From: Streptomyces sp. P3
GTDB taxonomy: Bacteria; Actinomycetota; Actinomycetes; Streptomycetales; Streptomycetaceae
Direction of reading: 5' to 3'
DNA length: 64,000 nt
NCBI RefSeq assembly: GCF_003032475.1
Contig: NZ_CP028369.1
Coordinates: forward strand, 9,672,001 to 9,736,000
The translations under genes and the position numbers were made by a program. How positions within the stretch are numbered: position 1 is the first letter of the stretch; every line of letters begins with the position of its first letter. Shown here in pieces: positions 1 through 64,000 of the stretch. Below the pieces are notes generated by a model. It was given only the letters and a program-made list of their open reading frames with translations, searched no databases and was not told the DNA's origin.

Positions 1-844
1 CGCGGCCGCACAGCAGCCTCAAGGAGTCCTCGAGGCCGGATTCGTCCACGGCGGACGGGGTGAGGTCGTGAATGATCCGCCGGGTCTCCGCGAGGCCCGC
101 GTCCAGCCCGTCGGCGGCCGCGCGGACCCGGTCGCGCGCGGCGTCCGGGCGCTCCACCAGATCCCGTTCCGCGGCGTGCAGCAGCATCAGATGGCCGGCG
201 AGCTCCTGCGCGAGGGTGTCGTGCAGATCCCTGGCGATCCGCTCACGCTCCGCCAGCGCCCCCGCCCTGCGCTGTTCGTCCGCCAGCACGCGCCGCGTTC
301 CGCGCAGCTCCGCCAGCAGCCGCTGACGTTCCGTCACGTCCTGCTGCAGCGTGCGGTACAGCGTGACGGTGCCCCAGACGGCCGCGACGGGGATCAGGAC
401 CATCTCGGCGTCGAATCCCCCCGCCTGGGTGGTCAGCCGGCCGAGCAGCACCACGGTGATGCCGGCCAGCGCGATCGTCGCGCCGCGCCGTCCGAGGGCA
501 CGCAGGACCAGGCAGGCGAGCGGCACACCGCACCAGGCGTAGGCGGCGGTCAGAGGCGGTGGGTTGAGCACCATGAGCGCGGTCCACAGCAGCAACAGGG
601 CGCTCACCCACAGGCGGCGGGCCCGTCCGTCGAGTCTGCTCCACAGCAATAAGCCCGTCGCGTAGCCCACGGCGAGCAGTGCGCTGACGGCCACGATCTC
701 CGTGCACAGCGCGTTCGGTGCACGGACGAGCCGGACCGAAGCGGCGCCGACGACGCAGAAGAAGGCGAAATGCGGTACGCGGTCGAGCGCCGAGAGGGCG
801 CGGCGGGCCGACGACGGGGTGCGGACGGAGGCGTGGTCGGTCAC
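1..844 (-). CDS. Two-component sensor histidine kinase, NarL/DesK type (3' end beyond window)
   Basis: Read on the minus strand from a GTG at 844 preceded by GGGAG. About 281 codons lie in the window and the frame is still open at base 1. Residues about 20-160 are a run of hydrophobic segments (membrane sensor region). A short coiled-coil linker follows, then a HisKA_3-type dimerisation box with ERIARDLHDTLAQ, in which His208 is the expected phospho-acceptor. The HATPase domain must lie beyond the left edge. A NarL-family response regulator is normally encoded next to such kinases but is not visible here. The upstream gene, 134 bp away on the same strand, is a solute-binding protein, which may supply a ligand signal; that is inference. 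Confidence 0.85.
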   Translation of the reverse strand, partial: MTDHASVRTPSSARRALSALDRVPHFAFFCVVGAASVRLVRAPNALCTEIVAVSALLAVGYATGLLLWSRLDGRARRLWVSALLLLWTALMVLNPPPLTAAYAWCGVPLACLVLRALGRRGATIALAGITVVLLGRLTTQAGGFDAEMVLIPVAAVWGTVTLYRTLQQDVTERQRLLAELRGTRRVLADEQRRAGALAERERIARDLHDTLAQELAGHLMLLHAAERDLVERPDAARDRVRAAADGLDAGLAETRRIIHDLTPSAVDESGLEDSLRLLCGR

Positions 845-978
845 GGCGAACTCCCTGGACGGATGATCCACTCGGACAGGGCGCCCGAGTCTATCCACCG
901 TCCGTGCCGGCCGTGTCCGGTCAGGACCGCCGGCCGCCGGTCGTCTCCGCGGCGCACCGGCGGCCCCCGCCGCGCGGG

Positions 979-2130
979 CTACGCCCCCGGGTGCAGTCCC
1001 AGCCGGCCGGGCGTCGGCTCACCCTGGACCTCGCCGAAGTACAGGGCGAAGGTCTGCTTCCAGCGCTCGACCTGGGCCCGGTCCGCCATGAAGCGGGGGA
1101 ACCCGTCCAGGTTGCCGTTCGGGTACTCCCAGATCGGCTTCAGACCGCTCGGCGGGGTCACGTCGGTGCGCACGGACCAGCCGTTGAAGGAGCCGTTCTG
1201 CATCTCCGGCGACAGCTGCCAGTTGAGGAACAGCTTGGCGGCCGTGGGATGGGCGGCCTGCCTGAGGATCGCCAGGCGCTGCCCCCAGGACATGAACGGG
1301 TGGCCGTCGGCGACGACGAAGCGGACCGGTGAGGACGGCGGAGCGGTCAGCGTTCCCGCGCCGCCGACGCCGATCGCCTTCTCGCCGGCGGCCACGGCCT
1401 GCCCGGGCGAGTGGCTGCCCCGGGCGAAGCGCACGTCCTGGGCGGCCAGCTTCGCCGCCCACTCCCAGCCGTACTTCCGCACGTACAGGGAGTACAGGTA
1501 CAGCACCGCGTCGTCGTCGTGCGGGTACGAGGAGGCGATCCGCCCCTTCCAGCGGGGGTCGACGAGGTCGAGCGGAGTGCGGGGCGGGTGGGAGCCGACC
1601 GCCGCCGGACCGTACATGAAGCTGAAGGCGAGCGCGCCGACGGCCACCCAGGCGCCCTCGGGGTCCTTGAAGCCGTCGTACACCCGGGAGAACCCGGCGG
1701 GCCGGTAGTGCAGCAGACGACCCTGGTCCTTCCAGCGCGTGAAGTCCTGGAGGGTCTGGAGCTGCATGACGTCCGGCACGACGGTGCCGGTCGCGAACTG
1801 GTTGTCGAGACGGACGTCGTGGTACTTGCTGTAGTCGACGACGAGCGTCAGGTCGATGTCCGGGAAGCGGTCGCGGAAGGCGGCCTTTGTGAAGTCCTGC
1901 TGGGTGGGGGTGTCGCCGCCGGCGTAGACCACGAGCCTGCCGCCTTCCGCGACGGCGTCCCGGTAGAGCTCGTCCAGCGTCCTTCTCTCCTCGGCCCCGG
2001 CGCCGGCCGGGCGACGGGAGGCGGCGGGGGCGGCGGCCGCCGGGGACGCGTTCGCACCGGCCGCGCCGAGACCGAGCGCGGCGCCGGCGCCGGTGGCGAG
2101 GACATGTCGTCTGCTGAGAAAACTGGGCAC
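979..2130 (-). CDS. Tat-secreted ABC-type extracellular solute-binding protein
   Basis: 383 residues from a GTG at 2130, with AGAGAGG upstream. The N-terminus carries a twin-arginine signal (SRRHVLATG) and an Ala-rich hydrophobic stretch, so export of a folded protein by Tat is likely. The mature part has the two-lobe periplasmic binding protein pattern of the iron/polyamine/unknown group: a GGRLVVYAGG first strand, a PDVMQLQT segment, and a TAAKLFLNW helix near the C-terminus. No permease or ATPase gene is adjacent, so the ligand and transport partner are unknown. A Streptomyces solute-binding protein without a lipobox may act as a free receptor. Its position just upstream of a histidine kinase suggests a sensing role, but this is speculative. 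Confidence 0.8.
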   Translation of the reverse strand: MPSFLSRRHVLATGAGAALGLGAAGANASPAAAAPAASRRPAGAGAEERRTLDELYRDAVAEGGRLVVYAGGDTPTQQDFTKAAFRDRFPDIDLTLVVDYSKYHDVRLDNQFATGTVVPDVMQLQTLQDFTRWKDQGRLLHYRPAGFSRVYDGFKDPEGAWVAVGALAFSFMYGPAAVGSHPPRTPLDLVDPRWKGRIASSYPHDDDAVLYLYSLYVRKYGWEWAAKLAAQDVRFARGSHSPGQAVAAGEKAIGVGGAGTLTAPPSSPVRFVVADGHPFMSWGQRLAILRQAAHPTAAKLFLNWQLSPEMQNGSFNGWSVRTDVTPPSGLKPIWEYPNGNLDGFPRFMADRAQVERWKQTFALYFGEVQGEPTPGRLGLHPGA

Positions 2131-2377
2131 GCTGCACGGACCTCTCTGAGGGGGTGGCGTTGGGAGCCCGGCGCCTGGGCCCTCACAGTGTGGGCGGGCC
2201 CGATGCCGTCTCGCGTCCTCCGTGCGCATCGACCGGGCGACGAAAGGCGGAACCGGATGTCAACCGAACGGTTGAACGGACCGCCCGCGGAGTGCCCGGC
2301 CGTGCCCTCGCACCGACGCGTCGGACTCCGGCCGCCGCGGACTGGCTCGGGCGTCGTCCGGGAGGCACGCTGGAGGT

Positions 2378-2602
2378 GTGGCCGGTGCTCCGATCGTCGT
2401 CCACCGGCCGTCCCCGTCGGGCGGCCGGCGGGTGACCGTGCACACCGGCGGGCGGGACGAGATTCTCGGCACCGCCTACTCGGACCACGATCTGACCGTG
2501 TTCCTCGAAGCGGCCGGCGTCGCCGACCCGGACCGCGTGGTCGACGACGCGCGATGGGTCGAGTGGCGGGGAGCCAGACCGCATCAGTGGTCGGCCGCCT
2601 GA
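2378..2602 (+). CDS. Small conserved hypothetical protein (74 aa)
   Basis: A 74-residue reading frame from a GTG at 2378, directly preceded by GGAGG. The sequence has a regular, non-repetitive composition with a VVHRPSPSGGRRVTV start and a RWVEWRGARPHQW end. It resembles a small family of unknown function that I recall from many Streptomyces, in which Trp-Val-Glu-Trp near the C-terminus is conserved. It has no signal peptide and no membrane segment. It stands alone, with a hairpin terminator about 120 bp downstream. The function is unknown. Confidence 0.6.
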   Translation: MAGAPIVVHRPSPSGGRRVTVHTGGRDEILGTAYSDHDLTVFLEAAGVADPDRVVDDARWVEWRGARPHQWSAA

Positions 2603-2721
2603 CGACGGGCAGGGGACGGCCTCGCCCGCGGACGTACCGGTGCGGCGGACGGAACACGCCGAGGTGGTGAAGTCGTGAGGAATCACTCCGGACGTTGCAC
2701 GGGCCCGGAGGATGAGAGATG

Positions 2722-2742
2722 GTTGCCGGATGGCAACTTTTT
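2722..2742 (+). terminator. Rho-independent-like terminator
   Basis: A GTTGCC/GGCAAC stem with a GGAT loop is followed by five T residues. It lies between the small gene ending at 2602 and the phosphatase gene starting at 2789, so it probably ends the former. The stem is short (6 bp). Confidence 0.55.
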
Positions 2743-2788
2743 CTGAACGGCAGAGAGGCGGTGGGGTGCGCGCCGCGTCCCCCCGCTC

Positions 2789-4453
2789 GTGACTGCTTCT
2801 CCGAACATATCCGACATTCCGCACGGCGTCGGCGTGGGCAGGGCGTGGAGCGCCGCCCCCGGCCCCGTGCTCGTCGTCGACGGCGGCGGGAACCTCGTCG
2901 AAGCGAACCGCGCTGCCCGCAGCCTGTTCTCCCGCCAGGCCGGGAAGGACCTCACGGAGGGCGGCCTGCCGCACTGGCTCGCGCAGGCGCACGACAGCCT
3001 GCGCACGACCCGAACGCCGCCGGACACGGTCTCCGGCGCGGTCGCCGACCGCACGTTCGCGGCGCATCCCTCGCCCGGTGAGGGCGGGAACGTGGTGTGG
3101 TGGCTGGTGGAGGACACCGATCTCCGCTCCGCGCGGCGGGCGCTGCGCAGCGAACGCGAGCGCACGGCACTGCTCGCCGACATCTCCGGCGCGCTGCTGT
3201 CGTCACTGAACGTGGACCGCTGCACCGAGGTGACGGCGAGGATGGCCGCCGACCATCTGGCCGACGCGGCGGTCATCGTCGCCCCGGCCCGAGGACGCCG
3301 CCATTCCCTGACGTACGCGCAGGCGGGCGGCGCACTCACCCGGACGGTGGCGCAGATAGAACCGGCGGCGGTGCCCGGACTCGCGGAGGCGTTGCAGGGA
3401 TTCCCGCCCGTCCCCACCCGATGGATCGACCCGGACGGTCTGCCGGACTGGGCGCTCCCGCCCGGTTCCGACGGCCCGATCGGATCGGTGATCATCACGC
3501 CGCTGCCCGGGCACGGGGTCCCGGCCGGAGTGCTGATGCTGCTGCGCTCCAGCACTCACCGTGCGTTCACCGACGGCGAGGAGGTCTTCGCCGGGCTTTT
3601 CGCCGCGCGGGCCGGGGCGGCGCTGTCCGCGGCGCGTCTGTACGCGGAGCAGGCCTCCATCACGGCCACACTGCTCCGGGAGCTGCTTCCCCCGCGCCTG
3701 GAACGGGTCCACGGCGTGGAGTACGCGGGCGCCTTCCGGGCGTCGCTGGACCACGAGCTCGTCGGCGGTGACTTCTACGACGTCCATCCCGGCGCGGACC
3801 CGTCGAAGGAGACGTTCGTCGTCCTGGGCGACGTGGCCGGCAAGGGGCTGGAAGCCGCCGTGCTGACCGGGAAGATCCGCAGTGTCCTGCATGCGCTCCT
3901 GCCGCTGTCCGGTGACCACCGGCAGGTCCTCACCCTTCTCAACAACGCCCTCCTCGACTCCCACCACACGCGGTTCGTGACCCTGGTGCTGGCCTCCGTG
4001 CGCCGCCGGGCGGATCAGGTGGAACTGCGGCTGACCAGCGCGGGGCATCTGCCGCCGCTGATCATCCGCGCCGACGGCCGGGTCGAGGAGGCCGCCACCG
4101 GCGGAACGCTGGTGGGCGCGCTGCCCGAGGTCACCGCGCGCAGTGCCAACGTCGTCCTGGCGCCGGGGGAGACGTGCCTGCTGTACACGGACGGTGTCAC
4201 CGAGGCCCGCGGCGGGCCGCTGGGCGACCAGCTCTACGGCGAGGCCCGGCTGCAGACAGCGCTGCGGGAGTGTGCGCGGATGCCCGCCGGGGCGGTGGTG
4301 GAGCGCGTGCAGATGCTGGCCGCGCAGTGGCTCGGGGAGGGCCGCCACGACGACCTGGCCACCCTCGCGATCACCAACTCCGCCGCCGGCCACGGCGCGG
4401 ACCCCGTCGTCGACGGGCACCGGGACCGACCTGCGCACCGAGCGCGGCGGTGA
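2789..4453 (+). CDS. PAS/GAF/SpoIIE-type PP2C serine phosphatase
   Basis: 554 residues. Residues about 18-60 look like a PAS core (GPVLVVDGGGNLVEANRAA). A GAF-like domain occupies about 140-290. The C-terminal SpoIIE/RsbU PP2C domain starts near residue 320 with GGDFYD (residues 326-331), the first metal-binding motif, followed by LGDVAGKGLEAA, LLYTDGVTEARGG and HDDLATLAI, so the metal ligands appear intact. Such enzymes dephosphorylate STAS-domain anti-anti-sigma factors in partner-switching pathways. The stop overlaps the GTG of the downstream B12-binding protein (GTGA), which implies translational coupling and a joint function. The start codon has no strong ribosome site, so an alternative start is possible. 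Confidence 0.88.
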   Translation: MTASPNISDIPHGVGVGRAWSAAPGPVLVVDGGGNLVEANRAARSLFSRQAGKDLTEGGLPHWLAQAHDSLRTTRTPPDTVSGAVADRTFAAHPSPGEGGNVVWWLVEDTDLRSARRALRSERERTALLADISGALLSSLNVDRCTEVTARMAADHLADAAVIVAPARGRRHSLTYAQAGGALTRTVAQIEPAAVPGLAEALQGFPPVPTRWIDPDGLPDWALPPGSDGPIGSVIITPLPGHGVPAGVLMLLRSSTHRAFTDGEEVFAGLFAARAGAALSAARLYAEQASITATLLRELLPPRLERVHGVEYAGAFRASLDHELVGGDFYDVHPGADPSKETFVVLGDVAGKGLEAAVLTGKIRSVLHALLPLSGDHRQVLTLLNNALLDSHHTRFVTLVLASVRRRADQVELRLTSAGHLPPLIIRADGRVEEAATGGTLVGALPEVTARSANVVLAPGETCLLYTDGVTEARGGPLGDQLYGEARLQTALRECARMPAGAVVERVQMLAAQWLGEGRHDDLATLAITNSAAGHGADPVVDGHRDRPAHRARR

Positions 4454-5529
4454 CGGCGGGCGCCGGATCCGGCACGGACCCGAAGGCGCTGTCGGCCCGG
4501 CTGTGGACCGCCGTGGTCGCCAGGGACGAGCCGGCCGCCGTGCGGATGGTGACCGAGGCGGCCGACGCGGGAGCGGACGAGGAGACGCTGTTGCTGGACG
4601 TCGTCGCCGGTGTGCAGCATCGCGTGGGAGAGGAGTGGGCCGCCGACCGGATCAGCGTGGCCGAGGAGCACGCCGCCAGCGCGATCACCGACCGGGTCGT
4701 GGCCGCCCTCGCCCACCGCCGACCCATGCCGTCCGGTCCGCACGAGCGGGGGCGGATCACGGTGGCCTGCGTCGACGGTGAGTGGCACTTCCTGCCCGCC
4801 CGGCTGCTCGCCGAAGTGCTGGTCAGACGCGGCTGGCGGGTGGACTTCCTCGGCGCCCGCACCTCCACCGCGCATCTCGTCGCACACGTGCACCGGACGA
4901 ACCCCGACGCCGTGCTGCTGTCCGCCTCGATCCCCACCCACCTGCCCGCCGCGCACAAGGCGGTGACCGCCGTGCAGTCCGTCGGTGTCCCCGTCATGGT
5001 CGGCGGTGCCGCGTTCGGCCCGGACGGGCGCTACGCCCGCCTCATCCAGGCCGACGTCTGGGCCCCCGACGCCCGCGCCGCCGCGGACCGCCTCGCCCGG
5101 GGCGTCACCGCGCCGCGGACGGACCGAAGGCACCGGGCCGACGGCCTTCCTCACCTCGCCGACCAGGAGTACACCCTCGTCAAGGGCAGCCGGACCACCC
5201 TGGTCCGGCAGTGCGTGGGCGACCTGGACGAGCGGTGGCCCGCCATGCGCTCCTACACGGCCGCCCAGCGTGAACGCACCGCCGAAGACCTCGCCCACAT
5301 CGTCGACTTCCTGGCCACCGCCCTCTACGTCGACGACGCCGACCTGTTCACGACGTTCATCACGTGGAGCGCCGGCATCCTCACCGCCCGCCGTGTGCCC
5401 GCCCACAGCCTGCGCCTCGGGCTGGGCATCCTGGCCGAGCGGCTGCACGACCTCCCGCGCGCCCTCACCTTCCTCCGCACGGCGGTCGACGCCCTGCCCG
5501 AGCCGCCCGCCCACCGGCAACGGCGATGA
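4450..5529 (+). CDS. Stand-alone cobalamin-binding protein with CarH/LitR-type photoreceptor motif
   Basis: 359 residues from a GTG at 4450 overlapping the phosphatase stop. Residues about 10-90 form a helical cap and about 100-215 a Rossmann-like B12-binding domain (ITVACVDGEWHFLPARLL, then VDFLGARTS, VLLSASIPTHLP and PVMVGGAAFG). Within the cap, W63 is followed nine residues later by E73-H74, the Wx9EH signature known from AdoCbl photoreceptors such as CarH. E111-W-H113 is the likely lower-ligand ExH motif, although the usual following Gly is Pro116. The C-terminal third is all-helical and unassigned; it recalls the globin-like sensor domains of stressosome proteins. There is no MerR DNA-binding domain. 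It converges on the carotenoid genes with a 37-bp gap. Confidence 0.87.
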   Translation: MTAGAGSGTDPKALSARLWTAVVARDEPAAVRMVTEAADAGADEETLLLDVVAGVQHRVGEEWAADRISVAEEHAASAITDRVVAALAHRRPMPSGPHERGRITVACVDGEWHFLPARLLAEVLVRRGWRVDFLGARTSTAHLVAHVHRTNPDAVLLSASIPTHLPAAHKAVTAVQSVGVPVMVGGAAFGPDGRYARLIQADVWAPDARAAADRLARGVTAPRTDRRHRADGLPHLADQEYTLVKGSRTTLVRQCVGDLDERWPAMRSYTAAQRERTAEDLAHIVDFLATALYVDDADLFTTFITWSAGILTARRVPAHSLRLGLGILAERLHDLPRALTFLRTAVDALPEPPAHRQRR

Positions 5530-5566
5530 GAACGACGGATGCGACGGGTGCAGGATGGGGACCCGC

Positions 5567-6625
5567 TCAGCCGGGGAAACGCCCCGTCGAGCGCAGGTGC
5601 CAGCGCCGTCGCGCGTAGGCCAGGTCGTCACGCCACAGACGTCCGGCGGCGGCACGCACCAGCGGACGCAGCAGCGGCGACAACGTGCGCGCCACACCGA
5701 AACCGGGCCGGTCCGACGCCGCCACGACCGCCTCCACCACCGCCGTACGCGGCCTGCCCCGGTCGTCGTGCCCGAGCGGCGTCGCGTGGGTCTCCACCAC
5801 CGACCCGCGGCCCTCGCCCCCGGTGATGCGCATGACGACGGTGCGCGGCTCGGGCGCGGTGAACACCGCACGGACGGGCACCACCAGCCGGCCGGCGAGC
5901 TTGAAGGAGACGTCGACGGTGAAACCGTCCTCCCCCTCCGCGTCGTGCGCCGTCGCGGTCCCGGGTGCCTCCCCCGTACCGCGTGCCTTCGCTCCGGGGA
6001 CCTCGACGACGGTCAGGTCGACGAAGGAGTAGGGGTGGAACCAGGCGCCGTGCCACGGGTCCAGCCGGTTGGCCACCACGTCCTCCGGCTCGCACGTGCC
6101 GATGCCGACGTAGACGGCCGACACCGCGCGCGCCAGGGCGGGCCTGACCGGCACCACCGGTGCCTCGAGAGGAGGCTCGCCGCCCACGTCGTCCAGACGC
6201 ACCCACACCAGCACGCCGTCGTCGTGTGCGGGCACGGGGTCCCAGCCCGCGAACGGACCGCCGCGCAGGGCGAGTCCGTGCCAGTGGCAGACCAGGGTGC
6301 CGCACCGCACGGGGCTGTCGCGCAGCGGCGCCCCCAGATGAGGGCAGATTCCCGGCCCGGCGACGAGCCGGCCCGAGGCGTCGCGCCAGACGACGATCTC
6401 CTGCCCGGCGACCGTGCGGGCCAGGGGCCGGTCGTCGCGGACGTCCCGGCTCGCGCCCACGACGTACCAGTTGCCCGACGGGCGGGCCTGCGCGTGCTTG
6501 AGCGCCCGGGCGATCACCGCCGGACGGGCCTCGCGCCAGGTCGGGCGCTGTCGCTCCCAGGCGACCGGGTGCCTGCGCAGCGACAGCGGAAGGCGTCCGC
6601 GGCGCGGGGAACGGTCAGGGCTCAC
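5567..6625 (-). CDS. Rieske [2Fe-2S] protein with C-terminal DUF5914-like domain
   Basis: 352 residues from a GTG at 6625 that overlaps the crtB stop by 4 bp. The Rieske cluster ligands are clear: CPH, then 16 residues, then CHWH. The C-terminal half (about 160-352) matches the START-like layout of the DUF5914 proteins that accompany carotenoid genes in actinomycetes. This is the fourth gene of the crtE-I-B run, the position called crtV in Streptomyces clusters, but I am not certain the name fits this family. Rieske plus a START-like domain suggests a mononuclear iron oxygenase acting on a carotenoid, with an unidentified electron donor. The substrate is not known. Confidence 0.82.
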
Positions 6626-7662
6626 ACGGCCTCCTCGTGCAGGGGCGCCGCCGCAGCGGTCCCGGACGCCGTGGGCATCCGTCCGGCGGGCGCGGGCGTG
6701 GGGGAGAGCAGCACCGGCCGGCGGCCCGCGCGGGCCGCGGCGCGGGCGGCCAGCAGGCGCACCAGTCCGTCCGCGGCCACCGCGGCGCGCCGTCGCCGCG
6801 GGACCACGGCACGGCGGTGCAGCACGGTGTACCCGTCGGCGGCGACCGCGTCCAGGATGCCGCCGTACAGCACGAAGGCGGTGCGGATACAGGGACGGGA
6901 CACCGGGTCGAGCATCGCGATTCCCGGCGCGGCCTCGCGGTAGACGCCGCGGGTCAGGTGCGCGAAGGCTTCGAGGGCCGCGCGGATCCGTGGGTCGCGG
7001 CGGCCGGTGCTCCGGCTCCAGTGCAGCAGCTCGCGGTCCACGCCGTGCGCGGACAGCAGGTCGGCGGGCAGGTAGACGCGTCCGCGGTCGAGGTCCTCGC
7101 CCGCGTCGCGCAGGAAGTTGCTCAGCTGGAAGGCGACCCCCAGGGCCGCGGCGTGCGGGACCGCTTCCTCGCGGGGGACCACGGTGCCCAGGATCGGCAG
7201 CATCTGCAGCCCGATCACCGCGGCCGAACCGTGCATGTAGGCGCGCAGGTCGGCGTAGGTCGGGTAGTCGGTGACCTCCAGGTCGCTGCGCATGGACGCC
7301 ATGAAGTCGTCGAAGTGCTGGTGGTCGATCGCGTAGCGCCGGGCCGTGTCGGCGAGCGCGAGGACCACCGGCTCGGTGCTGCGGCCGTCCCGGAGCCCGC
7401 GGCGCAGGCGCTCCTGGAGGCCGGCGAGGTCGGCCGCGCGGCGATGGACGGGGACGTCCGCCTCCAGGGAGTCGACGATGTCGTCGGCCCAGCGGGCGAA
7501 GCCGTAGAGGGCGTGGACGGCGGGACGGCGCTCCACGGGCAGCAGCCGGGTGGCGAGGAAGTAGGTCCTGCCGTGCCGGGCGTTGAGCCGACGGCATTGT
7601 GCGTAGGCCGCGCGCAGCGCCGGTTCGGTGATGCGCGCCGCGTCGAGTTCCCGGGCGGTCAC
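6622..7662 (-). CDS. crtB: Phytoene synthase
   Basis: 346 residues from a GTG at 7662 (GAGAGGAA upstream) overlapping the crtI stop. It condenses two GGPP into 15-cis-phytoene. The two Asp-rich motifs of the squalene/phytoene synthase family are present: RWADDIVDS near residue 60 and [18 protein letters not shown] near residue 180. The YFLATRLLP segment near the N-terminus is also typical. The C-terminal 50 residues are an Ala/Pro/Arg-rich tail with no expected function. It is the third gene of the coupled crtE-I-B-Rieske unit. Confidence 0.95.
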
Positions 7663-9257
7663 GGGCGCGTTCCTCTCTGCAGGGGTGACACGGGCGGAAC
7701 GGGCGATCCGGGAGACATGGCCGGTGCGACGGCCACCGCCGTCGGGGGGCGCCCGTGCCGCGGTCCGGGGGGCGCGTGCCGGCCGGTGATCCGCGCCGCG
7801 GCGAGCTTGCCCGACAGCAGCACGGTGGGGACGCCGACCCCGGGTGTGGTGCCGCAGCCCGCGAGCACGGCGTTGTCGGTGCCGCGGACGAGGTTGCGCG
7901 GCCGGAACGGGCCGGTCTGCGCGAAGGTGTGGGCGGCGGAGAAGGGGGTGCCGGCCGCGTGTCCCTGGGCCGTCCAGTCGGCCGGGGTGACGAGGACCTC
8001 CTCCTCCACGGCGTCGGCGATGCCGTCGAGTCCGCGTCGGTCGAGTTCCCGCAGCACGCTGTCGCGGTAGCGCGGTGCGAGGTCGCTCCAGGCGGCGGCG
8101 CCCGGCCCGATGTCGGTGTTGGGGCAGGGGGCCAGGATGTAGTGGAGGTGGCGGCCGGGCGGGGCGAGCGCCGGATCGGTGGCGGTGGGCCGGGTGATGA
8201 GCAGCGACGGGTCGCTCATCAGGCGCCCCTCGCGGGTGAGTTCGTCGAAGGTGCGGTGCCACCGCGCCCCGAACGACAGGGTGTGGTGGGCGAGTCCGGG
8301 CCAGGTGCGGTCGGTTCCGGCGTGCAGGACGACGGCCGACGGCGCGTGCCGGATCCCCAGCGGGCGGCGCGGTGTGCGACCGAGGAGCGCGTAGGAGACC
8401 GGCAGGTCCGGTGTCAGGACCACGGCGTCGCAGGCGATGCGGTCCTGGCCGGTGACGACGGCGGTGACCCGGTCGACGGAGCGTTCCAGCCGGGTGACGT
8501 CCTGGCCGAACCGCAGATCGGCGCCCGCTTTCGCGGCGGCGTCCGCCATGGCCTGCGGAAGGGCGTGCATGCCCCCGCGGGGGAAGTACACCCCGGCGAC
8601 GGTGTCCATGTAGGCGATCACGGCGTACGCGGCCAGGGCCCGAGCCGGGGTGACTCCGGCGTACAGCGCCTGGAAGGAGAAGACGCGGCGCAGCCGTTCG
8701 TCGTGCAGATGACGGCCGATCCTCGCGTCCAGCCGTCCGAATCCGCCGAGGGCGGCGAGCCGGGCCAGGTCCGGGGTCAGCAGTTGGAAGGGGGAGTCGA
8801 AGTTGGCGTCGATGAAGCGCCGCATCTGAGCCCGGTACAATCGCTCCAGCCACGCGCGCAGCCGTCGGTAGCCCGCGGCTTCCGCGCCCCCCGCGAAGCG
8901 CTCGACCTCCGCCTCCATCGCCCGCGGGTCGGTGTGCACGTCGAGGCCGCTGCCGTCGGCGAACAGCGCCCGGTAGGCGGGGTGTAGGGGGATGAGGTCG
9001 ACGCGGTCGCGAAGGTTCTCGCCGACCGCCGCGAACGCCTCGTCGGCGAGGTCGGGCATGGTCAGCACGGTGGGCCCGGTGTCGATGCGGTAGCCGGCGC
9101 GCTCCAGGCGTCCGGCGCGGCCTCCGGGCAGCGTGTCGCGTTCGAGCAGGGTGACCCGGCGGCCCGCGCCGAGCAGGTGCAGCGTCGCCGCCAGGCCGGA
9201 GAGCCCGGCGCCGATCACCACGACGTGGTCCGTGGGTCCGGGAACGGTTCTGGTCAT
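7659..9257 (-). CDS. crtI: Phytoene desaturase
   Basis: 532 residues, starting at an ATG (9257) that overlaps the crtE stop. It performs FAD-dependent desaturation of phytoene to lycopene. The N-terminus shows the dinucleotide-binding GAGLSGL motif followed by [16 protein letters not shown]. The middle has [17 protein letters not shown]. The C-terminus carries the bacterial desaturase signature: [20 protein letters not shown], then [20 protein letters not shown]. Its length and order match actinobacterial CrtI. It is coupled to crtE upstream and crtB downstream. Confidence 0.96.
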
Positions 9258-10624
9258 CGCGGGACTCCGTCGGCGCCGACGGAGAGGAGGAGGGAGAGCG
9301 GCGGGCCGCCGTCCTCCGCTCCGCACGCTCCGGGTGTGGGTGTGGGTGTGGAGGCGGAGGTGCGGCTGGGGGTGGAGGTGGGGGTCGTGCCGGCCGAGGC
9401 GTGCAGCAGCCGTCGAAGGCGCCTTCGGGCCTGCGGCTCCAGGACCGCGGAGTCCAGGTGGCGCATCCCCTGGGCGACCAGCCGGTCGATCTTCGCCTCG
9501 ACGAGGTCACGGGCGCCGGTCGCCTCCAGCACGTCGCGGACCTCGGCGAGACCGCTCTCGGACAGGTCGGCGCGGCCGAGGCAGCGCCGCAGCACGGCGC
9601 TCCCCCGGCGGTCGCCCGTCGTCTCCGCACGGGCCTGCGCCACCGCCACCAGGTAGGTGGGTTTGCCCGCCCGGATGTCGCCGCCGGCGGTTTTGCCGGT
9701 GCGCCGGGGGTCGCCGAAGACGTCGGAGAGGTCGTCGCGCAGCTGGAACGCGATGCCGACGCACCGGCCCGCCGAGCACAGGGCCGTGCTCTGCGCGCCG
9801 TCGGCCCCCGCCAGGGCGGCTCCGAGGGCCAGCGGACGTTCGACCGAGTACAGCGCGCTCTTGAGGCAGGCGGCGCGGACGGCCCGGGCCAGCGACACCG
9901 AGGAGGTCACCTGGCCCTGGATGTCCAGGTACTGCCCGGCCACCATCTCCGTGCGCATGGCGCTCCACAGATCGCGCAGGGCGCGTGCCGTGTCCGGGGG
10001 CGCCTCGACGGCCGCGACGGTGTCGTCGGCCCAGGCCAGGGCCAGGTCCCCGGCGAGGATCGCCGCGGCTTCGCCGAAGCGCCGGGCGCGGTCGGCGGGC
10101 ACGGAGCCGGCGTACTGGGCGGTGACGTCCGCGTGCAGGGCGAGCCGTCCGCGGCGCAGCCGGGAGCCGTCCATGACGTCGTCGTGGACGACGGCGCAGG
10201 TCTGGATCAGTTCGAGGGCGGCCCCGACGCGCAGCGCGGCCTCCGCCTCCGCCGCTCCGCCGCCACAGGCGCGCAGCGCCCACCACACGAACTGGGAGCG
10301 CATCCGTTTGCCTCCCTCGACGGTGCACCGCGCGACGCGTTCGGCGAGGTCACGGCCGAACACCGGGTCGAGGGCGGCGGCGTGCTCCACCCGTTCGGCC
10401 AGCAGCACGTCGAGGACGCGTCCCACGGCCGCGGGCACATCGCCGTCGACGGCGGCGGGGTTGTTCGCGTCCGGCCCGTCGTCCGGGTCCGGCGGGTCCG
10501 ATGCGCGGCCGCCGGGGGAGCGGCGGCCGTCCGCCGGGCGGGGACGGTTGCTCGGCGGGCGCTCGGTCCGAGGATCGGGTGCCTTCTCGGGCACGGGAAG
10601 ATCCTTCGCCTCGGTGGGACGCAT
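9254..10624 (-). CDS. crtE: Geranylgeranyl diphosphate synthase
   Basis: 456 residues from an ATG at 10624 with GAGAGGAA upstream. It is a trans-isoprenyl diphosphate synthase with first motif [15 protein letters not shown] (DDxxD) and second motif [20 protein letters not shown]-type and [12 protein letters not shown] segments fit the family. The family core begins only after about 65 residues of charged, Pro-rich N-terminal extension. A Thr/Ser/Pro-rich tail follows the core, encoded by a GTGTGG/GGTGGG micro-repeat near 9332-9390. It supplies C20 precursor for the whole cluster and is the first gene of the leftward operon, divergent from the sigma factor gene. Confidence 0.94.
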
Positions 10625-10959
10625 CCCGGTTCCTCTCGCCACGGTCGCTTCGGGTCTGACGTAATGCCTTCCGCGGACGAGGCCGCCACGGATGCGCCAT
10701 CGGGGCAGAACGTGCGGCCGGTTCTCGTCCGAAAGAGCGATCGGGCGAGCGATCGGGCGGCGCCGCACACCCGAAGCGGCCCGCAAACCGATGCACAGAC
10801 GATGCGAGTTGTCGCACCGTGTGCACGCTTCGCATGGTGAGTGAGCCGCGACAGCCGTCCGCGACCGCCGCACGGCAGGGAGCCCCCGCACGGGACCCGG
10901 TCTTCCGCCCGGGACGGCCCCGCGACGGCATGGTCACCGCCCGCACGAGGAGCAGCGTC
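10625..10959. promoter_or_regulatory. Divergent control region of crtE and the ECF sigma gene
   Basis: 335 bp separate the two divergent starts. It must contain the promoter of the crtE operon and probably that of the sigma gene. The visible structure is a 15-base motif at 10793-10807 that recurs before the anti-sigma gene, and two copies of CGATGC spaced 11 bp apart at about 10789-10806. I could not assign -35/-10 hexamers with confidence. Confidence 0.5.
10793..10807 (+). promoter_or_regulatory. Repeated motif GCACAGACGATGCGA, copy 1
   Basis: It differs at one base from the copy at 11593-11607, and lies 153 bp before the sigma-factor start. Shared placement upstream of the sigma gene and of its anti-sigma gene suggests a common control element, either an operator or part of an ECF promoter. 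Confidence 0.45.
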
Positions 10960-11586
10960 ATGACCGCACGCCCAGTCACCGAGCAGAGCGCCGGCAGTGC
11001 CCCGCTGCGGGCTCCGACGGAGGGTTCCCTGGCCGACGAGGAACTCGCAGCGGGCTTCGTCGCCGGTGACGAAGCCTGTCTGGCCGCCGTGTACCACCGG
11101 TGGGGCGCGCTGGTGCACACCCTCGCGCTGCGCTCCCTCGCGGACGCCCGGGAGGCGGAGGACGTCACCCAGACGGTGTTCCTGGCTGCCTGGCGGGGAC
11201 GTGCGGGGTTCGCTCCGGAGCGGGGCGCGCTGGGGGCGTGGCTCGTCGGGATCACTCGCCGCAAGATCGCCGACGCGCTGTCGGCGCGCACGCGACGCGC
11301 CGAGCTGGTGGCCGCGGCCGGGGCGCGCCTGTCGGTCGGGTCGGTGGACCACGCCACGCAGCCCGAAACCGTGCTCGACCGGGTCCTGGTCGGCAGCGAG
11401 CTCGCCAGACTGCCGGCCGCGCAACGGCGTGTGCTGACCCTCGCCTTCTACGACGACCTGACGCAGCCGCAGATCGCCGCGCTCACCGGCTGGCCGCTGG
11501 GCACGGTCAAGAGCCACGCTCGGCGCGGTCTGCACCGGCTCAGCCGGTTCCTCCAGGACGGCGGCGTACACGACCGCGCCGAATGA
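10960..11586 (+). CDS. ECF RNA polymerase sigma factor of the carotenoid cluster (LitS/CrtS-like)
   Basis: 208 residues from an ATG at 10960, seven bases after GAGGAG. Region 2 (about 30-100) has LAAVYHRWGALVHTLALRSL and DVTQTVFLAAW. Region 4 (about 140-195) has LPAAQRRVLTLAFYDDLTQ followed by the helix-turn-helix GWPLGTVKSHARRGLHRL. It is an ordinary small ECF sigma with no long C-terminal extension. By position, divergent from crtE and upstream of crtY, it fits the light- or stress-responsive sigma factors (LitS, CrtS) known to switch on Streptomyces carotenoid genes. No LitR (MerR-B12) gene is seen in this window. The following gene is its likely anti-sigma factor. Confidence 0.9.
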   Translation: MTARPVTEQSAGSAPLRAPTEGSLADEELAAGFVAGDEACLAAVYHRWGALVHTLALRSLADAREAEDVTQTVFLAAWRGRAGFAPERGALGAWLVGITRRKIADALSARTRRAELVAAAGARLSVGSVDHATQPETVLDRVLVGSELARLPAAQRRVLTLAFYDDLTQPQIAALTGWPLGTVKSHARRGLHRLSRFLQDGGVHDRAE

Positions 11587-11592
11587 TCCGAC

Positions 11593-11607
11593 GCACAAAC
11601 GATGCGA
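11593..11607 (+). promoter_or_regulatory. Repeated motif GCACAAACGATGCGA, copy 2
   Basis: It lies 7 bp after the sigma gene stop and 153 bp before the anti-sigma start. The distance to the downstream start codon is the same (153 bp) as for copy 1 at 10793-10807, which strengthens the case for a positioned control element. Confidence 0.5.
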
Positions 11608-11698
11608 CCGGACGAGCGACCTCTGTACGGCCTCCGGATCGTTCCGTCGCCCGGCCGGTCACCCGCCGCAGAGGTGTGCGCGGTGCGCGATGCATCCG

Positions 11699-11716
11699 CC
11701 GTGCCCCGTCCCCCGG
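11699..11716 (+). repeat. 18-bp direct repeat CCGTGCCCCGTCCCCCGG, copy 1
   Basis: Identical to 12239-12256. This copy lies 44 bp before the anti-sigma start, and the other lies 141 bp before crtY. It may be a shared control element or a chance C-rich match. Confidence 0.4.
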
Positions 11717-11759
11717 TAGGGGTGACGACCGGAGTGCGGCGCAGGAAGGAGGCACCGGC

Positions 11760-12188
11760 GTGGCCGAGTGGCGGGCACTGCCCCACATCCCCTCCGCGGA
11801 ACTGGCCGCTCACGTCCTGGACGGCGATCGGGCGGCCTGGGCCGCCGACGCCGAGCGGCACCTGAGCCTGTGTCCCCCCTGCCGTGGACGGCTCACCGCC
11901 TACGCACGCGCCGCCGCGGCCGGCCGCCTCCACCGACCGGGCGAGACGCTGCACGAGCCCCCCGCCCGGGTGTGGGCGACCGTGCGGGCCCACCTGGACG
12001 CCGACCGCCGCCGGACCGGCCCGCCGCTCCGGCCCCCGCCCCCGCCTCCGCTCCCCCTCCCGTCGCCCGCCCGCTCCCTCCGGCGAGCCTGCCGCCAGGC
12101 GTGGCGGTGCTCGTTCGACGCGGCGAAGGCCGTGGTCTGGCGCCTCACCCGGCTCGGGCCGGGCCGGCGACGCGAGCCGAGCCCCTGA
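11760..12188 (+). CDS. Zinc-binding anti-sigma factor (ZAS type)
   Basis: 142 residues from a GTG at 11760, with AAGGAGG 8 bases upstream. The N-terminal half carries H34-x3-C38-x2-C41 (HLSLCPPC), the HxxxCxxC zinc motif of ZAS anti-sigma domains that clamp ECF sigma factors. The second half is Pro-rich with no clear membrane segment, so it is probably a soluble anti-sigma factor. It follows the ECF sigma gene after 173 bp on the same strand and is the obvious partner. That gap is unusually long for a sigma/anti-sigma pair and holds its own motif, so it may be transcribed separately. Confidence 0.8.
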   Translation: MAEWRALPHIPSAELAAHVLDGDRAAWAADAERHLSLCPPCRGRLTAYARAAAAGRLHRPGETLHEPPARVWATVRAHLDADRRRTGPPLRPPPPPPLPLPSPARSLRRACRQAWRCSFDAAKAVVWRLTRLGPGRRREPSP

Positions 12189-12238
12189 GCCCATCCCTCC
12201 GGCGCGCCCTGCCTCGAGAGCCCCCGAGCCCCCTGACC

Positions 12239-12256
12239 CCGTGCCCCGTCCCCCGG
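12239..12256 (+). repeat. 18-bp direct repeat, copy 2, upstream of crtY
   Basis: Exact second copy of 11699-11716. It lies in the 208-bp gap between the anti-sigma gene and crtY, which otherwise shows no gene and should hold the crtY promoter. Confidence 0.4.
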
Positions 12257-12396
12257 CGGATCAGGCAGATGGGGCCCACACGGCCGACAACCCGGCGGAG
12301 CCTGCATCCGCCGAGGCCTCCCCGGGTGAATGCTTCTGACAGTTCACCGGCCGCGGACGGGCCGCCGGTGGGAGTGCCGGACGGAGGGAGCGGCTC

Positions 12397-13590
12397 GTGC
12401 CGCACGCAGAGGTGGCCATCCTGGGCGCGGGAGCAGCCGGACTCTCCCTCGCCCACCGCCTCTCGCACCCCGCCCCGCGAGGCCGCCGGGTGACCGCCCT
12501 GCTGCTGGACGCCCCGCCCGGCCCCCTCCGTCCGCCCCGCCGCACCTGGTGCTACTGGGAAGCGGGGGACGGACCCTACGACGACGCCGTGACCGCCGAA
12601 TGGCGGCGGCTGCGCGTACACGACCCCGCCGGCCGGTCCACCGAGGACGACATCGCCCCGCTCCGCTACAAGATGCTCCGCTCCGACGACTTCGCACGCC
12701 ATGTCGACCACGCCCTGGACCACAGCGACGACGTCCGACGGCTGGAGGCGGCCGTCGAGACGGTGCGCGGCGACGCCGACGGCGCCGAGATCCTCGCGCG
12801 CACGCACGACGGCCGCCCCGTCACCGTGCACGCCCGCTGGGTGTTCGACTCCCGGCCGCTCGCCCGCCTCCCGGCGGCCCGCACCACCCTGCTGCAGCAC
12901 TTCCGCGGCTGGTTCGTCCGCACCGACCGCCCGGCGTTCGACCCCGGCACGGCGATGCTCATGGACTTCCGGGTGCCGCAGCCCCCGCAGGGACTCGCCT
13001 TCGGCTACCTCCTGCCCATGGACCGACACCGGGCCCTCGTGGAGTACACCCGGTTCTCCTCCGCCGTCCTCCCACGGCACGCCTACGACGAGGCGCTGCG
13101 CCGCTACACCGACGACGTGCTGCGCCTCGGCGGCTTCGAGGTCACCGCGACCGAGACCGGCGTCATCCCGATGACCGACGCCCGCTTCGCCCGCCGGGCG
13201 GCACCGTCGGTGTTCCGCATCGGCACGGCGGGCGGCGCCACCCGGCCGTCCACGGGGTACACGTTCTCCGCCGTCCAGCGTCAGACGCGGGCCGTCGCCG
13301 AGGCCCTGCGCGCGGACCGCCACCCGCTGCCCCCGCCCGCCCACTCCGCCCGCTCGCGCGCCATGGACGCGGTGATGCTGCGGGCGCTCGACAGCGGCCG
13401 CGTCGACGGCGCCGCGTTCTTCGCCCGGCTCTTCGCCCAGGTGCCGATGGGACGGCTGCTGCGCTTCCTCGACGGCGAGACCCGTCTTCACGAGGACCTC
13501 TGCGTCGGCATCCGCACACCCGTCCTGCCGATGCTCCGCAGCGCCGCCGAGCTGCCCTGGCTTCCCCGCACGCCCCGACCCGGACCGTGA
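12397..13590 (+). CDS. crtY: Lycopene beta-cyclase
   Basis: 397 residues from a GTG at 12397, preceded by CGGAGGGAG. It shows an N-terminal dinucleotide fold (VAILGAGAAGLSLAHRL), RRTWCYWE, a PMTDARFARR segment, and RIGTAGGATRPSTGYTFSA, all typical of the CrtY/CrtL flavoprotein lycopene cyclases. It converts lycopene to beta-carotene. It is the first gene of the rightward crtY-T-U unit; crtT follows after 43 bp. Confidence 0.95.
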   Translation: MPHAEVAILGAGAAGLSLAHRLSHPAPRGRRVTALLLDAPPGPLRPPRRTWCYWEAGDGPYDDAVTAEWRRLRVHDPAGRSTEDDIAPLRYKMLRSDDFARHVDHALDHSDDVRRLEAAVETVRGDADGAEILARTHDGRPVTVHARWVFDSRPLARLPAARTTLLQHFRGWFVRTDRPAFDPGTAMLMDFRVPQPPQGLAFGYLLPMDRHRALVEYTRFSSAVLPRHAYDEALRRYTDDVLRLGGFEVTATETGVIPMTDARFARRAAPSVFRIGTAGGATRPSTGYTFSAVQRQTRAVAEALRADRHPLPPPAHSARSRAMDAVMLRALDSGRVDGAAFFARLFAQVPMGRLLRFLDGETRLHEDLCVGIRTPVLPMLRSAAELPWLPRTPRPGP

Positions 13591-13633
13591 CCCCCGGCCC
13601 GAAGCAGTTCCGCGCACCCACCGAGGAGACCGT

Positions 13634-14365
13634 ATGACCCTGCTGCGCGACGAGGACCTGGCCGCCGCGTTCGACCACGCTTCCCGCAGCTACGACGCCC
13701 TGGTCGCCGCCAACCCCGGCTACCACGGCCATCTGCGTCGCTCGGCACGCCGTCTCGGTCTGCCCCGCGGCGGCGCAGGCCTGCGGGTACTGGACCTCGG
13801 CTGCGGCACGGGCGCCTCGACGGCCGCCCTGGCCGCCGTCCTGCCCGGTGCCGACATCACCGCCGTGGACGCCTCGGCCGGCATGCTGGAGCGCGCCGCC
13901 GGCAAACCGTGGCGGAGCGGGGTGACCTTCGTGCGGGCCCCCGTCGAGCGGCTGGCCGAGGCAGGGGTGCACGGCCCCTTCGACGCGGTCTTCGCCGCCT
14001 ATCTCTTCCGCAACGTCAGCGATCCCGACGCCGTGCTCTCGGCGGTGCGCGACGTGCTCGCGCCAGGGGGCCGACTGGCGGTCCACGAGTACACCCTGAG
14101 CGGCCGCACCGCCCACCGCGCGGTGTGGACGGGCGTGTGCCGAGGCCTCGTCCTGCCCGTCGCCACCGTGCTCGGCGACGGCGGCCTCTACCGCCATCTG
14201 TGGCGCAGCGTCGTCGAGTTCGACACCGCGGACCGCTTCGCCGCCCGGGTCCGCGCGGCCGGCCTGCGCGACGTGCGGGTGCTGCCCCTGCCGGGCTGGC
14301 AGACCGGCGTCACCCACACCGTCGTCGCCCGCCGCCCGCACGCCGCCGCGGAGAACGCCCGATGA
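13634..14365 (+). CDS. crtT: SAM-dependent methyltransferase of the carotenoid cluster
   Basis: 243 residues, ATG start with GAGGAGA upstream. It is a class I methyltransferase with motif I VLDLGCGTG at about residue 53, ITAVDASAGMLERA, and FRNVSDPDAVLSAVRDVLAPGG (UbiE-like). The location between crtY and crtU matches crtT of Streptomyces clusters. The acceptor is not established. CrtU itself performs the ring methyl migration, so CrtT is likely to act on a modified product or be dispensable. Its stop overlaps the crtU start (ATGA). Confidence 0.88.
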   Translation: MTLLRDEDLAAAFDHASRSYDALVAANPGYHGHLRRSARRLGLPRGGAGLRVLDLGCGTGASTAALAAVLPGADITAVDASAGMLERAAGKPWRSGVTFVRAPVERLAEAGVHGPFDAVFAAYLFRNVSDPDAVLSAVRDVLAPGGRLAVHEYTLSGRTAHRAVWTGVCRGLVLPVATVLGDGGLYRHLWRSVVEFDTADRFAARVRAAGLRDVRVLPLPGWQTGVTHTVVARRPHAAAENAR

Positions 14366-15915
14366 CCCGCTCCCCGCGGCCGGCCGCTCCCCGGCGCGGC
14401 CGGGACCGGCGTGCCCGCACGCTGCTCCCCGCGCCGGGCGTGCCCCGCCTCACCGGCGACCCGCGTCCGACGACCGCGGTCGTGGGCGGCGGCATCGCCG
14501 GACTGGCCGCCGCGACGGCCCTGGCCGAACGGGGCGTGCGGGTCACGCTCTACGAACGCGAGGACGTCCTGGGAGGACGCCTCGCCGGCCGGCCCACCGT
14601 CCTCGCCGACGGCAGCGACGTCACCATGAGCCGAGGATTCCACGCCTTCTTCCGCCAGTACTACAATCTGCGCGGGCTTCTGCGGCGCACCGATCCGGGG
14701 CTGGAGCGCCTGCGCGGGCTGCCCGACTACCCCCTGCGGCACGGCAACGGCCTGCACGACGGCTTCCGGCACGTCCCGCGCACCCCGCCCTGGAGCGCTC
14801 TCGGATTCGTGGCCCTGAGCCCGACCTTCGGACTGCGCGACCTCGTCCGCATGAACCCGGTCGCCGCGCTGCCCCTCCTGGACGTGCGCGTCCCCGACGT
14901 CTACGCGCGGCTCGACGACGTCAGCGCGCACGACTTCCTCCGGTCGATCCGCTTTCCCGAGGCCGCCCACCACCTCGCGTTCGAGGTCTTCTCCCGGAGC
15001 TTCTTCGCCGACCCCCGTCACCTCTCGGCGGCGGAGATGGTGCTGATGTTCCACATCTACTTCCTCGGCTCGTCCGAGGGGCTGCTCTTCGACGTGCCGG
15101 ACGAGCCCTTCCCGGCGGCTCTCTGGGAACCTCTCGCCGACTATCTGCGCGGCCACGGCGTCGAGCTGCGCACCGGCACCCCCGTCGAGGCCGTCGAACC
15201 GACCGCGGACGGCGGCTTCCTCGTCGCCGCCGACGCCGCGCGGCGGCGCTACGACGCCACCGTGCTGGCCCTGGACGCGGCGGGCCTGAGAGCGCTCGTC
15301 GCGCACTCCCCGCGGCTGGCGGACGCCGCCTGGCGCGGACGGACGAGCAGGCTGCGCACCGCGCCGCCCTTCCTCGTCTCACGCCTGTGGCTGGACCGCC
15401 CGGTCGCCGCCGACCGCCCGGGATTCCTCGGGACCAGCGGCTACGGGACCCTCGACAACGTCAGCGTGCTCGAACGCTGGGAGGGCGAGGCCGCCCGCTG
15501 GGCCTCGCGCACCACAGGCTCGGTCGTCGAACTGCACGCCTACGCGCTTCCCGACCGCCCGGCCCACGACCTGGAGCAGAAGCGGCTGGTGGAGCAACTG
15601 CACCGGGTGTATCCGGAGACGCGGGCGGCGCGAGTGGTGGACGAGCGGCACGAGTGGCGGGCCGACTGCCCCCTCTTCCCGGTGGGCGGCTACGCCGACC
15701 GGCCCACCGTGCGCACGTGCGACCCGGGCCTGGTGGTGGCCGGCGACCTCGTGCGCACGGAACTGCCCGTGGCGCTCATGGAACGTGCCGCCACGAGCGG
15801 CTTCCTCGCCGCCAACGCGCTGCTGGAACGCTGGGGCGTCCAGGGCCAGACCCTGTGGACGGTGCCGGACCGGGGTCGCGGCGCACTGCTGCGCGGACTC
15901 GCCCGACTGGGCTGA
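14362..15915 (+). CDS. crtU: Isorenieratene synthase (carotene desaturase/methyltransferase)
   Basis: 517 residues from an ATG at 14362, coupled by ATGA to crtT. The FAD motif is TTAVVGGGIAGLAAATALAE, followed by LYEREDVLGGRLAG. The family-specific GFHAFFRQYYNLRGLLRR, FAVEVFSRSFF-like and MFHIYFLGSSEGLLFDVP segments are present, and the C-terminus has LVVAGDLVRTELPVALMERA. It aromatises beta-rings with a 1,2-methyl shift, giving isorenieratene. This is the last gene of the cluster; the next 198 bp contain no gene. Confidence 0.93.
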   Translation: MTRSPRPAAPRRGRDRRARTLLPAPGVPRLTGDPRPTTAVVGGGIAGLAAATALAERGVRVTLYEREDVLGGRLAGRPTVLADGSDVTMSRGFHAFFRQYYNLRGLLRRTDPGLERLRGLPDYPLRHGNGLHDGFRHVPRTPPWSALGFVALSPTFGLRDLVRMNPVAALPLLDVRVPDVYARLDDVSAHDFLRSIRFPEAAHHLAFEVFSRSFFADPRHLSAAEMVLMFHIYFLGSSEGLLFDVPDEPFPAALWEPLADYLRGHGVELRTGTPVEAVEPTADGGFLVAADAARRRYDATVLALDAAGLRALVAHSPRLADAAWRGRTSRLRTAPPFLVSRLWLDRPVAADRPGFLGTSGYGTLDNVSVLERWEGEAARWASRTTGSVVELHAYALPDRPAHDLEQKRLVEQLHRVYPETRAARVVDERHEWRADCPLFPVGGYADRPTVRTCDPGLVVAGDLVRTELPVALMERAATSGFLAANALLERWGVQGQTLWTVPDRGRGALLRGLARLG

Positions 15916-16113
15916 GACCGGGGTCGTGACGGAACCCGGGGCGAAGGAGGGGCGCCGGCCGGTCTCCCGCTGCTTCGGCGCAGGCACGACCGGACCGGCC
16001 CGGAGCACGGCGGCGCGGTACGGGGCGTCGTGCGCGGGAGAGGCCGGCAGGGGACCGCGGGCCGGGGCTTCGAGGGACCGGCCGGGGATGCCCGCAGGTC
16101 GTCGGCGGTCGGC

Positions 16114-17454
16114 TCAACGCCGGGTGTAGACGAAGCCGATCTTGTCGACCGCGTCGCCGGACCGGCCGTGGAACCCGGCTATCTGCCAGCCGGAGGGCGC
16201 GGTGCGGGTGACGCACGTGGAGGTCGTGGTCCCGCCGGCCAGCGTGCGGCCGAGGTTGGTGGTGAACCTGGTGTAGAAGATCCGGGTGTGGCCGTCCTTC
16301 TGGGCCTGGCACAGGTAGGCGGTGGTGAGGTACTCGTCGCCGCCCAGCGTGAGGGAGGCGGCGGTGCCGCCGTTGCCGCCGTGGGTGAGGGTGGTGCCGC
16401 CCGCGAGGGTGATGCTCACCTGGTCGACGCGGGCGCCGGTCCGCAGGGCGACGCTCGTGGCGCGGGCCCCGGCCGGGACACGGGTGATGTCGTTGTAGTA
16501 GTCGCCGTGCGGTCCGCCGAACTGGTCGCTGAGCTGGAAGTCCGGGTTGCGCGACCAGGAGAAGCCGACGGCGACGGGGTCGTGGTCGGACAGCATGAGT
16601 CCGTCGCCGGTGAGGAACTTGGCGTGCTCGTTGTTGTAGGACGTGGCGTTGAGCGTGAGCAGTCCGCTGCCGCGGTAGAGGACCTTGTCGACGACCTCGC
16701 AGGTGTTGGGCACGGTGGGGCCGCTCTGGTCGCAGACCAGGGCGTCGCTGCCCTTGGCGGGCGGGGTGCCGCCGCGGATCAACTGGACCCAGGCGTCGGT
16801 GAGTTCGTTTTCGGCGGCGAACTCGGCGATGGTGTCGCCGGATCGGGTGTAGCGGGTGTTGGTGTCGCCCATGACGACGACGGCGTTGCCGGCGGAGTGG
16901 GTCTTGATGAAGGCCGTCAGCTGGGCGAGGTTGGCGGCTCGTGCGGCGAGGTCGTCGGCGTTGGTGCCGGCGTTGGTGTGCAGGTTGTAGAAGTCGACGT
17001 AGACGCCCTCGGCGAGGCGTTCGCGCATGAACGTGAAGCCCTTGGGGGTCAGACAGTCGCCCGATCCGTAGGTGCAGGTGTTCCAGCGCACCCGCTCGAA
17101 GTCGTCGGTGTCGTAGGGGAGTTTGGAGAGGGTGTTGAGGCCGCTGCCGATGGCGGCGCCGCCGCTGGTCGGGGTGCGGTGGGCGTGCGCGGTGTCGGCT
17201 GCGTAGAGGTAGGCGTGGTAGTTGAAGTCCTCCTGGGCGTGGACGACGTCGTAGGGCGCGATGCGCTGTCCGATGGCCGTGGTGCTGGTGTCGCGGGGCG
17301 TGGAGGCGCTGGAGATGATCGCCGGCAGGCCCGCGACGTTGTAGGACAGGACGCTGAAGGAGCCCGAGTCGGCCGCCGCCGCCGAGGGCGCGGCCGCGGT
17401 GAGCGCGCCGACGGCGGCGGCTGCGGCCGTCAGGCAGGCGAGAAGTCTGCGCAT
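16114..17454 (-). CDS. Secreted endonuclease/exonuclease/phosphatase-fold hydrolase fused to a jacalin-like lectin
   Basis: 446 residues from an ATG at 17454 with AGGAGG upstream. It has a Sec signal peptide (MRRLLACLTAAAAAVGALTA, cleavage near AAAADS). Residues about 45-310 are an EEP hydrolase: LSYNVAGLP, AQEDFNYH, FYNLHTNAG, VVMGDTNTRY and a final SDHDPVAVGF, so the metal and His residues are present. This layout fits sphingomyelinase-like phosphodiesterases. Residues about 318-446 resemble a jacalin/beta-prism lectin (FGGPHGDYYNDI, then GFHGRSGDAVDKIGFVY). The lectin could direct the enzyme to glycans. The substrate is unproven. Confidence 0.85.
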   Translation of the reverse strand: MRRLLACLTAAAAAVGALTAAAPSAAAADSGSFSVLSYNVAGLPAIISSASTPRDTSTTAIGQRIAPYDVVHAQEDFNYHAYLYAADTAHAHRTPTSGGAAIGSGLNTLSKLPYDTDDFERVRWNTCTYGSGDCLTPKGFTFMRERLAEGVYVDFYNLHTNAGTNADDLAARAANLAQLTAFIKTHSAGNAVVVMGDTNTRYTRSGDTIAEFAAENELTDAWVQLIRGGTPPAKGSDALVCDQSGPTVPNTCEVVDKVLYRGSGLLTLNATSYNNEHAKFLTGDGLMLSDHDPVAVGFSWSRNPDFQLSDQFGGPHGDYYNDITRVPAGARATSVALRTGARVDQVSITLAGGTTLTHGGNGGTAASLTLGGDEYLTTAYLCQAQKDGHTRIFYTRFTTNLGRTLAGGTTTSTCVTRTAPSGWQIAGFHGRSGDAVDKIGFVYTRR

Positions 17455-17574
17455 GGGGGAGTGCCTCCTGGGGAGGGAAAGCGATTGTGGTGGCAACACG
17501 CCAGAAGTTACCGCTGGTTACCCCGGAGCTGTCGAGAGGCCGGACGCTGTTTCTCGGGTGACGCCTCCCGTTGC

Positions 17575-18084
17575 TCAGGCGCCCACGGTTCCGTCGACGC
17601 CTTCGCGCAGGAAGTCCGCGTGCCCGTTGTGACGGCCGTACTCCAGGAGCACGTGCACCATCACCATCCGCAGCGACACCTCCTCCTCCCACCTCGGCTG
17701 GTAACCGGCCTGGTCCAGGGACTCGGCCGCCCGCTCGACCCGGCGCGAGTTCTCCACCTCCGCCTGCCAGGCGCCGAACGCCTCTGCCCGGGTCGACGCG
17801 CTCGCGTCGTAGGCGGCCTGGAAGTCGATCTCGTCCGACCAGACCATGGGAGCGTCATTGTCCTCGAACACCCGCCGGAACCAGGCGCGTTCGACCTCCG
17901 CCATGTGCCGCACCAGGCCGAGCAGCGAGAGTGTCGACGGAGGCATCGACCGCCGCCGCAGCTCCTCGTCGGTGAGCCCTTCGCACTTCATGGCGAGAGT
18001 TGCGCGGTGATAGTCGAGGAAGGCGCGCAGCATGTCCCGTTCGGTGCCGAAGCTGGGCGGTCCTGTGCGATCGTCGCGCTTCAC
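17575..18084 (-). CDS. DinB-like four-helix protein (DUF664)
   Basis: 169 residues from an ATG at 18084. The sequence is a helical bundle with conserved His positions: LVRHMAEVERAWF near residue 57, and HVLLEYGRHNGHADFLRE near the C-terminus. These fit the three-His metal site of DinB/DUF664 proteins, which are related to bacillithiol- and mycothiol-dependent transferases. It begins with a LAMKCEGLTDEEL segment shared with the paralogue at 61176-61691. It stands alone, downstream of a long gene-free stretch. The enzymatic role is unknown; mycothiol-linked chemistry is a reasonable guess in an actinomycete. Confidence 0.85.
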   Translation of the reverse strand: MKRDDRTGPPSFGTERDMLRAFLDYHRATLAMKCEGLTDEELRRRSMPPSTLSLLGLVRHMAEVERAWFRRVFEDNDAPMVWSDEIDFQAAYDASASTRAEAFGAWQAEVENSRRVERAAESLDQAGYQPRWEEEVSLRMVMVHVLLEYGRHNGHADFLREGVDGTVGA

Positions 18085-19014
18085 GTGCCGTGTTCCTCGT
18101 TCCGCAGGTAGGGGTGCCCGGATTCATGGGGCGTCGGGCGTCAGGTTAGTGCGGTGGACGGCCCGGGACGCCTGGTCGGGCAGTGTCGGCAGTTGCCGGT
18201 GTCGACGCGCCCGGCGCGTCGGTGGTCTGCCGCTCGACGCCGGCGATCGCCGCGTCGGCCGCACGCGTCGCCTTTCGTCCGGTGTCGCCGGTTCCGCACG
18301 GCGCGACGCCCGGGTCGCGCGGTTCCGGGCGGCCGACCCGACGGGTTCCTCGTCGTTCTGCGTCACCCGGTGAGGGTGCGGCACCTCCCTGCTGTCAAGC
18401 ATGTGACACGGACAGGCGTGTGACACGGAATCGACGCTCGACGGCGGTGCCCCGGTGCCGTGCCCCGGTGTCGTCGCCGCGTCCTGGAACTGCGGTGCGG
18501 TCGCGCGCCGGGTCCACGGGGGCGGGTGGCTGGGCGGAACTCTTCCGGATGTGACCCGCCCAGAAGAGCGGGTAAGGGTGACCAAGAAAATCTATGCTGG
18601 CGACAGTAGACATGGGTCGGCCGCTGGGTTACTGTTTCTGACGTACTCAAGAAGTCGAGAGAGTGCGGCAGACACGAACTGCCGTACATGCGGTCCAGGA
18701 AGACGCGGCCCGCCGGGTCGCGAGCAGTACCCGCGGTATCCAGCAGTAGCAGTACCACCGTGTAGTCGAAAGTAAGGAGCAGACGCCATCAGGATCGCCC
18801 GGGCGCGGAGGAAGTCCGCCCGGGTACCGCAGGCCCCGGATTGGAAGGTGGTCCCCGGTCACGCAGCAGCGATCCCCGCAGCCCCGCCCCTCCGGGCGGA
18901 CCCTGCGGAACAAGGCGCCGGCGCAGTCGGTCGGCAGATGGTGTTGACAGCTCGGGGCCCGGGTGCCGGTAAGGCACCCGGGCCCCCCGACGCGTCCCCC
19001 GGAAGAAGAGGTCT
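18085..19014 (+). promoter_or_regulatory. Long gene-free region with structured leader upstream of a MerR-like gene
   Basis: 930 bp without a convincing gene. The part from about 18580 to 18990 is less G+C-rich than its surroundings and rich in dyads. CGGCAG/CTGCCG (18666-18684) forms a small hairpin. CCCGGGCG..CCGCCCGGG (18798-18824) forms a bulged hairpin. A perfect 14-bp stem lies at 18954-18986. A short frame from a GTG at 18578 to a TAA at 18775 contains a TTA codon and is followed by GGAG, but its composition is unlike a Streptomyces gene. A structured 5' leader or small RNA is the preferred reading. Confidence 0.5.
18954..18986 (+). promoter_or_regulatory. Perfect 14-bp hairpin just before the MerR-like gene
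   Basis: GGGGCCCGGGTGCC, loop GGTAA, then the exact complement, ending 28 bp before the start codon at 19015. A TTGACA sequence (18944-18949) precedes it. It could be an attenuator hairpin in the leader RNA, or an operator dyad overlapping a promoter. There is no U-tract, so simple intrinsic termination is less likely. Confidence 0.55.
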
Positions 19015-19356
19015 ATGCCCCCACGCAGTACCCGCCCCCCAGCCCCTCTGGACGACGACGACTACCCCGCCTACACCATGGGCAGGGCGGCCGAGATGCT
19101 CGGCGCCACCCCCGCGTTCCTGCGCGCCCTAGGCGAACACCGCCTGATCACCCCCCTGCGCTCCGAAGGCGGTCACCGCCGCTACTCCCGCTACCAACTG
19201 CGTATCGCGGCGCGTGCCCGCGAACTCGTCGACCAGGGCACCCCCGTCGAGGCCGCCTGCCGCATCGTCATCCTCGAGGACCAACTCGAGGAAGCGCAGC
19301 GCATGAACGAGGAACTGCGCAACCAGCGCGGCGCGGCGCAGAAGTCCACCGCCTGA
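19015..19356 (+). CDS. MerR-like helix-turn-helix regulator
   Basis: 113 residues from an ATG at 19015, with AAGAAGAGG upstream. Residues about 20-75 hold a MerR-type winged helix: YTMGRAAEMLGATPAFLRAL, then LITPLRSEGGHRRYSRYQL. A helical tail (VILEDQLEEAQRMNEELRNQ) would serve dimerisation. There is no ligand-binding domain. The group recurs in several copies per genome in Streptomyces as I recall. It lies behind an unusually long and structured leader, so post-transcriptional or autogenous control is plausible. Confidence 0.87.
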   Translation: MPPRSTRPPAPLDDDDYPAYTMGRAAEMLGATPAFLRALGEHRLITPLRSEGGHRRYSRYQLRIAARARELVDQGTPVEAACRIVILEDQLEEAQRMNEELRNQRGAAQKSTA

Positions 19357-19614
19357 CCAGGGCGCCGCCCGCGACCGCAACCGGTGTCACAGCAGGGCGA
19401 CGCCCACCACGGTCGCGGCCACTCCCGCGACGAACAGCGTGACGATCACGCCGACGGCCCGGCCCTCTCGTCGGAGCGGCGCTCGGCCGCGGGACCGCAG
19501 GTGTACACGGCCAGGCCGGACGGCGAGCTCACGGCCCTGAGCTGCATCGTCGTGTGATCCGCCGCGAGCCACCGGACCCGCGGAGGACTGCGGCGACAGG
19601 CGTCCGTGGCGCAC

Positions 19615-20469
19615 TCAGGCCGGCCGGGGCGGTGGCGTCATGGCCCAGCGGATGGTGCGGGTCAGGACCTGCCCGGCCGGACGCACGGCGAACTGCTCGA
19701 CGACCGGGACGCGGGGCAGCGACAGCATGCCGCGGGCCCAGTCCGGCAGCAGCGCGACGGCATTCGCTGCCAGTCCGCCGTAGAGCGGCCGGACCGCGAG
19801 CGGCAGGGGAGGCCGGAACAGCAGGAAGCGGGCGGCGGCCAGGGCCTCGGGCGTCGCGGTGAGCTCCCGCCGGTAGAAGGCCAGGCGCTCGGACAGCGCG
19901 CGGCGGTCGCGAGGCGGGTCGCTCACCCCGAGCGCCTCGGCGATGCGCGCGGTGTCGGCGACGTACGCGTCGTAGCCGGCCGGGTCCAGCGGAGCGGCGC
20001 CGTAGCGTTCGTGGGCGCGCAGGAAACTGTCCGTCTCGGCGGCGTGCACCCAGCCGAGCAGATGCGGGTCGGCCGCGTGGTACGGCACGCCGCCGGCTGT
20101 CGTCCCGCGGATCCGCTCGTGGATGCCGCGGACGTGGTCGACCGCCCGCTGGGCGTCCACGGCGGTGCCGTACGTCGTCACGGCGAGGAAGGTGCTGGTG
20201 CGCTGGAGCCGGCCCCACGGGTCGCCGCGGTAACCGGAGTGCCCGGCCACCGCCGCCATGGCGAGGGGATGCAGGGACTGCAGCAGCAGCGCGCTCAGTC
20301 CGCCGATGAACATCGATGCGTCGCCGTGGACGGTGCGGATCGGGTGCTCCGGCGCGAACCAGCGCGGTCCGGGGGTGTCGTGGATGCGGGCGCGCGTCGT
20401 CGGCCCGTCGGGGCCGGCGACCCGGCGGAACAGGGCCTGCCCGAGGTGTTCACGGACGGTGGTCAGCAC
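19615..20469 (-). CDS. MpaB-type oxygenase (DUF2236)
   Basis: 284 residues, ATG start at 20469. The DUF2236 pattern is clear: HPIRTVHGDASMFIGGLSAL, LLQSLHPLAMAAVAGHSGY, GDPWGRLQRTSTFL and LGWVHAAETDSFLRAH. Relatives include latex-clearing-like heme oxygenases and MpaB, and the conserved His residues may bind heme. It has no signal peptide. It is a single gene, followed by a 173-bp gap to the DUF2235 gene transcribed the same way upstream. The substrate is unknown. Confidence 0.85.
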   Translation of the reverse strand: MLTTVREHLGQALFRRVAGPDGPTTRARIHDTPGPRWFAPEHPIRTVHGDASMFIGGLSALLLQSLHPLAMAAVAGHSGYRGDPWGRLQRTSTFLAVTTYGTAVDAQRAVDHVRGIHERIRGTTAGGVPYHAADPHLLGWVHAAETDSFLRAHERYGAAPLDPAGYDAYVADTARIAEALGVSDPPRDRRALSERLAFYRRELTATPEALAAARFLLFRPPLPLAVRPLYGGLAANAVALLPDWARGMLSLPRVPVVEQFAVRPAGQVLTRTIRWAMTPPPRPA

Positions 20470-20642
20470 GGTCGGCCTCCCCTCTCCTGCCGTCCAGTGT
20501 CCGCGACACGCGCCCGAACGCGGAAACGGCAGGAGAGGGCACCCGACCGGCGGGCGCTCACGGCGGCCTACGTGCGACGACCGGGCACACTCCGCGCACC
20601 GTCGAGCCTCGACGTGAGGGGGGTGATCCGTAAGGCCGATGA

Positions 20643-21767
20643 CTAGTCCGCGCCCAGGATCTTCTCGACCTGCGGGTCCCGGCCCTCGAGGTAGTCGGTG
20701 AGCTTCCTCGGCCGGTAGACCGGGTCGGCGTCATGGCGGCGCAGCACGGTGTCCGAGACGAACTCGCGTCCGTCGACGGCCTCGCCGATGGGGCGCGGGA
20801 CCGGCGGGACCCACCGGTACAGGCCCGTCCGTGAGTCGTGCAGGGTGCCCATCGCGTCGGGCTCCACCCTGATGTCCGTGGCGTCGTCGGACGGTGTCGC
20901 GCCCGGCTCCGGCCTCCTGAACGCCGTGTCCTCGAACTTCAGGCCGCAGCGCGTCGCCTCGCCGACCATCCAGAGCAGGGGGATGTCGGACAGCGCCGAC
21001 TCCGGATAACCGCCGCCGATGTCGCAGTGCACTCCCGTGAACCACACCTGCTTGAGTTCCTGGGGGTTGCCGCCGCGCCGACGCAGTGCCTCCTCGCCGT
21101 CCGTGACGGTCTGCTGGTGCCACAGTGTGGGAGGGAACGGCGAGCGCTGTTCGTCGACGGCGAGCGCATGGAACGCGCTCCGCACCCAGCTGCTCAACGT
21201 GGTGTCGTGGAACGCCCAGCGGCGGTTGAACAGGTTCGCGCCCGCCGCGAGCCGACGCGATGCGGGCATCGGGATGCCCAGGGCCCCGACGGTGTCCCAC
21301 ACACCGATGAAACGGATGCCGGTCTCGTGCGCGTAGGAGCGCCTGAACAGCGTGGACGCCGTGCCCGTCGGCTTCTCCGTCCGGTTGCGGTAGAGGGTCC
21401 AGGCCTCGCCGACCCGATCTCCGTACTCCCGGCGCAGGATGCCGGAGTTGCGCACCAGACCGGCCAGACTGCGGGCGGTGAACGCACCCCGGCTGAACCC
21501 GAAGAAGTACAGCTGGTCCTCCGGCTCGTAGTTGTCGACCAGGAAGCGGTAGGCGTCGACGATGTTGCGGGAGAGCCCCACGCCGAACGCGCCGCCGCGC
21601 AACCGCTCCCGTCGGTTCGTACCGACACCGCTGTGGTAGTAGACGCGTTGCGTCATGTCCCCGTCCCGCGGACGGACGGACAGGGCGACCTTGGTGACGT
21701 TCGTCTTGCTGGGCTGGTCGGCGAAGTTCCATGTGCCGTCACAGCAGACGATCAGACGCTTGGCCAT
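20643..21767 (-). CDS. DUF2235 alpha/beta-hydrolase (Tle1-like)
   Basis: 374 residues from an ATG at 21767, with a good AGGAGG site. It starts with RLIVCCDGTWN and has YYHSGVGTN, FFGFSRGAFTARSLAGL (nucleophile elbow GFSRG), IRFIGVWDTVGALG and VWFTGVHCDIGGGYPES. These are the Ser, Asp and His regions of the DUF2235 family. In Gram-negative bacteria the family includes type VI secretion phospholipase effectors, but no secretion genes are present here and the actinobacterial role is unknown. No signal peptide, so cytoplasmic. Confidence 0.9.
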   Translation of the reverse strand: MAKRLIVCCDGTWNFADQPSKTNVTKVALSVRPRDGDMTQRVYYHSGVGTNRRERLRGGAFGVGLSRNIVDAYRFLVDNYEPEDQLYFFGFSRGAFTARSLAGLVRNSGILRREYGDRVGEAWTLYRNRTEKPTGTASTLFRRSYAHETGIRFIGVWDTVGALGIPMPASRRLAAGANLFNRRWAFHDTTLSSWVRSAFHALAVDEQRSPFPPTLWHQQTVTDGEEALRRRGGNPQELKQVWFTGVHCDIGGGYPESALSDIPLLWMVGEATRCGLKFEDTAFRRPEPGATPSDDATDIRVEPDAMGTLHDSRTGLYRWVPPVPRPIGEAVDGREFVSDTVLRRHDADPVYRPRKLTDYLEGRDPQVEKILGAD

Positions 21768-22093
21768 GTGATCCCTCCTGGAGGCGAGCGTCCGGGCCGC
21801 ACATCATGCGCGAGCATGGCCGCGCCGCCCGCCCGGGGCGCGAGGCGTCTCGATGCCGTGGCCCTTGCTTCCCGGGTGCGTACTCCCCGACGCCGCAGCA
21901 GAGATGGGGGCCTCGTGCCCCGCTCCTTTCATGGTGGCACCGTCGTACCGGGACTGCCACTCACCGCGGCTGACGAAGTGCCTGGTCGAAGAGGGTGTCC
22001 GAGGACGCCGGGTGAGCTGGGGGCGTGGCGGCGACGGCTCGGTGCCGCGCGAAGCCCGGCGCTCCGGGCCCACCGCTCGGGTAAGGTCGGTCG
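21768..22093. other. Gene-free divergent region
   Basis: 326 bp between the DUF2235 gene (minus) and the acetyltransferase gene (plus). I see no convincing reading frame, strong dyad or repeat; promoters for both genes should lie here. Confidence 0.5.
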
Positions 22094-22585
22094 GTGCCCG
22101 AGTTGACACGGCTGCACGCCGACCACGCCCCGGCGGTCCTGGCCTTCGAGCTGGCGAACCGCGCCTACTTCGCCGCCTCGATCCCCGACCGCGGCGACGC
22201 GTTCTTCGACGAGTACGCCGACCGGCACAGGGCCCTGCTGGCCGAGCAGGAGGCGGGCGGCTGCGCCTTCTACCTGCTCGTCGCGGACGACGGCTCGGTC
22301 GTCGGCCGGTTCAACCTGTACGACTTCGAGGACGGCTCCGCGCAACTCGGCTACCGGGTCGCCCAGAAGGCCGCGGGCCGGGGCGTGGCGACCGCCACCG
22401 TGCGGGAGTTGTGCCGGCTGGCGATCGCCCGTCACGGGCTGCGCACCCTGCGCGCGGCCACCACCGAAGACAACGCGGCATCGCGGAAGGTGCTGGCGAA
22501 GGCAGGGTTCGTCGCAGTGGGCCCGGCCGACCTCGACGGCAAGCCGGGGATCTGGCACGAGCGCGATCTGGTTGCCCGCCCGTAA
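22094..22585 (+). CDS. GNAT-family N-acetyltransferase (RimJ-like)
   Basis: 163 residues, GTG start at 22094. The acetyl-CoA binding motif A is LGYRVAQKAAGRGVATATV near residues 76-94 (Q/R-x-x-G-x-A), and motif B includes AATTEDNAASRKVLAKAGF. The pattern TRLHADHAPAVLAFELANR at the start matches RimJ/RimL-type enzymes acting on amino groups of small molecules or proteins. The acceptor is unknown. A strong GC-rich hairpin begins one base after the stop codon. Confidence 0.88.
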   Translation: MPELTRLHADHAPAVLAFELANRAYFAASIPDRGDAFFDEYADRHRALLAEQEAGGCAFYLLVADDGSVVGRFNLYDFEDGSAQLGYRVAQKAAGRGVATATVRELCRLAIARHGLRTLRAATTEDNAASRKVLAKAGFVAVGPADLDGKPGIWHERDLVARP

Positions 22586-22618
22586 CCGCGGGCCCGCACA
22601 CGAGCGCGGGGCCCGCGG
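22586..22618 (+). terminator. GC-rich hairpin terminator
   Basis: CCGCGGGCCC and its exact complement, 13 bp apart, starting immediately after the TAA of the acetyltransferase gene. There is no U-tract, as is common in Streptomyces. Confidence 0.6.
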
Positions 22619-22721
22619 CTTCGAAGGCCGACGCGGCCGTCTGAGTCGCGACTGTTGAAGACGGCCGTCGGGGGTAGTCGGATCCGGCAAGGTTCCCCCG
22701 TACGAAAGTGAAACCCGTTCC

Positions 22722-23213
22722 ATGGCCGAGACACGAGACGTCGTCGAACTCATTCTCCGGGACCACAGAAGAATGGAAGACCTCTTTCGTCTGATGCGCA
22801 GCGTCGAAGCCGACCGGGCGGCCGCGCTGCGGGAGTTCGCCGACCTGCTGATCGCCCACGCGCTGGCCGAAGAGGCGGAGGTGTACCCCGCGCTCAAGCG
22901 CTACAAGAAGATCGACGACGAAGAGGTGGAGCACGGCGAGGAGGAGCACGAGGAGGGCAACAAGGCGCTCCTCGAACTCCTGGAAGTCGCCGAAGTCGGC
23001 TCCGAGGAGTGGGACGAGAAGCTCGAAGAGCTCGTGCAGGCCGTCACCCACCACGCCGACGAGGAGGAGCGCACGATCCTCAACGGGGCGCGCGAGAACG
23101 CCGCCATGGAACGCCGCGAGGAGCTCGGCGAGGCGTTCCTGGAGGAGCGGCAGCGGCAGCTCGAGGCGGGCTGCGGCGATGTGGAGAACGTACGCCGTAT
23201 CGCCCACTCCTGA
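22722..23213 (+). CDS. Hemerythrin-like HHE-domain protein
   Basis: 163 residues from an ATG at 22722. The hemerythrin ligand pattern is visible: ILRDHRRMEDLF, LIAHALAEEAEVYPAL, HGEEEHEEGNKALL and VTHHADEEERTIL, providing the His and Glu residues of a di-iron site in a four-helix bundle. The protein is very acidic and cytoplasmic. Such proteins are linked to oxygen or iron sensing and oxidative-stress tolerance. It is a single gene whose stop codon begins an 8-bp tandem repeat. Confidence 0.9.
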   Translation: MAETRDVVELILRDHRRMEDLFRLMRSVEADRAAALREFADLLIAHALAEEAEVYPALKRYKKIDDEEVEHGEEEHEEGNKALLELLEVAEVGSEEWDEKLEELVQAVTHHADEEERTILNGARENAAMERREELGEAFLEERQRQLEAGCGDVENVRRIAHS

Positions 23214-23266
23214 CGGCCTGACGGCCTGACGGCCTGACGGCCTGACGGCATGACGGCATGACGGCG
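23211..23266 (+). repeat. 8-bp tandem repeat (TGACGGCC), seven units
   Basis: Four TGACGGCC, two TGACGGCA and one TGACGGCG, head to tail. The first unit contains the hemerythrin stop codon. The copy number may vary between strains. Confidence 0.9.
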
Positions 23267-23436
23267 GGGACGCGGGTCCGGGGGAGGCGCCGGATCCCGG
23301 GTCCCCGCGCGGGCGCGGGCGCGACGGCGAGGCTCCACGTATTTACGCGGCCCCCTTCAGGCGCGATCATGGGCTGACGTCCGACCGGTCGGGGCCGGCC
23401 GGGCGGTCTGCGACACCGACGGGGGAGGGCTTGCGT

Positions 23437-23964
23437 ATGACTCAGCAGCGAACCGATGGGGTGCCACCGGCCGGTCCGGCCGACGCCTATCTGGAGGCGC
23501 TCCGCGGACGGCTGGCGTCCGACGGATGCACGGTGACGGCGTCCACCTGGCGTGACTGCCCCGTGGTGATCGGCAGCCGGTCGGACCGCAGAGCGCGATG
23601 GTTCGGCACGAAGGTGGAACTGTTCGTCTTCGCCGCGGCGCTACCCGCGGTGGACGAAGCGACGATGGCCCAGTTCACCGGGTGGGCCATGGACTACGCG
23701 AAGAGTGTCCGCAGCGGTCTGGCCGGCGCCCGCAACGCGGCGATGGTCCTGCCCGCCCTGGTCAGCGGCGCCGTCCAGCCGGCCGCCCGGACCTGGGCCG
23801 CGGCGGACGCCCGGATCCTCGGGACATCCCTGATCGGCCGCCCCCTCACGGTGGAGACCTCGGGCTCCGGGGTCAGCAGGGTCACCATGTACCGGGGCAG
23901 GGTCGTGTACGGCGGGATGTTCAGCCGCCACGTCATGGACAAGGCGTCGCTGTACTTCACCTGA
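23437..23964 (+). CDS. Conserved actinobacterial protein of unknown function
   Basis: 175 residues from an ATG at 23437, chosen because GGGGGAGGG lies about 8 bases upstream; a TTG at 23431 is the alternative. It has an AYLEALRGRLASDGC start, SRSDRRARWFGTKVELFVFAA, FTGWAMDYAKSVRSGLAGAR, and a C-terminal TMYRGRVVYGGMFSRHVMDKA. I recall similar Streptomyces proteins with no experimental function. There is no signal peptide or clear membrane helix. It is a single gene. Confidence 0.75.
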   Translation: MTQQRTDGVPPAGPADAYLEALRGRLASDGCTVTASTWRDCPVVIGSRSDRRARWFGTKVELFVFAAALPAVDEATMAQFTGWAMDYAKSVRSGLAGARNAAMVLPALVSGAVQPAARTWAAADARILGTSLIGRPLTVETSGSGVSRVTMYRGRVVYGGMFSRHVMDKASLYFT

Positions 23965-24171
23965 GGTTCTCTGACTCCCGGTGGCGACCGGCTTCGACGA
24001 CCGTCGGCCGCGGCGGGGGCGCCCGACGTCATGCGGCGCTCCGGGGCCGCGGCCTCGTCCATGACCCCGGCCGTCTCCCCCGGGGGAAGAGCGGGTTCGG
24101 GGCCGACGGCCGACGGTCGAGAGCCGCAGCCGGCCGGGGGGAGACGCGGACCGGACGCCTCGCTCGCGGGG

Positions 24172-24933
24172 TCAGGCGTGGGACAGGGCGAAGGACACCA
24201 GGAAGCCGCTCACGGTGATCAGCCCGATGGCCAGGTGGGCGTCGTCGAAGGCCTCGGGAATCATCGTGTCCGCGACCATGGCGAGAATGGCGCCCGCCGC
24301 CACGGCCGTCACCGCTGCGATCACCGCGGGGGAGAAGGCTCCGACGACCGTGTAGCCGAGGACGGCCGACACGGTGCTCGCGGCGGCGATGGCTCCCCAG
24401 ACTCCGAAGACGTACGAGGCGGTCCGTCCGGCCTTCTTCATACCCGCCGAACTCGACAGCCCCTCCGGGACGTTGCTGATGAACACCGCTGCCACGGTCA
24501 CCAGGCTCACCGCGCCGCCGTCGAGGAGGCCGACACCGATGACCGCGGACTCCGGTACCCCGTCGAGCAGCGCACCCAACGCGAGTGCGGCCCCGGAACC
24601 GCCCTGCTCCGCCTCCGACGGCTGTGCCTGGGTCCGCTCACCGCCCGAGCGTTTGCGGTGCCGGGCGCCCCGGCGGGCCAGCCAGACGTTGCCCCCGGTG
24701 TAGGCCACGGCTCCGGCGAGTGTGCCCAGGGCGGTGGGGGCGAGCCCCGCCTCGTCGTAGGCCTCCCCGACCAGTTCGAAGGAGACCGCCGAGATCAGCA
24801 CTCCGGCGCCGAAGGCCATCACGGTCGCGATCACTTTCCGCGGTACCCGGAGTCCGTAGCCGAGCGCCGCACCCAGCAGCAGTGCCGAGCCGGCCACGAG
24901 TCCCCACAGTCCCGCCTGTACTGCATCCGTCAT
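24172..24933 (-). CDS. ZIP-family metal transporter
   Basis: 253 residues from an ATG at 24933. Seven or eight hydrophobic segments span the protein. There is an Arg/Lys/Ser-rich cytoplasmic loop at about 85-110, where ZIP proteins carry their variable loop. The metal-path helix has AVFISNVPEGLSSSAGM, matching the ZIP HNxPEG region with Ser in place of His, and GALLDGVPESAVIG is the preceding helix. It probably imports zinc or another divalent cation into the cytoplasm. No metalloregulator is adjacent. Confidence 0.85.
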   Translation of the reverse strand: MTDAVQAGLWGLVAGSALLLGAALGYGLRVPRKVIATVMAFGAGVLISAVSFELVGEAYDEAGLAPTALGTLAGAVAYTGGNVWLARRGARHRKRSGGERTQAQPSEAEQGGSGAALALGALLDGVPESAVIGVGLLDGGAVSLVTVAAVFISNVPEGLSSSAGMKKAGRTASYVFGVWGAIAAASTVSAVLGYTVVGAFSPAVIAAVTAVAAGAILAMVADTMIPEAFDDAHLAIGLITVSGFLVSFALSHA

Positions 24934-25194
24934 GCCATCGCTTCTACCCCGGGCCGAAGTGGACCAACAGCAGGCCCGCCCGCGGGCGCGGCCGTCCCTG
25001 GCGCGCGACCCCGGACGGGCCCGCGGCAGCCACCCCCGTCACCTGCTCGGGCACACGACGCGCCGCAACCGGCGCAATAGTCGGATAACCCCGGCGTCGG
25101 CGGGGTAGAACGGAGCCGGGTGCCTCCCGCTCACGGACAGGCCCCCGTACACGGACCAGCCGGGAACCCCGGCGAGAACTGAAGGACAAGCAGC

Positions 25195-25398
25195 ATGGCC
25201 AGCGGCACCGTGAAGTGGTTCAACTCTGAAAAGGGCTTCGGATTCATCGCCCAGGACGGCGGCGGACCGGATGTCTTCGCCCACTACTCCAACATCTCCG
25301 GCAACGGCTACCGGGAACTGGTGGAGGGAGAGCCGGTCACCTTCGACGTGACCCAGGGCCAGAAGGGACCTCAGGCCGAGAACATCGTCCGCGGCTGA
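25195..25398 (+). CDS. Cold-shock domain protein
   Basis: 67 residues, ATG start with GAAGGACAAGC upstream. It is a complete CspA-type OB fold with RNP1 KGFGFIAQ and RNP2 VFAHYS, opening with [15 protein letters not shown]. It binds single-stranded nucleic acid and acts as an RNA chaperone. It is a single gene, about 60 bp upstream of the initiator tRNA gene. Confidence 0.97.
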
Positions 25399-25457
25399 CA
25401 CCGCCGCACGGCTCCGCGCCACCCCGCCGACGCCACCGTGTAGAGTGGCATCACCGA

Positions 25458-25531
25458 CGCGGGGTGGAGCAGCTCGGTAGCTCGCTGGGCTCATAACCCA
25501 GAGGTCGCAGGTTCAAATCCTGTCCCCGCTA
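25458..25531 (+). tRNA. Initiator tRNA-Met (anticodon CAT)
   Basis: 74 bases giving a full cloverleaf. The anticodon CAT is at 25492-25494, and the T-loop is GGTTCAAATCC. The anticodon stem has the three consecutive G:C pairs (25487-25489 with 25497-25499) that mark initiator tRNA, and C1 faces U72 unpaired. The 3' CCA is not encoded. Confidence 0.96.
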
Positions 25532-25537
25532 CGAGAA

Positions 25538-25568
25538 GAAGGGGTCCGGCACACCGCCGGGCCCCTTC
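25538..25568 (+). terminator. tRNA-Met terminator hairpin
   Basis: A 13-bp stem, GAAGGGGTCCGGC with its complement containing one G.T wobble, and a 5-base loop, 6 bp after the tRNA. Confidence 0.75.
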
Positions 25569-25767
25569 GCCTGTGTGTCGTGGGTCCGCGGAATCCGGGA
25601 AGGGTTCTGTCCGGACGTTCACGACGCGCCCTCGCCGGCTCGAGGTGCACGACGGTGGCGCAGCCGGAACGGCGGGCCGGGGGAGCGGGGCCGGGTATGC
25701 CGACGGCTCCCACCCCGCGAGCAGGGGGGAGCCGTTCATACGCACGGGCGCGTACGTCATCGGCAGG

Positions 25768-26046
25768 TCATGCGTGGCGGTGCGAGTGCCGGTTGCCGGT
25801 CACGAGGCGGTAGAGGGCGAGCAGGATGAAGGAGCCGACGATCGCGGCGATCCAGGTGGAGAGGTCGAAGAACCCGTCGATGGAGTCGACGCCGAAGAGC
25901 ACCTTTCCGAGCCAGCCGCCCAGCAGACCGCCGGCGACGCCGATGAGCATGGTGACGATGATGCCGCCGGGGTCCTTGCCCGGCATCAAGGCCTTGGCGA
26001 TGGCGCCGGCGAGCAGGCCGATGACAATCCACGCGATGATGCCCAT
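25768..26046 (-). CDS. GlsB/YeaQ/YmgE-family stress membrane protein
   Basis: 92 residues from an ATG at 26046. Three hydrophobic segments are separated by Gly-rich turns: MGIIAWIVIGLLAGAIAKAL, IIVTMLIGVAGGLLGGWLG, and TWIAAIVGSFILLALYRLV. This is the standard pattern of the transglycosylase-associated/GlsB family, small inner-membrane proteins induced by stress. It has a His-rich C-terminal tail. No operon partners. Confidence 0.93.
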   Translation of the reverse strand: MGIIAWIVIGLLAGAIAKALMPGKDPGGIIVTMLIGVAGGLLGGWLGKVLFGVDSIDGFFDLSTWIAAIVGSFILLALYRLVTGNRHSHRHA

Positions 26047-26150
26047 GATGTGTCTCCGCTTCCTCGTATAAGGACAGTGTTAGCTTCTCGTGTGCACCGT
26101 CCGTGCCCGAACAAACGTCTCTGTGCAGATTCCTTGGGGACAACTTCACT

Positions 26151-26182
26151 CGCCCTCTCGCCCTCTCGCCCTCTCGCCCTCT
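26151..26182 (+). repeat. 8-bp tandem repeat (CGCCCTCT), four units
   Basis: Four head-to-tail units within the 335-bp gap between the GlsB gene and the AI-2E-type permease gene. Nothing else was seen in that gap. Confidence 0.85.
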
Positions 26183-26381
26183 CGGCATCCGTCGGCCGAT
26201 CGGCTGCGGCGCGGCGAGCCTCGTCCGCACGAGCGGCCGTCCGTGCGGGATCGGTGAAACGGCGGCCCTCGGACGGGCCGCCGCCCCGCACCGCTTCACC
26301 GCGCGTAAAGAGGCCCGGCCATGCATCCGTTCGACTTCCCGTCGCCCCGACACCTCGCCGACCGGGCTCCGTGCCCCGGCC

Positions 26382-27483
26382 TCACCGCGGGATCTCGGCA
26401 CGATGCCGCAACGCCTGGTGCACGGACCACACCACGGCCACCAGCGGTACGGCGACCACGGCGCCGATGACCCCCGCCGCGACCGCTCCGCCGACGACGG
26501 CCAGTGCCACCACCACCGGATGCAGCCGGACGGCCCAACTCATCACGAGGGGATGCAGGAGGTGGCCCTCGATCTGACCGATGACCACGATCAGGGCCAC
26601 GACCAGCAACGCGATGAGAGGCCCTTTCGACGCGAGGGCGATGACGGCAGCGACGGCCAGGGCGATCGGTGAGCCGATCAGCGGGATGAACGCCGCCAGG
26701 AACTCCAGGAGCGCCAACGGGACGGCCAGCGGTACGCCGAGGGCGGACAACGCGATGCCCACGAGGACCGCGTTGATCACGGCGACCAGCAGGATGCCGT
26801 GCGTGTAGCCGGTGAACGTCCGCCAGGCGGCCTGGCCCATGAGCGTGAACTGGCGCCGTGCTCCGTCGGGCAGTTGGTCGCACACCCACTGCCACTGCCG
26901 GTCGCCGGAGTAGGTGAAGAAGATTCCGCAGAACAGGGCCAGGGCGAGCACGGTCAGTACCTCGACCAGTCGGCCGGCCCCGCTGAGCGCCGTACTGATG
27001 AGGGTGGAACGGTGACTCGACAGGAGGTCGCCGATCCGGGACTGGAGATCGTCGAACGCGTCCGGGGGAAGCCGGAAAGGAGGGTCCTCCAGCTGCCGCT
27101 CGATCCGGTCGACGCCCGCGGCGAACTCCTTCTCCAGCCCGCTTCGCTGATCGGCCGCGGTCTCGCCCACCAGGGCCAGCACGCCGAGGACGAGGACGAC
27201 CGCGCCGATGAACGCCCGTGGCCACCGCGAGCGGCCGGGGCATGAGCCGGGCCAGGAGACCGGCCACCGGGCGGAGCACGGCGGTGACGACGAGGCCGAG
27301 GAAGACGGCGACGGCGATCCGGTGGAACTGTCCGAGCACGGAGAAGGCGACGCGGACGACGACGCCGACGGCGATGATCCTCCACGCGTAGGCGGCCGCG
27401 GTCCGCAACAGACCCGGAACGCGCGGCCCTGCGCCGCCGCGCCGCCCGAGCGGCGCAGCGGGCTCATCGGAGGGTGTGGACAT
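26382..27483 (-). pseudogene. AI-2E-family permease gene with a single frameshift
   Basis: The N-terminal part (MSTPSDEPAAPLGRR, first membrane segments, ending LMPRPLAVATG) and the C-terminal part (from AFIGAVVLVLGVLALVGE to RHRAEIPR) are in different frames. Removing one G from the GGG run complementary to 27215-27217 joins them as LAVATAFIGAVVLVLG, giving a normal AI-2E/PerM protein of about 366 residues. The typical motifs FIPLIGSPIALAVAAVIAL and IEGHLLHPLVMS are intact. Relatives include AI-2 exporters and sodium/proton antiporters. Either the gene is recently inactivated or the base is a sequencing error. The start ATG at 27483 has a poor ribosome site. Confidence 0.8.
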
Positions 27484-27749
27484 CTCATGCCGATACCACG
27501 TGTCCACCGCCGGATCGCGGTGGCGGCCCGGAGTTCCCCCTGAAGGCCGTACCGGCCGGGGCGGAAGGGGCGGGTGCCCGACCCGATCGGGTGTCGCGCG
27601 GTGACCGACCACACGGATCCCGCAGGTGCTGATCGTGTCGTGAACGGCCGGCCGGACCGGCGTTCGGGGGGCGGCGGTGGCGGGCGTTGGTAGCGTCGGC
27701 CTGTGCCGTGCCGGCCGGTACGGTGTGCCGCTCGACCGAGAGAGACCGC

Positions 27750-28679
27750 ATGTCCCCGACGATCCGCAGGGCAGTGATCCCTGCCGCCGGACTGGGCTCC
27801 CGTCTGCTGCCCCTGACCAAGGCGACCCCCAAGGAGATGCTCCCGGTCGGCGACAAGCCGGTCATCGAGCACACCGTGCGCGAGCTGGTGGACTCCGGGA
27901 TCACCGACATCACCATCGTCGTCTCCGGCGGCAAGAGCCTCATCCAGGACCATTTCCGGCCCAACCCCGCCCTTGTCGCCCAGCTTCGCGCGGACGGCAA
28001 GACGGCCTACGCGGACGCCGTGGAGGAGGTCGCCGAGCTGGCCCGGCGGGGCCACATCACCTACCTCGACCAGCACGGCCCGTACGGCAACGGCACCCCC
28101 GTGCTCAATGCCGCCCGCGCCTTCGGCGACGAGCCCGTCCTGGTGCTGTGGCCCGACGACGTCTTCGTGGCGGACGTGCCCCGCGCGCAACAGCTGATCC
28201 GCGCCTACGAACTGACGGGGTGTCCGGTCCTGGCCCTGCTGCCGATGGACCCGGGCGATTCCCAGCGCTACGGCGTGCCCATCGTCAAGGAGGACCTCGG
28301 AGGGGGCACCCTGCGCATCACCGGCCTGGTCGAGAAGCCCCGGCCCGCCGACGCCCCGTCGTCGTACGCGGCCATCGGCGGCTACGTCGTCACCCCCGGC
28401 ATCATCGACGAACTGCGCGAGCAGACCCGGCGCTGGTACGAGCACCGGACCGGCGAGGTCTACCTGACCGACGCGATCAACGCCTACGCCGCCACCCGCG
28501 CGGTGTACGGGCAGGTCATCCAGGGGCGTTGGTACGACACCGGCAACCCGGCCGACTACCTCGTCGCGCAGATGGCGTTCGCGCTCGCTCATCCCGAGTA
28601 CGGGCCGGTCCTGCGGGGCCTGGTCGCCGGACTCGATGCCGACCGCGGCGCCGGCCACCGGCCGCAGACCGGCTCCTGA
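27750..28679 (+). CDS. galU: UTP-glucose-1-phosphate uridylyltransferase
   Basis: 309 residues from an ATG at 27750, after CGAGAGAGA. It is a nucleotidyltransferase fold with the signature AVIPAAGLGSRLLPLTKATP, then KEMLPVGDKPVIEH, VLWPDDVF, LVEKPRPADAPS and GRWYDTGNPADYL, all standard for bacterial GalU. It makes UDP-glucose from UTP and glucose-1-phosphate for polysaccharide and glycolipid synthesis. It is a single gene ending at a very strong hairpin shared with the convergent STAS gene. Confidence 0.95.
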   Translation: MSPTIRRAVIPAAGLGSRLLPLTKATPKEMLPVGDKPVIEHTVRELVDSGITDITIVVSGGKSLIQDHFRPNPALVAQLRADGKTAYADAVEEVAELARRGHITYLDQHGPYGNGTPVLNAARAFGDEPVLVLWPDDVFVADVPRAQQLIRAYELTGCPVLALLPMDPGDSQRYGVPIVKEDLGGGTLRITGLVEKPRPADAPSSYAAIGGYVVTPGIIDELREQTRRWYEHRTGEVYLTDAINAYAATRAVYGQVIQGRWYDTGNPADYLVAQMAFALAHPEYGPVLRGLVAGLDADRGAGHRPQTGS

Positions 28680-28691
28680 TCCGCGGCTTCG

Positions 28692-28730
28692 CGCCCCGGG
28701 CCGCCCGCTCGCAGCGGGCGGCCCGGGGCG
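28692..28730. terminator. Bidirectional terminator, 18-bp perfect stem
   Basis: CGCCCCGGGCCGCCCGCT, loop CGC, then the exact complement. It lies between the convergent galU (+) and STAS (-) genes. Confidence 0.8.
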
Positions 28731-28751
28731 GCCGGCAGGTCGCAGCGGCGA

Positions 28752-29117
28752 TCAGGCGGTGAGCGCCTGCTCGACGGTGCTGTGGCAGGAGAGCACCGCG
28801 TCGAGTCCGACGAGCTGGACGACCCGTGCCACCGATTCCTGGGCGGCGGCCAGGCGCAGCCACCCCTCGCCGGCGCTCACGCGCTGGTGAACCTGGACGA
28901 ACACGTTGATGCCGCTGGAGTCCAGGAAGGTCACGCCGCTGAGGTCCGCCACGATCCGGTGCCTCTGATCATCGTTGCGGGACAGCAGTGCCTCGCTCAG
29001 CACGTCCTTGACGTCGTGATCGATCTCGCCGCGCAGGATCACGACACGGATGTCGCCGACGCTGGCGTGTTCGACGGACAGCCGGTCGGATCGGCCCGTT
29101 TCCTGGTTGTCAGTCAC
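28752..29117 (-). CDS. STAS-domain anti-anti-sigma factor
   Basis: 121 residues from a GTG at 29117, with GAGGAAA upstream. It is a STAS fold with IRVVILRGEIDHD, then IVADLSGVTFLDSSGINVFV. The DSSG motif contains the Ser expected to be phosphorylated by an RsbW-like kinase and dephosphorylated by SpoIIE-type phosphatases. It is divergent from an anti-sigma-type ATPase gene (29317), which is its likely partner, and so belongs to a partner-switching system. Confidence 0.92.
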   Translation of the reverse strand: MTDNQETGRSDRLSVEHASVGDIRVVILRGEIDHDVKDVLSEALLSRNDDQRHRIVADLSGVTFLDSSGINVFVQVHQRVSAGEGWLRLAAAQESVARVVQLVGLDAVLSCHSTVEQALTA

Positions 29118-29215
29118 CGTTTCCTCAATCGCGCCCAGGCTGCCGGGGGCAGCGTCTGTGAGAGCAATTCTGCCGCACGTCCCCGGCCGAATGCTCCCGA
29201 CCGGCTGTGCCGAAG

Positions 29216-29263
29216 AACACGGCCCGTGACATGCGTGACAACACGGCCCGTGACATGCGTGAC
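29216..29263 (+). repeat. 24-bp tandem duplication in a divergent promoter region
   Basis: Two exact 24-bp units (29216-29239 and 29240-29263), each with the dyad CACGGCCCGTG and the element GTGACATGCGTGAC. They lie between the STAS and HATPase starts, so they are probably binding sites or a recent duplication of one. Confidence 0.85.
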
Positions 29264-29316
29264 AACGTGGCGGGTACACGCACACCCGTGAGTGGGGAGC
29301 AGAAGGACGATGCCTG

Positions 29317-29772
29317 GTGGAATCGCGATCCGACGACGAGGGCGGCACGGGGCCCGGCACTGGGCTGATCGAGGCTGGGTACGCTCTGGCAGGAGGCGAC
29401 GGGTGCATCGCGCAGGCCCGTCGGGACGCCGCCGACTTCCTCGCGAGGGCCCGTGACGAGCGCGGTGTGGACGTCTCCGCGCGCGCGATGGACCTGACCC
29501 GGCTGGTGGTCAGCGAGCTGGTCACCAATGTCCGCAAGTACGCGCCGGGACCGGCGTTGATGCGGCTGCGCGTCACCGGAGCCATGGTGGAGGTCGTGGT
29601 CCAGGACAGCGATCGCACCGTGCCCGCGGTGGAGGCCGCCGACCCCGGCCGGATAGGCCGCCACGGCCTGGAGATCGTCCAGGCCGTCGCCCATGACCTC
29701 GTCGTCGAGCGGCAGCCGGACGGCAAACGCGTCATCGCCCGCATCGTCCTCGCGGACCCGGCCGCGCGGTGA
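29317..29772 (+). CDS. RsbW-like ATP-binding anti-sigma/serine kinase
   Basis: 151 residues, GTG start at 29317, with AGAAGGA upstream. It is a GHKL ATPase: the N-box is VSELVTNVRKYAPG near residues 68-81, then VEVVVQDSDRTVP and the G-box GRIGRHGLEIVQAVA. The size fits single-domain HATPase_c regulators that phosphorylate STAS proteins or hold sigma factors. The divergent STAS gene 200 bp away is the natural partner. No cognate SigB-type sigma factor is in the window. Confidence 0.9.
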   Translation: MESRSDDEGGTGPGTGLIEAGYALAGGDGCIAQARRDAADFLARARDERGVDVSARAMDLTRLVVSELVTNVRKYAPGPALMRLRVTGAMVEVVVQDSDRTVPAVEAADPGRIGRHGLEIVQAVAHDLVVERQPDGKRVIARIVLADPAAR

Positions 29773-29950
29773 CGCCGCGGCTCGCCGCCCCGCGGGAGGC
29801 CCCTCGTGACGACCGCCTCGCGCGCCGAGTGCGGTTCCGCCATCGCCGACGCATCGCCCGCGCGCGAGTGCGGGCCGTCGGGCGTACCGGCGCGGGAGGA
29901 GCCCTCCCGGCGAGCTGCGGTGCCCGGACCCGCGTGCTCGTCGGCTTCGG

Positions 29951-31318
29951 TCAGCGCCGCCGCGCGAGCTGTTCCACCCGGTCGTGGAGACGTTCGACGT
30001 GTCGTTCTGATTCCGGCTTCATCAGGACGCTGCGGAGAACGCGTGCGCCGTCGACGTCCGCGATGATCTCGGGGTGGCGGACCGTGAACGCCTCACGACC
30101 GGCTTTGAGGGTGCTCAGGAACACCGGATCGGCGTCGTCCATCCCGTCCGTCAGCACCCGCGCGGACGCGGCGTCGACGGCGGACAGGGTGGCGGGTGCC
30201 ACGGTCGGGAAGTACCCGACGATGTCCAACTCCGGCCGCTGGTACAGCTTCAGCACGTCGGACTGCGAGATGAGGTCGGCCCACCGCAGTGCGGCCCGGC
30301 GGCCGGCTGCCAGCACGCGGCCGAGACCGGCGGGGGTGGGCGGGATGAGGCGGAAGGTGAGCCACAGCGCGGCGGCCGAGGCGCCCGCGCGCGAGCACTC
30401 CAGGCTGATCTCGCCGAGGTGGAGTTCGGTGGAGGTGAAGTAGGTGTAGGGCGAGTCGTGCAGGTAGAAGCGCCCCACTTCGGGGTCGCGGAAGAGGACG
30501 GCCCCGCAGCCGTAGGGCTGGAGTCCGTGCTTGTGCGGGTCGACGACGATCGAGTCGCACCGGGAGATCGCCTGCCAGGGTTCGGGCGGGAGCCCCTCGG
30601 GGCCGTCGGCGCCGGCGAGGAGGGTGAAGAAACCCCCGTAGGCGGCGTCGACATGGAGGCGTACGCCGTAGCGGTCCCGCAGGGCGAGCGCCCGGTGGAT
30701 CGGGTCGACGGCGCCCAGTCCGGTGGTCCCCGCGGTGAGGACGACGGTGCCGACGTCTCCGCTGCGAAGGACGTCCTCCAGGGCGTCGAGGTCCATGCGG
30801 CCCCCCGCGTCGGTGGGGACCGGGTGGCCCTTCATTCCGAGGACGTGGCACATACGGCCGTGGGTGTAGTGGGCTTCGGCACTGTAGGCGACTCCGCGAC
30901 CGGGGTGGAGTTCCCGGGCGACGAAGAGGGCCTCGAGGTTGGCGATCGTGCCGCTGGTGGTGAGGTGGCCCAGGTGGGTGTCGTAGCCGAACATGGCGGC
31001 GAGCTGCGCGACGGCCTCGCGCTCCATCGCCGCGGTGGCCGGCCCGCCGTCCAGGGCGTGGTTGTTGGGGTTGATCAGCATGGCGGTGAGGTGGCCGACC
31101 ACCGCGGCGGGGTGCGGGGGCTTGAGCATCTGGCCCGCGTAGTGCGGGTGGAAGAAGGGATAGTTGTCCTTGGTCAGCCGGCCGGTGAACTCCTGGAAGG
31201 CCGAGGCGAAGCGCTCGTCGTCGACGTGCAGGGAAGGGTGCGGCTCGTACGGGCTGTAGGTGTCCTCCCACTCCTGTATGGCGTGGGTGGCCCGGCCGAG
31301 CCAGTGCTGCAGGTCCAT
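29951..31318 (-). CDS. PLP-dependent group II decarboxylase-like enzyme
   Basis: 455 residues from an ATG at 31318, preceded by AGAAGGGG. It is a fold-type I PLP enzyme: TTSGTIANLEALFVARE, YSAEAHYTHGRMCHVLGM, LHVDAAYGGFF, and SIVVDPHKHGLQPYGCG with Lys263 as the Schiff-base lysine. The best match by eye is the tyrosine/aspartate/glutamate decarboxylase group. The C-terminal region (about 330-455) is shorter and more diverged than in glutamate decarboxylases, so the substrate is uncertain. It is divergent from a MarR regulator, with a dyad-rich operator between them, so it is probably under MarR control. Confidence 0.85.
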   Translation of the reverse strand: MDLQHWLGRATHAIQEWEDTYSPYEPHPSLHVDDERFASAFQEFTGRLTKDNYPFFHPHYAGQMLKPPHPAAVVGHLTAMLINPNNHALDGGPATAAMEREAVAQLAAMFGYDTHLGHLTTSGTIANLEALFVARELHPGRGVAYSAEAHYTHGRMCHVLGMKGHPVPTDAGGRMDLDALEDVLRSGDVGTVVLTAGTTGLGAVDPIHRALALRDRYGVRLHVDAAYGGFFTLLAGADGPEGLPPEPWQAISRCDSIVVDPHKHGLQPYGCGAVLFRDPEVGRFYLHDSPYTYFTSTELHLGEISLECSRAGASAAALWLTFRLIPPTPAGLGRVLAAGRRAALRWADLISQSDVLKLYQRPELDIVGYFPTVAPATLSAVDAASARVLTDGMDDADPVFLSTLKAGREAFTVRHPEIIADVDGARVLRSVLMKPESERHVERLHDRVEQLARRR

Positions 31319-31374
31319 GGACGTGTCCCCTTCTCCGATTGCTGCGCGGTGGTGGGTCGCATCGTAGGCCTTTG

Positions 31375-31408
31375 TTGACTGCTCAGCAATTGATTGCTCA
31401 GCAATTGA
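31375..31408. promoter_or_regulatory. Probable MarR operator
   Basis: Two copies of TGCTCAGCAATTGA (31380-31393 and 31395-31408), 15 bp apart. They create the dyad TTGCTCAGCAA and CAATTG palindromes. It is AT-rich in a GC-rich background and lies between the divergent decarboxylase and marR genes. A TTGACT at 31375 may be a -35 hexamer. Confidence 0.7.
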
Positions 31409-31495
31409 GACATCGGTAGGTGAGCAGGCAGTAAAGTCGGGGAAGCAGCGGACCCTCGTCAGGAGGGGCCTTCGATCAGGGGAGGACGTCGACAC

Positions 31496-31978
31496 GTGGA
31501 TGCGGCCGACCGGCAGGGCGACGAGGCCGCCCGTGCCGCCAACAGCTCGCTCGTGCACGACTTCGGGCTGCTGATCAAGACCGCCACCCGGCTGGAGCAG
31601 CGGATCGACGGCGACCTGCGGCGGGAGTGCGGGATCAGCCACACGATGTTCGAGGTCCTCATCAGGCTCTGTCGCCGGCCGGGAGAAGAGGTCACCCAAC
31701 GCGTGCTCGCCGACGACCTCACGCTGACCAGCAGCGGTGTGACGCGCCTGATCGACCGCATGGAAGAGGCCGCCGTGGCCCGCCGTGTGCCGTCACCCGA
31801 GGACCGCCGGAGTGTGCTGGTCGAGGTCACCGACCACGGTCGCTCCGTCTTCCTGCGGGCGGCCGAGGTGCACGCGCAGGTCGTCGAGCGGTACTTCGTC
31901 ACGCCGGTGCCCCCGGGCGACTACCCGAGACTGACCGGCTCGCTCGGCGAGATCCACAAGGCGCTGCGCGACGACTGA
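31496..31978 (+). CDS. MarR-family transcriptional regulator
   Basis: 160 residues from a GTG at 31496. It has a winged helix-turn-helix core at about 40-115: ISHTMFEVLIRLCRRPG, VLADDLTLTSSGVTRLIDRM and the wing RVPSPEDRRSVLVEVTDHG. Flanking helices give the MarR dimer. It presumably represses itself and the divergent PLP decarboxylase through the repeated sites at 31380-31408. The ligand is unknown; such pairs often answer to small aromatic or amine compounds. Confidence 0.92.
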   Translation: MDAADRQGDEAARAANSSLVHDFGLLIKTATRLEQRIDGDLRRECGISHTMFEVLIRLCRRPGEEVTQRVLADDLTLTSSGVTRLIDRMEEAAVARRVPSPEDRRSVLVEVTDHGRSVFLRAAEVHAQVVERYFVTPVPPGDYPRLTGSLGEIHKALRDD

Positions 31979-32200
31979 GGGGTGCGGGGCCGGTCGCCAG
32001 GGTGCGTCAGCGGTCGGACTTCCAGGTGACCCGCGGCCCGGCGGGGTCTCTCCCGTGCGGCCGCGCCGCCCCTCTCGGCCGTCCGCCGCCCGGCCCTCGG
32101 CGCGACGGGGGCGTCGGGTGCGGGGCCCCGACGCGGAGGTCCCGGACCGCGGGCAGGCCGGCGAAAGGCCCGGGCGCGGGGCTGTTCTACGCTGCCCCTC

Positions 32201-32578
32201 ATGTTCGCCAAGTTGCAGTGTGCGGTGCTGGACTGCGTCGACGTCCTCGAGCTGTCCCGGTTCTATCAGGCGCTCCTCGGCGGCGTCGTGAACCGGCCCG
32301 ATCCACGGTGGTCGCTCGGTGAGGACTGGGCGACGCTGCACACCGACGGCGGGTTCGTGCTGGCCTTCCAGCGGGTGGAGGACTATCAGCCGCCTCGGTG
32401 GCCGGATCCTGCCCGCCCTCAGCAGTTCCATCTCGATCTGGGGGTGGAAGATCTGGACCGGGCCAAGGAGAGCGTCCTCGGTCTGGGCGGCACCCTTCTC
32501 GACGAAGGCGGCGACCGGCGGAGCTGGCGCGTCTTCGCGGACCCCGCAGGGCACCCCTTCTGCCTCGTCCGGGACTGA
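32201..32578 (+). CDS. VOC-family (glyoxalase/bleomycin-resistance fold) protein
   Basis: 125 residues from an ATG at 32201. It has two beta-alpha-beta-beta-beta repeats: LQCAVLDCVDVLELSRFYQALLG in the first, and QQFHLDLGVEDLDRAKESVLGLG in the second, ending SWRVFADPAGHPFCLVRD. This is the common standalone VOC type without an assigned substrate. It could be a binding or resistance protein or a small dioxygenase. It is preceded by a 222-bp gap in which I see nothing. Confidence 0.87.
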   Translation: MFAKLQCAVLDCVDVLELSRFYQALLGGVVNRPDPRWSLGEDWATLHTDGGFVLAFQRVEDYQPPRWPDPARPQQFHLDLGVEDLDRAKESVLGLGGTLLDEGGDRRSWRVFADPAGHPFCLVRD

Positions 32579-32722
32579 ACGGGAAGACGATCGTTTCGAG
32601 GTGGCGGGGCCGATCTCTCCCCTCGGGCCATCGACGACCCGCCGAAGTGAACTGACCCCCGGCAGCACCTCGAGTCTTCGCTCCCGCGTCGGCCGCCCGT
32701 CGGAAGGAGAGGTGCGGTGACG

Positions 32723-32789
32723 CGGGGCGGCCAGGCGTTTCCCACGGCACGGGCAACGGGACAACCCCGGGAAACGCCTGGTCGCCCCG
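32723..32789. repeat. Long inverted repeat with GTTTCCC/GGGAAAC core
   Basis: Arms 32723-32743 and 32769-32789 are complementary over 21 bp with one mismatch. The inner 13 bp (CCAGGCGTTTCCC) are perfect, and the loop is 25 bp. It lies in the 307-bp gap between the VOC gene and a secreted-protein gene. It could be a terminator or a regulatory structure, and it resembles the repeat at 34098-34143. Confidence 0.7.
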
Positions 32790-32885
32790 GGTCCACGACG
32801 GCAACCTGAGCATCGCCGATCTCCAGGGAGCGCCGCCGCACGGTGCGTCGGCCCCGGGACGGGACTCACGTAGGGATCTGGGCCA

Positions 32886-33383
32886 GTGATCAGTTGGAAT
32901 CGTGTTACGTCCGCCGCGCGGCGGTCCGTCCGGGGCAGGGCCCTGTCCACGGCTGCGGCCGCGGCGCTGCTCGCAGGCGGCATGACGCTCCTCGGGCCCG
33001 CGGGCTCGGCGCAGGCGGCCGCTTCGGACTGCGAGGGCGGCAGGAACGGGTTCATCGACATCTCCGACAACGCCTACGACACCGCCGCCCGCCAGGTGAC
33101 GCTGTGGAGCGAGGGCATCAACATCAGCGTGCAGTACGGCAACATCCGCGGTGTCCAGCGCGGTTGGGCGCTCATCGCCGGCGACGTGCAGCCGGGCAAC
33201 CAGGTCTGGCTGGACTGGACCCGGGACGGCGGCCGCACCTGGATCCAGTGCGGGCCGTTCACCTCACGGGGCGGCGAGAACAAGACGAGCGCGGCCCAGC
33301 GCACCAGTACGGACGCCAACTGGAAGTTCCGCGCGTGCGGTTCGACCCGGTCCGGCATCCACTGCACCGACCCGTGGTGGTAG
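32886..33383 (+). CDS. Small secreted protein of unknown function
   Basis: 165 residues from a GTG at 32886. It has a long signal peptide with Arg-rich start (SAARRSVRGRALSTAAAAAL) and cleavage near SAQA-AAS. The mature domain of about 115 residues has four Cys (C-EGG, QC-GPF, AC-GST, HC-TDPWW), probably two disulfides. A VQRGWALIAGDVQPGNQVWLDWTRDGG stretch looks like a beta-rich fold. I do not recognise the family. It is followed at about 100 bp by another secreted-protein gene, and both lie beside related inverted repeats. Confidence 0.78.
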   Translation: MISWNRVTSAARRSVRGRALSTAAAAALLAGGMTLLGPAGSAQAAASDCEGGRNGFIDISDNAYDTAARQVTLWSEGINISVQYGNIRGVQRGWALIAGDVQPGNQVWLDWTRDGGRTWIQCGPFTSRGGENKTSAAQRTSTDANWKFRACGSTRSGIHCTDPWW

Positions 33384-33482
33384 GCCGGCACCGGTTCGCC
33401 CGAACGCCCGCCCGCACCCGCGTGCGGATCCGCACGGCGTCCGTCCGACGACCGTGACGACGAAATCTCTTTGGAGAAGCCC

Positions 33483-33995
33483 ATGAACAAGTCACGCACC
33501 GTGCTCGCGCTCGCGACGGCCGCCCTCGTCGGGGCGCTGGGGAGTCCCGCCGTCGCCGCTTCGGCCCCCGTCGCGGCCAAGAGCGCCGGGCCGGCCCACT
33601 GCGTGCTCGTCCTCGACGAGGTGAAGCCCGGCGAGAGCACCTCCCATGTCAGCCTGCACCAGTGCTTCAACGGTCCCGACGCCTCCGCCCGGGCCGCGGC
33701 GGCCGTACCGCGGGCGGCGGCGCAGACGGAGCTGATGACCTGGTCCGAGCACGCCGACTGGGGCGGCGAGTACACCAAGGTCTACGGCAACGCCGGGCCC
33801 TGCGACGCGGCGGGCTACAGCTTCAACCCGAACAGTTGGTGGTCATCGCACCTGTCGTCGCTCCTCGTCGACGGCGGATGCACCAAGGCCTTCCTCAGCG
33901 GCCCGAGGGGCAACGGCACCTTCGGGCGCTCGGTGTCCTACGTCGGCGACACGCTCAACGACGCGGTGACGTACGTCAAGATCTGGCGCGGCTGA
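33483..33995 (+). CDS. Secreted peptidase inhibitor I36-like protein
   Basis: 170 residues; the start ATG at 33483 is chosen because TTGGAGAAG precedes it. It has a Sec signal (MNKSRTVLALATAALVGALG, cleavage after SPAVAA). The mature C-terminal half has EHADWGGEYTKVYGNAG, FNPNSWWSSHLSSLLVDGG and SYVGDTLNDAVTYVKIWRG. This is the beta-gamma-crystallin-like pattern of Streptomyces metalloproteinase-inhibitor (I36) relatives. Four Cys may pair in the mature region. An inhibitor role is by family resemblance only. Confidence 0.7.
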   Translation: MNKSRTVLALATAALVGALGSPAVAASAPVAAKSAGPAHCVLVLDEVKPGESTSHVSLHQCFNGPDASARAAAAVPRAAAQTELMTWSEHADWGGEYTKVYGNAGPCDAAGYSFNPNSWWSSHLSSLLVDGGCTKAFLSGPRGNGTFGRSVSYVGDTLNDAVTYVKIWRG

Positions 33996-34095
33996 CCGGA
34001 CCGGAGAAGGACGGCCGGAGAAAGAACTGCCGGAGGAGGACGGCCCGAGGGCGACGGCCCGAGAACGACGGCCGGAGGGGGCCGGAGCAGGTCGG
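33996..34095 (+). repeat. Degenerate 14-15 bp repeat array
   Basis: About six imperfect units related to GCCGGAGAAGGACG follow the stop codon of the I36-like gene directly and run up to the next inverted repeat. No gene is visible. Confidence 0.5.
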
Positions 34096-34097
34096 AT

Positions 34098-34143
34098 CAG
34101 GGGTTTCCCGGTCGCCACGCCAAGAGGCAACGGGAAACCCCTG
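34098..34143. repeat. Inverted repeat with GTTTCCC/GGGAAAC core, second copy
   Basis: CAGGGGTTTCCCG (34098-34110) and its exact complement (34131-34143), with a 20-bp loop. It lies about 130 bp before the NlpC/P60 gene. Its core and the GGCAACGGGA sequence near the loop are shared with the repeat at 32723-32789. Confidence 0.75.
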
Positions 34144-34270
34144 GTCCCGGCCGCCCACCGAGGCCACGGTGAGGCCTGTTCTGCTCCTGAGCCGCACGGG
34201 GGCGTGATCGAAACGCGGTCCGCACTGTCGGCGCCACGACCACGTGGCACGGCCGCGAGAGGAGTACCGG

Positions 34271-35788
34271 ATGAGAACACTGCGCCGGGGAGCGGGGCTG
34301 GTCGCCGTGATGGTGACCGCCCTCCTCCTGGCCCTGCTTCCGACCACCGCCGCACAGGCGGCCGGTACGGGGGAGCAGAACTGGTGCGCCGTGCAGGGCA
34401 TCGCCTCGCCGGAGGCGCACCGCGCGATCGACGCGGCCTGCGCGGAATGGCGCGCGAGAACGGTGTACACGTGGGGCGGAGGCCATGGACCGGCTCCCGG
34501 CCAGAGTTACGGCACCTGGGACCTGAGCAGCCCGAGCCACTTCGAGGAGACCGCGCTCGACCCCCAGACCCGCGGGTTCGACTGTTCGGGCTTCGCGCGC
34601 TGGGCCTGGTCCAGGGCCGCCGGGTACGACATCCTCGGCGACGGGACGGCCTACGCCATGTACGTCAACGGGGGGCGGAAGTACCAGCAGGTCCACGGCG
34701 CCGGCGGAGGCAAGCCGGCGGTGTCCGACATGCAGCCCGGCGACCTGGTGTACACAGCGGTCGGCGGTCAGGTGAAGGACATCACCCACATGATGATCTA
34801 CCTCGGGGACGGCTATGTCGTCGAGGCCTACCAGTCGCAGCTGCCGATCCGTGTGATCGACATCAACTCGCGTATCAGCGACAACCGCCTGGTCGGTGTG
34901 ACGCGGATGCCGCAGGGCGGCCCGTTCACGGAACCCACGGGCTACGACGGCACGCTCCAGGTGACGTGGGGCACGGACGTCGCCGTGCGCGAGCACCCCA
35001 ACCGTTCGGCCGGCCAGGTGACCCGGCTGTCCGGACCTGACATCGTCTACGCCAAGTGCCAGCAGCGCGGAGAGCGCGTCACCGCGGAGGGCTACACCAA
35101 CGACGCCTGGACGTACCTGTCCAACCGGGGCGGCTGGATCAGCAACATCTTCCTCAGGGGTCCTGCCTGGCTGCCGGAGGTGCCCACCTGCTCAGGGGCC
35201 GACTACGACACGCAGATCGGCCCCGGCGGCGGAGGCAACGCCACCCAGGGCGGCGCGTACGGCACGTGGGGCACCGACGTGGCGCTCCGCTCCCAGCCGT
35301 CCACAGTCAACGGGACGACGGTCGCCCGGCTGGCCGGCCCCACCTCGGTCGCCGTCAGCTGCCAGATGCATGCCCAGAGCGTGACGTCGGAGGGCTACAC
35401 CAACGACGCGTGGTCCTACCTGCCGCAGTACGGCGCCTGGATCACCAACATCTACATGAAGGGCGACGCCTGGCTCGCCGGTGTCCCGGCCTGCGACGGC
35501 AGGGGAACCGCGACCCCCGTCGGAGCGCACGCCTACAGCACCTGGGGCACCGGGGTGACCATCCGCAGCACGCCTTCCACCGGCGCGGGCGTCGTGACCC
35601 GGCTCTCCGGTCCGACCGGCGTGGCGGTCTCCTGCCAGAAGCACGCCGAGAGTGTGACGGCCGAGGGATACACCAACGACACCTGGTCGTACCTGCCCGA
35701 GTACCAGGGCTGGGTCAGCAACATCTACATGAAGGGCGACGCGTGGCTGAACGGTGTCCGGAACTGCGTGATTCCGGGCATGAGTTGA
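34271..35788 (+). CDS. Secreted NlpC/P60 peptidase with three SH3-like repeats
   Basis: 505 residues from an ATG at 34271, with GAGAGGAG upstream. A signal peptide ends near AQA-AGT. Residues about 45-215 hold an NlpC/P60 domain: FDCSGFARWAW with Cys105 as nucleophile, MQPGDLVYTAVGG, and HMMIYLGDGYVVEA with the catalytic His. Three repeats of about 75 residues follow (about 225-300, 325-395, 410-485), each with WGT.V..R..P, VT.EGYTNDAW.YL and W(I/V)SNI(Y/F)(M/L)(K/R)G, plus a Cys pair. They probably bind the cell wall. It is a peptidoglycan endopeptidase, apparently monocistronic. Confidence 0.88.
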   Translation: MRTLRRGAGLVAVMVTALLLALLPTTAAQAAGTGEQNWCAVQGIASPEAHRAIDAACAEWRARTVYTWGGGHGPAPGQSYGTWDLSSPSHFEETALDPQTRGFDCSGFARWAWSRAAGYDILGDGTAYAMYVNGGRKYQQVHGAGGGKPAVSDMQPGDLVYTAVGGQVKDITHMMIYLGDGYVVEAYQSQLPIRVIDINSRISDNRLVGVTRMPQGGPFTEPTGYDGTLQVTWGTDVAVREHPNRSAGQVTRLSGPDIVYAKCQQRGERVTAEGYTNDAWTYLSNRGGWISNIFLRGPAWLPEVPTCSGADYDTQIGPGGGGNATQGGAYGTWGTDVALRSQPSTVNGTTVARLAGPTSVAVSCQMHAQSVTSEGYTNDAWSYLPQYGAWITNIYMKGDAWLAGVPACDGRGTATPVGAHAYSTWGTGVTIRSTPSTGAGVVTRLSGPTGVAVSCQKHAESVTAEGYTNDTWSYLPEYQGWVSNIYMKGDAWLNGVRNCVIPGMS

Positions 35789-35869
35789 CCAGTCCCGTCG
35801 GCTGACCACAGATCCACCGCCCCGGTACGCAGGCCCGCGGGGGGTGCCTCTATGTCCTTCGTCAAGGCG

Positions 35870-37322
35870 CCCCTGTCGGTTTTGGGGTGATTCGGTCTTG
35901 CTGGGGTCATGCGGCGAGCTCGACGTCCGCGGGTGTGCGGGATTCGTAGAAGGTGCCGTCGCGGAGCATGGCGAACAGGACGCTGATGCGTTGGCGGGCG
36001 AGGCGGAGGAGGGCCTGGGTGTGGGTCTTGCCGCGGTTGCGTTGCTTGTCGTAGTAGGTGCGGGAGGCGGGGTCGGCGTTCATGCAGGCGAAGGCGGACA
36101 GGAACATGGCGCGTTTGAGCTGGCGGTTGCCGCCTCGGGGTGCGTGTTCGCCGTGGATCGAGGTGCCGGACGACTTCGTTGTCGGGGCGAGGCCGGCGTA
36201 GGAGGCGAGGTGGGCGGCGGTGGGGAAGCTGGTGCCGTCGCCGACGGTGACCAGCAGGACGGCGGCGGTCCTGACGCCGACGCCGGGCATCGACGTCAGG
36301 ACCGGGGAAAGAGGGTGGGCCTCCAGCAGGGCGTTGATCTGGGCTTCCAGGGCCCGGCGCTGTTCGTGGACAGCGGCGAGCGAGCGGGCCAGGGAGGGCA
36401 CGACGATGTCGAGGGTGCCGGTGCCCGGGACCACGACGGTCTGCTCGTCCAACGCTTCGAAGACATCGTCGATCAGCCGCTGGGCCATGCGTGGGGCCTT
36501 GGGCCGGATGAGCTCGACGAGCCTGCGGCGGCCGGCTTTGCGCAGTGCGGCCGGGGAGCCGTAGCGCTCCAGCAGCCAGGTGACGGCCTGGTGGTCGAGG
36601 CGGGGGCCCAGGACGCGCTCCAGCGACGGGTGGAACTGGGTGAGCAGGCCGCGTATGCGGTTGGAGGTGCGGGTGGCCTCGGCCGCGAGGTCCTGGTCGA
36701 AGCCGACGAGAACCGTGAGTTCGGCGGTGATCTCGTCGGTGAGCTCCAGCGAGCGCAGGGTGTGCGGCATGGTGCGGGCGGCGTCCGCGATCACGGCTGC
36801 GTCCTTCGCGTCGGTCTTGGCCTCGCCCGGATACAGGTCGGCGATCCGCCGCATCGCGAGTCCGGGCAGGTAGGCGACCTTGCAGCCGGTGTCCCGGGCG
36901 ACCGTGAGCGGGAGGGCGCCGATGGAGGCGGGCTGGTCCACGATCACCAGGACGGTGCCGAACTTGGCCTTGAGTTTGTCGAAGACGGCCCGCAGTTTCG
37001 GCTCGCTGTTGGGCAGCTGCTTGTCGAGGACCTTCTTCCCGGCCGGGGTGAGCCCGTGGCCGTGGTGAGCACTCTTTCCGACGTCCAGGCCGAGGAACAC
37101 GCCCACGTCTTCGGTGTCGAACATCGCGCCCTTTCCAGGGTGTTGAGCGTGCCGGCCTCGGCAGTGGTGTCGTGCGCGCGCATCCACGTTATGCAGACCT
37201 GCCGCCCGCGAGCTGTCCGGCATTGCGCCGGACCGGGCGGTGGCCGGACCTCTCATCAGCGTCTCCGACGGCACCTCCCGAGCCCGGTGACACCACCCCC
37301 CAGGTCATCCGTTCGACAGGGG
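35870..37322 (-). mobile_element. IS110-family insertion sequence (approximate ends)
   Basis: It contains the IS110-type transposase at 35907-37124. CCCCTGTCG (35870-35878) and CGACAGGGG (37314-37322) form a short inverted pair that would bound a 1453-bp element, a normal size. However, true IS110 members lack terminal repeats, so the ends are approximate. About 200 bp upstream of the transposase is noncoding and may encode a bridge RNA. Confidence 0.5.
35907..37124 (-). CDS. IS110-family transposase
   Basis: 405 residues from an ATG at 37124, with GGAAAGGG upstream. The N-terminal RuvC-like DEDD domain shows GLDVGKSAHHGHGLTPAGK (D14), VIVDQPASIGALP (D63) and EAKTDAKDAAVIAD (D105, D108). The second acidic residue is Asp rather than the Glu of the canonical set. 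The C-terminal transposase_20 domain has SMPGVGVRTAAVLLVTVGDG and LASYAGLAPTTKSSGTS with the conserved Ser. The frame is complete and looks functional. In this family, DNA choice is directed by an RNA from the element's noncoding end. Confidence 0.95.
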   Translation of the reverse strand: MFDTEDVGVFLGLDVGKSAHHGHGLTPAGKKVLDKQLPNSEPKLRAVFDKLKAKFGTVLVIVDQPASIGALPLTVARDTGCKVAYLPGLAMRRIADLYPGEAKTDAKDAAVIADAARTMPHTLRSLELTDEITAELTVLVGFDQDLAAEATRTSNRIRGLLTQFHPSLERVLGPRLDHQAVTWLLERYGSPAALRKAGRRRLVELIRPKAPRMAQRLIDDVFEALDEQTVVVPGTGTLDIVVPSLARSLAAVHEQRRALEAQINALLEAHPLSPVLTSMPGVGVRTAAVLLVTVGDGTSFPTAAHLASYAGLAPTTKSSGTSIHGEHAPRGGNRQLKRAMFLSAFACMNADPASRTYYDKQRNRGKTHTQALLRLARQRISVLFAMLRDGTFYESRTPADVELAA

Positions 37323-37586
37323 GACACAGTCATGCCGGGCCCGGAGGCCAGCGGCCCTCTTGCAGGACCGCGAAGAACATAACGGGGGGGCCGGCGTACC
37401 GGGGCGGCCGGCGCCCTCACGTGCCGGACGCCGGTTGGTGTTTGTGACACTCGTCACTTCCGGTCATGCCTCGGATGCCCCGTTCTCGTCCCGGCTTACC
37501 ATCCCCCAGACATACGGTCGCCGACCTGACCAGTCGGCGTCAGAAACGGCGCTCCGCGCGCCGTTGGCCTCGGGGGCACACCACTC

Positions 37587-40500
37587 ATGGACCACAAGGA
37601 CGGCGAGCCGGCGAACCCGTCGGCCGCCGCTCGACGGCGGCCGCAGCACTCGTCGTTCGGCGTCGCGCTCCGCGAACTGCGCCTGGAACGCGGCCTGTCG
37701 CTGGCCGACCTCGCGCGGATCACGCACTACAGCAAGGGCTATCTGAGCAAGATCGAGAACGGCAGGAAGCCGGTCAACGGCGATGTCGCGCGGTTGTGCG
37801 ACGACGCTCTGGCAGCCGACGGCGTTCTGCTCGCTCTGCTGCCGCCGGCCCTGCGAGAGGAGCAGTCGGGGCCGGGCGACGGCGAGAGCTGTCCGTACCC
37901 GGGCCTGTCGGCCTTCGGTCCCCGTGACGCGGGACGGTTCTTCGGCCGGGAGCGGGCGGTGGCCGCGCTCGTCCAGCGCCTCGCCCAGCGGTTCGGCAAG
38001 GGACCGGTGGCCGTCGTCGCCCTTTCCGGGTCGGGAAAGTCCTCGTTGCTGGGTGCGGGCCTCGTCCCCGCCCTCGCGGACGGCGGGCCCGGCGTCGGCC
38101 GCGACGGGTCGCTCTCCGCCGGTGTCGACATCGGCACCGACGTCGACATCGACCGTGGGCCGCCCGCCGACACCGACGCCGGCGCTCCGGTCGTGATGTG
38201 CACCCCCACGGCACGTCCGCTGTCCGCTCTCCTGCACGTGCTGCGCGCCGCACTGCCCGCCGGACTGCTCGACCACCTCCACGACGACGGCCCGCCCGGC
38301 GAGCGGGCCGACCGGCTCGTGGCGGCCCTGCGCTCCTGGGCCCTCGCCGCGCGGCGGCCCCGCGGCTGCGTCGTCATCGTCGACCAGTTCGAGGAGGTCT
38401 TCACCCTCTGCGACGACGAGACGGAACGCGGAGCCTACGTCGCGGCGCTCGCCGCACTCGCCGGCGGTGGCGACGAACCCGAGGCGGGCGCGACGGCGTT
38501 CACCGTGGTGCTCGGTGTGCGCGCCGACGTCACCGGTCGCTGTCTGGAGTACCCGCAGCTGGTCCCGGTCGTCAGCGACGGGCTGTTCGCGCTGGGCGCG
38601 ATGACCACCGACGAACTGCGGGAGTGCATCGTGCGTCCGGCGGCGGCGACGGGCACCACCCTGGAGCCGGGACTGGTCGAACTGCTGCTGCGCGACCTCG
38701 GAGCCGCCGACACGGCGGGCGCGGCGGGCAACGGCCCCGACCCGGGCGTCCCGATCGGCCGGCCCGGGGTCCTTCCGCTGCTCGGACACGCCCTGCGGGA
38801 GACCTGGCACCGGCGCACCGACTCCACCATGACCGTGGCGGGATACCTGGCGACGGGCGGTATCCACGGGTCCGTCGCCGCCGCGGCCGAGGACCTCTTC
38901 GCCGCGCTGTCGCCGGTCCGGCAGGACGCCGCGCGTCGGCTGCTGCTGCGGCTGGTGCGCGTCGGTGAGGACAACGAGGCCTCCCGGCGGCCCCGTACCA
39001 CGTCCGAACTGCTCGACGGGCTGCGGGACCCGGCCGCCGCGCGCGCCACGCTCGACGCTCTGGTGGCAGCTCGTCTGCTGACGGTGGACGCCGACCGCGT
39101 CGAGATCGTGCACGAGGCCCTGCTGCGGGCGTGGCCCAGACTGCGCACCTGGGTCGGGGCGACGCGCGCCGATCTGCTCCTGCACCAGCAACTGGGCGCC
39201 GCCGCCCGTGAATGGGACCGCGAGAACCGCGACCCGAGTCTGCTCTACCGCGGGGCCCGGCTGACGGCCGCCCGGGAGTGGGCGGCCGGTCCCAGCGGCC
39301 GGGACAGCGTGCCGACGCCCGTGGAGGCCGACTTCCTGCGCGCCTCCGACCGGGAGGAGGACCTGCGCCGCCGCCTGTCGCGGCGCCGGGTGCGTCAACA
39401 GCGGGCCGGCGTCGTCGTGCTGACCGTCCTGCTCGCCCTGGCCCTCCTGGCCGGCGCGACGGTCTTCGAGCAGCGCACCTCCGCCGACGAACAGCGCCGG
39501 ACGGCCCTGTCGCAGGCCATGGCGGCGAGCTCCGCCCAACTCGCGTTCGGGCGGCCGGAGGCCTCGATGCTGCTGGCGGAGTCCGCCTACCGCACCTCGC
39601 GGACCACGGAGGCGCGCGGCGCTCTGCTCAGCACGCAGGCCAACGCCTTCGCGGGCCGGCTCACCGGCCACCACGGGGCGGTGAACTGCGTGGTCTTCGG
39701 CCCCGGCCGACGACTGTTGGCCTCGGCGAGCTCCGACGGCACCGTGCGGCTGTGGGACGCCGCCGCCAAACGGTCCGTGGGAGAGCTCGCGGGTCATCAC
39801 GGGCCCGTGCGGTCCGTGTCCTTCTCGCCGGACGGGCGCACCCTGGCGTCGGCCAGTTCGGACGCCACGATCCGGCTCTGGTCCGTGTCCGACCGACGTC
39901 AGATCGCCGTCCTGACCGGGCACCGGGGACCTGTCCGCGCCGTGAGCTTCTCGCCCGACGGCCGTACGGTGGCCTCCGCCGGCCAGGACGGCACCGTGCG
40001 CCTGTGGGACACCCGGACCCACCGTCAGACCGGGTGGCTTCCAGGGCACTCCGGCGACGTCCTCGCGCTGGCGTACGCCCCCGACGGCTCCCGCCTGGCC
40101 AGCGCGGGCGCCGATCGCACCGTACGCCTGTGGAATCCGCACACCCGCCGGAACGCCGGCGTCCTGAGCGGCCACAGCGGCGATGTCCTCGCCGTGGCGT
40201 TCAGCCCCGACAGCCGGGTGCTCGCCACCGGCGGCGCGGACCGCACCGTACGGCTGTGGGATCCCGCGACCCACCGGCAGACCGCCCTTCTCGCCGGTCA
40301 CGACGACGACGTGAACGGGCTCGCCTTCGGACCCGGCGGTCACACGGTGGTCTCCGCGGGGGGTGACGGCACGATCGTCCGCTGGGACGTCCACACCCGC
40401 CGCACGGTCGACTCCTTCTCGGGGCACACGGACTACGTGATGGCCGTCGCCGTCGCGGAGAGGGGCGATCTGCTGGCCACCGCCGGCTTCGACGGGACCG

Positions 40501-41519
40501 TGGCCCTGTGGGACCTCACCGGCCACACACTCAGCGCCTACCCGGTCAGCGAACTGTGGAAGGCCGCCTTCAGCCCGGACGGCCGGATGCTCGCCTCCGC
40601 GGCGACCGACGGCGCCCTGCAGCTCTGGGACGTGGGGCGCCGCACCCTCGTCCGCACCCTGACCGGCCACAGCGGCGCGGCCTACGCCGTGGCGTTCAGC
40701 CCGGACGGCCGGTGGCTCGCCTCGGCCGGCGCCGACCACACCGTGCGGCTGTGGCCCCTCGCGGCCGGCGGGGGCGCCCCGGTCGTGCTCAGCGGGCACA
40801 CCCGTGCCGTGTTCGACGTGACGTTCAGTCCGGACGGCCGATGGCTCGCCTCCGCCTCCGCCGACAACACCGTACGGCTGTGGAGGATGTCGTCCGCGGG
40901 CGGTCCGGCGGGGACGCGGGCCACGGTGCTCACCGGGCACACCGACTTCGTGAACTGCCTGGCCTTCAGCGCCGACAGCGCAACGGTCGTGAGCGGCAGC
41001 GACGATCTCACCCTGCGGCTCTGGAACGTCTCGCGTGGCAGCCCCACCGCCGTCCTCACCGCGAAGGGCGGCTCGGTGCGCGCCGTGGCGTTCGCCCCCG
41101 GCGGTCGCTCCCTCGCCAGTTCGGGCAACGACGGCGTCATCCGGATGTGGGACGTGGCCGGGGCGCGAGTGACGGGACTGCTCGGCCAGCACGCCGGCTC
41201 GGTGCGGGGGCTGGCGTTCAGCCCCGACGGACGCTCGCTCGCCAGCAGTGGCAACGACCGCACGGTACGGCTGTGGGACACCGTGCGCAGACGGCTTGTC
41301 GCGACACTGACCGGGCACACCCGAGCGGTGTGGAGCGTGGCCTACGCCCCGGACGGCAGGAGGGTCGCCAGCGCCGGCAACGACGGCACCGTCCGGCTGT
41401 GGGATCTCGGCATCACCGAACGCGTCGCGGCCCTGTGCCGTGTGGTGGGACCGGTCGACCGCGGCCGATGGCAGCGGCTGCTGCCCGGATACGCGTACTC
41501 GGGAACCTGCGCGGATTGA
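37587..41519 (+). CDS. HTH - STAND NTPase - transmembrane - WD40 (14 repeats) protein
   Basis: 1310 residues from an ATG at 37587. Residues about 25-80 are an XRE-type HTH (ALRELRLERGLSLADLARIT, then KGYLSKIENGRKPVNGD). Residues about 105-590 are an nSTAND1-type NTPase: Walker A ALSGSGKSSLL with K151 (the first Gly of the usual GxxxxGKS is Ala), Walker B VVIVDQFEEVF, and a VEIVHEALLRAWPRLR arm. One membrane helix lies at about 609-628. From residue 695 there are 14 WD40 repeats, enough for two seven-bladed propellers, which would be outside the cell if the N-terminus is cytoplasmic. No partner gene is adjacent. It is probably a signal-gated assembly or regulator; defence or development roles are possible. 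Confidence 0.92.
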   Translation: MDHKDGEPANPSAAARRRPQHSSFGVALRELRLERGLSLADLARITHYSKGYLSKIENGRKPVNGDVARLCDDALAADGVLLALLPPALREEQSGPGDGESCPYPGLSAFGPRDAGRFFGRERAVAALVQRLAQRFGKGPVAVVALSGSGKSSLLGAGLVPALADGGPGVGRDGSLSAGVDIGTDVDIDRGPPADTDAGAPVVMCTPTARPLSALLHVLRAALPAGLLDHLHDDGPPGERADRLVAALRSWALAARRPRGCVVIVDQFEEVFTLCDDETERGAYVAALAALAGGGDEPEAGATAFTVVLGVRADVTGRCLEYPQLVPVVSDGLFALGAMTTDELRECIVRPAAATGTTLEPGLVELLLRDLGAADTAGAAGNGPDPGVPIGRPGVLPLLGHALRETWHRRTDSTMTVAGYLATGGIHGSVAAAAEDLFAALSPVRQDAARRLLLRLVRVGEDNEASRRPRTTSELLDGLRDPAAARATLDALVAARLLTVDADRVEIVHEALLRAWPRLRTWVGATRADLLLHQQLGAAAREWDRENRDPSLLYRGARLTAAREWAAGPSGRDSVPTPVEADFLRASDREEDLRRRLSRRRVRQQRAGVVVLTVLLALALLAGATVFEQRTSADEQRRTALSQAMAASSAQLAFGRPEASMLLAESAYRTSRTTEARGALLSTQANAFAGRLTGHHGAVNCVVFGPGRRLLASASSDGTVRLWDAAAKRSVGELAGHHGPVRSVSFSPDGRTLASASSDATIRLWSVSDRRQIAVLTGHRGPVRAVSFSPDGRTVASAGQDGTVRLWDTRTHRQTGWLPGHSGDVLALAYAPDGSRLASAGADRTVRLWNPHTRRNAGVLSGHSGDVLAVAFSPDSRVLATGGADRTVRLWDPATHRQTALLAGHDDDVNGLAFGPGGHTVVSAGGDGTIVRWDVHTRRTVDSFSGHTDYVMAVAVAERGDLLATAGFDGTVALWDLTGHTLSAYPVSELWKAAFSPDGRMLASAATDGALQLWDVGRRTLVRTLTGHSGAAYAVAFSPDGRWLASAGADHTVRLWPLAAGGGAPVVLSGHTRAVFDVTFSPDGRWLASASADNTVRLWRMSSAGGPAGTRATVLTGHTDFVNCLAFSADSATVVSGSDDLTLRLWNVSRGSPTAVLTAKGGSVRAVAFAPGGRSLASSGNDGVIRMWDVAGARVTGLLGQHAGSVRGLAFSPDGRSLASSGNDRTVRLWDTVRRRLVATLTGHTRAVWSVAYAPDGRRVASAGNDGTVRLWDLGITERVAALCRVVGPVDRGRWQRLLPGYAYSGTCAD

Positions 41520-41546
41520 CCCGCCGGGTCGGGGCACGCCCTTGCC

Positions 41547-41634
41547 GATGCCCCGATGCCCCGATGCCCCGATGCCCCGATGCCCCGATGCCCCGATGCC
41601 CCGATGCCCCGATGCCCCGATGCCCCGAAGCCCC
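41547..41634 (+). repeat. 8-bp tandem repeat (GATGCCCC), ten exact units plus one variant
   Basis: Ten GATGCCCC units at 41547-41626, then GAAGCCCC. It starts 28 bp after the stop of the WD40 protein gene. It is likely to be length-variable. Confidence 0.95.
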
Positions 41635-41751
41635 GAAGCGCCGGGGCTCCGGGGGCGGGCCCGACGGCCGTGCGTCGACCACGGGTCTCCGGGCCCTGAC
41701 GGCCATGCCGCCGACGGCGATACCCGGCCTCCGGCGCGGCCGGACGGCGCG

Positions 41752-42873
41752 TCAGACGGCGGGCGCGGCGGCCTGAGGTGGGGTCTCGGCCTCGGACTCG
41801 GCGGACGAGGCGTCGAGACGCCGCTTCTCGTTCCGCCAGGAAGCCGCCCAGGCGAGTACCGCGCCGCCCACCGCGTAGGCGCCGAGCACCCAGACCGCCG
41901 TGGTGACGGCGTGTCCCGAGAAGTACACCGTGTTGCGGACCAGGGTGGTGCCGGCCCCCGGAGGCAGAGCCTGTCCGATCGCGCTCCAGAACGCGGGGAG
42001 CAGTGGCGCCGGGTAGACACCGCCGGAACTGGGGTTGCCCAGCACCACGAAGAGCAGGATGACCAGGCCGGTGCCCGCGAGACCGAGCAGGGTCTGCAGT
42101 GCGAGCGCGGTCGCCGCCGAGGCGAGGACCACCAGCGTGCCGATCCCGCTCAGAGCCCAGAAGTGGCCCCCGAGTGCGTCGAAGACGGGCCCGACGACGA
42201 CCGCTCCGGCGATCCCCGACGCGACCGCGTACAGCACGAGCACGCCGAGACGGATCAGGGTGCGCTGTCGGTTGGCGGGACGCGCACCCGCGGCCATGCC
42301 CATGATCGTCGCGGTCAGATAGCCGCCGATCACCCAGCCGAGCACGAGGTAGAAGGACGTCATCCCGCGCCCGTCCCCGGTGTTGGGGGGCCGTATGTCG
42401 GTGACGGTGATCTGTCGCTTCTGCCCGGCCTCGATCTTCTGTGCGATCTGTGTGGCGGTCTGCGACACCGACGGCCCGCCCGCCGAGGCGACCAGGAGGG
42501 TGTCCTCGGCGCCGGCCGGGTCGAAGAGGAAGGCGGCATCGGCCTTCCTGGTGAGGACCCACTGCCGGGCGGCAGCGGTGCTCGGCGCCGCAGTGGCCTC
42601 GACCGGGTCGCCGTCGAGCGCGTTGAGCTGGGCGACGATCTTCGCGGACGCCTGCTGCGGAGCGGCGACCGCCACGGGTATCCGATGCGGCGTGGGGGAG
42701 TGGAAGGCGCCGACGTAGGACACGACGAAGGCGAGCTGGACGAGCAGGCCGCCGAGCACGAGCCCGAAGGCCCGAAGGGTGACGGCGTCCTTGAACTCGG
42801 CAGCGAAACCGAATGACTTGGGCTCGCGTTCGGCGGGTGATCCGCCCGGAGCTGGGGTGGAGGGTGCGTTCAC
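41752..42873 (-). CDS. Membrane protein of the YhgE/ABC-2-like DUF3533 type
   Basis: 373 residues from a GTG at 42873. One membrane helix at about 35-55 is followed by an extracytoplasmic domain of about 120 residues (IPVAVAAPQQASAKIVAQLN, DAAFLFDP). A bundle of five or six helices follows from about residue 185 (FYLVLGWVIGGYLTATIMGM and onward, including the LGNPSSGGVYP loop). This topology is that of YhgE/Pip-like ABC-2 type membrane proteins, probably export- or envelope-related. It is divergent from a TetR gene at 43287, which may control it. An upstream extension of the frame lacks coding character. Confidence 0.82.
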   Translation of the reverse strand: MNAPSTPAPGGSPAEREPKSFGFAAEFKDAVTLRAFGLVLGGLLVQLAFVVSYVGAFHSPTPHRIPVAVAAPQQASAKIVAQLNALDGDPVEATAAPSTAAARQWVLTRKADAAFLFDPAGAEDTLLVASAGGPSVSQTATQIAQKIEAGQKRQITVTDIRPPNTGDGRGMTSFYLVLGWVIGGYLTATIMGMAAGARPANRQRTLIRLGVLVLYAVASGIAGAVVVGPVFDALGGHFWALSGIGTLVVLASAATALALQTLLGLAGTGLVILLFVVLGNPSSGGVYPAPLLPAFWSAIGQALPPGAGTTLVRNTVYFSGHAVTTAVWVLGAYAVGGAVLAWAASWRNEKRRLDASSAESEAETPPQAAAPAV

Positions 42874-43286
42874 GGGCGCATGATCCCACAGCCGGGTGAA
42901 TCTCTCGCTCCGCTTGACCGGACCGGCAGAGCGTTCACGCCGCGCACGAACCGGCCGACCGCGCCGCATGGCCCGGCCGCCCACACCCGCGTCCACAACT
43001 CCTTCGCGTTCCGGATCCGGGGGTCCGCGGTCTGATCCGACGGGGGTGGCCGGTGGGACGGCCGCGACGGACGAGGTCGGCTGCGGCGCCCGGCGCGCCG
43101 GGGCTCTCGTCGAGGAACAAGCGCGAGGGCCGCACCGGGGGCGCTCGGTTCCGCGTCGGCCGAGCTTCGGGCCACGAGGTGGGGCGGGTCCCGTGTGAGG
43201 CGGCGGCCGGTGGGGCGCGGGGGCTTCGGCTCGGCGTGACAAAATGGGGGGCCGTTCGTCCGTCCTTTGATGCTGCGAGGTTCTCC
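42874..43286. other. Gene-free divergent region
   Basis: 413 bp between the DUF3533 gene (minus) and a TetR gene (plus). I see no convincing gene or strong dyad. Promoters and TetR operator(s) would be expected here. Confidence 0.5.
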
Positions 43287-43937
43287 GTGAGCAAGCACGT
43301 GGCCCGCGAGCCGCTGCGCCGTAATTCGCGGTCCAACCGCGCGCGCATCCTGGCCACGGCCCGTGAGGAGCTGGGGCGGAACCCCGATGTCACGCTGGAG
43401 GAGGTGGCGCGGGCCGCCGGGGTCGTCCGGCGCACCCTCTTCGGGCACTTCCCGGGGCGGGCGGCGCTGCTGGAGGCGCTCGCCGAGGAAGCCGCCGAGA
43501 CGTTGCGGAACACGGTGGGGGCCGGGCCGGAGTCGGGGGAGTCGGCCGAGCAGGCGTTGGCGCGGTTCGTACTCCGGATGTGGCCCGTGGGCGACCGCTA
43601 CCGCATGCTGCTGGCGCTCACCCGGCGGGACCTCGGCTCCGAGCGCGTCGCCGAGGTGCTCGCGCCGGCCCGGGAGGCCGCCACCGGGATCCTGGAGCGC
43701 GGACAGCGGGACGGCGTCTTCCACTCCCATCTGCCGCCGGCCGTGCAGAGCGCAGGCCTGATGGCGTTGATCGTGGCTCTGGTGGAGTCCGTCAACACCG
43801 GCGCGCTGGAGGACGACGGGCACCGGATCGCCACGGCCACCCTCATCGCGGCCGGCGTGCCGGAGGATCGGGCGAGCGCGGTGGTCGAGGAGGCTGCGTC
43901 GGCGATGGCTACGGCTCTTCCGGCCCACGGCACCTGA
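43287..43937 (+). CDS. TetR-family transcriptional regulator
   Basis: 216 residues; the GTG at 43287 is chosen (GCGAGG upstream) because earlier codons lack coding character. The HTH is at about 20-65: SRSNRARILATAREELG, VTLEEVARAAGVVRRTLFGHFPGR. The C-terminal domain has FVLRMWPVGDRYRMLLALTRRD and a closing VPEDRASAVVEEAASAMATA. It is clearly related to the TetR at 44073-44699 (shared MVWPVGDRYR-type segment), so the two may be duplicates facing different targets. Confidence 0.9.
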   Translation: MSKHVAREPLRRNSRSNRARILATAREELGRNPDVTLEEVARAAGVVRRTLFGHFPGRAALLEALAEEAAETLRNTVGAGPESGESAEQALARFVLRMWPVGDRYRMLLALTRRDLGSERVAEVLAPAREAATGILERGQRDGVFHSHLPPAVQSAGLMALIVALVESVNTGALEDDGHRIATATLIAAGVPEDRASAVVEEAASAMATALPAHGT

Positions 43938-44072
43938 TTCCTCTCCGGCCGACCCGTTCGACGAGGTGTCCCGGGCGTCATCGCGGCGGAAGGTGACCGA
44001 CTTGCGGCTTCGCGGGACAGGGAGTTGGGGGCGGCCATTTGTGTGAGTGCGAGTGAGGTGCGGGCACGGGTT

Positions 44073-44699
44073 TCAGACGGGACTCGGGGGCGACCCGGAC
44101 CCGGACCTCCGTACGTGATCGACCGTCGCGGCGGCGGTGTCCGGGGCGACTCCGGCGGCGATGAGGGCGGCGGTGGCGGCGCCGGTGCCGTCGTCGGACC
44201 ACAGGCCGCGGTCGACGCAGTCGAGCAGGGCCAGCAGTTGGGCCTCGATGGCTCGGGTGAGCGGGTCGGGCGGGACGGTGGTCTGGAAGACACCCTGTCG
44301 GCGGCCGTGGGCGAAGACCCTCGTCGCCATGTCGCGGGCGGGGGTCAGCAGTTCGTCGACGCGTGCGCGTGCGAGGTCCTGGCCGCGGGTCAGCCGGATG
44401 AGGGTGCGGTAGCGGTCGCCGACGGGCCACACCATGAGGACGAACCGCGCCAGGTCCGCGACGCCGTCGGAGGTCGGGGCCGGGGCACCCGCGACGGCGC
44501 GCCGGATCGCCTCCGCGGCCTCGGCGGCCAGGCCCTCGACGAGCGCGGCCCGGCCGGCGAAGTGGACGTACACGGTGCGCCGGGCCACACCGGCGGCACC
44601 GGCGATGTCCTCCAGGCGGCTGTCGGGGTCGCGGGTCAGTTCCCGCCGAGCCGCGTCGAGGATCCGGGCGCGGGTGGTCGACGAGACCTCGCTGGTCAT
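44073..44699 (-). CDS. TetR-family transcriptional regulator abutting a truncated MFS gene
   Basis: 208 residues from an ATG at 44699. The HTH is TRARILDAARRELTR, SRLEDIAGAAGVARRTVYVHFAGR. The C-terminal domain has FVLMVWPVGDRYRTLIRLTRG and ends VAPDTAAATVDHVRRSG. The start codon is complementary to the first recognisable codons of the MFS remnant on the other strand. The original intergenic region, and possibly the true N-terminus, may therefore have been lost in a deletion. It probably once controlled the efflux gene. No ribosome site is visible ahead of the ATG. Confidence 0.82.
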   Translation of the reverse strand: MTSEVSSTTRARILDAARRELTRDPDSRLEDIAGAAGVARRTVYVHFAGRAALVEGLAAEAAEAIRRAVAGAPAPTSDGVADLARFVLMVWPVGDRYRTLIRLTRGQDLARARVDELLTPARDMATRVFAHGRRQGVFQTTVPPDPLTRAIEAQLLALLDCVDRGLWSDDGTGAATAALIAAGVAPDTAAATVDHVRRSGSGSPPSPV

Positions 44700-45646
44700 C
44701 GCGGCCCGCGCGATCATGGGTTTCGGTGCCGCGGTCGTGATGCCGGCCACGCTGTCCCTGCTGGTCGCGACCTTCCCCCGGAGCGAGCGGGTCAAGGCCA
44801 TCACCGCCTGGGCCGCGACCTCCGGGGTGGCGGTAGCCGTCGGCCCGCTGGTCTCCGGCTGGCTGCTCGAGGACCACGCCTGGGGCTCGACCTTCCTGAT
44901 CAACGTGCCGATCGCCGTCGTCGCCGTGCTCGCCGCGCTCGCCCTGGTACCGCCGTCCAAGGCGGAGGGCATGGGCCGGATCGACTACGTCGGTGGTCTG
45001 CTGTCGATCGTCTCCGTCGGCTCCCTGATCTACGCCGCCATCGAGGGCCCGCACTTCGGCTGGGGCGCCGGCCCCGTCACCGCCGCCGTGGTCGCCGGTG
45101 CCGGTCTGGTCGCCTTCGTCGCCTGGGAGCTGCGGCACCCGCACCCGATGCTGAACGTCCGAAAGTTCACGCTGCGTCCCTTCAGCGGCTCGATGCTCGC
45201 GGTGATGTTCTTCTTCTTCGGTATGTTCGCCGTGCTCTACTACTCGACGCAGTTCCTGCAGTTCGTCCTCGGCTACGACGCCCTGGACACGGGCCTAGGC
45301 TGCTGCCGCTGGGCGGTGCGGTGTTCCTCGGGTCCGCGGTGACCGGGGCACTCACCCCGAAGCCGGGGGTGAAGGTGATGGTCGTGACCGGCATGACCGT
45401 CGGCACGGCGGGCATGTTCCTGCTCACCCAGATCGACAAGGGGTCGACGTACGGGGCCTTCCTGGCGCCGCTGATGATGCTGGCCTCGCGCTCGGACTGA
45501 GCATCTCCCCGGCGACCGACACGATCATGGGCTCCTTCCCCGAGTCCGAGCTGGGCGTCGGCGGCGGTGTCAACGACACCGCTTCGCCCACGGCGTCGCC
45601 CAGAAGGATCGCCGCACTGCTGCGGACCTGGCCGACCGCCACCTGA
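44697..45646 (+). pseudogene. Remnant of a DHA2/EmrB-type MFS efflux gene
   Basis: Homology begins abruptly at IAARAIMGFGAAVVMPATLS, which is normally about 100 residues into such proteins, and overlaps the TetR start codon. It continues through TFLINVPIAVVAVLAALALV and MFFFFGMFAVLYYSTQFLQF. A one-base loss near 45296-45299 (expected DTGLRLLPLGGA) and another near 45482 (expected MLGLALGLSISP) shift the frame. The last piece (PATDTIMGSFPESELGVGGG) ends in unrelated residues and a stop at 45644. It lacks its N-terminal helices and its C-terminus, so it cannot encode a working 14-helix transporter. Confidence 0.87.
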
Positions 45647-45793
45647 GCCGCGGGCGCCACTCGGATGTCGGGGTGTGGCCGCGGTCACCGCATGCGCCGT
45701 GTGAAAGGGGGCAGCAGGGTCTGTACGCACAGAAGTCGCCCAGTGCCTCAGGCTGCGCACGGGCCGCTCACGCACGACGGGTAAGGAACGGCA

Positions 45794-47326
45794 GTGGCTG
45801 ACGTACAGACCGACGGGCAGCCCGAACCAACTCGGTCCGGGCAACACGGGACGGCAGGTCTGCCCGCACAGGTCCGCCAGGACCTCACACGCAGGCTGAA
45901 GCGGAACAGGCGTCCCTTCCGCGACGAGGACGTGCAGGTCGTCGAACCGCCACTGCTGCGACGGGCGGTGGGCGCCTCGGCGCTCGGCAACTGCATGGAG
46001 TGGTTCGACTTCGGCGTCTACAGCTATCTCGCGGCCACCATCGGCAAGGTCTTCTTCCCGGGGGCGTCGCCCGCCGCGCAGGTGATCTCGTCCTTCGCCA
46101 CCTTCGCGGCGGCGTTCGTCGTACGCCCGCTGGGCGGCCTGGTCTTCGGCCCGCTCGGGGACCGGCTCGGCCGGCAGAAGGTACTCGCGACCACCATGAT
46201 CATGATGGCGGTCGGCACGTTCGCCATCGGCCTCATCCCCAGCTACGCCACGATCGGCATCGCCGCGCCGATCCTGCTGCTGCTCGCCCGGATGCTGCAG
46301 GGGTTCTCCACCGGCGGTGAGTACGGGGGCGCCACCACCTTCGTCGCCGAGTACTCACCCGACCGCCGCCGAGGCTTCCTCTCCAGCTGGCTCGACTTCG
46401 GCACCTTCGTCGGTTACGCGCTCGGTTCCGCCCTGGTCACCGCACTGAATCTCGCCCTCAGCGACGCGCAGATGCTGTCGTGGGGCTGGCGGATCCCGTT
46501 CCTGATCGCGGGCCCGCTCGGGGTGATCGGTCTCTACATGCGCCTCAAGCTGGAGGAGTCACCCGCCTTCCAGCAGCAACTCGACGAACACGAGCAGAGC
46601 CTCGCCAAGGAGTCGGCGGGCACCGAGTTCAAGACCATCGTCAGGGACCACTGGCGCGGCCTGCTCATCTGCACGGGCCTGGTGCTGCTCTACAACGTCA
46701 CCAACTACATGGTCACGGGCTTCCTGCCCACCTATCAGACGGAGACCCTCGGCCGCTCCAGCACGTCCGCGGACGTCCTCGTACTGACCGGCATGGTCTG
46801 GATCGTGCTGCTGATCACCTTCCTCGGCAGGCTCAGCGACCACGTCGGCCGACGCCCCCTCTACGGCTACGCGGCGGCGGGCATGATCCTCCTCGCCGTC
46901 CCCTCCTTCCTGTTGATCAAGATGGAAGGAACGTGGCCGCCCGTCTTCGGGGTGCTGATCCTGTCCACCCTGCTGGCGTGTTTCGCCGCGCCGAGCGCCG
47001 CGACGCTGCCGGCGCTGTTCCCGACGGCCGTCCGCTACGCCGCAATGGGCATCGGCTTCAACTTCGCGGTCGCGGCGTTCGGCGGCACCACCCCGCTGGT
47101 CACCGAGGCGCTCGTGAGCCTCACCGGAAACGACATGATGCCCGCCTTCTACCTCATGGCGGCCGGCGTCATCGGGCTGGTCACGGTCCGTTTCCTGCCC
47201 GAGAGCGCCCAGGTGTCCCTGAACGGCTCCCAGCCCATGGTGGGATCCAAGAAGGAACGCCGCGAACTGATCGCCACCTCGCAGGAGTTGTACCGCGTCG
47301 GCCGGGAGACGGCCGGCCGACGCTGA
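45794..47326 (+). CDS. MHS-family MFS transporter (ProP-like)
   Basis: 510 residues from a GTG at 45794, with AAGGAACG upstream. Twelve membrane helices follow a charged 55-residue N-terminus. Metabolite:H+ symporter signatures: SALGNCMEWFDFGVYSYLA, GPLGDRLGRQKVL, QGFSTGGEYGGATTFVAEYSP, RGFLSSWLDFGTF, and RLSDHVGRRPLYGYAA in the second half. The GGEYGGATTFVAEY segment fits the proline/glycine-betaine transporters, suggesting osmolyte uptake, but other organic acids are possible. It is convergent with the mannosyltransferase gene. Confidence 0.92.
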   Translation: MADVQTDGQPEPTRSGQHGTAGLPAQVRQDLTRRLKRNRRPFRDEDVQVVEPPLLRRAVGASALGNCMEWFDFGVYSYLAATIGKVFFPGASPAAQVISSFATFAAAFVVRPLGGLVFGPLGDRLGRQKVLATTMIMMAVGTFAIGLIPSYATIGIAAPILLLLARMLQGFSTGGEYGGATTFVAEYSPDRRRGFLSSWLDFGTFVGYALGSALVTALNLALSDAQMLSWGWRIPFLIAGPLGVIGLYMRLKLEESPAFQQQLDEHEQSLAKESAGTEFKTIVRDHWRGLLICTGLVLLYNVTNYMVTGFLPTYQTETLGRSSTSADVLVLTGMVWIVLLITFLGRLSDHVGRRPLYGYAAAGMILLAVPSFLLIKMEGTWPPVFGVLILSTLLACFAAPSAATLPALFPTAVRYAAMGIGFNFAVAAFGGTTPLVTEALVSLTGNDMMPAFYLMAAGVIGLVTVRFLPESAQVSLNGSQPMVGSKKERRELIATSQELYRVGRETAGRR

Positions 47327-47362
47327 TCCCTGCTGACGCGGGCCCGGGTTCGGCGGGACGGC

Positions 47363-49057
47363 TCAGACCCAGGTGTCGAGCCACATGCGGGCGTGCCAGT
47401 CGGCGTACGGAATCGTCTGCCCCGTGTAGACCGGGAAGAAATAGATGAAGTTCCAGGCGATGAGCAGCACCAGCACGCCCGCGGCGACCGCACCCCGCGT
47501 GCGCCGCCTTTCGTCCGCACCCGGCGGACCTGACAGCGCGCCCAGCATCATCGCCACGGCCAGGCACAGGTACGGCACGAACACGACGGCGTAGAAGGCG
47601 AAGACCGTACGGTCCTGGTAAAGGAACCACGGAAGGTAACCGGCCCCCACCGCGCACAGGACGGCACCCGCCCGCCAGTCGCGGCGCAGGGCCCACCTGA
47701 AGAGCAGGTACACCAGCGCGCAGCACGCCGACCACCACAGGAGCGGGGTGCCCAGAGCGAGGATCGCCTGTGAGCAGTCGGACGCCGTGTGGCAGCCGTC
47801 CCGGCCGGCCTTCGGTGACTGGTAGGAGAACAGCACCGGACGGCCGAGAACCAGCCAACTCCAGGGATTCGACTCGTACTTGTGGAAGGTGTCCAGCCCC
47901 ACGTTGAACCGGTAGACGGCGTGTTCGTAGTGCCACAGGCTGCGCAGGGGAGCGGGTATCCACGACCATGGGCCGCCGCGCCCGTCCGCCCAGTGCCGCC
48001 CGTAACCGTCGTCGGACAGGAACCAGCCGGTCCAGGTCACCAGATAGGTCACCACGGCGACGGGAGCGAGGGACAGCAGCGACCAGCCGAAGTCCTTGCG
48101 CAGCACCGCGCGGTACGGGCGACGGGCCCCCGCCGTGCGACGGGCGCCGACGTCCCACAACACGGTCAGGACGACGAAGAAGACCAGGAAGTACAGGCCG
48201 TTCCACTTCGTCGACGCCGCCAGCCCCAGAAAAAAGCCGGCTGCCAGGCGCCACGGACGCAGACCCGTCCCGGTCCGGGCCGCGGCGTCCTCGTCCGGTC
48301 CGGCCCGGCCGTCGGAACCCACCGGCAGGGCTGCCGCGAGTCGCGCCCGTGCCCGGTCCCGGTCGATGAGCAGGCAGGCGAACGCCGCCAGCACGAAGAA
48401 CATGACGATGAGGTCGAGCAGAGCGACGCGGCTCATCACGTAGTGCAGGCCGTCCATCGCCATCAGGAGGCCGGCCAGGCATCCCAGCACCGTCGAACGG
48501 AACAGACGCCGCCCCGTGCGGCACAGCATCAGCACCGACAGCGTGCCCAGCACCGCCGTCATGAAGCGCCATCCGAACGGATCGAGTCCGAAGGCCCCTT
48601 CCCCGAGGGCGATCACCCACTTGCCCGTCGGCGGATGCGCGACGAACGCCCCGGCGTCGGTGAGGGGGATCGTCCGGGGATCGGCCAGGATGTCCGGGTC
48701 GGCGATCTTGCGGTCCGGCCAGGTGCCCTCGTAACCCAGCCGCAGCAGCGCCCAGGCGTCCTTGGCGTAGTAGGTCTCGTCGAAGACGAGTTCGTGCGGC
48801 CGGCCGAGCCGCCGGAATCGGATCGCTCCGGCGAGGAGGGCGACGAGCACGGGACCCACCCAGCCCATCGCCCGCGCGACCCGGTACGCCCGTGCGGGGC
48901 TGAGACCCAGGCGCTCCCAGACGCGCGTGCCCGGCTCCGGGAAAGGCGGAACCAGACGCTCACGGACGTCGCTCCGGGGAGGCGCCGCATACCCGAACCG
49001 GCCCAGACGGTCGGTCCAGTCGCGGGCTGCGGTCGTCGGGCGCGTGCCGTCGGGCAT
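47363..49057 (-). CDS. Protein O-mannosyltransferase (PMT family)
   Basis: 564 residues from an ATG at 49057. It is a GT39-type multispanning protein. The first loop has the catalytic-region pattern LVFDETYYAKDAW with the conserved Asp-Glu, then AFVAHPPTGKWVIALGE and MDGLHYVMSRVALLDLIVMF. The central part has WRLAAGFFLGLAASTKWNGLYFL, and the C-terminus has FFPVYTGQTIPYADWHARMW. It transfers mannose from a polyprenyl carrier to secreted proteins at the membrane, as known for the actinobacterial Pmt system. This gene stands alone here. Confidence 0.93.
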   Translation of the reverse strand: MPDGTRPTTAARDWTDRLGRFGYAAPPRSDVRERLVPPFPEPGTRVWERLGLSPARAYRVARAMGWVGPVLVALLAGAIRFRRLGRPHELVFDETYYAKDAWALLRLGYEGTWPDRKIADPDILADPRTIPLTDAGAFVAHPPTGKWVIALGEGAFGLDPFGWRFMTAVLGTLSVLMLCRTGRRLFRSTVLGCLAGLLMAMDGLHYVMSRVALLDLIVMFFVLAAFACLLIDRDRARARLAAALPVGSDGRAGPDEDAAARTGTGLRPWRLAAGFFLGLAASTKWNGLYFLVFFVVLTVLWDVGARRTAGARRPYRAVLRKDFGWSLLSLAPVAVVTYLVTWTGWFLSDDGYGRHWADGRGGPWSWIPAPLRSLWHYEHAVYRFNVGLDTFHKYESNPWSWLVLGRPVLFSYQSPKAGRDGCHTASDCSQAILALGTPLLWWSACCALVYLLFRWALRRDWRAGAVLCAVGAGYLPWFLYQDRTVFAFYAVVFVPYLCLAVAMMLGALSGPPGADERRRTRGAVAAGVLVLLIAWNFIYFFPVYTGQTIPYADWHARMWLDTWV

Positions 49058-49326
49058 GGCGGTGAGATGGTCCTTCGGGAGTGGGCCGGTGGCCATCGGC
49101 CGCTGGCCGGCCGACGGGGGTCGAGGTGCGCTGGAGGCTAGCAGGGCCGCGCCGACGGCGAACGCGTGGATCTCGAACTGCCGCGCCGGTACGCGACGTC
49201 GACGGGCGCCGGGGAGCGGAAGGCGCCGTCGCAGAGCAACGCCCGCGTCGCCCGTCGGCATGGTCCCGCACGTCTGCGAGGCGCCTCAGCGGGCACCCGA
49301 AGGGCCAGGACGACAGGGAGGACATC

Positions 49327-49674
49327 GTGAGCGAACGCGACGCGCACCGCGTGCCGACGGCGGGTCACACCGCGGACGACGACCTGACCGGATATCAGGT
49401 GGACGCCACGGACGGTCACCTCGGCAAGGTCAGCAAGTACTCGAGGGACCTGGGTCCGCGGTTCCTCGTGGTGCACACCGGCCTGTGGGTTCTCGGCAAG
49501 GACGTGGTGATCCCGTCGGACGCCGTCATGGGCGTCGACCACGACGCCCGTATCGTGCAGGTGACGAGGACGAAGGCACAGGCCAAGGCGGCGCCCGTCT
49601 TCGACGAAGGCACGCACCTGGGCGATCCGCGGCACCGCGACCAACTGGGCGGCCGCCACGGATCCGGGCACTGA
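49327..49674 (+). CDS. PRC-barrel domain protein
   Basis: 115 residues; the GTG at 49327 is chosen because GGGAGG lies just upstream. It is a single PRC-barrel: LTGYQVDATDGHLGKVSKYS, RFLVVHTGLWVLGKDVVIPSDAV, and DHDARIVQVTRTKAQAKAA. Such small PRC-barrel proteins in Streptomyces have an uncertain function, perhaps binding RNA or protein in stress responses. It is followed by a hairpin shared with the convergent secreted-protein gene. Confidence 0.88.
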   Translation: MSERDAHRVPTAGHTADDDLTGYQVDATDGHLGKVSKYSRDLGPRFLVVHTGLWVLGKDVVIPSDAVMGVDHDARIVQVTRTKAQAKAAPVFDEGTHLGDPRHRDQLGGRHGSGH

Positions 49675-49680
49675 CGGCGA

Positions 49681-49707
49681 GGCCCGCACTCTCGGCGGGT
49701 GCGGGCC
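49681..49707. terminator. Bidirectional terminator hairpin
   Basis: GGCCCGCAC and its exact complement, 9 bp apart, between the convergent PRC-barrel gene (ends 49674) and secreted-protein gene (ends 49716). Confidence 0.7.
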
Positions 49708-49715
49708 CCGCCGGC

Positions 49716-50450
49716 CTAGAGGTAGGGCCGTATGGCCACCGTGACCGCCATGTCGAAGGAGTTCGCCCCCGCTGTGGACGGCAGTCCCAGGACTCGGTCG
49801 AGTACGCGGCCCAGGGGGCCGCAACCGCTGGTGCGCGGGGCGGCGAACTCCGCGTCCCGGGCACCGAAGGAGACGACCAGGGGATCCTTGGACACCACCC
49901 GGGTCGGCTCGGTGTCCTTGAGTATCAGATGGACCGCGTCCTCGTCGCTGCCCACCGAGCAGCCCGGCGCCGGCAGGGCCGGCAGCCCGTGGGCAAGGCC
50001 CACGGCGAATCTGATGTCGAACTCGCCGCGCCGGGTGTCGTCGGACAGGAAGTCCGAGTAGCCGCCGTACTGCGGGGTCAGGGACAACGGGGTGCCCGCG
50101 ACCCGGAGGGGCGCCGCGGTCATCTCCCCGAAGACCTGACGGAATTCACCGTGCACACGACCTTCCGCGAAGGTGATCTCCATGGGCTCGGCGACCGGCT
50201 CGTCGACGGCGCCCAGGCGCAGATGTCCCGTGGCGTGCATGACCTCGCAGCGCCAGGTGCCCGGGTCCGCACCCGTGGGCAGCTCATCGGCGGTGGGGCA
50301 GGCGGAGAAGTCGAACCCGGAGGGGACCGCGCCCTGTTCGGCTCCCTGCGCGGGTGCGGCGCCCAGGGCGGGACCGGCGAGCAGTGCCCCTGCGACAGCA
50401 CGTGCGAAGAGACGGACTACGCGTTTCAAGGTCACTCGGTTCGGCGTCAT
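49716..50450 (-). CDS. Secreted protein of unknown function under a divergent ArsR-like regulator
   Basis: 244 residues from an ATG at 50450. It has a signal peptide of KRVVRLFARAVAGALLAG type with cleavage near AQGAEQG. The mature part is mostly beta-prone: TWRCEVMHATGHLRLG, EPMEITFAEGRVHGEFRQVFG, GEFDIRFAVGLAHGLP, and ends FDMAVTVAIRPYL. Four Cys are present (ACP, RCE, GCS, GCG). I do not recognise the family. The shared 76-bp divergent promoter with a strong dyad implies co-regulation with, and repression by, the HTH gene at 50527. Confidence 0.8.
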   Translation of the reverse strand: MTPNRVTLKRVVRLFARAVAGALLAGPALGAAPAQGAEQGAVPSGFDFSACPTADELPTGADPGTWRCEVMHATGHLRLGAVDEPVAEPMEITFAEGRVHGEFRQVFGEMTAAPLRVAGTPLSLTPQYGGYSDFLSDDTRRGEFDIRFAVGLAHGLPALPAPGCSVGSDEDAVHLILKDTEPTRVVSKDPLVVSFGARDAEFAAPRTSGCGPLGRVLDRVLGLPSTAGANSFDMAVTVAIRPYL

Positions 50451-50470
50451 GGATCCAGCATTGCAGATAT

Positions 50471-50498
50471 TTCTCTGCAGAGGAAGGTCTGCAGAGAA
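50471..50498. promoter_or_regulatory. Perfect inverted repeat operator between divergent genes
   Basis: TTCTCTGCAGA, six-base spacer, then the exact complement TCTGCAGAGAA. A further partial TCTCTGC follows. It sits in the 76-bp gap between the secreted-protein and ArsR-like genes and is the likely regulator site. Confidence 0.8.
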
Positions 50499-50526
50499 GT
50501 CTCTGCCGGAGGGATAGACTGTCGTC

Positions 50527-51099
50527 ATGACGCAAGAGCGCAGAGCGCAAGCCGCCGGTCGGCGCACGGTCGACAGCCCCGAGGTGCTCAAGGCCCTCTC
50601 GCACCCCCTGCGCCTGCGGATACTCCGCCACCTCGGCACGGCGGGGCCGGCCACCTCGACCACGCTGGCCGCCGCCCTCGGCGAGAACACCGGGACGCTC
50701 AGCTACCACCTGCGCATGCTGGAGCGCAGTGGTCTCGTCGAAGACATCCCCGAGCGCTCCACCGGGCGTGAGCGCTGGTGGCGTGGCGTGCGCGGCCTCG
50801 ACATCCGCCGACCGCCGCAGGGCGAGCTGACGGAGGCCGAGCGCGTCCTGTCGGCCGAGCTGGAGCGGATGAGGATGGAGGAGGACCTCGAGCTCGCCCG
50901 GCAGTTCACCGCCCGGCAGGCGGAGTCCCAAGGATGGATGCGGGGTTCACGCAGCCTGACCCACCTCACGAAGGGTGAGCTGGACGCATTCCACGACGAC
51001 TATCTGGCCCTGCTCGCACGGTATGCCCGCGGACCGGAGGACGCACCGGACGACGCCCGGCCCGTACTCCTCCGCTGGTTCGGCCTGCCCGCGGACTGA
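50527..51099 (+). CDS. ArsR-type winged-helix transcriptional regulator
   Basis: 190 residues from an ATG at 50527. The winged helix occupies about 18-95: LKALSHPLRLRILRHLGTAG, ATSTTLAAALGENTGTLSYHLRMLERSG, then the wing around GRERWWRGVRG. The helical C-terminal half (ELTEAERVLSAELERMRMEEDLELARQF) would dimerise. No metal-binding Cys cluster is present, so it belongs to the non-metal ArsR-like group. It is divergent from a secreted-protein gene, with a perfect 11-bp dyad between them that also covers its own promoter, so autoregulation is likely. Confidence 0.9.
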   Translation: MTQERRAQAAGRRTVDSPEVLKALSHPLRLRILRHLGTAGPATSTTLAAALGENTGTLSYHLRMLERSGLVEDIPERSTGRERWWRGVRGLDIRRPPQGELTEAERVLSAELERMRMEEDLELARQFTARQAESQGWMRGSRSLTHLTKGELDAFHDDYLALLARYARGPEDAPDDARPVLLRWFGLPAD

Positions 51100-51271
51100 C
51101 CGGTCGGCGGCCGGCCCGGTGAGCGGCTGACGCACGGACGCGGCCACATCACACCCGAGCGAGTGCCGCGTCTGCGGTTCTTCGGCGGCGCCGCCCGGCC
51201 GACCACCTGCCACCGATCACCGCCAGCGGGGCGCTCCCTCGACGTCCCGGGGGTCCGGGCACGTCGCCCGG

Positions 51272-52942
51272 TCAGGATCCGGAAGCCCCCTGACGCCGGA
51301 GCAGGACGGTTCGCGCCGAGGCGAGGCGTCGTGCTTCGTCGGCGTCCGCCCCGTGGGGGTCCGCGATCTCGTCGGCCCAGGTGAGCAAACGGCGCAGTTG
51401 CGGGTCGGTCGCGGCCGAGACGACGCGAGGGTCGCCGACGACGACCTCTCCGCCGGTGCCGTCGATGGCGATGAGGGTCCCCTCGGGCAGGGCGCGGCCC
51501 CCTGCCCGCACGCCGATGCCGTCCTCGACGGTGAGGTCCGCGGCTCCCACCACGGCCGGCTTCCCCATCGCCCGCGCTACGACGGCCGCGTGACTCGTCG
51601 GGCCGCCGAGAGCGGTGACGACTCCCGCGGCGGCGGCCAGGCCGTGCATGTCGAGCGGTGAGGTCTCCGGGCGCACCAGGACGACCGGCCCCTGGGCCGC
51701 CAGCCGCGCCGCGTTGTCGGCCGTCGTGGCCACCCTGCCGGCCGCGACGCCGGGACACGCTCCGAGTCCCCGTGTGAGGACGTCCCGCGCGTCGTCGACC
51801 GCGATCCGCGACGTTCGTACGTGCTGGAGATGCTGCGGGGAGACCCGCAGGATCGCCTCGTCGCGCCCGATCGTGCCGGCATCGGCGAGGTCGACCGCGA
51901 CGCGGACCGCGGCACGCCCCACGAACCGCCCCGGGCGCACCTGGAGGATCCACAGCTCGCCCTCCTCGAAGGTGAACTCCACGTGGCACGCGTCGCGGTA
52001 GTGCTCCTCGAGCCGGTCCAGGGCGTTCAGCAGCCGGGCCCACACGGTGGGCTCCCGGTCGGCCAGTTCGGGCAGCGGCCGGCTCAGCGACCGGCCCGCT
52101 ACGACGTCGTCGCCCTGGCCCCCGAAGAGGACCTCACCGAACGGCGCCGGCTCGCCGGTGTTGGGATCTCGGCTGAACGCGACACCGGTCCCGCTGCGCC
52201 GGCCCCGGTTGCCGTACACCATCGCCTGCACGGTCACGGCCGTGCCGAGGTCGCCCGGGATGCCGTGCAGCGCACGGTAGGTCTGCGCGCGCGGGGTGTG
52301 CCACGAGGAGAACACGGCGGCGATCGCGAGTTCCAACTGCCGGGTCGGCTCGTCGGGCACGGGGGCACCGCTGTGCTCCCGGACGATCCGCTCGACGTCC
52401 CGGATCGCCTCGGCGAGTCGGCCGGTGCCGGGGCCACTTCCGGTGCCGGCACCGGTGTCCTGCTCGGCGATCGCCCGGGCGGCGGCGGCCAGGCGCTCCC
52501 GGCCGACACCGAGGACCTCGGAGGCGAAGCCGGCCAGGAACCGCAGGCGTGAGTCGAGCGCGAAGCGCAGGTCGCCCGTCTCGTCGGCGAGCGCCGTGGT
52601 GGCCTCGGCGGTCAGTCCGAGGTTGAGGACGGTGCTCATCATCCCGGGCATCGACACGCTCGCGCCGGAGCGGACCGACACCGTCAACGGCCTTTCGGCC
52701 GCGCCCAGTCCGCGGTGCGTCGCGGCCTCGAGGCCGGCGACCGCGGCCGCCAGTTCGCAGGCGAGGCCGCTCGGTAGCCGCCCGTCCCGGAAGAAGGCGC
52801 GGCACGCCCGTGTGCTGATGACGAACCCCGGCGGGACGGGCAGGCCGAGACGCCCGAGCACGACCAGGCCGTGTGCCTTGCCGCCCAGAACCTCCGCCGA
52901 TTCCCCGACCTCTGCCGACAGCGGGTGGATCCACATCGTCAT
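51272..52942 (-). CDS. PPDK-like protein lacking the PEP/pyruvate barrel
   Basis: 556 residues from an ATG at 52942. Residues about 1-350 match the ATP-grasp part of pyruvate phosphate dikinase: LGGKAHGLVVLGRLGLPVPP, TVSVRSGASVSMPGMMSTVL, SGTGVAFSRDPNTGEPAPFG, and HVEFTFEEGELWILQVRPG. Residues about 395-500 are the swivelling phospho-His domain: CPGVAAGRVATT, VLVRPETSPLDMHGLAAAAG, and GGPTSHAAVVARAMGKPAVVG with His451. The C-terminal TIM barrel that binds PEP or pyruvate (about 350 residues in PPDK) is missing. It can thus be pictured as phosphorylating its own His and passing phosphate to an unknown partner. It is the last gene of a three-gene operon. Confidence 0.88.
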   Translation of the reverse strand: MTMWIHPLSAEVGESAEVLGGKAHGLVVLGRLGLPVPPGFVISTRACRAFFRDGRLPSGLACELAAAVAGLEAATHRGLGAAERPLTVSVRSGASVSMPGMMSTVLNLGLTAEATTALADETGDLRFALDSRLRFLAGFASEVLGVGRERLAAAARAIAEQDTGAGTGSGPGTGRLAEAIRDVERIVREHSGAPVPDEPTRQLELAIAAVFSSWHTPRAQTYRALHGIPGDLGTAVTVQAMVYGNRGRRSGTGVAFSRDPNTGEPAPFGEVLFGGQGDDVVAGRSLSRPLPELADREPTVWARLLNALDRLEEHYRDACHVEFTFEEGELWILQVRPGRFVGRAAVRVAVDLADAGTIGRDEAILRVSPQHLQHVRTSRIAVDDARDVLTRGLGACPGVAAGRVATTADNAARLAAQGPVVLVRPETSPLDMHGLAAAAGVVTALGGPTSHAAVVARAMGKPAVVGAADLTVEDGIGVRAGGRALPEGTLIAIDGTGGEVVVGDPRVVSAATDPQLRRLLTWADEIADPHGADADEARRLASARTVLLRRQGASGS

Positions 52943-53022
52943 GTCGTCGTCTTCGTGTAGTCGTGGCTGGGGCTGGGGCTGGGTCAGACCCCGCCGGGAG
53001 ACGCTCACGAACATCCTCACGG

Positions 53023-53655
53023 TCAGTGGCGTGGGATGCCGAGCGTGGCCAGCAGGTCCTCGTGGAGCTGGAACCACACGCTGTGATAGGAGGTCGTGCT
53101 GTCCGTCAGGTGCTCCCGTTCCCCGCCCTTCGCGCGGGCGAGCGCCGCGGTCAGCCGGACGGGGTACCGCTGGAACCGGGGCAACCCCGCGGACAGTTGC
53201 GCGCAGACGGGATCGGCACGCCGGTGGAAGTCCGTGAAACGGTCCAGGACCCGTGCGTCGTAGGCGGCGTCGGTGTGGTCGTTCATCGTCATGACGCCGT
53301 CGGCGGTGCGCGTCTGCCATGCCGTGCAGAGGTCGAGCAGTTCGGGATTGAGGACGAGGAACCGCTCGAACGCCGCGGTCACCGTGGCCCTGGCGCCGGT
53401 CCTCGCCAGCTCGTCGGCGATCCTTTCCGCGTCAGCGGTCCGGCCGGCCTCCGTGAGGCCCCATCCGCCGAAGTCGCCCGGGGTACGGGTGACGAGTCCC
53501 GCGACGGCGAGGTCGATCAACTCCGACTCCACGTCGGACTCGGCGAGCCCGGTCACCGCGGCGACCGCCGCCCGGCCGGAGAAGCCGGCGCAGCGCAGGG
53601 AGTGGAGCACCAGCAGGCCGGTGCCGGACGGCTGGGACGAAACGCGCTGCGTCAT
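53023..53655 (-). CDS. Winged-helix regulatory protein paired with the PPDK-like gene
   Basis: 210 residues from an ATG at 53655 overlapping the TetR stop by 4 bp. The N-terminal 80 residues look like a winged helix (LLVLHSLRCAGFSGRAAVAA, SDVESELIDLAVAGLVTRTPGDFGGWGLTEAG). The C-terminal 120 residues are helical (FERFLVLNPELLDLCTAWQTR, then DRFTDFHRRADPVCAQLSAGLPRFQRYPVRL). I recall such proteins beside PEP-utilising/PPDK-type genes in actinobacteria. The partnership suggests it senses or controls the PPDK-like enzyme; the mechanism is unknown. Confidence 0.75.
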   Translation of the reverse strand: MTQRVSSQPSGTGLLVLHSLRCAGFSGRAAVAAVTGLAESDVESELIDLAVAGLVTRTPGDFGGWGLTEAGRTADAERIADELARTGARATVTAAFERFLVLNPELLDLCTAWQTRTADGVMTMNDHTDAAYDARVLDRFTDFHRRADPVCAQLSAGLPRFQRYPVRLTAALARAKGGEREHLTDSTTSYHSVWFQLHEDLLATLGIPRH

Positions 53656-54806
53656 GGTGCGGCCCCATCGGGTGCGGTGTGGGAGAGGTACGGGCTCGGG
53701 CGGCCTGCGGAGGCGGTGGCGGCGGCATGTCCGGCGCCCCTGCCGTGGGCCCGGGCGACGAGCGTCCGCTGGCTTACGCGCACCGCGTGTTCGGCGGCGT
53801 CGTCGGCGTCCGGTACGCCGAGGGCGGACGCCAGCCGGCCGCCGTCGTCGAGGACGAGACGCAGACGCGGCCGTGCGTCCGGGGCGAACACCCGCCGCAG
53901 GCACCCGGCGAAGTCGTCGATCCGCAGCCGTACGAGGCGTCCGGTCTCGGCCGGGTCGGCCGTCGCCACGGCCACCGTGACCAGGTCACCGGCTCGTGCG
54001 GCACGGAAGCACTCCTCGACGGCCTCCAGCCGGTGGCTGCCGAGGACCACGATGACGCCGTCCTCGTCGAACCCGACCGGGCGGCCGCTGATCAGATCCC
54101 GCAGCTCGTCCGGCGGGGTCCACGGCTCGCGGCAGGCCTGGGCCGGGGAGATGTGGGGCAGGTGCGGGGGATCCCAGCGGTCGGCGAGTGCGAGGTCGCC
54201 GAGATGCGCGCAGGCATCGGCGATGTCGAAGGGATCGCCGGACACGAGCGACGGACCGACCGACGCGCCCGGCCCGTCCAGCAGTCTCAGCACCAAGTCC
54301 GCCCGCCGTACCTGCCGGACCGGGCGGGTCCCGGCCGGCGTCCGCGACTCCAGCGCGAGCGCCAGCAGCAGCGCCTCCAGCCGGGTCACCTGCCCGAACG
54401 CGGTACGGATCGGTTCGTCGTCGAGCACACCGGCCAGGGAGCGCAGCTGCAAGTGCCCGAGGGGTGCGTCGCCGACGAGGGGGAGTCGTTCGAGGCGGGC
54501 ACGGGCGAACGCGCCGAGCGCCTCGGCCAGGGACGGGGCGGTGGACGGGACCGCAGACGGAACCTCCACGGTGACGCCGGGCTCGGCCACCTCGGCCCTG
54601 TCAGCCATATCGCCCAGCACCGCCAGATAGAGCGCGCGTTTGCTCGGGAAGTTGGAGTACACCGCGCCACGGGTCAACTCGGCCCGGTCGGCGATCTCGT
54701 CGACCTTCGCAGCCGCGTAGCCGCGCTCGGTGAACTCCGCCCTCGCCGCGGCCAGCACGGTCGCACGCGTGCGCTCCTGCTGCTGGGCCCGGGACAGCCG
54801 GACCAT
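53652..54806 (-). CDS. TetR-family regulator with an extra C-terminal domain
   Basis: 384 residues from an ATG at 54806, nearly twice the usual TetR length. The HTH is at about 10-55: QQERTRATVLAAARAEFTER, KVDEIADRAELTRGAVYSNFPSKRALY. A normal TetR ligand domain follows to about 215. Residues about 230-350 form a separate domain with VGFDEDGVIVVLGSHRLEAVE, LVTVAVATADPAETGRLV and LRIDDFAGCLRRVFAPDARPRLRLVLDDGG, which I cannot assign. It is the first gene of the three-gene operon, coupled by an ATG/TGA overlap to the next. Confidence 0.85.
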   Translation of the reverse strand: MVRLSRAQQQERTRATVLAAARAEFTERGYAAAKVDEIADRAELTRGAVYSNFPSKRALYLAVLGDMADRAEVAEPGVTVEVPSAVPSTAPSLAEALGAFARARLERLPLVGDAPLGHLQLRSLAGVLDDEPIRTAFGQVTRLEALLLALALESRTPAGTRPVRQVRRADLVLRLLDGPGASVGPSLVSGDPFDIADACAHLGDLALADRWDPPHLPHISPAQACREPWTPPDELRDLISGRPVGFDEDGVIVVLGSHRLEAVEECFRAARAGDLVTVAVATADPAETGRLVRLRIDDFAGCLRRVFAPDARPRLRLVLDDGGRLASALGVPDADDAAEHAVRVSQRTLVARAHGRGAGHAAATASAGRPSPYLSHTAPDGAAP

Positions 54807-55077
54807 ACGCCACCCCCTTCAGTCGCCGCTCGGAGGAAGGAAGAATACTCTGAACATCCCGATGATGTACACATCCGAACGGATGCGGACTGTCCCGTTG
54901 AACGGCGCAACGGGCCCCCGCGTACCAGTCCTCTGCGGGGGGCGCTGTGTCCCCTCCCGTGCACGGGAAGAGCGGGTCGGTGGACGTCCGCTGGTCACGC
55001 CGCCGCAGCGCGCGGCGACCGCGGGCCAGGTCGGCGCGCGACAATGCGGTGTCCGAGGAAAGAGTTGAAGGATTTCA

Positions 55078-56427
55078 GTGGATTCGAGCCGTGCGCTCCG
55101 TGGCGCTCTCGCTCCAGCCGCCCCACCGGCGCAGGAGAACAAGGTGAGCGGGTCACCCGTCCGTCGGCAAGTGCAGGGCCTTGACGGTCTCCGGGGTCTG
55201 GCCGCCCTCTATGTGGTGCTGTTCCACTGCTGGCTGTACACCTTCCCCGGATATCCCGACAGCTCCGCCCCTCGATGGCTCGACGGGCTGATGTACGGGC
55301 GCCTCGCGGTCGTCTTCTTTCTGGTGCTGTCCGGATTCTCCCTGGCGATTTCCCCGGCGCGTCACGGTTGGCGGTCGGAGGGGGTCGCCGAGTACATGCG
55401 TCGGCGCGCCTGGCGGATCCTGCCGCCGTATTGGGCGGCGTTGTGCATGAGCCTGGTCATCGCGTGGTTCGTGGTACCGGCATCGCATTCCGGACCGCCT
55501 ACCGGCGGGTCCGTTCTGGTCTACGGTCTGCTCGGTCAGGACGTTTTCACGGCGCCGACCCCGAACGGCGCCTTCTGGTCGATCGCGGTGGAGGCGGAAC
55601 TCTACGCAGTCTTCCCTCTCCTCCTGTTCGTGCGGCGGCGGACGGGCGCGGCTCTTCTGGTCGCGCTGGTGACCCTCCCGGTGGTGGTGCGCGGCCTGAT
55701 GGCGCCGGGCGGAACCCCGGTGGAGGGCGAGAACTGGCTCACTCCGCATCTCGCGCCCGTGTTCGTCGTCGGCATGGTGGGCGCCGGAGTCGTCGCCGCG
55801 TCGGACCGGGTCCGGCGTCTGCCATGGGGATGGTTCGCCGTCCTGGCCGCCCTGCCCGTCCTCGCCCTCGGCGTCATCAAGGGTTCCGTGTGGACGCTGA
55901 CGCACTACTTCTGGGTGGATCTCGCCGTCGCTCCCGCCATGACCATGCTGATCGCTGCCGTGGCCACCGGCGGACCCGCCGTCCTCGTGCGACTGCTGAC
56001 CGCGCGCCCCCTTCGGATTCTCGGTGAGTTCTCCTACAGCCTCTACCTGATCCATCTGCCGATCGTCCTGGCCGTGATCCGGCGCGTGGCCCCGCATTTC
56101 GTGTCGCCGGGCCTGCCCACCTTCTGGTTCACGATCGTCCTTGCCCTGCCGGTCTCCCTGCTTGCGGCATGGCTCTTCTCCCGGCTTTTCGAGCTCCCCT
56201 TCAAACGGAACAGATCCTGGAGATCCCTGGTCGAAACGGGCCGTTCCCACTGGGCCGGCGGAAGAGGGGGAAGCCTTCGGCGACCGGCCGAGGGGCAAGC
56301 CGGCGAGAACCGTCGATCGGACGGGACTGAGGCAAGCGGCGCTCGTGCCGCTCGGCCCATGGTCACCGTGCGGGCCATGGGAATGAAGCCTTCGAAGGAA
56401 TCTTCCCAGGAACTGCCGGGCGGGTGA
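55078..56427 (+). CDS. Acyltransferase family 3 membrane protein
   Basis: 449 residues from a GTG at 55078, preceded by GAAGGA six bases away; a GTG at 55144 is an alternative. It is an OafA/Acyltransferase_3 protein with about ten membrane helices: GLDGLRGLAALYVVLFHCWL (catalytic-region His), GRLAVVFFLVLSGFSLAISP, RRRAWRILPPYWAALC, and PNGAFWSIAVEAELYAVFPL. The final 70 residues are a charged hydrophilic tail. It O-acylates a surface carbohydrate or lipid-linked substrate, identity unknown. It lies just upstream of a secreted GH16-like gene. Confidence 0.9.
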   Translation: MDSSRALRGALAPAAPPAQENKVSGSPVRRQVQGLDGLRGLAALYVVLFHCWLYTFPGYPDSSAPRWLDGLMYGRLAVVFFLVLSGFSLAISPARHGWRSEGVAEYMRRRAWRILPPYWAALCMSLVIAWFVVPASHSGPPTGGSVLVYGLLGQDVFTAPTPNGAFWSIAVEAELYAVFPLLLFVRRRTGAALLVALVTLPVVVRGLMAPGGTPVEGENWLTPHLAPVFVVGMVGAGVVAASDRVRRLPWGWFAVLAALPVLALGVIKGSVWTLTHYFWVDLAVAPAMTMLIAAVATGGPAVLVRLLTARPLRILGEFSYSLYLIHLPIVLAVIRRVAPHFVSPGLPTFWFTIVLALPVSLLAAWLFSRLFELPFKRNRSWRSLVETGRSHWAGGRGGSLRRPAEGQAGENRRSDGTEASGARAARPMVTVRAMGMKPSKESSQELPGG

Positions 56428-56512
56428 TTTCTCACCCGGACGACTGCGGTCGGGCGCCGGCCATGCCGAAAGGCGACGGGCGAGTCCCCTACGTCAAAGG
56501 CGGGATCGCCCC

Positions 56513-57388
56513 GTGGGACGGGAATCCGAGGTTCAACCGAGCGGTTCACTCGCGGGTGTTGTCATTGCCGTGGAATTCCTCGCCATCTGCATGCCGACGT
56601 CATATGCGGAGCAGCATCCGCGCATGGACAATCCTGCATGCGACGGAACGCCGTCGGCAGAGGGGATCCGGTCCGGACCCGAGATCGTCTTCACGGCGGA
56701 CTTCACCTCCACCCGCCAATGGGTGGCGGGGCGTTCGTGGGCGTATCCGAACGGTGGACCGGTCAACCCCGGCGACAACAAACTCGATCACCTCACCGCT
56801 GATCCCTCCTACAGCCGCTCGGGCACCTTCCGCGCCACCCGCCGCGCGGACGGCTTCTGGAAAACCGGCCTGCTCACCACGGAGGGCAGCGAGGAGGACT
56901 TCACCGTCCGGGCTGGGGACGTGCTCGAGGCGCGGGTCAGGCTGCCGCGTGAGGTCGGGGCCTGGCCGGCCATCTGGACCTGGCGGGACGGCGATCAGGA
57001 GATCGACGTCTTCGAGTACCACCCCGACAACCCCGATCTCCTGGAGCTGACCAACAACGTTCGTGGCGGCAACCTCTACTACCGCGACTCTGCTGTCAGC
57101 CCCGGCGCGTGGATCGACCTGCGCGTCGAGTTCGGCTCCCGGTCCGTGGTCTGGTGGGTGAACGGCAGCCGGGTGTTCGCCGACCGCCGCGGCGTGGGAC
57201 GTACCTGGCACGCCTACCTCATCGTCAACCTGTCGGTGTGCGCGGGCCGCTACCATCCGGCGCCGGCTCCGCAGGTGAAGGAGATGTCGTACGAGGTGCG
57301 GAACCTCGTGGTGCGGCGCCCCGCCGCGCTGGTGGAAGAGCAGTCCGACGAGCCCGAGGCCATGGCCGGGGGCGACGGACCGCCGTGA
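56513..57388 (+). CDS. Secreted GH16-like glycoside hydrolase
   Basis: 291 residues, start taken at the GTG at 56513 (weak ribosome site). A hydrophobic N-terminal segment (SLAGVVIAVEFLAICMPTSYA) is a probable signal peptide. The jelly-roll core follows from about residue 50: ADFTSTRQWVAGRSWAYPNG, VLEARVRLPREVGAWPAIWTW, and the catalytic E163-I-D-V-F-E168 (the GH16 ExDxxE pattern with nucleophile and acid/base). The C-terminal strands include WIDLRVEFGSRSVVWWVNGSR. The target glucan or galactan is unknown. Confidence 0.83.
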   Translation: MGRESEVQPSGSLAGVVIAVEFLAICMPTSYAEQHPRMDNPACDGTPSAEGIRSGPEIVFTADFTSTRQWVAGRSWAYPNGGPVNPGDNKLDHLTADPSYSRSGTFRATRRADGFWKTGLLTTEGSEEDFTVRAGDVLEARVRLPREVGAWPAIWTWRDGDQEIDVFEYHPDNPDLLELTNNVRGGNLYYRDSAVSPGAWIDLRVEFGSRSVVWWVNGSRVFADRRGVGRTWHAYLIVNLSVCAGRYHPAPAPQVKEMSYEVRNLVVRRPAALVEEQSDEPEAMAGGDGPP

Positions 57389-57439
57389 CGGGGTCTGCGC
57401 GCCGCGGGCGGGCCGGGTGGGCCGCCCGCGGCGGCGCGG

Positions 57440-57660
57440 GGAGCTTCGCCGCCTCGTCACGCCCCGGGCTCCAGTCCGCCGTCGCCCGATCGCCGGCGGT
57501 GCGCAGCACTTCCGCCTCCGTGAGACCGGCGGCCTGCGCCGTCTCGTCGCGGTGGGACCACGGGTATCCGGTCCCGGCGCGCAAGGCGGTGCGCAGCGTC
57601 ACCAGTTCTCGGTCCCTGGTGTTCAGTCGGCCGAACTCATTGTGCACGGGAGGCGCTTGG
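57440..57660 (-). pseudogene. Fragment of a carboxymuconolactone decarboxylase-like (AhpD-fold) gene
   Basis: A minus-strand frame reads PVHNEFGRLNTRDRELVTLR, then a segment with ELVTLRTALRAGTGYPWSHR and AAGLTEAEVLRTAGDRATADW, as in the CMD family. The canonical Cys-x-x-Cys is not present, and the beginning and end of the domain are missing. It is probably a decayed remnant next to the MFS gene. Coordinates are approximate. Confidence 0.55.
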
Positions 57661-57754
57661 CCGCGCACCGGCCCACGGACGCCGGTGCGCGGCGGGGGAG
57701 CGTCCGGGTCGCAGCTTTCGCGGGTTCCGCGACTCGGCCGGCCGGCAGTGCCGG

Positions 57755-59053
57755 TCAACCCCTGGCGGGTGCCGGCTCCGGCCCCGGCGTGGACGGGAGC
57801 GCTCCTGCTCGACGCGGGAGCAGCAACGGGGTCGCCAGCAGCAGCACGCCGGCCAGGCCGATGGCGGTCCGCGGGCCGAGAAGGCCGCCGAGCACACCCC
57901 AGACGGCCGTGAGGAGAGCAGCGGAGGCTTTCGTCGTCACCGCCCAGGCGGACAGCGTACGGGTGACCCGGTCGGTCGCGGTGCGCTCGAGCCGCCAGGT
58001 GGTGTACACGGGGTTGAAGACCCCGCAGCAGAAGATGAGCCCGAATTCGACGCCGACGACCAGTAGCAGACCACCGGCACCCGGCCCCGGGAAGGCCAGA
58101 CCGACCGGCCACAGGGCGCGCACCGCGCCGGACACGATGAGGACCCGGTGCCCGCCGAACCGGGTCACGAGCGGTCGGGCCAGCCGCGAACCGAGGAGCC
58201 CGCCGATCGAGGGCGCGGCGAACGCGAGGCCGTACTGCCACGGGGAGAATCCGAGCCGGCCGAGCATCAGGACGGCCAGCAGCGGCTGGGTGGCCATCAC
58301 CAGCCCGTTGAAGAGGGCGGTGTTGAGGAACAACGGTCGCAGTGTGCTGTCGGCGAGGATGAACCGCCAGCCGCCGAGCAGGTCTCCGGCCCGCATACGC
58401 GTGTCCGCCCGGCGCTCCGGCCGCGATTCGTGTCCGCCCGCGGCGCGGATGCCGAGGGCCGAGAGCAGGTAACTGACCGCGTCCGCCGCCACCGTCGCCA
58501 CCGGACCGAGCAGGCCGATCGCCATACCGCCCAGCGGCGGTCCGACGATCGTGGTCGTCCAGGCCGTGGACTCGAACCGGGCATTGGCGACGAGCAGGTC
58601 CTCGGCCGGCAGCAGCGTCTTCAGGTACGCGCCCGACGCGGCGCGGAAGGTGATGTCGGCCGCCGCGACGACGACGGAGACCAGCAGGAGCTGGAGGAAG
58701 GTGAGCACGCCGAGCGCGAACGCGGCCGGGATCGTCAGCAGCGCCGCGCACCGCACCAGGTCCATGCCGATCAGCACCGGGCGCTTCCGGCGGTATTCCA
58801 CCCACGGGCCGAGCGGCACCGCCGCGACCGCGCCCACCGCAGCCCCCACGCCGGAGAGCGCGCCGACCTCGGCCGGCCCGGCGTGCAGCACCCGGAGGGC
58901 GATCAGCGGGAACGCGCCGAAGGCGAGCCAGGTGCCGAGGGCGCTGGTCCCGTACGCGCCCCAGATCCACCCGAACTGTCGCCCCAGCCGGTGACCCGGC
59001 AACCGCCCGAGTCGACGTCCGGGTAGCCGCCCGACCCGGTGCTTGTTCCGCAT
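57755..59053 (-). CDS. MFS transporter (enterobactin-exporter/EntS-like type)
   Basis: 432 residues from an ATG at 59053, with CAGGGGACG upstream. Twelve hydrophobic segments follow an Arg-rich start. Characteristic pieces: FGWIWGAYGTSALGTWLAFG, VPLGPWVEYRRKRPVLIGMD, ADITFRAASGAYLKTLLPAEDLLVANARFESTAW, and GGLLGSRLARPLVTRFGGHR. This is the MFS_3-type pattern of putative drug or siderophore exporters in Streptomyces. It is divergent from a LysR regulator with a palindromic site between them, so expression is probably LysR-controlled. Confidence 0.9.
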   Translation of the reverse strand: MRNKHRVGRLPGRRLGRLPGHRLGRQFGWIWGAYGTSALGTWLAFGAFPLIALRVLHAGPAEVGALSGVGAAVGAVAAVPLGPWVEYRRKRPVLIGMDLVRCAALLTIPAAFALGVLTFLQLLLVSVVVAAADITFRAASGAYLKTLLPAEDLLVANARFESTAWTTTIVGPPLGGMAIGLLGPVATVAADAVSYLLSALGIRAAGGHESRPERRADTRMRAGDLLGGWRFILADSTLRPLFLNTALFNGLVMATQPLLAVLMLGRLGFSPWQYGLAFAAPSIGGLLGSRLARPLVTRFGGHRVLIVSGAVRALWPVGLAFPGPGAGGLLLVVGVEFGLIFCCGVFNPVYTTWRLERTATDRVTRTLSAWAVTTKASAALLTAVWGVLGGLLGPRTAIGLAGVLLLATPLLLPRRAGALPSTPGPEPAPARG

Positions 59054-59152
59054 GTACGTCCCCTGGCTCTCGCCCTGCACAACCGATGCGCGATCGAAAG
59101 CATCAAAGCGATCGTCCTACCTGCGAAGCAAACAACCGTCGGGCTATCTGCA

Positions 59153-59167
59153 ACAACCGACAGTTGT
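59153..59167. promoter_or_regulatory. LysR-type site ACAACCGACAGTTGT
   Basis: A 5-5-5 dyad (ACAAC-N5-GTTGT) ending 18 bp before the LysR start codon. Two more ACAACCG half-sites occur earlier in the same 132-bp divergent region. It fits an autoregulatory LysR site. Confidence 0.6.
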
Positions 59168-59185
59168 GTCCGTAGAGTGTCGCCC

Positions 59186-60121
59186 ATGGACCTCGACACC
59201 GTGCGCACCTTTGTCGCCGCCGCCGACGCGGGACGGTTCCAGGAGGCCGCCGCCGAGCTCGCGATCACCCAGCAGGCCGTCTCCAAGCGCATCGCCGCCC
59301 TGGAGCGCGGTCTCGGGGTGCGACTGTTCACCCGCACCCCGCGGGGCGCCGGGCTCACCATCGACGGACAGGCGTTCCTGCCCCATGCGCGCGAGCTGCT
59401 GCGCGTCGCCGAGCGGGCGGCCGCCTCCGTGTGCACCGGCCGCCGTCCGCTGCGCGTCGACGTGCTCACCTCCCGCAGCGCGCAGTCGGGCCTGATGCGC
59501 GGTTTCCACCGCGCACACCCCGACATCGAGCTCGACGTGATGATGCTCTTCGACGTCGAGACGGCGGTCGCCGCCCTTCGGTCCGGTGCCCTCGACGCGT
59601 CCTTCCGCGCGGTCGCCGTGCCCGGCCGGCCCCTTCCCGACGGCATCGAGTCCGTCCGGGTGCTCGACGAGCCGCTCGAGCTCCTCACCGGCCCGGCGCA
59701 CGCCCTGGCGGGCGCCAGATCGGTCACCGTCGCCCGGCTCACCGGGCACCGCATCTGGATGCCCGGCATCGTCCCCGGCACCGAGTGGGCCGCCTACTAC
59801 GAGGACCTCGTCGCCGCGTTCGGCCTCACGATCGAGGCGACCGGCCCCAACTTCGGCTCCGACGCGCTCCTCGACACCATCGCCGACACCCCGGCCCTGG
59901 CCACCTTCATGGGCGGACGGACCCGCCTCGTCTGGCCGGCCGGGCACGGCCTGCGGCGCATCCCGGTGACCGACCCGACCCCCGTCTACCCGCACTCACT
60001 CCTGTGGCACCGTGACAACCCGCACCCGGCGCTGGCCACCCTGCGCGCCTACCTCGCCGCCACGGTGACCGGTCACGACGCCGCCGGGACCTGGACGCCC
60101 GACTGGGTCGTGCCGCGCTGA
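59186..60121 (+). CDS. LysR-family transcriptional regulator
   Basis: 311 residues; the ATG at 59186 begins the canonical LysR opening (MDLDTVRTFVAAADAGRFQE). The HTH reads AAAELAITQQAVSKRIAALERGLGVRLF. The effector domain follows (RVDVLTSRSAQSGLMRGFHR, DVETAVAALRSGALDASFRA, LLTGPAHALAGARSVTVARL). A longer upstream frame lacks coding character. It probably controls the divergent MFS exporter gene. The effector is unknown. Confidence 0.92.
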   Translation: MDLDTVRTFVAAADAGRFQEAAAELAITQQAVSKRIAALERGLGVRLFTRTPRGAGLTIDGQAFLPHARELLRVAERAAASVCTGRRPLRVDVLTSRSAQSGLMRGFHRAHPDIELDVMMLFDVETAVAALRSGALDASFRAVAVPGRPLPDGIESVRVLDEPLELLTGPAHALAGARSVTVARLTGHRIWMPGIVPGTEWAAYYEDLVAAFGLTIEATGPNFGSDALLDTIADTPALATFMGGRTRLVWPAGHGLRRIPVTDPTPVYPHSLLWHRDNPHPALATLRAYLAATVTGHDAAGTWTPDWVVPR

Positions 60122-60265
60122 AGGCCGCCGGGGCAGTGCGCATGTCGCGGGGCGCCGACCGGGGGACCGGCGAAAGACCGAGGGCGGAGGTGGCTCACAG
60201 TTGTGTCCCGTAACCTCGGGCGTGCGGATGTCAGTTGAAGGATCATCGAGTTCGAGGAGGCGAGG

Positions 60266-61141
60266 GTGTTCGGACCGGGCATGCGATGGCTCGCGGGCGC
60301 CATGACCGTGGCCTGCGCGGTGCTCGTCGGCCCCAGCGCACCGAGTGACGCCCTCGCCGGCGGCTCACTGCCCGCCGACGCCGTCCGGGAGGTCGTGCCC
60401 CACCGGGTCATGACCTGGAACCTGTGCAACCCCTGCGAGGAGAGCAACGCCGACCGGGCTGCGGAGATCGCCAGGTATGCGCCCCAGGTGATCGGGCTGC
60501 AGGAAGCGTGCGCGGGTGACGTCGCGAGGATCCGGAACATGCTGGCGAGGCGTTACGGGCTCGTCTACCAAGTCGTGTACGGGTCGGTTCTCCAGGACTG
60601 GGGCCGCTGCGGGGGAGTGCCGTGGAACCCGGACGGTTACGGCCAGGCCTTGCTCTCGGCGGCGCCGATGACCGACCGGGTCATCGTGGAGTACCCCGAC
60701 GGTGGCTCCGAGGACCGTGGGTACATGGCGGTCACCACGTCGGTGGGCGGCCGACCCGTCCGGGTCTTCAACACGCACCTCGCCGAACGACGTCAGGAAT
60801 CGGTCCGCGCGGATCAGGTCGGCGTACTCGCCGCGGAGGTGGCCCGGCACGGCCGCGCGATCGTCCTCGGCGACTTCAACGCCGTTCCGGACGCTCCCGA
60901 ACTCGCGCCGATGTGGGCACTGGCCACGGACACGGATTCCGAGTGCCGCCCCTCGCCCGCGGACGGCTGCCTGACGACCACCGACTGGCACAGCAAGTTC
61001 GACTACGTCTTCCTGCGTGGGGTCACCGCGCTCGAGCACCACGTGCAACCCTCCGCGTACTCGGACCACCATCTGCTCGAGACCGATCTGGACCTCGGTC
61101 GGGGTGTCGCGGCGGCTCCCGGAGCCGTGAGAAAACGGTGA
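60266..61141 (+). CDS. Secreted endonuclease/exonuclease/phosphatase-family protein
   Basis: 291 residues from a GTG at 60266, with GAGGAGGCGAGG upstream. A signal peptide covers about 1-32 (MRWLAGAMTVACAVLVGPSA). The EEP motifs are complete: VMTWNLCNPCEESN, VIGLQEACAGD (metal-binding Glu), VFNTHLAERR, IVLGDFNAVPD and YSDHHLLETDL (catalytic His). Four or more Cys suggest disulfides. It may be an extracellular nuclease or phosphodiesterase. It shares the fold, but not the lectin domain, with the protein at 16114-17454. A DinB-like gene follows after 34 bp on the same strand. Confidence 0.87.
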   Translation: MFGPGMRWLAGAMTVACAVLVGPSAPSDALAGGSLPADAVREVVPHRVMTWNLCNPCEESNADRAAEIARYAPQVIGLQEACAGDVARIRNMLARRYGLVYQVVYGSVLQDWGRCGGVPWNPDGYGQALLSAAPMTDRVIVEYPDGGSEDRGYMAVTTSVGGRPVRVFNTHLAERRQESVRADQVGVLAAEVARHGRAIVLGDFNAVPDAPELAPMWALATDTDSECRPSPADGCLTTTDWHSKFDYVFLRGVTALEHHVQPSAYSDHHLLETDLDLGRGVAAAPGAVRKR

Positions 61142-61175
61142 GCGGTGCGCGGCGGATGTCGTTACTGTCGACGCC

Positions 61176-61691
61176 ATGGTGCTCCCTTCCCGTACACGTC
61201 CCGCCTACGACGCCGATGAGCGGACGCAACTGATCGCCTGGTTGAACATGCAGCGGGCGCTCATCCACTGGAAGTGCGAGGGCCTTTCGGCCGAGAACGC
61301 GCACCGGGCCGTGATCCCGACGTCGCCGCTGATGACGGTCGCGGGACTGGTCTCCCACATGCGGTGGGTCGAGCACTGCTGGTTCGAGGTCGTGCACATG
61401 GGACGTCCGGCCACCGGCCCGCAGTTCGACGAGTCGGTCGACGACGCGGACATGCGCGTGGAGGGCGTACCGCTGGAGCAGTTGCTGCGCGAGTACAGCG
61501 AGCAGTGTGCAGTCTCGGACGAGATCATCGCGAGCCACCACCTGGACGACGCCGGACGCCAGAAGGAGTTCCGGGCCGGCGCCGCGACCCTGCGCTGGAC
61601 GCTGATGCACATGATCGAGGAGACCGGCCGGCACGCCGGCCATCTGGACATCGTGCGCGAACTGCTCGACGGCAGCAAGGGATACTACTGA
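61176..61691 (+). CDS. DinB-like four-helix protein (DUF664), second copy
   Basis: 171 residues from an ATG at 61176. It has a LIHWKCEGLSAENAHRAVIP start, TVAGLVSHMRWVEHCWFEVV, and a C-terminal TLMHMIEETGRHAGHLDIVRELL, giving the three-His site of DUF664. It is a paralogue of 17575-18084. Probably a mycothiol-related or unknown metal-dependent enzyme. The next gene starts 4 bp after its stop, so they are likely cotranscribed. Confidence 0.9.
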   Translation: MVLPSRTRPAYDADERTQLIAWLNMQRALIHWKCEGLSAENAHRAVIPTSPLMTVAGLVSHMRWVEHCWFEVVHMGRPATGPQFDESVDDADMRVEGVPLEQLLREYSEQCAVSDEIIASHHLDDAGRQKEFRAGAATLRWTLMHMIEETGRHAGHLDIVRELLDGSKGYY

Positions 61692-61695
61692 GCCG

Positions 61696-62238
61696 GTGGA
61701 CGGGCTCGAGTACCGACGGTTCGTCGCCGCCGAGGTCGACTCGCTGGTGTGCTTCCTGACTCGAGACACCTGGCCGTTCCACGTCTCGGCCACCGTCGGA
61801 CGGGACGAAGTGCACGCGTGGGCTGCCGCCGGTGTGTTCGACAGTGACGAGACCCGCACCTTCTGGATCACCGTGCACGGAGAAGCCGTCGGCCTGATCA
61901 GGCTCATGGACCTCGGCGACGGCACTCCGCTGTTCGACCTCAGGATCGCCTCGGATCACCGGGGCCGGGGCATGGGCCCACGGGCTCTCGCCTGGCTCAC
62001 CCGGTACGTGTTCACCGAGTTCCCCGATGCCGAACGGATGGAGGGGACCACTCGGCAGGACAACGTGGCCATGCGGAGGACGTTCGAGAAGGGCGGATAC
62101 GTCAAGGAAGCCCACCATCGCGACGCCTGGCCCGGAGCCGGAGGACGCCGCTACGACTCGGTCGGGTACGCGATCCTGCGCCGGGACTGGGCAACCGGCA
62201 CGGTCACGCCGACGAACTGGCACGACGAGCGGCTCTGA
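61696..62238 (+). CDS. GNAT-family N-acetyltransferase
   Basis: 180 residues from a GTG at 61696, 4 bp after the DinB-like gene. The acetyl-CoA motif is RIASDHRGRGMGPRALAWL (x-x-R-G-x-G), followed by EGTTRQDNVAMRRTFEKGGY. It begins LEYRRFVAAEVDSLVCFLTR, typical of the RimJ-like group. The substrate is unknown. It is probably in one transcript with the upstream DinB-like gene and possibly the EEP gene. Confidence 0.88.
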   Translation: MDGLEYRRFVAAEVDSLVCFLTRDTWPFHVSATVGRDEVHAWAAAGVFDSDETRTFWITVHGEAVGLIRLMDLGDGTPLFDLRIASDHRGRGMGPRALAWLTRYVFTEFPDAERMEGTTRQDNVAMRRTFEKGGYVKEAHHRDAWPGAGGRRYDSVGYAILRRDWATGTVTPTNWHDERL

Positions 62239-62391
62239 CCCGCTCCGAAGTCCCGCGCGGCCTTTCGCGGCAGGAAGATGCCGAGAAAAGCCGCCCCGAG
62301 TGCGAGCGGGATGAGGGAGAGGAGCCGTGCACGTTCCATGTGGGGTGCGAGGCGTCTGCCGGGGTGCCGGTTGGGCGGTGGCTGGTCTTCG

Positions 62392-63081
62392 CTACGGGGT
62401 GAAGACCTCGTCGAGGCGGTCGATGGCCCCGTCGTCCCCGAGGTGGTAGGTGAACACCAGCCCGGAGTCCGGGTGCGCCTCGAGCCAGTCGAGGAACTCC
62501 TGGACACCGATGGGCTGATTCTCGGTGCTCTCGACGATGGGGTTGGTCACGGTGATGTCCGCGGCCTGGTCCATCGGGATGTAGGTCTCCTTGCCCACTG
62601 TTTCGAAGGGCGCTCCGTCGGAGTCCGGCGTGCCGCATCCCCAGTTGCCGTGTCTGACGATCAGGCTCAGGGAACCCCCTTCCGGTGTGTAGCGGTAGAC
62701 CGCGATCTCGTCGGGGGAAATGGGCATCTTGTGGTCGCAGCCGTCGTCGGTGCCGTCGCCCGCGACGGCCGGTGAGGCCGGCACGGGGGAGACCGGGGGC
62801 TTGGGGACGGCGGGGACGACGGCAGGGGACTTGACGCCGCCGCCCGCGCCCGAGGAGGCCGTCGCGGCGGGCTTCTCGGCCGAGGCGCCCGGGCTCGCCG
62901 TCGCCTTGTCCGCCGGGCCGCCGGCCGTTGTCGCACTCGGTGTCGCGTCACCGCCGGCATTCGCGGTGCCGCCGCCACCGGAGCAGCCCGTCAGGCCCAG
63001 CGCCGCCACGGCGCACACGCCCATCACGACTGCTCGGACAGAGCCCGGTCTGCGGCGGCTCTTCCTCGGCGTCAGATGCAT
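62392..63081 (-). CDS. Secreted lipoprotein of unknown function
   Basis: 229 residues from an ATG at 63081, with GGGGGACG upstream. It is a lipoprotein signal with Arg-rich start and lipobox LTGC (Cys33). Residues about 34-110 are a low-complexity Gly/Ala/Thr/Pro linker. The globular C-terminal 120 residues have a beta pattern: PDEIAVYRYTPEGGSLSLIV, HGNWGCGTPDSDG, KETYIPMDQAADITVTNPIV, GVQEFLDWLEAHPDSGLVFTY. Not recognised. It is divergent from the SARP gene. Confidence 0.85.
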   Translation of the reverse strand: MHLTPRKSRRRPGSVRAVVMGVCAVAALGLTGCSGGGGTANAGGDATPSATTAGGPADKATASPGASAEKPAATASSGAGGGVKSPAVVPAVPKPPVSPVPASPAVAGDGTDDGCDHKMPISPDEIAVYRYTPEGGSLSLIVRHGNWGCGTPDSDGAPFETVGKETYIPMDQAADITVTNPIVESTENQPIGVQEFLDWLEAHPDSGLVFTYHLGDDGAIDRLDEVFTP

Positions 63082-63420
63082 GCTGCGTCCCCCGTCTTCT
63101 TCGTTCGAGATCTCCGTGAGCCCGACCGGCTCGAGACAGTGGACGAGTTTCGGCCGCCGATGGTTGCGTTTCCGGCCAGAATTCGTGGCGCGGCGTACGG
63201 GGCGGCGCCGACGTGCCCGGCGGGGGCGACGCCTGCCGCGATACGCCTGACGGCACGTGAGACGAGGATCTACGGTGAACCTTGCGAAAACCCTGTGACG
63301 GCCTTCCTGTGACGGCCCCGGAGCGAATGACGGAGGGCTGCGTGGAGTCCCGGCTCCCCCTCGGCGAAAGAGGTCCCCGCCGCGGTGGGCCGTTCCACCA
63401 CCCGTACCGCGTGAGGCACC
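63082..63420. promoter_or_regulatory. Divergent region with a direct repeat upstream of the SARP gene
   Basis: 339 bp without a gene. CCTGTGACGGCC occurs twice (63292-63303 and 63306-63317), 14 bp apart. SARP proteins bind spaced direct repeats, so this could be a regulator site, but the spacing is not the usual 11 bp. Confidence 0.4.
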
Positions 63421-64000
63421 ATGAACCTGCACCTGCTCGGACCCCTTGAACTGCGCATCGCGGGGAGTGTGGTCGACGTCGGGCAGCCGCGGCGTCGGGC
63501 GGTCCTCGCGGCGCTGGCCGCCGACGCCGGCCGGCCCGTGTCGGTGCACACGTTGGTGGACCGGGTCTGGGACACCGCGGCACCCGACGGTGCCCGTTCG
63601 GTCCTCTACTCGCACATCAGCCGACTGCGGCGGCTCCTGGACAGCGCGCAGTCCACGGCAGGCGGCGTCGACGCGGAGCCGCCCCTTGCGCCGCTTCGCA
63701 TCCGCCGGACCTCCGGTGGCTATGTCCTGGAAGCGGACGAGCACACCGTCGACCTGCTCCGCTTCCGCTCGCTCGTCGCGCAGGGGCGCGAGCCGCACCT
63801 GTCCGACACGCACCGGGCGCACGTCCTGGGGGAGGCGATGCGGCTGTGGCGCGGCGTGCCGATGGCCGGACTGCCCGGCGCGTGGGCCGAGCGCACGCGG
63901 GCCGCCTGGACCCAGGAGCGCGTGGAGGCGGCGCTCGCCTGGGCCCGAACCCTGCTGCGGCAGGGCAAGCCCGAGGAAGTCCCCGCTGTCCTGCAGCCGT
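63421..64000 (+). CDS. AfsR/SARP-family transcriptional activator (3' end beyond window)
   Basis: The first 193 codons of a gene from an ATG at 63421. Residues about 1-95 are the OmpR-like winged helix of SARPs: MNLHLLGPLELRIAG, GQPRRRAVLAALAADAGRPV, LVDRVWDTAAPDGARSVLYS, LRIRRTSGGYVLE. The bacterial transcriptional activation domain (BTAD) begins near residue 100 (VDLLRFRSLVAQGRE, MRLWRGVPMAGLPG). It is unknown whether an NTPase/TPR part follows. SARPs usually activate specialised-metabolite clusters, so such a cluster may lie to the right. Confidence 0.9.
   Translation, partial: MNLHLLGPLELRIAGSVVDVGQPRRRAVLAALAADAGRPVSVHTLVDRVWDTAAPDGARSVLYSHISRLRRLLDSAQSTAGGVDAEPPLAPLRIRRTSGGYVLEADEHTVDLLRFRSLVAQGREPHLSDTHRAHVLGEAMRLWRGVPMAGLPGAWAERTRAAWTQERVEAALAWARTLLRQGKPEEVPAVLQP

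Follow-up and report, generated by a model that had tools for sequence, protein, structure and literature searches.

In Streptomyces sp. P3, a gene for a SpoIIE-type serine phosphatase overlaps a gene for a photoreceptor of the photocobilin type, and it is likely (a probability of about 0.7) that the two products form a two-piece light-gated phosphatase, with the photocobilin as the regulatory partner of a PP2C enzyme that drives sigma-factor partner switching. Both genes lie on the plus strand of a 64,000-nucleotide stretch of DNA that was analyzed as a whole and is referred to here as the window. The upstream gene (2789..4453) encodes a PAS/GAF-SpoIIE (PP2C/PPM) serine phosphatase of 554 amino acids, recognized through Pfam, residue conservation, an AlphaFold model, and Foldseek. 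Residues 339-528 match SpoIIE in the Pfam scan (PF07228, E 2.7e-41), PAS and GAF matches are present at scores under the Pfam cut-offs, and the AlphaFold model shows two small mixed domains followed by a long linker helix (262-298) and the PP2C domain. This domain is of the SpoIIE/RsbU type and carries the conserved aspartates D328, D348, D468, D521, and D522. A 73% phosphatase homologue is recorded under the name S. venezuelae.

The downstream gene (4450..5529, plus strand) begins with a GTG start codon within a GTGA sequence, which forms the 4-bp overlap with the phosphatase gene (4450-4453) reported in the preliminary description. By sequence and predicted structure, nearly all of its 359-amino-acid product corresponds to a stand-alone photocobilin. 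Pfam places B12-binding_2 at residues 16-87 and B12-binding at 102-211, residues 17-342 align to the photocobilins 8J2X and 8J2W in a PDB sequence search (E 2e-74), and Foldseek matches the model to 8J2X with TM scores of 0.86/0.91 and an rmsd of 2.2. The layout is that of a four-helix bundle and a Rossmann B12 domain (~11-217) joined to a C-terminal bilin-binding globin of the photoglobin type (~224-348). The helical C-terminus, previously regarded as unassigned and perhaps an output domain, is thus the sensory bilin globin, and its interpretation as a new output domain was rejected on the PDB sequence match and Foldseek. No DNA-binding family, including the MerR domain of CarH and LitR, was found in Pfam and NCBIfam scans of the protein, and the W-x-EH and E/DxH light motifs with the His lower ligand (W63, E73, H74, E111, and H113) are present, both as first described. 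Because these five residues are invariant in 89/89 Streptomyces loci, the signature is not a product of chance.

Photocobilins were published in 2024 as photoreceptors containing both B12 and biliverdin (PMC10979010, available portion). The same domain order, fold, and AdoCbl and biliverdin residues are found in SasPcob from Saccharothrix syringae (8J2W, 8J2X), the closest solved relative. The chromophore residues of SasPcob named in the accessible text of that paper (W61, E71, H72, H108, H137, D270, and W296) were mapped by hand from the sequence alignment to W63, E73, H74, H113, H142, D280, and W306, and all seven are retained in the window protein, including the biliverdin pocket (D280, W306, and H142). 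On the biliverdin side, H142 is kept in 80/89 loci, D280 in 83/89, and W306 in 78/89, and one heme oxygenase gene (E 8.7e-68) would serve as the biliverdin source. The window protein should therefore, to judge from its residues and modeled fold, sense light via vitamin B12 and a bile pigment. That it senses cobalamin supply or redox state instead of light, with the globin in a structural role, appears quite improbable. Such a role would be in keeping with AbDPcob, which keeps the fold yet binds biliverdin poorly (PMC10979010, in the excerpted text), and with a deep photocobilin subclade in which 6 of 11 members lack D280 and all 11 have Phe in place of W306; against it stand the invariance of the W-E-H-H light signature, the intact biliverdin residues of the window protein, and the photoactivity given for SasPcob in the available part of the same paper.

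The pairing of the two genes was surveyed in Streptomyces photocobilin loci, first in 89 and then in a further 20, with 19 further known match rows left out. A SpoIIE gene is located directly upstream of the photocobilin gene on the same strand at every locus examined (89/89 and 20/20), and the 4-bp overlap recurs in 66/89 and 17/20 loci. The co-occurrence in relatives that had been proposed as a check is therefore borne out in 109/109 loci, as is the coupling of a B12 photoreceptor-type protein without a DNA-binding domain to a PP2C phosphatase. Outside the genus, a PP2C gene precedes the photocobilin gene in 6/6 loci from the same class. Outside the class, none of the 12 scored photocobilin loci has a neighboring PP2C gene, so being a photocobilin does not in itself make a protein part of a phosphatase. 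A STAS gene usually follows as the next gene (62/89 loci, 52 of these 62 with a 4-bp overlap, and 18/20 in the second survey), and a STAS switch, as earlier proposed, is the most probable target of the phosphatase, as far as gene order and sequence can tell. The Asp-Ser of the phospho-site motif is invariant in 16/16 aligned STAS proteins, the Ser being presumably the phosphorylated residue. One locus (L111) carries, as consecutive genes on a single strand, those of SpoIIE, photocobilin, STAS, HATPase, and a sigma factor that has regions 2, 3, and 4. The pairing suggests that light switches the phosphatase.

At the window pair, no STAS gene is located at the next position, and the STAS, HATPase, and group-3 sigma genes of a partner-switching module do not adjoin it. 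The preliminary description had pointed to the STAS protein encoded at 28752..29117 (minus strand; PF01740, 4.3e-18) as a partner. This distant substrate candidate is a genuine STAS protein, divergent from a HATPase_c_2 gene of the RsbW-like type (29317..29772, plus strand; Pfam 7.4e-07), but its three best matches among the surveyed STAS proteins are ones not linked to a photocobilin (82.4, 80.1, and 57.4 bits), and it was rejected as the cognate substrate. For linked STAS proteins, the score against the best linked kin has a median of 156.5 and a minimum of 73.2 bits. None of the nine STAS proteins called in the genome with a linked-STAS profile is close to the linked ones, the others scoring at most 53 bits against a linked one.

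Many cassettes appear to carry transcriptional signals of their own. A putative promoter-like element (TTGCAC-N17-GATGGT; 2695..2723, plus strand), recognized as a consensus match, precedes the phosphatase gene, and the pattern occurs upstream of SpoIIE at 47/89 loci versus a mean of 1.84 (maximum 5) in shuffles. A dyad (GTTGCC-N4-GGCAAC; 2722..2737) overlaps the -10-like hexamer and may serve as an operator or as a 5'-UTR hairpin; when up to 2 mismatches are allowed, it is found in 49/89 upstream regions versus 2.45 expected. The pattern GTTGCCNNNNGGCAA has a single site in the genome, the dyad locus, and its reverse occurs 3 times. The combined element is present in about half of the cassettes. 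The dyad counts against the favored reading in so far as it points to a distinct input at the level of transcription. MarR was considered as a possible owner of the dyad: MarR genes are located near 24/49 cassettes with the dyad versus 5/40 without it (kinship ignored), but a good dyad is missing at 30/31 of the MarR genes themselves. A search of window positions 1-20000 for a cobalamin riboswitch or other Rfam RNA gave a single chance-level match, and a direct-repeat search yielded nothing usable. A promoter common to SpoIIE and the crtE/ECF intergenic region was also considered, and the loose match at 10809 was too weak to claim.

The reported distance of 37 bp between the pair and a carotenoid cluster is confirmed, and separates the end of the photocobilin gene from the stop of the convergent crtV (5567). 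The adjoining run (5567..10624, minus strand) comprises crtI (TIGR02734, 1.4e-174) and genes that we take, by sequence and gene order, to be crtV, crtB, and crtE. Within the cluster are an ECF sigma factor gene (10930..11586, plus strand; Sigma70_r2/r4_2), which by position is presumably LitS-like and whose start comes from our own gene caller (a longer ORF starts at 10819), and a small ORF (11760..12188, plus strand) whose product is putatively anti-sigma-like by eye and had no match in the Pfam scan. These are followed by crtY (PF05834, 1.4e-107) and the presumed crtT and crtU, assigned by gene order (12397..15915, plus strand). Across the genus, crt linkage recurs, the crt label requiring at least 6 changes on the photocobilin tree, yet is not the rule. 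Only 9/89 loci have it, while 80/89 contain no crt gene within ~7 kb (10 kb for eight), and crt-adjacent cassettes are scattered over the tree. These distributions, together with the ECF sigma gene that the crt cluster has of its own, would suit a light-gated general-stress module that has no functional tie to carotenoids and came to lie beside crt genes by chance rearrangement. This possibility is a real one, although the odds are somewhat against it: the pair lies within 10.5 kb of crtY in 10 of the 80 genomes having both, versus ~0.2 expected, and pair and crt genes co-occur at the genome level with an odds ratio of 4.6 (p 1.4e-9, kinship ignored).

The reverse possibility, that the pair replaces LitR as the crt light switch in this lineage and acts alone on crt expression, is unlikely. 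LitR had been described as not seen in the window, and this holds in so far as the B12 protein is the only window match among 9 PF02310 matches in the genome and no MerR-B12 gene was found by this profile, which a LitR with too degenerate a B12 domain could escape. Substitution would also fit the retention of STAS in only 3/9 crt-adjacent cassettes versus 59/80 elsewhere (Fisher p 0.02, kinship ignored). However, one LitR-like MerR-B12 gene is located ~281 kb from the pair in the same genome, beside a photolyase gene, and another crt locus (L189) holds a LitR-like gene and the pair together. Amongst 40 other crt stretches, from which pair-bearing loci had been left out beforehand and some of which end at contig ends, 5 have a LitR-like MerR-B12 gene and 34 have neither such a gene nor the pair, so a missing local LitR needs no substitute. 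Control of carotenoids by the pair in this strain is plausible.

For the light-gated phosphatase favored here, the photocobilin should bind adenosylcobalamin between the four-helix bundle and the Rossmann domain, and biliverdin in the C-terminal globin. Two colors could trigger the switch, namely green light taken up by B12 itself or red light taken up by biliverdin and then relayed. Either would break the Co-C bond and change the dimer state of the photocobilin, as others have shown for SasPcob. The changed photocobilin would then act in trans on the co-translated phosphatase, probably at the helix between GAF and PP2C, the element that controls RsbU-type phosphatases. The phosphatase would in turn set the dephosphorylation of a STAS anti-anti-sigma factor and thereby, to judge from cassettes that include the corresponding genes, make a HATPase anti-sigma factor let go of its group-3 sigma factor. 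By analogy with AbDPcob, light is expected to raise phosphatase activity. In this photocobilin-diguanylate cyclase (8J2Y; PMC10979010, available text), a photocobilin likewise governs an enzyme output by light; unlike here, the output is a GGDEF cyclase fused in cis, and His at the D270 position accompanies weak biliverdin binding. The MerR-type CarH and LitR share the B12 light signature, the B12 domain fold, and the tie to carotenoid genes, whereas the window protein has no DNA-binding domain, has an additional bilin globin, and would act via a phosphatase. In RsbU/RsbT and RsbP/RsbQ, a separate protein switches a PPM phosphatase of the same family via an N-terminal domain and helical linker, as shown for RsbT and predicted for RsbQ (PMC12143880, in the part available). 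The partner here would be a photoreceptor.

A STRING network in the accessible part of PMC10979010 already ties SasPcob to SpoIIE, PP2C, and STAS proteins. That partnership is a predicted association, whereas in Streptomyces the partner is a constant member of a cassette of two or three overlapping genes, which in this strain lies beside crt genes and has no STAS gene. The novelty is thus the genomic context (a fixed SpoIIE partner, usually with STAS) and not the photocobilin itself. There is an even chance that, in Streptomyces and at least some other members of the class, a B12/bilin photoreceptor is the dedicated trans partner of a PP2C phosphatase and places STAS/anti-sigma switching under green-to-red control, with a promoter-dyad of its own in many cassettes and several recruitments to carotenoid clusters. 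The function of stand-alone photocobilins is termed 'less clear' in the available text of PMC10979010, and the overlapping phosphatase partner and usual STAS gene provide a concrete, testable target. If the reading is true, light joins the inputs of RsbU-type phosphatases through a new kind of partner. The pair could account for light responses in Streptomyces without a local LitR, and could supply a naturally evolved phosphatase switch that responds to red and green light.

The B12 protein encoded on the forward strand at 4450-5529 of the window carries B12-binding_2 and B12-binding domains, and the Pfam and NCBIfam scans detected no DNA-binding domain, in agreement with the preliminary description. 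In a sequence search of solved structures, residues 17-342 matched 8J2X and 8J2W (E 2e-74) and the protein also matched 8J2Y (E 5.6e-40), all of which are photocobilins (PMC10979010). The chromophore residues named there for SasPcob, the stand-alone photocobilin of Saccharothrix syringae (8J2W/8J2X), correspond to W63, E73, H74, H113, H142, D280, and W306 when mapped by hand on the alignment to solved structures. An AlphaFold model of the window protein (65 sequences, pLDDT 88.9) superposes on 8J2X with TM 0.86/0.91 and rmsd 2.2. Judging from sequence and model, the protein is almost certainly a photocobilin, with predicted chromophore binding. The C-terminal helices, previously proposed as a possible output domain, are part of the photocobilin match, and since sequence, residues, and model all match 8J2X they are a globin of the bilin-binding type; the output-domain reading was rejected. 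One photocobilin match and one heme oxygenase gene were found in this genome.

Searching 295 Streptomyces genomes with the photocobilin protein gave matches at E <=1e-3 in 163, many of them distant B12 proteins. By hand count there were 121 match rows at E <=1e-40; gene context was covered for 102 (the window, 80 regions, 1 further row, and a later set of 20), with 19 rows left out. Together with 8 additional loci from genome contigs, the window and the 80 regions make up a first set of 89 loci, which includes two pairs with identical photocobilins (L044/L066 and L045/L063) and one nearly identical pair (L048/L060); gene starts are from our own simple gene caller. The B12 light motifs W63/E73/H74 and E111/H113, recognized earlier in the window protein, are invariant across the 89-locus alignment, while H142 is kept in 80/89, D280 in 83/89, and W306 in 78/89 photocobilins. 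All 6 losses of D280 and all 11 changes of W306 (every one to Phe) fall within loci L120-L130. The photocobilins of L123 and L126-L130 retain the B12 light residues and are missing the biliverdin Asp and Trp, which looks in the alignment as if they had reverted to a B12-only sensor.

The gene preceding the photocobilin gene (2789-4453, forward strand) encodes a SpoIIE-type PP2C phosphatase (PF07228, E 2.7e-41), with PAS and GAF matches under the cut-off. The two genes share GTGA at the 3' end of the first and the 5' end of the second, as expected from the 4-bp overlap originally described, and the proposed pairing holds throughout the genus sample: a same-strand SpoIIE phosphatase gene lies immediately 5' of the photocobilin gene in 89/89 loci, in 20/20 of the later set, and at one further locus (L189). 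The two genes overlap by exactly 4 bp in 66/89 loci and in 17/20 of the later set. The next gene downstream encodes a STAS protein in 62/89 loci (with a 4-bp overlap in 52 of the 62) and in 18/20 of the later set. A second, different SpoIIE phosphatase of about 395 aa is frequently encoded close to the cassette (L060:3907-5091 and as many as 28 further loci; Pfam was run on L060 only, and a few of these gene calls resemble wrong-frame ORFs).

Beyond the genus, 396 genomes drawn from the phylum gave matches in 228, mostly to the B12 domain only, and 19 regions were picked from the longest matches, one of which (L190) was dropped because the gene caller gave no photocobilin gene there. A PP2C gene immediately precedes the photocobilin gene at 6/6 loci of the same class (L171-L173, L185, L186, and L188, with L171 and L188 from one genome), with STAS as the next gene downstream in L171-L173, whereas none of the 12 scored photocobilin loci outside the class (L174-L184, L187) has a PP2C neighbour. 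Within this sample, the coupling is therefore a feature of the class and not of photocobilins generally.

The photoglobin paper reportedly included a survey of gene neighbourhoods in which phosphatases may be listed, which leaves priority for the phosphatase-photocobilin pairing uncertain. PMC10979010 names STAS, SpoIIE, and PP2C-like phosphatases as potential interaction partners of SasPcob; among papers on B12 photoreceptors, photoglobins, and photocobilins, covered by title and start of abstract, no description of the SpoIIE-photocobilin-STAS cassette or its carotenoid (crt) linkage was found beyond this remark. In the phosphatase model (AlphaFold; 55 sequences, pLDDT 83.1, pTM 0.63), a long helix (262-298) links the N-terminal domains to PP2C, and a structure search with the model placed the RsbU domain of Rv1364c and RssB as the best solved relatives. 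In the sequence, D328, D348, D468, D521, and D522 are conserved. Helical linkers of this kind act as switches in phosphatases of the RsbU type, where partner proteins (RsbT and, by prediction, RsbQ) dock on the N-terminal domain and linker (PMC12143880), and members of this phosphatase family remove phosphate from STAS anti-anti-sigma factors (PMC11418112). It is likely that the photocobilin regulates the phosphatase directly.

About half of the cassettes are marked upstream of the phosphatase gene by a promoter-like element and dyad (window 2695-2737). The pattern TTG-N3-N17/18-GA[CT]NGT occurs there in 47/89 loci (mean of 1.84 in shuffles) and runs into the dyad GTTGCC-N4-GGCAAC, present with at most 2 mismatches in 49/89 loci (2.45 expected) and in 12/20 of the later set; all of L120-L130 lack it (3 or more mismatches). 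Near-perfect dyads number 36 in 1.37 Mb of locus sequence, and for 29 the nearest gene start is that of this phosphatase gene. The 9.85-Mb genome contains GTTGCCNNNNGGCAA at a single site (window 2722-2736); its rarity alone is not striking, because the reversed pattern, used as a control, was found 3 times, and the weight falls on position and conservation. The dyad is a candidate for either an operator or an RNA hairpin.

The photocobilin gene and the convergent crtV gene end 37 bp apart, the spacing noted at the outset. The run crtV, crtB, crtI, crtE is on the reverse strand, followed on the forward strand by an ECF sigma gene, a small ORF, crtY, crtT, and crtU; several crt names and 'LitS' are presumed from gene order and sequence. 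Most cassettes lie away from crt genes, which speaks against a simple rule joining the two: only 9/89 loci have crt genes at a distance of up to about 7 kb (10 kb in the case of the 8 contig loci), in five arrangements, and one of the later 20 has only a crtE-like gene nearby. Nevertheless, photocobilin and crtY genes lie within about 10.5 kb in 10 genomes versus about 0.2 expected by chance (from coordinates in the 80 genomes with both, ignoring relatedness), at least 6 changes of the crt label are required on the photocobilin tree, and genome-level co-occurrence has an odds ratio of 4.6 (p 1.4e-9; lists compiled by hand, relatedness ignored). Another 40 crt loci, from the upper part of the crtY ranking with pair-holding loci left out and some ended by contig ends, contain no complete pair within their stretches; one (L149) holds the edge of a cassette already counted as L061, and 5/40 have a LitR-like MerR-B12 gene. 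Two of the later 20 cassette loci (L219, L224) also include a MerR-B12 gene. No MerR-B12 gene was found in the window, in line with the first report that LitR was not seen there, but the genome does have a CarH/LitR-like one: the sole such gene among nine PF02310 matches (genome 9393900-9394982; L012:5901-6983) is separated from the photocobilin gene by about 281 kb and converges with a gene for a DNA photolyase. Carotenoid control by the pair is plausible.

The closest relative of the window photocobilin is that of L051, followed by L043 and L052. The window and L051 cassettes, both abutting crt genes, have no STAS gene; the gene was probably lost in this branch, since L043 and L052 keep it. 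Among the STAS proteins found in this genome, none closely resembles those of the cassettes. A divergent STAS and HATPase gene pair is present at window 28752-29772, 23 kb from the photocobilin gene. Elsewhere (genome 9472612-9473616; L203, L194), a MarR gene has 46% identity to a cassette-linked MarR, with a STAS gene about 300 bp away; this is possibly a displaced piece of an ancestral cassette.

HATPase genes are present in 34/89 loci and one sigma-factor cluster in 6/89. Regions 2, 3, and 4 were found in all scanned sigma genes of that cluster (5 of 6 scanned), so they belong to the group-3 type and are not ECF sigma factors. STAS is the likely output of the cassette family-wide, and a candidate output in this strain. 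At L111:4998-9702, SpoIIE, photocobilin, STAS, HATPase, and sigma genes are consecutive on one strand, and at L058:2313-11601 the SpoIIE-photocobilin-STAS run has HATPase and sigma genes immediately before it and crt genes after it, making these good loci in which to reconstitute the whole switch.
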